Shown: piece after piece, positions 1-33,820 of the stretch
Numbering within the stretch: the stretch's first letter is position 1
Layout: each line of letters opens with the position of its first letter
From: an uncultured Oscillospiraceae bacterium
GTDB lineage: Bacteria > Bacillota > Clostridia > Oscillospirales > Oscillospiraceae
Length of the DNA stretch: 33,820 nucleotides
Assembly (NCBI GenBank): GCA_947624035.1
Contig: CANQIH010000004.1
Span: 1-33,820 of the forward strand
Direction: 5' to 3'
Position numbers and translations under genes: made by a program
The notes under the pieces: model-generated
The model's database searches: none
The model's input: only the letters and a program-made list of their open reading frames with translations
What the model was told of the DNA's origin: nothing

Positions 1-1
1 C

Positions 2-77
2 GACTTAGTAGCTCAGGCGGTAGAGCAACTGCCTTTTAAGCAGTGGGTCCGGGGTTCGAGTCCCCGCTAGGTCACCA
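2..77 (+). tRNA. tRNA-Lys (anticodon TTT), CCA encoded
   Basis: Cloverleaf readable: acceptor GACTTAG/CTAGGTC (one G-U), anticodon stem ACTGC/GCAGT with loop CTTTTAA, T-arm CGGGG-TTCGAGT-CCCCG, discriminator A plus CCA. Confidence 0.95.
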
Positions 78-80
78 AAG

Positions 81-115
81 AAAACCCTAGAACCATCGCG
101 GTTCTAGGGTTTTTA
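81..115 (+). terminator. Rho-independent terminator after tRNA-Lys
   Basis: AACCCTAGAACC-ATCGC-GGTTCTAGGGTT followed by TTT. Confidence 0.85.
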
Positions 116-159
116 ATGTTTGATGGTGGAGATGATTTGTTAGTAACGTGTTAGTAACG

Positions 160-468
160 TCAAAGGTTGCCTATCTTTCGCATGACGCTATCATACACCC
201 TTGGATATGCCACTTTGAGCGTGTCCATAAGGTCGTCGATGATGTCCCACGCAGATTCCTCTTTGCCTTTCACCGCCCGCAGGAAGTCGCTGGATACCTC
301 CAACTTGGCAGACATGATAGGCGCAGACGCTTGGGAATATCCTGTGTCCCCCATTAGGTTTGAGCGCACAATATAGAGGTCGGCCAATTTAGAGCAAATA
401 CCGGCGTTTGGATTTTTGACGTTCTCATACTCCGCTATTGCGCTTTCGACCTCGCGTAATGTAAGCAT
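160..468 (-). CDS. Phage hypothetical protein (102 aa)
   Basis: ORF in the phage gene run. Confidence 0.6.
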   Translation of the reverse strand: MLTLREVESAIAEYENVKNPNAGICSKLADLYIVRSNLMGDTGYSQASAPIMSAKLEVSSDFLRAVKGKEESAWDIIDDLMDTLKVAYPRVYDSVMRKIGNL

Positions 469-486
469 GGCCGAACCTCCCTATTG

Positions 487-924
487 TTACATCTCTTTCA
501 ACTGCTTCTTGAAGCGGCGGATAGCCTCGCGCTGTTCCTCGGTATCGGCCTCCTCCATCATTGCGTCGACGTGTTCCATCATACCACCACGGCTATACCG
601 ACGGCCACGCATGGAGTTACCGTCACGGTAGCCATCGTCGCGGCTGTACCGGCCCATACTGTCACGGTTGCGGCGATAAGAGTTGCCACCCTCGTTATAG
701 CCGTCACGGGCATACTGATCGCCAAAGCGGCCACGGGCCTCCCAATCGCCAGCCTGAGAGTAACCGCCGCCCTCGTCCATGATGCAGATTTTGTCGATGT
801 TCTTGATGGTGTCGGTCAGCTTGTGAGCCAGTTCAAGGTCACCAGCGCCCATCTCGGGCTTACGGGCAACTTCGTCCAGTTCCTCGCACAGCTTGTCCCG
901 CAGTTCATACATAGATTTACCCAT
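487..924 (-). CDS. Phage hypothetical protein with Gly/Arg/Tyr-rich low-complexity centre (145 aa)
   Basis: ORF with helical ends and a RGR/DGYRDGNS-type central region. Confidence 0.7.
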   Translation of the reverse strand: MGKSMYELRDKLCEELDEVARKPEMGAGDLELAHKLTDTIKNIDKICIMDEGGGYSQAGDWEARGRFGDQYARDGYNEGGNSYRRNRDSMGRYSRDDGYRDGNSMRGRRYSRGGMMEHVDAMMEEADTEEQREAIRRFKKQLKEM

Positions 925-936
925 TATTTACTCCTT

Positions 937-1383
937 TCACGCCACGCGGGTAAACGCAATGGCCGCATTGGTTACGTTTATACCCTGAGTGATTGCCTCC
1001 ACGGTGACGGTAGCACAGCACCCGCGCGGAACGTCTACGTAAGCGAATGTAGACACGTGATTAATATCCGTCACAACAGCGGCGGGGGTCACAGTGGCGA
1101 TAGAGCTTGCCAGAGGTTCACCGTTTAGCGCAATAGCCACGGTCGCGCCGGTAGCCGGAGTGCCGCCGTCAGCGACAGCAAGGTTGCCCTGGAACTGCAC
1201 CAAATAGCGTGCAAAGCACTGGTTACAAGCGCAACCGGGGCCACGCAAAGTAAACAGGCCGCTGTCCTGACGGTGAATCACAAGGCCCTTATTGCAAGGT
1301 ATCGGGCTTTCGGTAAAAATCACGTTCTGCCCTGCGATGACGGCTTGCTGTGCGATTGAAGTGTAATATGCCGTAAAAATCAT
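937..1383 (-). CDS. Phage structural-type protein (MIFTAYYTSIA...FTRVA)
   Basis: ORF 937..1527; start placed at internal ATG 1383, preceded by GAAAGGA. Confidence 0.65.
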   Translation of the reverse strand: MIFTAYYTSIAQQAVIAGQNVIFTESPIPCNKGLVIHRQDSGLFTLRGPGCACNQCFARYLVQFQGNLAVADGGTPATGATVAIALNGEPLASSIATVTPAAVVTDINHVSTFAYVDVPRGCCATVTVEAITQGINVTNAAIAFTRVA

Positions 1384-1484
1384 TCCTTTCGTAAAAGATA
1401 GCGGCGAGGGCATACACCCCCGCCGCTTGTGTACAGTATCGGCATAAACCGACCATTTTGCCGACGAAGGCAAAAAGCTGTTTA

Positions 1485-2117
1485 TTATTCGGATTTCGGA
1501 TTTTTCCAAGCTGGTGTTGTAAGGCAATCTTCAACACTCCACCCTTTTAAAATCCTCATCCTAATTGTGTTTTTGTGTAATCCCGTTTTTCTTGCCCACT
1601 GTGAATAGGTCAACCTTTTTCCGTCAAACTCAATATATTTGTTCGTATATCTATTATTTGCCTGCTGGATAGCAGTCGCCCACCGGCAATTTTCTGGGCA
1701 ATAATCTCCATCGTTGTCTATCCTATCAATGGTCAAATCATCTGCATACCCGTGAGACACGGACCATTTAACAAACTCTGAAAAATCTTCCCATTCCTTA
1801 CAGACTGTTATTCCCCTTCCTCCGTACAATTTGTAACCATTGGCGCATGGGTCTGAACATCTTTTTTTCATTCCCTGCCATATATGATTTAGACGCTTGT
1901 AGGATTCTCGGGACAATCCGCTTGTTTTTCTGGCCTCTGTTCTAATATAATGCATACAACCACATGATTTTATGGTACCGTTTTTAAGATGGTGTGCATA
2001 ATGGATGGATTGATTTCCGCAATCACATTGGCACAGCCACTTTCCGCCTCCAATATACTTTATCGGAGTAAGCATTCCGTATTTTCCCCCGGTAATATCA
2101 GTATGTTTCCGTGGCAT
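1485..2117 (-). CDS. HNH/AP2-type homing-endonuclease-like protein
   Basis: CxCDCG...SCGC zinc-knuckle-like N-terminus, YGGRGITVCKEW, IDRIDNDGDYCPENCRWAT core, C-terminal DNA-binding-like GWSVEDCLTTP. Paralog of 3544..4398. Confidence 0.85.
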   Translation of the reverse strand: MPRKHTDITGGKYGMLTPIKYIGGGKWLCQCDCGNQSIHYAHHLKNGTIKSCGCMHYIRTEARKTSGLSRESYKRLNHIWQGMKKRCSDPCANGYKLYGGRGITVCKEWEDFSEFVKWSVSHGYADDLTIDRIDNDGDYCPENCRWATAIQQANNRYTNKYIEFDGKRLTYSQWARKTGLHKNTIRMRILKGWSVEDCLTTPAWKNPKSE

Positions 2118-2130
2118 TATATCAATCTCC

Positions 2131-2203
2131 TTACCTAAGATTACCTAAATTATATCACTTTTTCGGTTGACAGTCAAGCGTAATTTGTGGTATTCTTAGG
2201 TAA
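2131..2203. promoter_or_regulatory. Divergent regulatory region with three TTACCTAA/TTAGGTAA motifs
   Basis: TTACCTAA at 2131-2138 and 2141-2148; TTAGGTAA at 2196-2203; the outer copies abut the SD of the divergent genes. Confidence 0.55.
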
Positions 2204-2217
2204 AGGAGTTGATTTTT

Positions 2218-2382
2218 ATGCCAAATAACGAAGGGCTTACAAACCGTTGCCGTCTTACTGTTTCGGTAGATAAGGAGCTAATTGCCAAATTAAAGGATTA
2301 CTCGAAAAAAACGATGGTGCCAGTCAGCAGGCTATTAGATGTTGCAATCAAAAGGCTTTTGGAGCAAGGGATTAACCAGTGA
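2218..2382 (+). CDS. Small ribbon-helix-helix (CopG/Arc-like) protein, 54 aa
   Basis: MPNNEGLTNRCRLTVSVDKELIAKLKDYSKKTMVPVSRLLDVAIKRLLEQGINQ*; RBS AAAGGAG upstream. Below the ORF-track size cutoff. Confidence 0.7.
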   Translation: MPNNEGLTNRCRLTVSVDKELIAKLKDYSKKTMVPVSRLLDVAIKRLLEQGINQ

Positions 2383-2383
2383 T

Positions 2384-3078
2384 TTAGGCGGCGTAACCGT
2401 TGCAACCGCAGCCGCAACCGCTGTTGTTCAGACCAATCCCGTAAGAGGACTGGAAGGGAGAACAAGTGATATAGGCGGGCTGGGGGCAAGGCCGCAGGGT
2501 GTTCACCAGATAGTTGTTCTGGGCCTGCTGGCTAGCGGCCAGATCGGCGCGGAACAGCTGCTGATTGAGTGCGGTGATCTGCGCGTCCTTCGCAGCGATC
2601 TCCTGCTGGGTCAGCTTGTCCAGCACAGCGCGGGCATTGTCGTTCTGGTTGGTGATGATGTCCCGCGTCATGGTCTGCATGGCATACCGGGTGTCGCAAG
2701 CCTGAGCACTGATGTTGCTGTTGATGCCCGCAAGGGTCTGCTGAGCATCGCAGCAGCAACCGGCAATCTGGGTAGCCAGCGCGTTCTGGCCCTGCAACGT
2801 GGCAATGGTCTGCGCGTTGAAGCCCTGCTGGACAGTGGTACCGAGAGCGTTGATTTTGCCAGCGGTGTCATACTGCTGGTTGCAGATAGTGGAGTTGAGG
2901 TTGGCAAAGCCCAGGTTGACGGCATCGTTGGCGTTCTGGATTTCGCGCTTGACATCCTGGAAGGACATATCCTGGCACAGCTCGCCGCGAGTGAGGGCCT
3001 GACCGCCGCCGCCGTTACCGCCGAAACCGCCGCCAAAACCGCCCCACCCCCAAGCGAAGATGAAGAAGAGGATTATCC
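2384..3078 (-). CDS. Phage Gly-rich/hydrophobic protein, exon 2 of intron-split gene
   Basis: Reads (W)IILFFIFAWGWGGFGGGFGGNGGGGQALTRGELCQDMSFQDVKREIQ...CGCNGYAA*. In frame with exon 1 after removal of 3079..3320. Confidence 0.85.
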
Positions 3079-3320
3079 CGTGTTGTTATCGTAAAGGCTT
3101 TTTATCCTATACTTCTATTGCTTTCTATTCGCAATAGTCCGGCATACCTTTTCAACTCATAGAGTTGTCGCGGTCTCGTGGACGGATTATATCTTTTCAC
3201 CGTCTATGCTCTGCCCCTGACTATACTTTGCATAGCCTTCGGTTCTGATTCCCATTTCAGGGTTCCAGCTTAATACCGCGATTTTTCAATGTGCGTCACC
3301 GCACAAAGTGGCAGATTTCT
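3079..3320 (-). ncRNA. Group I self-splicing intron (~242 nt, no internal ORF)
   Basis: 5' exon ends in U (3321), intron ends in G (3079). P1 UGGU|AG-AAAU-CUGCCA has a U-G wobble at the splice site; P3 TCGCGGT (3281-3275)/ACCGCGA (3174-3168); P7 GCATA (3209-3205)/TATGC (3146-3142); P8 AACTC/GAGTT (3166-3154); P9 CTATTGC/GCAATAG (3137-3115). Splicing restores one 265-codon ORF. Confidence 0.88.
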
Positions 3321-3423
3321 ACCAGGCACCATCGCCGCCCCACATGCCAGAATTGTTGTTACCACAATTCCCGGTGCATGCGGCAATATCAGCGGGCGTC
3401 ATAGAATCTACGGTTAGAGACAT
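3321..3423 (-). CDS. Phage Gly-rich/hydrophobic protein, exon 1 of intron-split gene
   Basis: MSLTVDSMTPADIAACTGNCGNNNSGMWGGDGAW + T; unspliced reading hits a stop (TAG) immediately. Confidence 0.85.
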
Positions 3424-3543
3424 TGTTTTCTCCTTTGATAAAAATATTTCTATAAAATCGGCCGATTTCAATAGACAATTAAGTGGATATGTGATATAAT
3501 TGCATTATGGGGACGGGGTAAATAAAGCTAAACGGAGGCACAA

Positions 3544-4398
3544 ATGCAATCGTATTCAATGAGGAAAATAGAAGATTATATCGGTAAGCGTTACGGGCAT
3601 TTGACCGTTATAGGTGAAGCGCCGAAAACACACAAATACTCAAACTCTTTTCTGTTCCAGTGCGATTGCGGGAATGTGATTGCGGAACAGCCTACAAGGG
3701 TTATGTCCGGGCATAAATCAAGTTGCGGAAAATGTGAGTATGCCGGGAAAACTGGAATACCAACATTTAACCCGGATGATTACATAGGGCGAAAGAATAA
3801 TATGTTGACCGTGATAGGCGTAGCTGACAAAAAGCCAACCGAAAAACGATGGAAACTAAAATGCCTTTGCGATTGCGGAAACTACACAGAAATATATCCA
3901 GACCAATTCAACCGGGGCGCTGTGAAGTCTTGTGGGTGTTTGCGCCGCCGTGGTACACGCACAGTAGACAGCCGCTCAAAACATCCTCTTTATGGGATAT
4001 GGAACCAGATGATGGGCCGTTGCTACCGCAAGTCAGATAAGCATTACCACTTGTACGGCGGGCGTGGTATCAAGGTGTGTGAAGAATGGCACGATTTTTG
4101 GAACTTTGCGAAATGGTCTGATTCTATCGGTGGCAGGCCGGACAATGAAGAAATTGACCGCATAGACAATGACGGCGACTATTGCCCGGAGAATTGCCGC
4201 TGGGCCACGCGAAAGCAACAAAACTCTAATAAGTCAAATAACATCGTCATTGAGTACAACGGAAAGAAACAGACCCTTGCTGAATGGTCGGAAGAAACGG
4301 GTATAAGATGGGGAGTGCTAAACCATCGGTATCACCGTGGGTGGAGCGCAGAAAGAATGTTGACAACGCCCGTACAGATACACAAAAAGCACGACTAG
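3544..4398 (+). CDS. HNH/AP2-type homing-endonuclease-like protein with duplicated zinc-knuckle-like N-terminal module
   Basis: Two YGHLTVIG/NNMLTVIG...CDCGN...CG-C modules, then YGGRGIKVCEEW, IDRIDNDGDYCPENCRWAT. RBS GGAGG upstream. Confidence 0.85.
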   Translation: MQSYSMRKIEDYIGKRYGHLTVIGEAPKTHKYSNSFLFQCDCGNVIAEQPTRVMSGHKSSCGKCEYAGKTGIPTFNPDDYIGRKNNMLTVIGVADKKPTEKRWKLKCLCDCGNYTEIYPDQFNRGAVKSCGCLRRRGTRTVDSRSKHPLYGIWNQMMGRCYRKSDKHYHLYGGRGIKVCEEWHDFWNFAKWSDSIGGRPDNEEIDRIDNDGDYCPENCRWATRKQQNSNKSNNIVIEYNGKKQTLAEWSEETGIRWGVLNHRYHRGWSAERMLTTPVQIHKKHD

Positions 4399-4508
4399 TC
4401 TAACCGCTGGGCGGTTTCTTCTTCGTCGGTCCAGTCTTTACCGAACAAAGCGCAAAAGAGCATTAGTATAATCCATGCGCCGTCATCGTTCCAAATATCT
4501 TCTGTCAT
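4395..4508 (-). CDS. Small phage membrane protein (37 aa)
   Basis: MTEDIWNDDGAWIILMLFCALFGKDWTDEEETAQRLD*; ATGA overlap with the upstream gene. Confidence 0.6.
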   Translation of the reverse strand: MTEDIWNDDGAWIILMLFCALFGKDWTDEEETAQRLD

Positions 4509-4723
4509 TTGAACATATCCTGGAACTGGCTCGCCATCTGTTGTGCCATATTAAGCTGCTGCTGGCTGATCTTGCCGGAGTTGACCATGTTCATCACGGT
4601 CTGCTTGGGGTCGCCCTGGAAGGTCTGACGGAACTGTTTGAAGCTCTGTACCATCTGCTGCATATTGCCAAACGGTCCGGGCATGGAACCGCCGCCGAGG
4701 GCTGAAAACAAGGGATTAGGCAT
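4505..4723 (-). CDS. Phage hypothetical protein (72 aa)
   Basis: ORF overlapping its neighbours by start/stop coupling. Confidence 0.7.
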   Translation of the reverse strand: MPNPLFSALGGGSMPGPFGNMQQMVQSFKQFRQTFQGDPKQTVMNMVNSGKISQQQLNMAQQMASQFQDMFK

Positions 4724-5210
4724 CCTCTGTTACCTCCTTTTTGGGCTTGCAAGTGCATTTCTTGGCTTTAAGAGCCTCTAATTCGTCTACTACGGACTGG
4801 AACTCTGCGCGGGTCACATAGTCAGGAATAGGAGCGGCGGCAGGTGTCCTCTGCGCCGCTGTGCGCTCTGTGTAGTCCAGCACGCGCATGGACGGCATAC
4901 CAGAGGAATCTACGGTCTTGATGTATACGGTCTGGTTTTCGCTATCCCACAAGGGAACGGTGTTCCCGTTTCCAACGAGGAAAGACTTTGCCCCGGCCTC
5001 GCCCTGGACCCATATCATGCTGTTGTTAGGCTGAGGAACGGGCTGTTGCATTGGTTGGGGCATTGGTGCCCCCGCCATCGGCTGCTGAAAGTTCATAGCG
5101 TTACGATTCCTAAGCATTGCAAGATTGTCAGGCATAGGAGCGTAATTAATGTTTCCGCCGTTAGGTGTATTATCGGGAACCCACATATAACCCATGTTTT
5201 TGCCCTCCAT
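4716..5210 (-). CDS. Phage hypothetical protein (Pro/Gln/Met-rich, 164 aa)
   Basis: ORF overlapping the next gene; GGAGG RBS within its start region. Confidence 0.75.
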   Translation of the reverse strand: MEGKNMGYMWVPDNTPNGGNINYAPMPDNLAMLRNRNAMNFQQPMAGAPMPQPMQQPVPQPNNSMIWVQGEAGAKSFLVGNGNTVPLWDSENQTVYIKTVDSSGMPSMRVLDYTERTAAQRTPAAAPIPDYVTRAEFQSVVDELEALKAKKCTCKPKKEVTEDA

Positions 5211-5220
5211 TTATCAAAAT

Positions 5221-5375
5221 TTCTCTTAACTGTTACCGGATTTTGTTAACTGATTTAGCTTTTGTTAGCTCATTTGTTTGATTATTAAGTTGATGTTTGC
5301 TTATTGAGTTGATTTATCAGTTGGTGAATTGATTTTGCGGTTGGTGAATTGACTTTCCAGTTGATTAATCTCTAC
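5221..5375 (-). repeat. Degenerate ~20-nt AT-rich tandem repeats
   Basis: Minus strand: TCAATTCACCAACCGCAAAA, TCAATTCACCAACTGATAAA, TCAACTCAATAAGCAAACA, TCAACTTAATAATCAAACAAA, and more degenerate units. Confidence 0.6.
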
Positions 5376-5385
5376 GTCAGTTGAC

Positions 5386-5775
5386 CTATCTTCTGGCGGT
5401 CTGGTCCATATGCTCCCAGTAATATAAGGGTATCTCATCGGAGCTGTCCCACGTATCAAAAATAATTCCTTGTTTAACGCACACAACATGCCCAGAAATC
5501 GCGAGGACGTACGTCCCTGTCGGATTATCCCTTGCGAAGTCGGCGACCGTGTACGGCTCTCCTACGTCTGGTATGAGGTGCCGCCGGAATCCGTGGTCTT
5601 TGAGATACTCGCCCCATATGAAGTTGCTGGACGGCATGTCACAAAGCTCATAGCCTTTAAGGACTATACCTGTATAGGTTTCATCCCACGTCTGGTCTAA
5701 TGCCTTGGATATGGCCCGGATAACGCAGTCACCCACACGTTTCCCTTTTGGGCTAGGGTTATACTCCTGCCACAT
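5386..5775 (-). CDS. Phage papain-fold (C39-like) cysteine-peptidase-like protein
   Basis: MWQEYNPSPKGKRVGDCVIRAISKAL...ISGHVVCVKQGIIFDTWDSSD: GDC + GH + D(T)W arrangement. Confidence 0.55.
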   Translation of the reverse strand: MWQEYNPSPKGKRVGDCVIRAISKALDQTWDETYTGIVLKGYELCDMPSSNFIWGEYLKDHGFRRHLIPDVGEPYTVADFARDNPTGTYVLAISGHVVCVKQGIIFDTWDSSDEIPLYYWEHMDQTARR

Positions 5776-5942
5776 CAGCCGACAGCCTCCTGCGCGATCT
5801 GCTCGCACTCTTGGCGATATATTCTCTCCTGCTCTTCGATGAACTCTTCTAGTTTTCCGTCACGGCGAAGTCTAAAGACCATGCCGACAGCCTCAGAGAG
5901 AGGAAAACCGAAGGATATCAATTTAAGTTCATCTTCGCCCAT
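5775..5942 (-). CDS. Phage hypothetical protein (MGEDELKLISFGFPLSEAVGMVFRL...)
   Basis: ORF with GGAGG RBS 5' of the ATG at 5942; overlaps the next gene. Confidence 0.6.
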   Translation of the reverse strand: MGEDELKLISFGFPLSEAVGMVFRLRRDGKLEEFIEEQERIYRQECEQIAQEAVG

Positions 5943-5961
5943 AACGGCCTCCAAAAAGATA

Positions 5962-5995
5962 GAGGGAACACGTACCAATGGTATGTTGTTCCCTC
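5962..5995 (-). terminator. Hairpin with T-rich tail in phage leader (terminator or attenuator)
   Basis: GAGGGAACA...TACC-ATT-GGTA...TGTTCCCTC then TATCTTTTT on the minus strand. Confidence 0.5.
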
Positions 5996-6077
5996 CTTTG
6001 ATTTAATTGTACATCGGGCCGATTTTCTTTGTGGGAAGGTTATGGGTAAGATATGGGTAAAATTAAAAGCGGATGGA

Positions 6078-6293
6078 TCACTCCACCCGCTTCATTTCTT
6101 TGGCCCTTCTCTCGGCGGCTATCTCCACTTTGAAAAGGATTTTATGTAGTCTGTTCGCTATGGTCTTTCTCGTGACGCCGTAGTCTGCGGCAATGTCCTC
6201 TTGAGCCATAAAGCCTATAAGATACTTCGTTGCAATTTCCTGGTCCTGTTTGCTAAGAGCGGCTTCACTTATAACACATTCCCAATCGGAACG
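6078..6293 (-). CDS. Phage HTH / sigma-70 region 4-like small protein (start uncertain)
   Basis: ...LRSDWECVISEAALSKQDQEIATKYLIGFMAQEDIAADYGVTRKTIANRLHKILFKVEIAAERRAKEMKRVE*; no good in-frame ATG at the expected N-terminus. Confidence 0.5.
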   Translation of the reverse strand, partial: RSDWECVISEAALSKQDQEIATKYLIGFMAQEDIAADYGVTRKTIANRLHKILFKVEIAAERRAKEMKRVE

Positions 6294-6352
6294 CAGGAAG
6301 CTACTTGTGTTTTCTAACCCGCGTACCCTTGCTCTTGCCGTTTTTCTTTTTC

Positions 6353-6670
6353 CTAACCCTGGTTTTCCGTATTCTCGCCATTCGTCAGTTCTTCCATGAT
6401 ACGGATAACATCGTCAGGAGTGAGATCGGATGCGATAACATTCCCGTTGGCGTCCTCAACGACGTACACGCCGGTGTTGTCAACCGTACTCACGTAGTCG
6501 TACTGGCACCAGAGCCACACGAACGCGCACACGATGAGCACAACGGAAACAGCCCAGCACACGAGAAGCCGGAGCACCGTCTTGTGGTTCCGCGTCATGC
6601 ACATCTCATGGTACGCCAGCGGGACGGTCGCCTTTTCGTCAGCCGTAAAGGTCTCTTCCTTGTTATCCAT
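6353..6670 (-). CDS. Phage single-TM protein (105 aa)
   Basis: Hydrophobic VLRLLVCWAVSVVLIVCAFVWLW segment in an ORF within the phage run. Confidence 0.7.
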   Translation of the reverse strand: MDNKEETFTADEKATVPLAYHEMCMTRNHKTVLRLLVCWAVSVVLIVCAFVWLWCQYDYVSTVDNTGVYVVEDANGNVIASDLTPDDVIRIMEELTNGENTENQG

Positions 6671-6733
6671 ATCACCACGTCCTTTCTTTGAGAATTGTAT
6701 TATAAGTCAGCCGAAATTGCAACCGGTTTTTGC

Positions 6734-7534
6734 TCACAGCGCGGTCAGCACCTGTTTCCAGGTATCCTTACCGACCACGCCGTCGGCGTTGAGGCCCAGC
6801 TGCTTCTGGAGCGCCTGGACGCCGGTCTTTGTGGCCGGGCCGAACTCGCCATCTACTTTGAGCGTGCGGTCGATGCCTCTCGCGAAGATGATGCGCTGGA
6901 TAGTGGAGACCTCCGGGCCAGCACATCCCTTGGACAGCTCGTGCAGGCCGATGTCGGAGTACACGACCTTCCCGTACAGGTCGCCGGTGGGCTCGGGCTC
7001 GTTGCCGGAGGACGCGGCATAGTTGGGACGGACGTAGCCCCAGATGTAGGAGCTGGTGAGCGGATAGGACCGTGTACGGACCATATTGGCGCTGTTGCCC
7101 TCGATGGTGTACACATACGTCTTATCGGCTGCGTAAACCATGCCTGTATGGGTCCTTGTGCTGCCGTTGTCGCTGAACACGATGACGTCACCGGGCTTGG
7201 GAGACCACGCGCCGCGCCTGCCCTTCATGCTGGACGGGGCCGCGTCATAGAGCTGGTTGCAGGCCACATACGGCCACACGCCGCACATGACCTCCTTCGC
7301 CACGGACTTGTCCTGCCCGCAGGCGTCATAGATGGCTGTGGATACCGTGGCAGCACAATACGGCTGGCCCTGCACGCCGCACAGATAGCCCATGTAGGTG
7401 TAGTTGTTGGCACCCTTGTTTAGGACGAACGCGCTCTTTTCTCTTGTACTGGCATACAGGGACGAAGCCTTCTCATAGTAGCCCTTGTAGTACTCAAACG
7501 CCTTTACCGCCTGGGCGGCTGTACACTTAGCCAT
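6734..7534 (-). CDS. Endolysin: CHAP-like amidase + PG_binding_1
   Basis: YCAATVSTAIYDACG...PKPGDVIVFSDNGSTRTHTGMVYAADKTYVYTIEGNS and C-terminal STIQRIIFARGIDRTLKVDGEFGPATKTGVQALQKQLGLNADGVVGKDTW. ATG at 7543 or 7534. Confidence 0.9.
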   Translation of the reverse strand: MAKCTAAQAVKAFEYYKGYYEKASSLYASTREKSAFVLNKGANNYTYMGYLCGVQGQPYCAATVSTAIYDACGQDKSVAKEVMCGVWPYVACNQLYDAAPSSMKGRRGAWSPKPGDVIVFSDNGSTRTHTGMVYAADKTYVYTIEGNSANMVRTRSYPLTSSYIWGYVRPNYAASSGNEPEPTGDLYGKVVYSDIGLHELSKGCAGPEVSTIQRIIFARGIDRTLKVDGEFGPATKTGVQALQKQLGLNADGVVGKDTWKQVLTAL

Positions 7535-7808
7535 TGCCGCCACCTCCCAGCTGCTTCACGGCCTGATTGACGCCGGTCGCTGCGAGGCCGGACACGATGC
7601 CGACGGCCACGGCGGTCAGCACATCAGGAGCCGGGAAGTCAGGCATAAAGAAGTAGCCCACGACGCCCAGGACGCCGCCAACCGCGCCGACGATGACCGG
7701 GATAAACTTGCTGTCCAGGCCGCTCACTTTCACGCCCGCGCCCACCAGGTAGCAGATGACCGTGATAGCCGCCACGCCAGCGATGCCGAATGTGTCAAGA
7801 ATACTCAT
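7527..7808 (-). CDS. Phage holin
   Basis: Small hydrophobic protein immediately upstream of the endolysin, several TM segments. Confidence 0.85.
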   Translation of the reverse strand: MSILDTFGIAGVAAITVICYLVGAGVKVSGLDSKFIPVIVGAVGGVLGVVGYFFMPDFPAPDVLTAVAVGIVSGLAATGVNQAVKQLGGGGNG

Positions 7809-7829
7809 ATTATGTAACCTCCTAAAAAG

Positions 7830-8198
7830 TTATTTCCAGTTGTCCACGACCGGTAGCTTGTCCACCTCGCGCATGACCGTATCAAGGTGACCGTTGCCGC
7901 CCAGCCTCTCATAAGCGTCGTGCATCTCGTGAAGGGTCTCTTTGTCCTCCAGCGTTATCTTCTTCGCGCCGATGTAGCACAGGCCAAGATACCGTATCCG
8001 CTCCGTGGTGATGACCTTCTGACTGTTCACCACCGCGTCCAGCTTCTCCTCCATCTTGTCTACCCGGGACGCGGAGATGGTCTCTGCGTCGTCAGACTTT
8101 TTCCATTTTCGCTTTACCGCGTCTGCCAGCAGGGTAGCAAGCGCGCCCATTGCACTTGACCCCAATATGGCCGCGAGAACTGTTGCCCATGCGCTCAA
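7830..8198 (-). CDS. Phage membrane-anchored hypothetical protein
   Basis: TTG start overlapping the upstream stop (TTGA); N-terminal TM then helical domain. Confidence 0.65.
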   Translation of the reverse strand: MSAWATVLAAILGSSAMGALATLLADAVKRKWKKSDDAETISASRVDKMEEKLDAVVNSQKVITTERIRYLGLCYIGAKKITLEDKETLHEMHDAYERLGGNGHLDTVMREVDKLPVVDNWK

Positions 8199-8470
8199 GC
8201 TTCATCATCCCCTTCAAGGATCTCTTGCTTCTCTTCGTCAAACGCTTCCTCCGTCTTTTCAGCGGGTTCACCGTCCAGCCAGTAGATGGTGTCGATGAAG
8301 TCAGCAACCGGGTCTTTTGCGTCCTTGCCCTTCGTCTTGGCGACCTTCATCTGCTTTTCCAGCATTTCCTTTTTCGCTTTCTCGCTCCACTTGTGAACGA
8401 TAAGCGGGGTATCACCAACGATGTGAATGTGGGCATACTGGATGTCGATGCGCGGGATAGTGATAGCCAC
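8195..8470 (-). CDS. Phage protein (IHIVGDTPLIVHKWSEKAKKEM...), probably truncated
   Basis: GTG start with no RBS, next to an abrupt change in gene content. From memory, relatives are considerably longer. Confidence 0.55.
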   Translation of the reverse strand: MAITIPRIDIQYAHIHIVGDTPLIVHKWSEKAKKEMLEKQMKVAKTKGKDAKDPVADFIDTIYWLDGEPAEKTEEAFDEEKQEILEGDDEA

Positions 8471-8650
8471 GGTTGCTGGACACGGCCATGTTCCAGCACC
8501 CCGAGCGGAAGAGCTATGTGATCAAAGCAAAGCCGCCCATGCCGGTCAATGATCAGGAAGGGGGTGATACGCCCTAACCACCCCCTTGTTATGAGACCCG
8601 TATGCCGGATGCAGCGTCTCCCCCTGCGCTGTCATCTGGATCTGCAAAGC

Positions 8651-8682
8651 CCTGTCGCTCTCTGCGGCAGGGCCCTTTTTTA
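8651..8682 (+). terminator. Rho-independent terminator
   Basis: GCCCTGTCGC-TCTC-TGCGGCAGGGC then CCTTTTTT. Confidence 0.8.
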
Positions 8683-8756
8683 TATGGTTTTCCGCTTTCC
8701 CGCGCGCCGGCCCGGGACCCGCCCGGCGGCCCTCCGGCCGGAAACATACGTTCCCC

Positions 8757-8786
8757 TTGCCAAGACCGCCGGACCGCGCGTATAAT
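8757..8786 (+). promoter_or_regulatory. Sigma-A-type promoter for macrodomain gene
   Basis: TTGCCA-N18-TATAAT, followed by AAGGAGG RBS. Confidence 0.65.
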
Positions 8787-8811
8787 GAAAAAAACGGAAG
8801 GAGGCGCGGCC

Positions 8812-9918
8812 ATGCCACTGCAGATCATCCGGGACGACATCACAAAGGTACAGTGCGACGCCATCGTGAACGCGGCCAAGAGCACCCTTCTGGGGGGCGG
8901 CGGCGTGGACGGCGCCATACACAAGGCCGCCGGGCCTGGGCTGCTGGCCGAGTGCCGGACCCTGGGCGGCTGCGAGACCGGCCAGGCAAAGATCACCGGC
9001 GGGTACGACCTGCCGGCCAAATACGTCATCCACACCGTGGGTCCGGTGTGGCACGGCGGGGACCAGGGGGAGAGGCGGCTTTTGGAGAGCTGCTACCGCT
9101 CCTCCCTGACCCTGGCCAAGGCCCACGGCTGCCAGAGCGTGGCCTTCCCCCTGATATCCGCGGGGGTGTTCGGCTACCCCAAGGACCAGGCCCTGCGGGT
9201 GGCGGTGGATTCCATCAGCGCGTTCCTGCTGGAGAACGACGACATGCTGGTGTATCTCGTGGTGTTCAGCCCCACGCCCTACCTTCTGAGCAAAAAGCTC
9301 TTCTCCGACGTGCGGGCCTACATCGACGACCACTATGTGGACACCCACTACGACGCCTGCGCCCAGCGGATGCGGGCCGCACAGTTCCAGGGGCGTACGG
9401 GAGAATTCGCCCCGCCCGAGGACGTCATGAGTGTGACCATGAACATGCCCATGGCGGCCGCCCCTCCCCCTGCCTCTGCCCCGGCGGAGCCCAAGACCGC
9501 CCGGAAGGGCCTTTTCAAGCGCCGCAGGGAGAAGGCTGCCCCTCCGGCGGAGACCTTGGCGGAACGGCTCAGCCACATCGACGAGAGCTTTTCCCAGATG
9601 CTCCTGCGGAAGATCGACGAGAGCGGCATGACCGACGCGGCCTGCTACAAGCGGGCCAACATCGACCGCAAGCTCTTCTCAAAAATACGCTCCGACGCCC
9701 AATATAAGCCCAGCAAGCAGACGGCCATCGCCTTTGCCATCGCCCTGGAGCTGAGCCTGGACGAGACCCGCGAACTGCTCATGAAGGCGGGCTATGCCCT
9801 CTCCCCCGCCAGCAAGTTCGACGTCATCATCGAGTACTTCATCCGCCAGGGCAACTACAACATCTTCGAGATCAACGAGGCCCTGTTCGTGTTCGACCAG
9901 AACCTCCTGGGAGCCTGA
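8812..9918 (+). CDS. Macrodomain (ADP-ribose-binding) protein with C-terminal helical/HTH-like domain
   Basis: [48 protein letters not shown]...VGPVWHGG...[11 protein letters not shown] is a canonical macro domain. C-terminal [17 protein letters not shown]...[44 protein letters not shown]. Confidence 0.9.
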
Positions 9919-9928
9919 CGCCCCAGGT

Positions 9929-10104
9929 CCCTTGCCTCCCCTTGGGAGAAAAAAGCGCCATGCCCCTCGGCTCCCCCTACGGGGGAGCTGGCCGCCGCCA
10001 ACGGCGGCGGTCTGAAGGGGGAAAACCTACACTGGGTCTAACTTTCAGCCTTTCCCCCTTCCGCCTCGCTTCGCTCGGCACCTCCCCCCAAGGGGAGGCA
10101 AGGG
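9929..10104. repeat. MITE-like palindromic intergenic element with 18-bp terminal inverted repeats
   Basis: CCCTTGCCTCCCCTTGGG (9929-9946) and CCCAAGGGGAGGCAAGGG (10087-10104); internal hairpin CTCCCCCTACGGGGGAG and GCCGCCGCCAACGGCGGCGG. Confidence 0.65.
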
Positions 10105-10296
10105 GCTTGGCGGTGGACCGACCCCCGCAGGGGGAGCCAATGGGTGCATCAAAATGGGGTCCCCACGCGGCACGCTTGCCGCGTGGGGAGAGGAGGCGCC
10201 GCGTTGTATTCGAGCCTTGCCGCTTGCGGCGAGGGGAGACCTACAACGCGTGCACCGACGATTTGTCGCTTGCCAGGCGACCACATGACATCCAAG

Positions 10297-10336
10297 ACCT
10301 CCTATACTGTGATCAACAAAACACAGTACAGGAGGT
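10297..10336 (+). promoter_or_regulatory. 15-nt inverted repeat enclosing the SD of the VWA gene
   Basis: ACCTCCTATACTGTG-ATCAACAAAA-CACAGTACAGGAGGT; 14/15 pairs; AGGAGG lies inside the right arm. Confidence 0.7.
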
Positions 10337-10343
10337 CATCATC

Positions 10344-10991
10344 ATGGCAAACAACAACATTACCGAGCTCGTATTCATCCTGGACCGGTCCGGGTCCATG
10401 GCGGGACTGGAGGACGACACCATCGGCGGCTTCAACGCCCTCATCGAAAAGCAGCGCGCCCTGCCCGGCCAGGCCTACGTGTCCACGGTCCTCTTCGACA
10501 ACGACGCCAAGGTGGTCCACGACCGGGTGAAGCTGGCGGACGTGAAGCCCATGACCCGCCGGGACTACCAGGTGGGCGGCTGCACGGCTCTCATGGACGC
10601 CCTGGGCGGTGCCATCCACCACATCGTGAACGTCCACCGCTACGCCCGGCCCGAGGACGTGCCCGAGCACACCCTGTTCGTCATCACCACCGACGGCATG
10701 GAGAACGCCAGCCGCCGGTACTCCAGCGACAAGGTCAAGGCCATGATCGAACACGAGAAGGCCAAGTACGGCTGGGAGTTTTTGTTCCTGGCGGCCAACA
10801 TCGACGCCGTGGAGACCGCCGCCCGCTTCGGCATCGGAGCGGAGCGGGCCGTGAACTACCAGGCCGACAGCCAGGGCACCGGGGTCCTCTATGAAGCCGT
10901 ATCCGACGCCGTGTGCTGCATCCGGGCCAACGCGCCGCTGTCCAAGAGCTGGGCAGACCGCATCCGCCGGGACAACAAGCGCGGGAAGTAA
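10344..10991 (+). CDS. VWA-domain protein (intact MIDAS)
   Basis: ELVFILDRSGSMAGLEDDTIGGFN...GGCTALMDALG...LFVITTDGMENAS; ATG 7 nt after the AGGAGGT. Confidence 0.9.
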   Translation: MANNNITELVFILDRSGSMAGLEDDTIGGFNALIEKQRALPGQAYVSTVLFDNDAKVVHDRVKLADVKPMTRRDYQVGGCTALMDALGGAIHHIVNVHRYARPEDVPEHTLFVITTDGMENASRRYSSDKVKAMIEHEKAKYGWEFLFLAANIDAVETAARFGIGAERAVNYQADSQGTGVLYEAVSDAVCCIRANAPLSKSWADRIRRDNKRGK

Positions 10992-11008
10992 TGGGCGGAC
11001 ACAAACAA

Positions 11009-11048
11009 AGACCAGACGGATGCGCACTGCATCCGTCTGGTCTCTTTT
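11009..11048. terminator. Bidirectional terminator between convergent genes
   Basis: AGACCAGACGGATGC-GCACT-GCATCCGTCTGGTCT then CTTTTC. Confidence 0.85.
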
Positions 11049-11054
11049 CAGTTT

Positions 11055-13334
11055 TCATTCCACGGGAACGACCGCGCCGGGGTCCGGGGCAGCTGCTCCC
11101 CCGCCGCCGGCCGCGCCGCCCTCAGCGCCGCCTCCGGCATCACCGCCGCCACCGCCGGTATTGTCCACCGGGGGCACCTCCACCGGGGGGACCTCCACTG
11201 GAGGCACCTCTACCGGGGGATCGGTGGTCACAGGCGGGTCCGTGATCACCGGGGGATCGGTGGTCACGGGCGGGTCTGTGGTCACCGGGGGCTCCTGGCC
11301 GTTCCAGGGGGTGGGCGTGGGCTCGCTCCAGCCTCCCTCCGGGGGCGTAGGCGTGGGTTCGCTCCAGCCATCCGGGGGCGTGGGGGTGGGCTCGCCGCCC
11401 CACCAGCCCTGCTCGCCGGGCGGCGTGGGGGTGGGCTCGCCGCCCCACCAGCCGCCCTCGGGAGGCGTGGGGGTGGGCTCGCCGTTCCACCACTCGCCGG
11501 GGGTGGGCGTGGGCCACTCGGGCCCCGGCGTGGACACCGCCCCGTTGGGGACCGTGCGGGTCACCGTGACGCCCGCGTTGGGGCCGGTGAGGTAGGTGAT
11601 GGAGATGGTGGTGGTACCGTCGCCGTTATCGTGGTAGGAGATGACGTAGTCCACGCCCTCCACCAGCGGCGTGCCGCCCTCGCCGGTGAGCAGGTCGCCA
11701 TAGCCGCTGCTGCCGGGGTCGCTGGGGTCCTGGGGGGCGTTGATATCGTCGCCCAGAGCGCCCTCGTCGTCCTTCGGCGGGGCGATGAAGTCCTCGCCGG
11801 GGAAGATGTAGTAGAGCACCGAGGCGCCCCGCAGCTGTTTGAAGAGGTTACGGCCGGGCCGGATCTCCACCCGCCCGTGGGCTCCGGTCCGGTAGGCCCA
11901 ATCCAGCTCCACGTCATAGATATACTGGTTGCCGTAGTCGTCGTCGATCATGCACCAGGCGTGGATGGCGTTGTTCTCGTTGACGCCGCCGCACACGGGG
12001 TAGGCCTGGAAGCCCAGCCGCCGGGCCAGGTACACGAAGGCCGCCGCCCAGTAGTAGCAGGACCCGCCCTTGGTCTGATACATGACCTTGGCGCACTCCA
12101 GCTCCCAGCCGGTGCTGCCCCGGACCCAGCCGGTGTTCCGGGCCAGATAGTCGTAGCCGCCGTTGATCATGTAGTCATAGGCCTCCCGCAGCTTGGTCTC
12201 ATTGAGGAGGCTGGCCGTATCGTTCTGGATGATGGGGGCCATGATCTGGTTGAGCAGGGCGTCGCAGTCCGGGTCTGTGGTGGTATAGCGGCCGTTCTCG
12301 CCGAAATAGAGCCGCTCCAGGGTGTAGTTGGTCACATAGGGGCCGTCGGCCTTCTCGACGTAGAACATGGACCCGTCCAGCTCCTGGAGGCCAGGCTGGT
12401 TGCGGCGGATGAAAAAGCCGTCCTCATCCACGTAGTAGAGCCCGCCGTCCACGGTGTGGAAGCCCTTCTCATAGAAGTCCAGGCCGCCGGTTCCGGCGTT
12501 GACGTGGCACATGCGGCCGTCCAGCAGCATGAGGCCGGGCTGCACGCCCTCCACCTCGCCGTACACATAGGCGAGAAAGTCATTGGTATAGGCCGCGTCC
12601 AGGATGTCGTAATAGGCCCAGCTCCGGGGAGGCACATCCACATAGGGATAGCTCTCGCAGGCCATGTCCAGGGCCTTGGTGTTGACGGCATAGTCCCGCA
12701 CCCGGTTGACCAGCACGGCGGTCTCCGCCCGGGTAGCCGGGGCGTCTGGGTAGAAATTGCCGTCGCCGCAGCCGGACAGCCAGCCCCGGGTCACCATGGC
12801 CGCGATATAGCCCATGGCCCAGTGGTCCTCGCCCACGTCCGGGAAGGCCAGGGCCTCCACCTGCTCCTGCCCCATGAGGCGGCACAGCGCCGCGCACAGC
12901 TCCGCCCGGGTGATGGGCTCATTGGGGCAGAACCGGCTGTTGCCCCGCCCGGCCATCAGGCCCAGGGCGGACACGGTCTGCACGCTGGTATAGAAGCTGT
13001 CCTGCTCCGTCACGTCAACATAGGCGGCGGTCCTGTTGGGGATATCGGTGTCCTCGTCCAGCAGCGCGCAGAGGATGGCCGCGGCCTCCGCCCGGGTCAC
13101 AGGGTCGCCAGGCCGGAACTGGCCGGCGGCGCAGGGCATATACCGGACGTGGCCGCCCCGGACGGATATGCCGGAGCTGGTGACGATGGTGGAGTTCAGA
13201 CTGCTCACGCCGCTGTTCCCCAGGGCGGGGTCGTTCCCCTCCTGGCGGGCGGCTGCCTCCCGGGTGATGCAGGAGGCGCATATACACAAGATAAGGCTGA
13301 GAGAAATCAATATGACAGCGGATATTTTTCTCAT
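11055..13334 (-). CDS. Secreted SLH-domain protein with transglutaminase-like domain and Pro/Thr/Gly-rich C-terminal tail
   Basis: N-terminal signal; three SLH-like repeats (FRPGDPVTRAEAAAIL, FCPNEPITRAELCAAL, FYPDAPATRAETAVLV); GGSCYYWAAAFVYLARRLG...HAWCMIDDDYGNQYIYDVELD (Cys-His-Asp); PTPTPPEGGW and PPVTTD repeats. Confidence 0.88.
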   Translation of the reverse strand: MRKISAVILISLSLILCICASCITREAAARQEGNDPALGNSGVSSLNSTIVTSSGISVRGGHVRYMPCAAGQFRPGDPVTRAEAAAILCALLDEDTDIPNRTAAYVDVTEQDSFYTSVQTVSALGLMAGRGNSRFCPNEPITRAELCAALCRLMGQEQVEALAFPDVGEDHWAMGYIAAMVTRGWLSGCGDGNFYPDAPATRAETAVLVNRVRDYAVNTKALDMACESYPYVDVPPRSWAYYDILDAAYTNDFLAYVYGEVEGVQPGLMLLDGRMCHVNAGTGGLDFYEKGFHTVDGGLYYVDEDGFFIRRNQPGLQELDGSMFYVEKADGPYVTNYTLERLYFGENGRYTTTDPDCDALLNQIMAPIIQNDTASLLNETKLREAYDYMINGGYDYLARNTGWVRGSTGWELECAKVMYQTKGGSCYYWAAAFVYLARRLGFQAYPVCGGVNENNAIHAWCMIDDDYGNQYIYDVELDWAYRTGAHGRVEIRPGRNLFKQLRGASVLYYIFPGEDFIAPPKDDEGALGDDINAPQDPSDPGSSGYGDLLTGEGGTPLVEGVDYVISYHDNGDGTTTISITYLTGPNAGVTVTRTVPNGAVSTPGPEWPTPTPGEWWNGEPTPTPPEGGWWGGEPTPTPPGEQGWWGGEPTPTPPDGWSEPTPTPPEGGWSEPTPTPWNGQEPPVTTDPPVTTDPPVITDPPVTTDPPVEVPPVEVPPVEVPPVDNTGGGGGDAGGGAEGGAAGGGGAAAPDPGAVVPVE

Positions 13335-13490
13335 GCTTTCTCCTTCGGATCCTATCTATCTGGAAAGCCTGCGCAGGGCCTGGCCCGCGCGGCAGATCAC
13401 TTACTTTGTCAGCTCGATTTTTTTATTATAACACAGGCGGGCCGATTATACCAGAGCATCCTGCGTCAAGTTCCAAAAACCTTTTCCTTC

Positions 13491-13507
13491 TGAAAGATTC
13501 TCTTTCA
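13491..13507. promoter_or_regulatory. 17-bp dyad TGAAAGA-TTC-TCTTTCA upstream of the COG0523 operon
   Basis: Perfect 7-bp arms; TATACT/TATAAT follows at about 13526-13536. Confidence 0.45.
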
Positions 13508-13627
13508 TTTATGTTTCTAATGTGTTATACTATAATTTGATGCGGTTTCCATATCCTGCATTATACACCGACCGCGGGGCCGATGTGTGAACAGTTTATT
13601 ATCTCTATTCTCAGAAAGGCGATACAC

Positions 13628-14818
13628 ATGACCAGGATCGACATTTTTTCAGGCTTTCTCGGCGCCGGGAAGACGACGCTCATCAAGAAGCTCCTCAAAG
13701 AGGCCTATGCCGGGGAGAAGCTGGTGCTCATCGAAAATGAGTTCGGTGAGATCGGCATCGACGGCGGCTTTCTGAAGGACGCGGGCGTCATCGTCAACGA
13801 GATCGAGTCCGGCTGCATCTGCTGCAGCCTCACCGGCGACTTCCGGGAGGCCCTGCACATGGTGGCCGAGCAGTACCACCCCGACCGCATCCTCATCGAG
13901 CCGTCAGGCGTGGGAAAGCTGTCGGAGATCGTGGCGGCGGTCCAGTCCGCCGGGGACCAGTTCCAGCTGGGCGGGCTCACCACCGTGGTGGACGCCGCCA
14001 AGGCCAAAATGTATATCAAGAACTTCGGCGAGTTCTTCAATAACCAGGTCCAGTCCGCCAACTGCATCGTCCTCAGCCGCACCGGCAGCCTCTCCCAGGA
14101 GAAGATCGCCCAGGCCGAGGCCCTGCTGCGGGAGAAAAACCCCGAGGCGGTCATCGTCTCCACCGACTGGTCCCAGCTCACCGGCCAGCAGATCCTGGAC
14201 GCCATCGATAAGCGCAGCTCCATCTCCTCGGAGCTGGCCGCCCTGCTGGAGGAGCACTACCGGGAGGAGGCCGAAGAGGACGAAGAGTGCGACGACCCCG
14301 ACTGCGAGTGCCACCATCATCACCATCACGATGATGACCACGACGAGCACGAGCATCATCACCACCATCATGACGATGACGAGGATGATCACGACCACGA
14401 CCATCACCACCATCATGACCATGACGAGGATGATGACGAGCACGAGTGCTGCCACCATCATGACCATGACGAGGACCATGACCACGACGGCCATGAGCAC
14501 CACCATCACCATCACCACCATCATCACCACGGCCACGACGCCGACGAGGTGTTCCAGAGCTGGGGCGCGGAGACCTCCAAAAAATACACCGCGGAGGAGA
14601 TCGGCGCGGCCCTGGACAAGCTGGCCGACGGCGAGGCCTACGGCATGATCATCCGGGCCAAGGGCTATGTGGCCGCCCCCGATGGCACCTGGGTCCACTT
14701 CGACTACACCCCCGGCGAGAAGGACGTGCGCACCGGTCCCGCCAACGTGGCCGGGCGCATCTGCGTCATCGGCGCGGGCCTGAAGGAGGACGCGGTAAAG
14801 GAGCTGTTCGGGCTGTGA
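13628..14818 (+). CDS. COG0523/CobW-family GTPase metallochaperone with large His/Asp-rich insert
   Basis: GFLGAGKTT (P-loop), ESGCICCSL (CxCC motif), EPSG; a ~75-residue His/Asp/Glu block; CobW C-terminal domain. Confidence 0.92.
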   Translation: MTRIDIFSGFLGAGKTTLIKKLLKEAYAGEKLVLIENEFGEIGIDGGFLKDAGVIVNEIESGCICCSLTGDFREALHMVAEQYHPDRILIEPSGVGKLSEIVAAVQSAGDQFQLGGLTTVVDAAKAKMYIKNFGEFFNNQVQSANCIVLSRTGSLSQEKIAQAEALLREKNPEAVIVSTDWSQLTGQQILDAIDKRSSISSELAALLEEHYREEAEEDEECDDPDCECHHHHHHDDDHDEHEHHHHHHDDDEDDHDHDHHHHHDHDEDDDEHECCHHHDHDEDHDHDGHEHHHHHHHHHHHGHDADEVFQSWGAETSKKYTAEEIGAALDKLADGEAYGMIIRAKGYVAAPDGTWVHFDYTPGEKDVRTGPANVAGRICVIGAGLKEDAVKELFGL

Positions 14819-15759
14819 AGCAGATCCCCGTGTATCTGTTCACCGGCTTTCTGGAGGCCGGCAAGACCAAGTTCATCCAGGAGACATTGGAGGACCCCCG
14901 CTTCAACAGCGGCGAGCGGACGCTGCTGCTGCTGTGCGAGGAGGGGGAGATGGAGTACGAGCCGGACAAGTTCGCCAAGGGCAACGTGTTCCTGGAGGTC
15001 ATAGAAGACGAGGGGGACCTCCAGCCCGATACCCTCCAGGCCCTCTATGACAAGCACCGGGCCGACCGGGTGATGGTGGAGTACAACGGCATGTGGATGC
15101 TGGACAGCCTCTACCAGCGGATGCCGGAGGCCTGGGTGGTGGCCCAGGAGTTCCTGTTCGCGGACGCCAACACTTTCGTGAGCTACAACGCCAACATGCG
15201 CCAGTTCGTCTATGACAAGCTGCGCAGCTGCGAGCTGGTGGTATTCAACAGGTGCGGGCCGGCCGTGGACCGGATGGAGCTGCACAAGATCGTCCGGGCG
15301 GCCAGCCGCCGGGCGGACATCGCCTACGAGGCCCCGGACGGCAAGGTGGAGTACGACGAGATCGAGGACCCCCTGCCCTTTGACCTGGACGCCCCGGTGG
15401 TGGATATCAAGGACGAGGATTACGCCCTCTTTTACTCCGACCTCTCCGCCGACATGGGCAAGTACAGCGGCAAGACCGTGCGCTACAAGGGCATGGCCGT
15501 GAAGAGCCCCCGCCTCGCGGAGGACACCTTTGTCTTCGGCCGCCAGCTCATGACCTGCTGCGCCAACGACATCCAGTTCACCGGCCTGGTGTGCCGCTGG
15601 CCGGAGGCCAGGACCCTGGCCAAGGGCGAGTGGGTCACCGTCACGGCCACCATCGCCATCAAGTGGCACCGGGGCTACGGCCGGAAGGGCCCGGTGCTCA
15701 CCGCCACCCACGTGGAGCACGCGGAGCCCCCTGAGCAGCCGGTGGCCACCTTCTACTGA
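14815..15759 (+). CDS. CobW-like P-loop GTPase fused to a YcgQ/TIGR03943-like C-terminal domain
   Basis: PVYLFTGFLEAGKTKFI P-loop; C-terminal YSGKTVRYKGMAVK...FVFGRQLMTCCANDIQFTGLVCRW. GTG start overlaps the upstream stop (GTGA). Confidence 0.75.
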   Translation: MKQIPVYLFTGFLEAGKTKFIQETLEDPRFNSGERTLLLLCEEGEMEYEPDKFAKGNVFLEVIEDEGDLQPDTLQALYDKHRADRVMVEYNGMWMLDSLYQRMPEAWVVAQEFLFADANTFVSYNANMRQFVYDKLRSCELVVFNRCGPAVDRMELHKIVRAASRRADIAYEAPDGKVEYDEIEDPLPFDLDAPVVDIKDEDYALFYSDLSADMGKYSGKTVRYKGMAVKSPRLAEDTFVFGRQLMTCCANDIQFTGLVCRWPEARTLAKGEWVTVTATIAIKWHRGYGRKGPVLTATHVEHAEPPEQPVATFY

Positions 15760-15778
15760 CCTATCCCGCAAAATACAC

Positions 15779-15818
15779 GGCCCCCGGCGCGGGATGACTG
15801 CCCGCGCCGGGGGCTCTC
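15779..15818 (+). terminator. Hairpin terminator after the COG0523 operon
   Basis: GCCCCCGGCGCGGG-ATGACTG-CCCGCGCCGGGGGC. Confidence 0.65.
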
Positions 15819-15830
15819 CATGATATGCCG

Positions 15831-15859
15831 TTGATTTTCGGCCGTCTTTCCGGTATTAT
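15831..15859 (+). promoter_or_regulatory. Sigma-A-type promoter
   Basis: TTGATT-N17-TATTAT upstream of ORF 15911. Confidence 0.6.
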
Positions 15860-15910
15860 AGCGTTATCGGTTTGTAGTGTTATCTATGCAGCGCTGAAAA
15901 GGGGCAAAGA

Positions 15911-17032
15911 ATGAGCAGAGAAGTGGCCGCCGCGTCTGCGGCGGACTATGACGCCATCATGTACGGGCACATGACGCCCGCCATGGCCGCGGCCTACCTC
16001 CAGGACGGCCGCGTCTCGCTGCGCACCTTTGCCGAGACGCTCCGGGAAATGTACCCCGGCGGGGACGCCCTGGACCGGCTGACGGACTTCTTTTGCCGCT
16101 ATACCGACCCCGCCGCCCAGCGGTCCGTGCGCCGGAAGATACGCAACTGGCTTTCCGGGCGCCACGCGCCCTCCAGCCGGGAGGACATCTTCCTCATCGC
16201 CTACGCCCTGGAGCTGAGCGAGCAGCAGCTGGACCGGCTGCTGTGCCTGTGCACGGACACGGGCATCCAGTACCGGGACGGGCGGGACGCGGTGTTCGCC
16301 TGGTTCCTGCGCATGGCCAGGTCCTACGACGAGGCCGCGGCCTTTTACGCCAGTCTGCCCCCGGCCCCGGGGATGGAGGCGGCGGAGGACCCCGGCGCCT
16401 CCCGGGTTACCCACGAGATATACAACGATCTTATGCACATCCGCACCGAGGAGGAGCTGCGGACCTTCTACCTCCGCAACCTGGACCGGTTCGGCAGCCT
16501 GCACCTGCGGGCGTACTACTACTTTGAACTCTATCTGCGCCAGCTCATCCGCCCCGCGCCGCCCTGGGCGGACGAGGAGGAGCGGGACTGGTCCGTGGAG
16601 ACGGTGGTGGACACCTACCTCTCCCTGCACATGCCCCGGGGCCGGGTCCGCCAGGGCTACAGCCTGGTCCAGCGGCTCATCCGCCAGAACTGGCCCAACG
16701 CCACCAGCCTCAAGAACATCCGCCTGCACAAGGAGGACGTGCCCCGCAAGCTCCTGCTGCTGCTCTATGTGGCCACGGAGAACGTGGGCGTGGAGGACAG
16801 CCCCTTCTATGACGACGCCGGCGAGGAGGACCTGACCGTAGAGGAGCGGGTGGAGGACCACTGGTGGACCCTCAACGCCCTGCTCACCGACTGCGGCATG
16901 GCGCCCCTGGACCCCCGGAACGCCACGGACTGGCTGTTTCTGTACGCCATGTGCTGCGACCCGGACGAGTCCATGAGCGACCGCCTCTCCCAGGTCATCG
17001 ACCACATGTTCAAAAACGTGCGGGAGTCATGA
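15911..17032 (+). CDS. Uncharacterised helical protein with N-terminal HTH-like segment
   Basis: 373-aa ORF; VRRKIRNWLSGRHAPSSREDIFLIAYALELSEQQLDRLL resembles the macrodomain protein C-terminus. Confidence 0.8.
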   Translation: MSREVAAASAADYDAIMYGHMTPAMAAAYLQDGRVSLRTFAETLREMYPGGDALDRLTDFFCRYTDPAAQRSVRRKIRNWLSGRHAPSSREDIFLIAYALELSEQQLDRLLCLCTDTGIQYRDGRDAVFAWFLRMARSYDEAAAFYASLPPAPGMEAAEDPGASRVTHEIYNDLMHIRTEEELRTFYLRNLDRFGSLHLRAYYYFELYLRQLIRPAPPWADEEERDWSVETVVDTYLSLHMPRGRVRQGYSLVQRLIRQNWPNATSLKNIRLHKEDVPRKLLLLLYVATENVGVEDSPFYDDAGEEDLTVEERVEDHWWTLNALLTDCGMAPLDPRNATDWLFLYAMCCDPDESMSDRLSQVIDHMFKNVRES

Positions 17033-17048
17033 ACAGCATACGAAAATC

Positions 17049-17077
17049 GCCCCGGCGGGGATATCCCGCCGGGGCGG
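17049..17077. terminator. Bidirectional terminator between ORF 15911 and the kinase array
   Basis: CGCCCCGGCGGG-GATAT-CCCGCCGGGGCG. Confidence 0.75.
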
Positions 17078-17102
17078 CTTTGTTCTATTCTGTTTCCGGT
17101 GC

Positions 17103-20100
17103 TCAGGGCTGGATGATCGCCGGTTCGCCCTCCACGGTGTACCTGTCGGTGCCGTCGCCCCGCTCCGATATGATGAGCTCGCCGCTGTTCTGGATGGGCT
17201 GGGATATGTCGATATGGCCGCTTATCTCCATCCTGCTCCGGTTGACGATGGTCCCCTCGGAGGCGGTGCTGGCCGTGCCCCAGCCGCCGAACCACATGTG
17301 GCCGCCGTTGTCCAGCACGGTGTCCCCGTCCATGTACAGGTCCACCGCCTCGAACACCACCTCGCACTCCTCCTCCGTGGTGACGGTGCAGCCTCGCAGG
17401 GTGACGCCCGGGCTGGTGATCCGCACGCTGCCGTATCTCTCCGTCACGTCGATGGCGCAGCCGGTCAGCTCCGTGGGCCCGATGAGGTAGATCTCGCTGT
17501 TTTCCACCGTGAGGGCCATGTCCTCCGCGGCGAAAGCCAGGGTGCCGGGCAGCATGAAAAAGGCGTCCGCCGCCATGACGGCGGTCCCGTCCATATCAAG
17601 GCTCTCCAGCCGCTCCGGCACGAAGCTGGCGTATTCCATGGTCAGCCGGGCCCCGGACAGGTCAAGGCTCCTGCCCTCGCCGGTGAGGATGGCGTTGTCC
17701 GCCATATAGAGCTCGCCCCCGGCCGGCACTGTGAGAGACGACCCCTCCGTCATGAGAAGGCCCGCGCCGTGCAGCAGCCGCAGCTCCGCCGCCTCCAGGG
17801 ACCCCTCCCCGTACAGCACCAGCGCCGTGCCGCTGACGGTGATGGCCGCATCGGGCCCCGCCGTCACCGAGCCGCCGATGTAGAGGGGCTGCCCGATCTC
17901 GACAGGCCCCATGATAACGAGGTCCCCCGGGACGAATACAGCCTCGTCCCCCTCCAGGGCGGCGCGCAGCTCCTCCTCGGTCTGGACGGTGACAGTCCGC
18001 TCCGGCAGCCGTTCCGGCAGGGGCAGCGCCTGGCCGCAGAACCGCCAGTCGATGTTCTCCCCGCTCTCCGCGCTGATGACGCCGGGCCCGAACACCCGGC
18101 CATGCCAGACCGAGGCCCCGTCCTCCGCTGCCACCTCGCCGTGGCGGTTATAGACCGCGCCCAGATAGCTCTCCGCGCCATCGTCCAGCTGAAAGCAGCC
18201 GTCGTTGACCAGCCAGCCGTCGCTGCTGTAGTAGGCGCCGCCGCACACGGTGAAGGTGCCGCTGTTGTAGATGCTGGTGCCGTTGAGCGTGGAGAGGCAG
18301 GACTTCTGCTCGTCCCCCTCCTGGGGGGTGGGCAGGTCCATATCGCCCAGGTTCGAGATGCGGCCGCCTGTAGCGCTCATGTCGACCGTGGCAAGGCGCC
18401 CCAGATTCGTCAGCTGGGCGCCGGTCTCCAGCTCGCAGCCGCCCGCCGTGACCAGCTCGCCATAGTTGAGCAGGGTGCAGCCGCGCCCAAACTCCATGGT
18501 CAGGGCCCGGCCCTGGTCGGTGCAGCCGTCAAATCCGCCATAGTTGAGGACGGCGCTGTCCTCCGCCCGGATGCCGCAGAGAAGCTGGCCGCTGTTCACC
18601 AGTACGCTGTCACGGAGCTGCAGGCCCGCCTCGGTGTTTTCCGGCCACAGCACGCCGTCCTCGCCGATGAACAACGTCTTGCCGGAGATGTCGTACCATT
18701 GGGAGAGTGCGATGCTGCCCCGGATCATCAGCGTGTCGTGGAGCCGCAGCCCCTCGTTCAGGGTCCGCAGGTCCGTGACCTCGTAGGCCAGTTCCGCCTC
18801 CGGGCGGATCACCAGACGGCTGCCCAGGGTCTGGGCCAGCCTCTCGTCGTCGACCAGAAGGTTGGCCCGCTCATCCATGAGGAACACCGCCGTCTCCTCC
18901 CCCGCCGGGGACAGGCGGCCCTCCAGACGGAGCCGTTCACCGCTGCCCTCCAGGGTGACGAGGCCCCGGCAGTCCAGCGTCCCCTCCATCAGCAGGGTAC
19001 CGCCCTCCGGCACGGTGAGCAGGTTGGCGCAGAGCGTGGCGCCCTCCTCCACCAGCAGGGGCTTTTCCAGCACGGTGGTGTCGTTGTCCAGGGTGTTCAG
19101 GTCCAGGGTGGCGCCGCTGCGCAGGATGACGGACGGCACGGTCTCGTCATCCATGAGCTTCATGAGCTCGTCCCGGCTGTAGATGTCGTCCGCAAGCTCC
19201 GTGCCGCCCTCGAAGAGCCTGGACAGGCTCCGGTCCCCCCGGGCCGTCCCGGACCGGGGCCCCAGGGACAGGGCCACCGCGGCGGCCAGGCAGGCAGCGG
19301 CGGCGACGCCCAGGCCGCCCAGGACCCAGGCCCGGCGGCGGGACCAGCGTCCTGACCGGACCGGCGGCATATCCGGCCCGGTCTCCCACGGGGCCTCCTC
19401 CGCCATAGGCCCCTCCTTGTACAGGGCCCGCCGGAAGTCCTCCATGGACTGGAACCGGCGGCGGGTCTGGATGCGCAGGGCCTTGAGCAGCGCCAGCTCC
19501 TGCCGCTTGGTCAGCGGCGCGCCCAGCTTCGTGGGCAGCAGCAGTGTGTCCTCCGGCACCCGGTCCAGGGGCTGGGGCGGGGCCTTGCCGGTGAGCCCGA
19601 AGTAGATGGTGGCGCCCAAGGCGTACACGTCCGTCCAGGGCCCCTGGCCCTTCTGGCGGTACTGCTCGATGGGCGCGTAGCCGTGCTTGATGGCGATGGT
19701 CAAGGTCTCCTGGCCCTGGTCCGCCTCCCGGGCGCAGCCGAAGTCCAGAAGACGCATGGCCCCGTTTTCCAGCATCAGGTTGTCCGGGGAGATGTCCCGG
19801 TGGATGAGGCCGCTCTCGTGGAGCCCGCTCAGCGCCCGGAACACAGGCTCCATCAGGGGCAGCAGCTTCTCCGGCGCCATGGGGCCGTCCCGCTCCACGA
19901 TCTGCTTGAGGGTGACGCCCTCCACGTACTCCATGACGATGTAGGCGGTGTTGTTGGCCTCGAAGTGGTCCAGCACGCCCACGATGGCCGGCTGCTTCTC
20001 CAGCCGGGCCATGATCCGGGCCTCGTCCAGAAACCGCTGGCGGCCCCGCTCGAAGGTCTCCTTCGCGAGGCCGGTAAGGCTCACCAGGGACAGGGACGCG

Positions 20101-20363
20101 GCGCTGTTGCGGGTAGCCCTGTCCAGGGGGTAGTACTCCTTCACCGCGGCCTTCCGGGCCAGGCGGCGGTCGTAGGCCACATAGGTGATGCCAAAGCCGC
20201 CCTCGCCGATGACCCCGCCGACGGTGTACCGGCCCGCCAGGACCGTCCCCGGGGGCAGGTGGTGGGGCGACGGGACATAGGCCGCCGCCGGCTTTCCGCA
20301 GCGGGGGCACACCTCCGCCCCCTCCAGCGCCGTCATGCACCAGGGGCAGTATTCCATCTCCAT
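17103..20363 (-). CDS. Receptor-like Ser/Thr protein kinase 1 (zinc ribbon, kinase, TM, beta-solenoid-like ectodomain)
   Basis: CPWCMTALEGAEVCPRCG; GEGGFGITYVAYD, AVKEYYP, HRDISPDNLM, DFGCARE; RRRAWVLGGLGVAAAACLAAAVALSL TM; repetitive LVNSGQL/LNYGEL/LTNLGRL ectodomain. Confidence 0.93.
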   Translation of the reverse strand: MEMEYCPWCMTALEGAEVCPRCGKPAAAYVPSPHHLPPGTVLAGRYTVGGVIGEGGFGITYVAYDRRLARKAAVKEYYPLDRATRNSAASLSLVSLTGLAKETFERGRQRFLDEARIMARLEKQPAIVGVLDHFEANNTAYIVMEYVEGVTLKQIVERDGPMAPEKLLPLMEPVFRALSGLHESGLIHRDISPDNLMLENGAMRLLDFGCAREADQGQETLTIAIKHGYAPIEQYRQKGQGPWTDVYALGATIYFGLTGKAPPQPLDRVPEDTLLLPTKLGAPLTKRQELALLKALRIQTRRRFQSMEDFRRALYKEGPMAEEAPWETGPDMPPVRSGRWSRRRAWVLGGLGVAAAACLAAAVALSLGPRSGTARGDRSLSRLFEGGTELADDIYSRDELMKLMDDETVPSVILRSGATLDLNTLDNDTTVLEKPLLVEEGATLCANLLTVPEGGTLLMEGTLDCRGLVTLEGSGERLRLEGRLSPAGEETAVFLMDERANLLVDDERLAQTLGSRLVIRPEAELAYEVTDLRTLNEGLRLHDTLMIRGSIALSQWYDISGKTLFIGEDGVLWPENTEAGLQLRDSVLVNSGQLLCGIRAEDSAVLNYGGFDGCTDQGRALTMEFGRGCTLLNYGELVTAGGCELETGAQLTNLGRLATVDMSATGGRISNLGDMDLPTPQEGDEQKSCLSTLNGTSIYNSGTFTVCGGAYYSSDGWLVNDGCFQLDDGAESYLGAVYNRHGEVAAEDGASVWHGRVFGPGVISAESGENIDWRFCGQALPLPERLPERTVTVQTEEELRAALEGDEAVFVPGDLVIMGPVEIGQPLYIGGSVTAGPDAAITVSGTALVLYGEGSLEAAELRLLHGAGLLMTEGSSLTVPAGGELYMADNAILTGEGRSLDLSGARLTMEYASFVPERLESLDMDGTAVMAADAFFMLPGTLAFAAEDMALTVENSEIYLIGPTELTGCAIDVTERYGSVRITSPGVTLRGCTVTTEEECEVVFEAVDLYMDGDTVLDNGGHMWFGGWGTASTASEGTIVNRSRMEISGHIDISQPIQNSGELIISERGDGTDRYTVEGEPAIIQP

Positions 20364-20396
20364 CGCCTCACCTCCTCACCTTCTCAGTTATACTTT

Positions 20397-20425
20397 ATTA
20401 TACCGTCTGTTGGCGTTTTTCTCAA
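20397..20425 (-). promoter_or_regulatory. Sigma-A-type promoter for kinase 1
   Basis: Minus strand TTGAGA-N17-TATAAT, starting 1 nt after the kinase 2 stop codon. Confidence 0.7.
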
Positions 20426-20426
20426 C

Positions 20427-23400
20427 TCACTCGTCGTATATGGCGTGTTCTCCGACGACCTCCACGAGCTGCCCATCCCCGTGATAGTGCAGCTCGCCCC
20501 GGTTGAGGACCGGCAGTTTGACGTCCGTCTCCTCCGCCTCGGTCCAGTCCATATACCCCGCGTTGGTGATGTGGCTCTGGCGGTCCATGGTGATGGTGCG
20601 CTCCAGCCAGCCGTCGATACTGGCGTACCCGGCGTTATAGAGGGCGCTCCCGGCCAGCTCCAGTCTGGCGGGCCGGAGGACGATCGTACACCCCTCCGAG
20701 GCCGAGGAGATCTGGCTGTCCTGGAAGACGGCGCTCCGCCCCGCGACCTCCAGGATGCTCTCCTGATCCGGGCCGCTGACCGTGAGGTCGATGTCGGCCC
20801 CGTTCAGCCGGACCTCCCCCAGCAGGCGGACGGTGCTGTCCTCCGCCGAGATGGTCATGTCCCTGGCGGAGAACGCCTCGGACATGGGCGTCATGAACAG
20901 GGAGCGGGAGGCCGCCGTGACCTGGGCACTGTTCATGGCCAGGCTGTCCGCCCGCATGGGGATGAAGCAGGCGCGGTCACGGAGGGACACCTGGGCCCCT
21001 GTGAGGTCGATGCTGCCGCCGGCGGCGAACAGCGCGGAGGACTCCGCCTCCAGCGTCTCCGTCACCTTCAGGCTGCCGCCGCCGCTGACGCTGAGCTTGG
21101 CGAACCACCCGGTGCCGCTGTCCGCCTCCAGGCGGAGGTCGTCCGTCACCAGGCTGCCGCCCCCGCAGATGTACACCTGGCCGCCGGACACGGTGACCGA
21201 CGGCGCCGTGACCTTCCCGCAGATGTACAGCGTACCGGCCACCACCAGCCGCTGATTGAGCTCGATGTCCCGGACGACACGCCCCTTCTCGCCGGCGGCG
21301 GCGGAGGCCCAGAGGGCGTCCGCGCTCTCCACCACGGTGCAGTCAGCGGGTATGAGTCCCGCCTGGCTGTCCGTCTGGAAGGAGGCAAGGCTGTCCGTGG
21401 CCAGCCGGGCCGTGCCCGGGCCGTAGACCACCCCGGCGGGCCAGCTCTCCCCGCCCACGGTCACGGAGCCGTTCATGTTGTAGATGCTGCCCGCGCCATA
21501 GCCCAGGCCGTCCTGGATGTCGATGGTGCCGCCGTCGTTCACGGTCCAGCCGTACAGGTCCAGCTCCGAGCCCCGCTCACAGACTATCGTTCCGCTGTTG
21601 TAGAGGACGGAGTCCCACTCCGTGCCGAGGAGGGCCGCGTGGTCCATACCGCTGGCCTCCGACATCTCCGGCAGCAGGAGCCGGCCCAGATTCACCATAT
21701 CGGCGCCCACCATGTACATATCCCGCGCCGTGACCGTCCCGGTGTTCAGCAGCAGGCCGTCGTCCCATATCCGGGCGAAGAGGTCCTGCTCCAGGTCGCC
21801 GAAGTTCAGCAGCAGGACGCCGCCCTCCAGATAGTATCCCTCCGTATGGCTGTCGAAGGGCTCGATGGAGCCGTAATTATAGATGACCGTGTCGTCGTCG
21901 GCCCAGATCGCCGCCCGGATCGTCCCGCAGTTCACCAGGGTGCAGTGTCCGTCGCCGTAGCTTTCAAAGCACAGCGTGGACTCTCCTCCCGAATCACGGC
22001 CGCGTACGCGCACCGTCACGCCCTCGCTGACCCACACGTACGCACAGTCGAAGGTATAGTCTGCAGGCAGGCTGATGCTCTGGTCGATGGAGATCGGCTT
22101 GCCGGAGGCCACGGCGGCGGCCAGGTCCTCCACCGCGGTGACGGAGACGGCGTTTTCCGGCTTCCGGGGCGTGATCTGCACATGGGTGCCCATGCGCCCC
22201 AGAAGGCCGCTGTCCGCCAGGGCCAGGTTCTGCCCGTCGTCCATGAGGATGACGGCGCAGTCCTGCCCCTCGCCGGTGAGGCCGCCGGTCTCATTCACAT
22301 ATAGCCGCGTGCCGCTGCCCTCCAGGGTGATGAGGCCCCGGCAGTCCAGTGTGCCGTCCACCTGCAGGGCGGAGCCGTCGGGCACGCGCAGGTGGTTGGC
22401 CCGCAGCGCGGCGCCCTCCCTCACCAGCAGGGGCTTTGGGAGGACGTACTCGCCGCTGCCGCCCGCGTTCAGGTCCAGCACCGCGCCCGCCTCCAGGGCC
22501 ACGGCCTTGACGCCGTCGCTCTCCATGAGGCTCTCCAGGTCGTCCCGGCCGTAGACGCCGGCGGCGATGGTCTGGGCGTTATCGAAAGTGTTCTCTTTCA
22601 GGGCCTTGCCGCTGCCCGGGTCGTGGACGGCGGAGTCCGGATGGCTGTCGCGCCAGGACAAAAAGCCCAGCACGCCCGCCACAAGCGCCACGGCGGCCAG
22701 GCTCAGGACGGCCCAGAGGCCGGTGCGGCGGCCGGATCGCTTCTGCTGCTGCTTTTGCTGCTTCTCCTGCTGCTTCTGCTGCCGGGCCTCCTGCTCCTGG
22801 CGTTTTTTCTCCTCGGCGGCCCGGCGGCGCTCCTCCTCCAGCCGCTTTTTCTCCCGGGCCTGCTCCTCCCGGCGGCGAAGCTCCTCCTTCTCCTCCGGGA
22901 ACAGGCCGTCGTACAGCGCGTCGTGCAGGTCCTCCATGGACTGGAGCCGCCCCTGGGGCGCGGCGTTCATGCCCCGCAGCAGCGCCTTTTCCTCCGTCTC
23001 CGTCAGCGCCGCCCCCAGCTTGATGGGCAGCATCAGCGTGTCCTCCACCAGCCGGTCCGGGGCCCGGGGCGGCACCACGCCGGTGAGGCAGTAGTATATC
23101 GTCGCGCTCAGGGCGTACACGTCCGTCCAGGGGCCCTGGCCCTTCTGGCCGTACTGCTCCATGGGGGCATAGCCGTGCTTGAGGGTCACGGTCTGGGTCT
23201 CGCTGCCCTCCGCCTCCCGGGCGCAGCCGAAGTCCAGCAGCCGGGCGCGGCCGTCCTCCACCATGATGTTGTCCGGGGAGATGTCCCGGTGGATGAGCCC
23301 GGTCTTATGGAGCGTGGCCAGCGCCCCGAATATGGGCTCGATGAGCGGCAGCAGCTCCCCCGGCGGGATGTGGCCCCGCCGCTCGGTCATGGTCTTGAGG

Positions 23401-23873
23401 GTCACCCCGTCCACATATTCCATGACGATGTAGGCGGTGTTGTTGGCCTCAAAAAAGTCCTGTACGGTGACGATGGCCGGCTGCTTCACCATCCGGGCCA
23501 TGATCTGGGCCTCCTTGAGGAACCGCTGCTTGCCCTTCTCATAGCTCTTGGCCTGTGGCCCGATGGGGCTCGTGACCACCACCGATACGGTGGCGTCCCG
23601 GCTCACCTTGTCCCGGGGGTAGTACTCCTTCACGGCCACCCGGGTCTCCAGACGCCGGTCCAGGCCTATGTAGGTGATGCCGAAGCCCCCCTCGCCCAGG
23701 ACCCCGCCGACGGCATACCGGTCCGCCAGTACCGTGCCCGGCTGCAGATGGTGGGGCTGGGGCATATAGTCCGCCAGTGCCCTGCCGCACTTGGGACACG
23801 TGTGCCCCTCCCCCGCCGGGGCCATGCAATACGGGCAGTATTTCTTATCCAACGTCTCCGCCTCCCCCGTCAT
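20427..23873 (-). CDS. Receptor-like Ser/Thr protein kinase 2 (charged/Gln-rich juxtamembrane coiled coil)
   Basis: CPYCMAPAGEGHTCPKCG; full kinase motifs; EELRRREEQAREKKRLEEERRRAAEEKKRQEQEARQQKQQEKQQKQQQKR then TM; beta-solenoid-like ectodomain. Confidence 0.93.
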   Translation of the reverse strand: MTGEAETLDKKYCPYCMAPAGEGHTCPKCGRALADYMPQPHHLQPGTVLADRYAVGGVLGEGGFGITYIGLDRRLETRVAVKEYYPRDKVSRDATVSVVVTSPIGPQAKSYEKGKQRFLKEAQIMARMVKQPAIVTVQDFFEANNTAYIVMEYVDGVTLKTMTERRGHIPPGELLPLIEPIFGALATLHKTGLIHRDISPDNIMVEDGRARLLDFGCAREAEGSETQTVTLKHGYAPMEQYGQKGQGPWTDVYALSATIYYCLTGVVPPRAPDRLVEDTLMLPIKLGAALTETEEKALLRGMNAAPQGRLQSMEDLHDALYDGLFPEEKEELRRREEQAREKKRLEEERRRAAEEKKRQEQEARQQKQQEKQQKQQQKRSGRRTGLWAVLSLAAVALVAGVLGFLSWRDSHPDSAVHDPGSGKALKENTFDNAQTIAAGVYGRDDLESLMESDGVKAVALEAGAVLDLNAGGSGEYVLPKPLLVREGAALRANHLRVPDGSALQVDGTLDCRGLITLEGSGTRLYVNETGGLTGEGQDCAVILMDDGQNLALADSGLLGRMGTHVQITPRKPENAVSVTAVEDLAAAVASGKPISIDQSISLPADYTFDCAYVWVSEGVTVRVRGRDSGGESTLCFESYGDGHCTLVNCGTIRAAIWADDDTVIYNYGSIEPFDSHTEGYYLEGGVLLLNFGDLEQDLFARIWDDGLLLNTGTVTARDMYMVGADMVNLGRLLLPEMSEASGMDHAALLGTEWDSVLYNSGTIVCERGSELDLYGWTVNDGGTIDIQDGLGYGAGSIYNMNGSVTVGGESWPAGVVYGPGTARLATDSLASFQTDSQAGLIPADCTVVESADALWASAAAGEKGRVVRDIELNQRLVVAGTLYICGKVTAPSVTVSGGQVYICGGGSLVTDDLRLEADSGTGWFAKLSVSGGGSLKVTETLEAESSALFAAGGSIDLTGAQVSLRDRACFIPMRADSLAMNSAQVTAASRSLFMTPMSEAFSARDMTISAEDSTVRLLGEVRLNGADIDLTVSGPDQESILEVAGRSAVFQDSQISSASEGCTIVLRPARLELAGSALYNAGYASIDGWLERTITMDRQSHITNAGYMDWTEAEETDVKLPVLNRGELHYHGDGQLVEVVGEHAIYDE

Positions 23874-26800
23874 ACCTTGGGTTCGATATATCCGTAGTTC
23901 TCCACCGGCTGATGCAGATCTCTCTCGCCGAAGAGATACATCTCGCCGTGATTCGTGATCCGGGCGCTGTCGCCGGTGGTCAGGCTGCTCTCCTGCCGCC
24001 AGCCGCCAAAGCTCGTAAAGCCGTAGTTCACAAGCTGGGTCTCACCGCGCAGGAAGGTATCGGCATGATCAAAGCTCAGCGTGCAGCTGCCTACGTCCGT
24101 TCCCTCCGCGCCCACTGTGATGCCGCTGCTCCCCTCAAAGACGTTCGTCTTCCCGAGGCACAGAAGGCGGCTGTCCCCGTAATAGCCTGTATAGCGCACC
24201 GAGACGGACCCGTCCGTCAGCGAAACACCGCCAGGCAGACTCGCATGGCTGTCCTCCACCGTGAGGGCGAGCCCCGCCGCCGTGAGGGGCGTCCCGCTCG
24301 GCATGCAGAGCCAGGAGGCGGAATACACGCCCACGCTGGCGCCGTCCAGGCCGGTCACCTCCGCCCCCGCAGGGAGGAAGCACCCGCCGTTTCGCAGGAG
24401 CACGGCCGCGCCGCTCAGCGCCAGCGTGCCGCCCTCGCCGTAGAGGATCGACCCGCTCACGGTCAGGGAGCCTGTCACCTTCAGCGAGGCGTTCCGGGCA
24501 AGGAACAGCTCCGCGCCGCCGCCAAGGCTCAGTTCCTCCGTCTCCAGGCTCCCGCCCTCGCACAGGACGAGCATGGAGCCGCTCACGGCGGCCGAGGGCG
24601 CCTTGATGGACCCAGCCACGTACAGCGGCGCCGTCACCGCCAGGGGCTCCGTGAGCTCCACGTCCCCCGTCAGGAGCACCGGGCCGCCGGCCGCCAGGGC
24701 GGAGAGCAGCGTCTGTCCGTCCGCCGCCGGGGCCGCGCCGGCCTTCGCGGCGTCGGTCTCCCCGGTCCGGCGGACATGCCCGTCCTGCTCCTGGGCCGCT
24801 GCCTCCACGGCGCCCGGGCCGTATATGAGCTCGGGCAGCCAGGCGGTCTCCGCCGCCGTGACCGTCCCGCCGCGCAGGTTGTACACCGCGCCGTCGAGAC
24901 CGCCGCTGATATCCACCTGGCCGCCGTCGTTCCACAGCCAGCCGGACACGATCGCCGTCGCGCCCTCGTCCACGGTCATCCGGCCGCTGTTGTACATCGC
25001 GGCGCCGTTGGCCACCGTCAGGCCATCGCCATTGGTATCCACGGAAACAGTCAGCTGTCCCAGATTCACGAAGCCAGCGCCCATCTGCTCGAAGTCATAG
25101 GCGCAAAACTGCCCCGCGTTGACCAGCAGCGCCTCGCCGCTCATGCGGGAGCGCAGGGTGGCGTCGATCTCGCCAAAGTTCAGCACCAGCGCCCGGCCAT
25201 CCAGGGCCATGCCCGTGCCGTTGCCCATGTTTTCGTTATAGACGCCGTAGTTATAGACGGCCGCGCCGCCCTTGATGCCGCCCTGGATGGTCCCCTCGTT
25301 CACCAGCACGGACCCCTCGTCCAGGCACAGAGTCCCCATGCGGTCATTCCACCTGTTCACGACGTCGGTACGGCGCACCGTCACGCCCACGCTGACCCAG
25401 ACGGTCTTGCCGCGGCCCCAGAGCTCCTCGCCGTAGATATCGATGCTCTTGTCGATGGAGACCGCCGTCACCGTCTCGTCCGCAAAGGCGGCCTGGAGCT
25501 CCTTGAAGCTGGTGACGGACGTCATATCCGCCGGCCGCCGGGGCACGATCTGTATATGGCCGCCCAGGCGCTCCGTCAGGGCCCCGTCTGCCACGGACAG
25601 GGCCGTCCACTCGTCCATAAGGAACACGGCGCAGCGCTCCGCCTGCTCCGTGAGCGCGCCGGTCTGGCCGATGCTGAGCCTGGTGGTCCCACCCTCCAGG
25701 GTGATGAGGCCCCGGCAGTCCAGGGTACCGTCCACCTGCAGGGCGGCGCCGTTGGGGATGCGCAGCCAGTTGGCCCGGAGGGTGGCCCCCTCCTTCACCA
25801 GCAGGGGCTTCGCGAGGCGGTACTCGCCCTCTCCGCCCCCGTTCAGGTCCAGCGTGGCCCCCGCCTCCAGGGCGATGGCCCCGACGGACCCGTCGCGCAT
25901 GAAGCCCGCCACGTCTCCGGCGTCGTAATAGCCCGCCGGGAGGGTCTTGACATTCTTATGCGCGCTCAGGTCCAGCGGCTGGCCGCTGCCCGGGGCCGGT
26001 GTGGGCTTGGGCGTGGGCTCTGCCGTGGGCGCCGGGGTGGGCTCCGCCGTGGGCACAGGTGCGGGCGAGGCGGCCGGCTCTCCGCCGCCGCGGCTGAACC
26101 AAAGGACCGCCGCGGCGATGGCCGCCAGCGCCAGGACCACGGCCACGATGGCGCCCGTCTTTTTCCGGGGCCTCGGCTGGGGCTTTGGCGCGGGTACGAT
26201 AGGCTCCGGCTCATGTATAGGCTCAGGTATCACGGGCTCCGGCCCGGGGCCCTGATCGGGCTTCGGTCCCGGCTCCAGCGGGAAAACGCCGTTATAGAGC
26301 GCGTCATAAAGCTCCCTCACGGACTGGAACCGGCCCTGTGGCATCACATTCATGCCCCGCAGCAGCGCCCTTTCCTCCGTCTCCGTCAGCGCCGCCCCCA
26401 GCTTGATGGGCAGCAGCAGCGTGTCCCCCATCACCCGGTCCGGGGCCCGGGGCGGCACCACGCCCGTGAGGCAGTAATATATCGTCGCGCTCAGGGCGTA
26501 TACGTCCGTCCAGGGGCCCTGGCCGCCCTGGCTGTACTGCTCCATAGGCGCGAAGCCGTGCTTGAGTGTCACGGTCAGCGTCTCGCTGCCCTCCGCCTCC
26601 CGGGCGCAGCCGAAGTCCAGCAGCCGGGCGCGGCCGTCCTCCACCATGATGTTGTCCGGGGAGATGTCCCGGTGGATGAGCCCGGTCTTATGGAGCGTGG
26701 CCAGCGCCCCGAATATGGGCTCGATGAGCGGCAGCAGCTCCCCCGGCGGGATGTGGCCCCGCCGCTCGGTCATGGTCTTGAGGGTCACCCCGTCCACATA

Positions 26801-27250
26801 TTCCATGACGATGTAGGCGGTGTTGTTGGCCTCAAAAAAGTCCTGTACGGTGACGATGGCCGGCTGCTTCACCATCCGGGCCATGATCTGGGCCTCCCGG
26901 AGGAACCGCTGCCTGCCCTTCTCATAGCTCTTGCCCTGAAGTCCGATGGGGCACGTGATGGCCGCGGAGGCGGTGGCGTCCCGGCTCACCTTGTCCCGGG
27001 GGTAGTATTCCTTCACGGCCACCCGGGTCTCCAGACGCCGGTCCAGGCCTATGTAGGTGATGCCGAAGCCCCCTTCGCCCAGGACCCCGCCGACGGCGTA
27101 CCGGTCCATGAGCACCGTGCCCGGCTGCAGATGGTGGGGCTGGGGCACGTAGTCCGCCAGCGCCTTTCCGCACCTGGGGCACGTGTCATCCTCCCCCGCC
27201 GGGGCCATGCAATACGGGCAGTATCTCTTATCCAACGCCTCCGCCTCCAT
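23870..27250 (-). CDS. Receptor-like Ser/Thr protein kinase 3 (Pro/Thr stalk)
   Basis: CPYCMAPAGEDDTCPRCG; kinase motifs; TM; PTAEPTPAPTAEPTPKPTPAPG stalk; ectodomain. 4-bp overlap with kinase 2. Confidence 0.93.
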   Translation of the reverse strand: MEAEALDKRYCPYCMAPAGEDDTCPRCGKALADYVPQPHHLQPGTVLMDRYAVGGVLGEGGFGITYIGLDRRLETRVAVKEYYPRDKVSRDATASAAITCPIGLQGKSYEKGRQRFLREAQIMARMVKQPAIVTVQDFFEANNTAYIVMEYVDGVTLKTMTERRGHIPPGELLPLIEPIFGALATLHKTGLIHRDISPDNIMVEDGRARLLDFGCAREAEGSETLTVTLKHGFAPMEQYSQGGQGPWTDVYALSATIYYCLTGVVPPRAPDRVMGDTLLLPIKLGAALTETEERALLRGMNVMPQGRFQSVRELYDALYNGVFPLEPGPKPDQGPGPEPVIPEPIHEPEPIVPAPKPQPRPRKKTGAIVAVVLALAAIAAAVLWFSRGGGEPAASPAPVPTAEPTPAPTAEPTPKPTPAPGSGQPLDLSAHKNVKTLPAGYYDAGDVAGFMRDGSVGAIALEAGATLDLNGGGEGEYRLAKPLLVKEGATLRANWLRIPNGAALQVDGTLDCRGLITLEGGTTRLSIGQTGALTEQAERCAVFLMDEWTALSVADGALTERLGGHIQIVPRRPADMTSVTSFKELQAAFADETVTAVSIDKSIDIYGEELWGRGKTVWVSVGVTVRRTDVVNRWNDRMGTLCLDEGSVLVNEGTIQGGIKGGAAVYNYGVYNENMGNGTGMALDGRALVLNFGEIDATLRSRMSGEALLVNAGQFCAYDFEQMGAGFVNLGQLTVSVDTNGDGLTVANGAAMYNSGRMTVDEGATAIVSGWLWNDGGQVDISGGLDGAVYNLRGGTVTAAETAWLPELIYGPGAVEAAAQEQDGHVRRTGETDAAKAGAAPAADGQTLLSALAAGGPVLLTGDVELTEPLAVTAPLYVAGSIKAPSAAVSGSMLVLCEGGSLETEELSLGGGAELFLARNASLKVTGSLTVSGSILYGEGGTLALSGAAVLLRNGGCFLPAGAEVTGLDGASVGVYSASWLCMPSGTPLTAAGLALTVEDSHASLPGGVSLTDGSVSVRYTGYYGDSRLLCLGKTNVFEGSSGITVGAEGTDVGSCTLSFDHADTFLRGETQLVNYGFTSFGGWRQESSLTTGDSARITNHGEMYLFGERDLHQPVENYGYIEPKV

Positions 27251-27253
27251 TCA

Positions 27254-30200
27254 TCAGAACTCCCTGTACTCCGCCGGTATGCCCTTGACCACGCTTGGAT
27301 CAAAGTCGGGATAGTTGTAGAAAAAGCTGCCCCGGTTGTCCACGGGCTGGACCAGGTCCGCCTCCATGGAGAAGAAGATGGTCCCGTTGTTGACGAAGGA
27401 CGCCTCAGCGTCTCCCGTCATATGATAAGCCCCCCAGCCGTCAAAGTTCATCTGGCCGTTGTTCACGATCTGGGTGTTCCCATTCAGCTCCACGTCCGCA
27501 AACTGCGACCACAGGCCGCAGTTGGTCCCCTCCAGGGTGATGGCGCAGCTGTCGAAGGCCAACCGGTCCCCGGTGAACACCAGGCCGGCGCTGTCCTCCC
27601 AGGTGCTCCGGTCCGTGATGGAGGAGCCGGCCAGCTCCACGGGGCCAAAGGCCCAGAATTCTCCGTCCTCCACAGTCATCACAAGGCCGCTGGCGGAGAA
27701 GGTCATATCCCCGGGTGTTGTAAAGATAGAGCCAGTCGCCAGCCTCAGCCGGGTCCTGTCCATGGACAGCCCCTCCAGCTTTCGGAGCGCGAAGGCGCTG
27801 TCGTACGCAATATCGAGGATGGCTCCCGACAGGTCCACGGCGCCGCCGCCGGCGTAGAGGGCCGCGCCGGTCATCCCCATGGAGCCGGTCACGGTCAGGC
27901 CGGCGCCCTTCGTCAGGATCAGCCAGGCCGTCTCCGCCATATCGCCCGTGTCGTTCACGGCGGCCAGGGCCTCCGCCTCCAGGCTGCCGCCCTCGCACAG
28001 GGTCAGCTGCGTGCGGTACACCGTGAGGGCGGACGCCTTCAGCCGCCCGGCCACGTACACCGGCGCCGTCAGCGTCAGGGGCTCGGACACGGTCAGATCG
28101 TCCCGGAGCAGCACCGTCATCCCTGCCTGCTCGGCCTGCCGCAGGGAGGCCTCGTCGTGGACCTCCACGGCGTTCGCCGGCACAGAGCCATCGGTCAGGT
28201 TCGGGTAGAAGGACATATTTACATCCTCCCTGCCCTTCTCCGCCGTGCCGGGGCCGCAGATCAGTCCGGAGCTGCCGCCCTCCACATAGCAGCGGCCGCT
28301 GAAGTCGTTGTAGACGCTGCCGCGCAGGAAGCCGCCGTCCTTCACATCCACCGTGCCCCGGTTGACCATCCAGCCATGTACAGTCACGCTGCTGGTATCC
28401 TCCACCGTAAAGGTGCCGCTGTTATAGATCCCGGCGCCGTGGAAGGTCTCGAGCCGGTGCCAGCCGGCGAGTCCGCCCACGGTCACCTGGCCCAGGTTCA
28501 CCATATCCGCGTCCGTCAGAAAGCAGTCTGCGAGGCCGATCTCGCCTGCGTTGAGCAGGAAGCTGTTCTCACTGAGGTCAAAGGACCGTTGGTACCTGAT
28601 CTGGCCAAAGTTCAGCACCAGCGACATGCCCACGCCCCAGGATACGCTCTCGCTGGCCGGATCGCTCATAACGCCGTAGTTGTAGATCGCAGACCTTCCC
28701 TCTATACAGATGCAGCTGTTGACGGTCCCCTCGTTCACCAGGACCGCCCCAGGGAGATTCGGGTGTTCAAATAAGGTGTCCGGGTCGATCATGTTGATAT
28801 ATCCGCCGCCCTCATTTTCGGAGGTAACGTTGAGCGTCACGCCTTCGCTGACCCACACCGTCTTTCCGGAGCTGATGGCCAGCCCTTCTGTGGCGGTGAT
28901 ATCCCCGTCCACGGAGATGGCGGTCACCTTCTCGTCCTCCAGCGCCTCAAGGAGCTGGTCCAGGGTGGTGACGGACAGGATGTCCTCCGGCCGCCGGGGC
29001 ATGATCTGCATATGGCCGCCCAGGTGCCGGCGGAGGTTCGTGTCCGCCACGGACATGGCCTCGCCGGAGTCCATGAGGAACACCGCGCAGCGCTCCGACT
29101 CCTCGGGAAGGCCGCCGGTCTTGCTTATGCTGAGCTTCGTCTCCTCGCCCTCCAGGGTCACCAGGCCCTGGCAGTCCAGCTGCCCGTCCACCTGCAGGGC
29201 GCCGTCCCCGGATATGCGCAGCCAGCTGGCCCGGAGCGCGGCCCCCTCCCCCACCAGCAAGGGCTTTGTGAGGGTGTACTCGCCCTCTCCGTTCAGGTCC
29301 AGCACAGCCCCGTCCGCCAGGGCGACGACCCCAACGGAATCGTCGTTCATCAAGTCCTCCACGTCCGCGGCGGTGTAGCTGCCCGCCGGGAGGGTGTGGA
29401 TATCCTCATAGGCGCCCAGGTCCAGGGGCTGGCCCCGTCCAGGGGCCGGGGTGGGCGGCGGCGTGGGTTCCGGCGTGGGCTCCGGGGTGGGCGTGGGCTC
29501 CGCCGTAGGCTCCGGGGTGGGCGTGGGTCTGAGAGATGCCAGCCCCCCGCGGCTGAACCAGAACACCGCTGCCGCGATGACCGCCAGCGCCAGGACCGCC
29601 GCCACGACGGCGCCCGTCTTCTTCCGGGGCTTGGGCTCCGGCTTTGGCATGGGCTTGGGCTCCGGCTCGGATACTATAGGCTCCGGCTCGGGTATAGGCT
29701 TTGGTATTATGGGCTCCGGTCCAGGCTCCGGCTTGGGTACCGGCTCTTTTGGGACCTTCTTCGCCGGGAACACGCCGTTGTAGAGGGCGTCATAGAGCTC
29801 TCTCACGGACTGGAACCGGCCCCGGGGCAGCACGCTCATGCCCCGCAGCAGCGCCTTTTCCTCCGTCTCCGTGATGGCCGCCCCCAGCTTGATGGGCAGC
29901 ATCAGCGTGTCCTCCACCGCCCGGTCCGACGCCCGGGGCGGCACCACGCCGGTGAGGCAATAGTATATCGTCGCGCTCAGGGCGTACACGTCCGTCCAGG
30001 GCCCTTGCCCGCCCCGGCCGTACTGCTCTATGGGCGCGAAGCCCTGCTTGAGGGTCACGGTGAGGGTCTCGCTGCCCTCCGCCTCCCGGGCGCAGCCGAA
30101 GTCCAGAAGCCGGATGTGCCCGTGCTCCACCATGATGTTGTCCGGGGAGATGTCCCGGTGGATGAGCCCGGCCTCATGGAGCGTGGCCAGCGCGCCGAAC

Positions 30201-30739
30201 AGCGGCTCGACCATGGGCAGCAGCTCTCCGGGCGGGATGTGGCCCCGCTGCTCCGTCATCTCCTTGAGGGTCACCCCGTCCACGTACTCCATGACGATGT
30301 AGGCGGTGTTGTTGGCCTCAAAGAAGTCCCGGACCGTGACGATGGCGGGCTGCTTCACCATTTTGGCCATGACCTTGGCCTCCCGGAGGAAGCGCTGCTT
30401 GCCCTTCTCGTAGCTCTGGGCCTGGGGCCCGATGGGCCCCGTGACCGCCACGGAGGCGGTGGCGTCCCGGCTCGCCTTGTCCCGGGGATAGTATTCCTTG
30501 ATGGCCACCCGCATCTCCAGCCGCCGGTCCAGGCCTATGTAGGTGATGCCGAAGCCGCCCTCGCCCAGGACCCCGCCAATGACATACCGGTCCCGGAGCA
30601 CCGTGCCCGGCTGGAGATGGGACGGCTGGGGCTCATACCCCGCCGCCGTCTTCCCGCACTTGGGGCATACGCCGTCCTCCCCCACCGGGGCCATGCACCA
30701 GGGACAATACCTCTTTTCCAACGCCTTTGCCTCCCTCAT
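27254..30739 (-). CDS. Receptor-like Ser/Thr protein kinase 4 (Pro/Thr stalk)
   Basis: ORF 27254..30838; start set at ATG 30739 (MREAKALEKRYCPWCMAPVGEDGVCPKCG). Full kinase motifs, TM, stalk, ectodomain. Confidence 0.93.
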   Translation of the reverse strand: MREAKALEKRYCPWCMAPVGEDGVCPKCGKTAAGYEPQPSHLQPGTVLRDRYVIGGVLGEGGFGITYIGLDRRLEMRVAIKEYYPRDKASRDATASVAVTGPIGPQAQSYEKGKQRFLREAKVMAKMVKQPAIVTVRDFFEANNTAYIVMEYVDGVTLKEMTEQRGHIPPGELLPMVEPLFGALATLHEAGLIHRDISPDNIMVEHGHIRLLDFGCAREAEGSETLTVTLKQGFAPIEQYGRGGQGPWTDVYALSATIYYCLTGVVPPRASDRAVEDTLMLPIKLGAAITETEEKALLRGMSVLPRGRFQSVRELYDALYNGVFPAKKVPKEPVPKPEPGPEPIIPKPIPEPEPIVSEPEPKPMPKPEPKPRKKTGAVVAAVLALAVIAAAVFWFSRGGLASLRPTPTPEPTAEPTPTPEPTPEPTPPPTPAPGRGQPLDLGAYEDIHTLPAGSYTAADVEDLMNDDSVGVVALADGAVLDLNGEGEYTLTKPLLVGEGAALRASWLRISGDGALQVDGQLDCQGLVTLEGEETKLSISKTGGLPEESERCAVFLMDSGEAMSVADTNLRRHLGGHMQIMPRRPEDILSVTTLDQLLEALEDEKVTAISVDGDITATEGLAISSGKTVWVSEGVTLNVTSENEGGGYINMIDPDTLFEHPNLPGAVLVNEGTVNSCICIEGRSAIYNYGVMSDPASESVSWGVGMSLVLNFGQIRYQRSFDLSENSFLLNAGEIGLADCFLTDADMVNLGQVTVGGLAGWHRLETFHGAGIYNSGTFTVEDTSSVTVHGWMVNRGTVDVKDGGFLRGSVYNDFSGRCYVEGGSSGLICGPGTAEKGREDVNMSFYPNLTDGSVPANAVEVHDEASLRQAEQAGMTVLLRDDLTVSEPLTLTAPVYVAGRLKASALTVYRTQLTLCEGGSLEAEALAAVNDTGDMAETAWLILTKGAGLTVTGSMGMTGAALYAGGGAVDLSGAILDIAYDSAFALRKLEGLSMDRTRLRLATGSIFTTPGDMTFSASGLVMTVEDGEFWAFGPVELAGSSITDRSTWEDSAGLVFTGDRLAFDSCAITLEGTNCGLWSQFADVELNGNTQIVNNGQMNFDGWGAYHMTGDAEASFVNNGTIFFSMEADLVQPVDNRGSFFYNYPDFDPSVVKGIPAEYREF

Positions 30740-30749
30740 GTTTTTTTGA

Positions 30750-33700
30750 TCAGCCGCCGTCGTATACCGGCGCCGCGCCCTCGACCTTGCCGGCGTCGAA
30801 GCCGAGTCTGTCGTAGTAGAACTGGCCTCGGTTGTCAATGGCCCGGGACAGCTCCGCCGGCATATAGAGCCTGAACTCCCCGTTGTTGACGATGGACGTC
30901 TCCGCGCCCGTCTTCAACAGAAAGTCGTCCCAGCCGTTAAAGCTCATCGAACCGCTGTTCACGATCCGGGTGCTGCCCTTCAGCTCCACGTCCGTAAAGT
31001 CCGTTACAAAGGAGCAGCCGGGCCCCTCCAGGGTGATGGCGCAGCTGTCGAAGACCGCCCGGCCTCCGGCGAACATCTGCGTGGTGTACCACTCCTCTGT
31101 GACCCGGGCCGTGATGGAGGAGCCTGTCAGCTCCACAGGGCCGAAGGCCGTGAACTCCCCGCCCTCCGCCGTCACCACAAGGCCGCTGGCGGAGAGGGTC
31201 ATATTCCCGGGCGTTATAAAGCCGGAGGCCTCGTTCAGTGTCAGCTGGGTCCTGTCCATGGACAGCTTATCCAGCCGCCGGGGCGCGAAGATGCTGCCGC
31301 CCGCCGCGGTGAGGCTGGCCCCGGACAGGTCCACCGTGCCGCCGTCGGCGTAGAGGAACGCGCCGTTCATCCCCATGGAGCCGGTCACCTTCAGGCTGGC
31401 GCCCTCCGTCAGGCGCAGCCAGGGCGTCCGCGCTATATCGCCCGTGTCGTTGACGATGGTCAGGTCCTCCGCCTCCAGGCTGCCGCCCGCGCAGACCGTC
31501 ACCGGCGCATGGTACGACGTGAGGGCGGATGCCTTCAGCCGTCCGGCCACGTACAGCGGCGCCGTCAGCTCCAGGGGCTCGGACACGGTCAGATCGTCCC
31601 GGAGCAGCACTGTCATCCCGGCGCTCTGGGCCTGCCGCAGAGCGGTCTCGTCGTGGACCTCCACGGCGCTCACAGGTACAGTTCCGGCCGTCAGGTTCGG
31701 GAAGAAGGGCGAGTGTATCACGCCCTCCGGCCCGGGCATCTCCACCGCGCCGGGGCCGCAGACGATGCCGGAGCTCCCGCGGCCGAACATGGCCTCTTCT
31801 TCGCCCCGGACGGTGCCGTTCACGTCGTTATAGACGCAGCCGAACAGGTGGCCGCCGGCCTTCACGTCCACCGTGCCCCGGTTGACCAGCCAGCCGAAGA
31901 GATCCACACAGCCATTGTGTTCCACCGTGAACGTGCCTCTGTTATAGATGACGCCGCCGCCGTAGCTGCCGCATTCGGTCCCCCACTCGCAGGAAGACTC
32001 GCTGGCGGTCAGCTGACCCAGGTTCGCCATATCCGTGCCCATCATATAGAAGTGGAGGGCGTTGAACTGGCCCACGTTGACCAGGAAGCTGTCATCCCAG
32101 AACCGGGAGCACCAGTCGGCCTTGATCTGGCCAAAGTTCAGCATCAGCGTCCGGCCCTCGTACCAGGCCCCGCCATAGGATTTGGTCTCGTCTATGACGC
32201 CGTAGTTGTAGATCACGGCGCTGTCCGTGCCATTGAGGGAGCCAATGACCGTTCCCTCGTTCACCAGGATCGGGTAGTCGCTGAGAGGGCCGCCCAAGCC
32301 GAGCGCGTGGCCGATGGCGCCGGTGCACGTCACCGTCACACCCTCGCTGACCCACACCGTCTTTCCCGCATCGATACCCATCTCATCGCCGGAGATGGTG
32401 ATATCCCCGTCCACGGAGATGGCGGTCACGCTCTCGTCCCGCAGCGCACTGCGGAGCTCCTCCCGGGTGGTGACAGACAGGATGTCCTCCGGCCGCTGGG
32501 GCACGATCTGCATCTGCACGCAGCTGTCCAGGCGCGTGCGGAGATCCCTGTCCGCCACGGCCATGGCAGCGCCCGAGTCCATGAGAAACACCGCGTGCTC
32601 CTCCGACTCCTCCGTGAGGCCGCCGGTCTTGCTTATGCTGAGCCTTGTGTCCTCACCCTCCAGGGTCACCAGGCCCTGGCAGTCCAGCTCTCCGTCCAGC
32701 TGCAGGGCGCCGTCCCCGGATATGCGCAGCCAGCTGGCCCGGAGGGTGGCCCCCTCCCGCACCAGCAGGGGTTTTGTGAGGGTGTACTCGCCCTCTCCGT
32801 TCAGGTCCAGCACAGCCCCGTCCGCCAGGGCGATGACCCCAACGGAATCGTCGTTCATCAAGTCCTCCACGTCCGCGGCGGCGTAGCTGCCCGCCGGGAG
32901 CGTTTTGGCGTCCTCATAGGCGCCCAGGTCCAGGGGCGCGCCGCTGCCCGGGGCCGGGGTGGGCGACGGGGTGGGCTCCGGCGTGGGCCGGGGCGTGGGG
33001 GTGGGCTCCGCCGTGGGCGCCGGGGTGGGCGTGGGCTTGAGAGAGGCCAGCCCCCCACGGCTGAACCAGAACACAGCCGCCAGCGCCAGGACCACGGCCA
33101 CGACGGCCCCCGTCTTTTTCCGGGGCTTGGGCGCGGGTCTCGTCTCCGGCTTGGGCTCCGGCTTTGGCGTGGGCTCATTCTCCGGCGTGACCGTCTGCGT
33201 GTGCTCCAGGACGGCCGCAGGCTCCGGGCCGGGGACCGGTCCGGGGGCAGGCGCCTCCAGGATCTTCTCCAGGGGGAACACGCCGTTATAGAGGGCGTCA
33301 TATAGCTCCTTCACAGTCTGGAACCGGCCCTGGGGCAGCACGCTCATGCCTGTCAGCAGCGCCTTCTGCTCCGTCTCCGTGATGGCCGCTCCCAGCTTGA
33401 TGGGCAGCATCAGCGTGTCGCCCACCATCCGGTCCGACGCCCGGGGCGGCACCACGCCCGTGAGGCAATAATAGATGGTGGCGCTCAGGGCGTACACGTC
33501 CGTCCAGGGCCCTTGCCCGCCCTGACCGTACTGCTCCATGGGGGCGAAGCCCTGCTTGAGCGTCACGGTGAGGGTCTCGCTGCCCTCCGCCTCCCGGGCG
33601 CAGCCGAAGTCCAGAAGCCGGATGTGCCCGTCCTCCACCATGATGTTGTCCGGGGAGATGTCCCGGTGGATGAGCCCCGTCTCATGGAGCGTGGCCAGCG

Positions 33701-33820
33701 CGCCGAACAGCGGCTCGACCATGGGCAGCAGCTCCCCGGGCGGGATGTGGCCCCGCTGCTCCGTCATCTCCTTGAGGGTCACGCCCTCCACAAATTCCAT
33801 GACGATATAGGCGGTGTTGT
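30750..33820 (-). CDS. Receptor-like Ser/Thr protein kinase 5 (partial; N-terminus beyond window)
   Basis: Open to window edge (NNTAYIVMEFVEGVTLKEM...); HRDISPDNIM, DFGCARE, TM, stalk, ectodomain. Confidence 0.93.
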   Translation of the reverse strand, partial: NTAYIVMEFVEGVTLKEMTEQRGHIPPGELLPMVEPLFGALATLHETGLIHRDISPDNIMVEDGHIRLLDFGCAREAEGSETLTVTLKQGFAPMEQYGQGGQGPWTDVYALSATIYYCLTGVVPPRASDRMVGDTLMLPIKLGAAITETEQKALLTGMSVLPQGRFQTVKELYDALYNGVFPLEKILEAPAPGPVPGPEPAAVLEHTQTVTPENEPTPKPEPKPETRPAPKPRKKTGAVVAVVLALAAVFWFSRGGLASLKPTPTPAPTAEPTPTPRPTPEPTPSPTPAPGSGAPLDLGAYEDAKTLPAGSYAAADVEDLMNDDSVGVIALADGAVLDLNGEGEYTLTKPLLVREGATLRASWLRISGDGALQLDGELDCQGLVTLEGEDTRLSISKTGGLTEESEEHAVFLMDSGAAMAVADRDLRTRLDSCVQMQIVPQRPEDILSVTTREELRSALRDESVTAISVDGDITISGDEMGIDAGKTVWVSEGVTVTCTGAIGHALGLGGPLSDYPILVNEGTVIGSLNGTDSAVIYNYGVIDETKSYGGAWYEGRTLMLNFGQIKADWCSRFWDDSFLVNVGQFNALHFYMMGTDMANLGQLTASESSCEWGTECGSYGGGVIYNRGTFTVEHNGCVDLFGWLVNRGTVDVKAGGHLFGCVYNDVNGTVRGEEEAMFGRGSSGIVCGPGAVEMPGPEGVIHSPFFPNLTAGTVPVSAVEVHDETALRQAQSAGMTVLLRDDLTVSEPLELTAPLYVAGRLKASALTSYHAPVTVCAGGSLEAEDLTIVNDTGDIARTPWLRLTEGASLKVTGSMGMNGAFLYADGGTVDLSGASLTAAGGSIFAPRRLDKLSMDRTQLTLNEASGFITPGNMTLSASGLVVTAEGGEFTAFGPVELTGSSITARVTEEWYTTQMFAGGRAVFDSCAITLEGPGCSFVTDFTDVELKGSTRIVNSGSMSFNGWDDFLLKTGAETSIVNNGEFRLYMPAELSRAIDNRGQFYYDRLGFDAGKVEGAAPVYDGG

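Follow-up and report, generated by a model that had tools for sequence, protein, structure and literature searches.

A putative ORF-less group I intron at a Trp-Trp codon pair of a prophage gene from an uncultured Oscillospiraceae bacterium, with same-site relatives in other phages

The window, i.e. the whole stretch of 33,820 nucleotides that was analysed, contains a conserved prophage module that comprises the ORFs at 160, 487 and 937, the host gene of the insert discussed here, and the ORFs at 4505, 4716 and 5386. The module is uninterrupted in G095 (a genome of the same genus), in G370 and in the viral contig L285, and it carries three insertions in the window. Two of them are free-standing HNH endonuclease genes of the PHROG 374 family, namely H1 (1485..2117, minus strand), downstream of the host gene, and H2 (3544..4398, plus strand), upstream of it and divergent; both are possible partners in trans of the third insertion, a putative ORF-less group I intron of 242 nt (3079..3320, minus strand), with A as its first and G as its last nucleotide. 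Pfam yielded no credible domain in the H1 and H2 proteins. The start called for the ORF at 937-1527 (minus strand), which overlaps the end of H1, is probably too early, and PHROG 20016 fits its residues 54-196 only.

Exon 1 of the host gene (3321..3423, minus strand) is preceded by AAAGGAG, starts with the ATG at 3423 and runs for 34 codons to GCC TGG T at 3321. The next two nucleotides are AG, generating TGG TAG, so that the unspliced frame ends immediately after exon 1. Exon 2 (2384..3078, minus strand) begins with GG ATA ATC and is open to 2384. Removal of 3079..3320 yields a protein of 265 residues, which begins with MSLTVDSMTPADIAACTGNCGNNNSGMWGGDGAWWIILFF and of which residues 8-264 match PHROG 16490 (E 3.6e-39), the point of interruption being the W|W codons of the GDGAWWII stretch of this prophage gene. 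Re-reading of the sequence bore out the exon coordinates and the restored frame of the first-pass annotation, as well as its remark that the ORF track misses exon 1 and misplaces the start at 2968: the mechanical ORF list contains exon 2 only, as 2384-2968. The same annotation spoke of a phage structural-type gene; the gene is indeed a prophage gene, but 'structural-type' was a guess from gene context, and Pfam found no credible domain in exon 2. As judged from the sequence, the insert disrupts a gene model, and the predicted correction consists of the two exons joined across 3079..3320.

All the structural elements assigned to the intron lie on the minus strand. The internal guide sequence GCCA (3309..3312) forms P1 with the UGGU that ends exon 1, with a U.G pair at the 5' splice site, and the adjoining P10 strand AUCU (3313..3316), made up of the bases just 5' of the guide, pairs with the GGAU that starts exon 2. 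P2 is the hairpin UGUGCG-GUGA-CGCACA (3290..3305), for which a same-site intron of another phage (G401) has the compensatory version UAUACG-GUGA-CGUAUA. Comparative alignment places P3 at 3168..3281 (UCGCGGU at 3275-3281 with ACCGCGA at 3168-3174), P4 (3265-3268/3245-3248) and P5 (3260-3262/3251-3253) at 3245..3268, P6 (CC/GG) and the P6a hairpin (3219-3237) at 3216..3242, and the P9 and P9.1 hairpins at 3115..3137 and 3091..3112, respectively. P7 (3141..3211) joins G(A)GCAUA at 3205-3211 to UAUGCC at 3141-3146, and includes the bulged A and the G-C pair of the guanosine-binding site, while P8 (3153..3167), CAACUC-UAU-GAGUUG, is closed by six pairs. Thus, the P3-P7-P8 catalytic core and the P4-P6 domain are present, along with the P7 bulge and guanosine-binding pair, the intron-final G and a P10 that aligns the 3' exon, as is characteristic of group I introns. 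Between P7 and P3' the hairpin GACGG...CCGUC (3181..3204) provides the extra pairing P7.1, as in subgroup IA. In the window P7.1 is one hairpin only, while two other introns of the class, L325 (G402) and L326 (G403), have an inner hairpin CUC...GAG added in the P7.1 loop. The 242-nt intron has no endonuclease ORF, which homing introns carry. Folding of the insert with short flanks gave a z-score of −4.1 against shuffled sequences, with none of the 200 shuffles as good.

The structure, the splice sites, the empty sites and the same-site relatives described here were all established by comparison of sequences. Members of the intron class were gathered in IMG/VR by using two short DNA patterns from conserved stretches, and each pattern matched at least 120 stretches, so that the class is a common one. 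The group I structure of the window intron was mapped onto an alignment of 18 diverse members, in which standard pairs fill 96.8% of the 968 base-pair cells (54 pairs) and changes on both sides occur at 33 of the 54. The covariation score is 0.522 as opposed to 0.177 for shuffles, none of 500 of which equalled it, and to at most 0.093 for slid controls, in which no more than 42% of cells are paired. The count includes P7, which crosses P3; of the 18 sequences, six close this helix with G-C and 12 with A-U. Since the members were picked by patterns lying in P7.1 and P9.1, the loop invariance of these two elements is partly selected, as are the few pairs that the patterns fix, but no such selection affects the covariation of the remaining helices. 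The comparison bears out the group I identity, both splice sites, the P1 U.G pair, P7, P8 and P9 that had been proposed from the window sequence, as well as the reading of the GACGG/CCGTC hairpin as a P7.1 of the subgroup IA type; of the proposed seven pairs of P3, six are general in the class and the seventh forms in only five of the 18 sequences.

A covariance model (R2) was built from 14 introns, the window excluded, with a structure derived anew by RNAalifold. It recovers the window intron with 216.6 bits (E 2.8e-66), a score close to that of the top-scoring relative not used in building it, and the single match to model R1 in the window, and in its genome, is this same intron. R2 also detects introns that the patterns did not pick, namely that of the Lactobacillus phage JCL1032 terL gene and those in MT835539, G354, G066, G402 and G403. 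The JCL1032 intron (EU409559) belongs by R2 to the same class, with 113 bits, approximately half of the window value, and has a P7.1. Like the window intron, it interrupts a conserved motif of a phage gene, although both gene and site differ: it lies at the Walker-A site, splitting GRKNG|KTT, and the deposited coding sequence is already joined from two pieces. Searches with R2 did not find the td and nrdB introns of phage T4. The latter, of subgroup IA, resemble the window intron in being group I introns of a phage with an extra pairing between P7 and P3, but, as R2 misses both, the class constitutes a separate phage intron lineage. Furthermore, td carries a GIY-YIG gene, whereas the window intron is without an ORF.

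Rfam was silent on this class. RF00028 gave no match in the window either at the gathering score or at E values up to 10, and none of the 18 sibling loci is reported at gathering. The first-pass annotation had suggested an Rfam Intron_gpI search as a check; such a search was run and found no match, but its outcome is not valid as a refutation. With the same model, the proven T4 introns nrdB and td score 35.7 and 32.5 bits, below the cut-off of 50, and therefore the silence of Rfam is not evidence against the intron, even if the T4 introns do reach E 10 and the window does not. The gathering score is a criterion of the database rather than a defining property of group I introns, and the Rfam group I model has been termed incomplete in a published survey (PMC11878797). 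A class of phage group I introns that Rfam leaves unreported implies that split phage genes are missed by standard annotation.

Intronless alleles of the host gene were also found. Among 401 genomes from the bacterium's own family, 13 encode homologues of the joined protein, the window's own included, and all the homologues in these genomes that span the site, with the exception of the window, are uninterrupted. The same-genus genome G095 has GGTGCCTGGTGGAT without interruption across the site, and its GGTGACGGTGCCTGGTGGATTATT corresponds in the window to GGCGATGGTGCCTGGT, the intron and GGATAATC. A pattern for uninterrupted GGDGAWWI codons retrieved 31 viral contigs, all with true homologues. 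The comparison with intronless homologues that the first-pass annotation had called for thus supports it, with the 31 viral contigs and the prophages of the family and genus uninterrupted, and contradicts its refuting case, in which homologues would code for protein through the insert: they are either intronless or have an intron with an immediate stop.

A pattern for GGDGAW followed by an immediate stop matched ten viral contigs. In four of them this gene is interrupted at the identical nucleotide by an intron that belongs to the class; the other six are chance matches. The carriers are L021 (the L007 phage, G404), L202 (G401), L273 (G402) and L276 (G403), and the introns measure 236 nt in G404, 754 nt in G401, 797 nt in G402 and 777 nt in G403. 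They share with the window intron the gene family, the nucleotide, the class and the fit of P1 and P10 to the exons. In all five same-site introns the final U of exon 1 is paired to a guide G, P1 has 4-6 bp with the U.G pair, and P10 has 4-8 bp; a change of the third base of exon 2 from A to U is matched by a change of its intron partner from U to A, a compensatory replacement of A-U by U-A in an exon-intron pair. The three long introns differ from that of the window in their gene content. In G401 the P8 loop, flanked by CAACTGG and CCAGTTG, encodes a protein of 171 residues with HNH_3 and NUMOD4 domains, and relatives of it are encoded in P8 in G402 and G403; no HNH gene is present in the introns of the window (242 nt) and the L007 phage (236 nt). 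A tree of the intron cores gave three label changes, with weak support, and is compatible with either a single or a multiple origin of the same-site introns. The L007 phage has a second intron of the class elsewhere in its genome (G404:C1:91631-91850, 216 bits). In GTDB genomes the exact-site pattern had 65 matches, none of which was recognised as a true intron allele. A DNA search of the 401 family genomes found two short partial matches only. That in G354 is a related intron (L002/L267) with its own HNH gene, splitting another gene, possibly that of a capsid protein; that in G158 has no intron core nearby and is probably a chance match.

From these data, the insert is almost certainly an ORF-less group I intron of a phage family that recurs at this codon pair, and its splicing would restore the host gene. 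Group I introns are spliced by guanosine-initiated transesterification. Once the late genes of the prophage have been transcribed, the intron RNA would fold into its P3-P9 core, the UGGU that ends exon 1 would be aligned on the guide GCCA, and two guanosine-initiated transesterifications would excise the intron. In the PHROG 16490 protein W34 would thereby be joined to W35, with the frame of 265 residues restored, while translation of an unspliced message would stop at the UAG formed across the 5' splice site. Those members whose P8 loop carries an HNH gene would spread into intronless alleles by endonuclease-driven homing, and the window copy appears to represent the endonuclease-free stage of such a site-specific intron. 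From the comparison we infer that the intron is spliced in the cell and that its family homes, and that the endonuclease gene may have been lost rather than absent from the outset. The window intron is best taken as an ordinary ORF-less group I intron, probably active, that has the P7.1 of subgroup IA; its site-specific relatives probably home by means of the P8-borne HNH enzyme, and the window copy is probably immobile on its own. As the relatives share the exact site, some of them with the endonuclease that would spread them, the intron is real, though of a well-known kind, of which the window copy is a further case. Empty, ORF-less and endonuclease-bearing alleles at one recurrent phage site form a small natural series of the homing cycle.

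The two flanking HNH genes raise the alternative of collaborative homing in trans, in which one of them cuts intronless GDGAWW alleles, so that the ORF-less intron would still be mobile and would shield its own genome. We consider it unlikely. A PHROG 374 HNH gene stands on each side of the host gene, both inserted in the conserved gene order, the same HNH family is encoded within other introns of the class, and there is a precedent on record in F-CphI and the psbA intron of cyanophage S-PM2 (PMC6083498; PMC3984707), which resembles the window in the adjacency of intron and free-standing endonuclease gene. However, the window enzymes are HNH proteins of PHROG 374 rather than of the Endo VII type, and the parts are dissociable: an H2-like gene occupies the H2 position of G356 next to an allele that lacks the intron, and in the L007 phage the intron occurs with neither H1 nor H2, so that the three insertions are separable. 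Moreover, the intron-borne enzyme of G401-G403 belongs to another HNH family, with no similarity detected between it and H1 or H2. A role in trans of H1 or H2 is thus possible but not indicated, and it is quite improbable that the intron and one flanking PHROG 374 gene form a trans-homing pair at GDGAWW while a different HNH enzyme acts inside the introns of its relatives; if true, two endonuclease families would converge on one insertion site. The H2-like gene of G356 lies at the H2 position in both prophage copies (L261, 5246-5961; L262, 3407-4123), split over two frames in one copy and open in the other.

It is very improbable that the insert is a degenerate intron, once mobile and self-splicing but now defective in splicing, with the host gene a truncated pseudogene. 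The absence of an endonuclease gene is as expected late in the homing cycle, but the core helices and invariant core bases are all intact, R2 scores the intron much as it does the best left-out relative, P1 and P10 match the present exon letters, and both exons are open, with a joined protein that aligns with its family over almost its whole length. That the insert reflects an indel, an assembly error or the division of one gene into two separate proteins has hardly any probability, in spite of an incomplete assembly of 239 contigs, given the covarying RNA structure common to many phages, the four same-site relatives from other assemblies and an exon 1 that on its own has 34 codons. An ORF-less intron at this codon pair remains by far the preferred reading. 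Elsewhere in the window, the region 17103-33800 (minus strand) is occupied by long paralogous genes in tandem, the N-terminal parts of which resemble serine/threonine kinases and are followed by long C-terminal parts.
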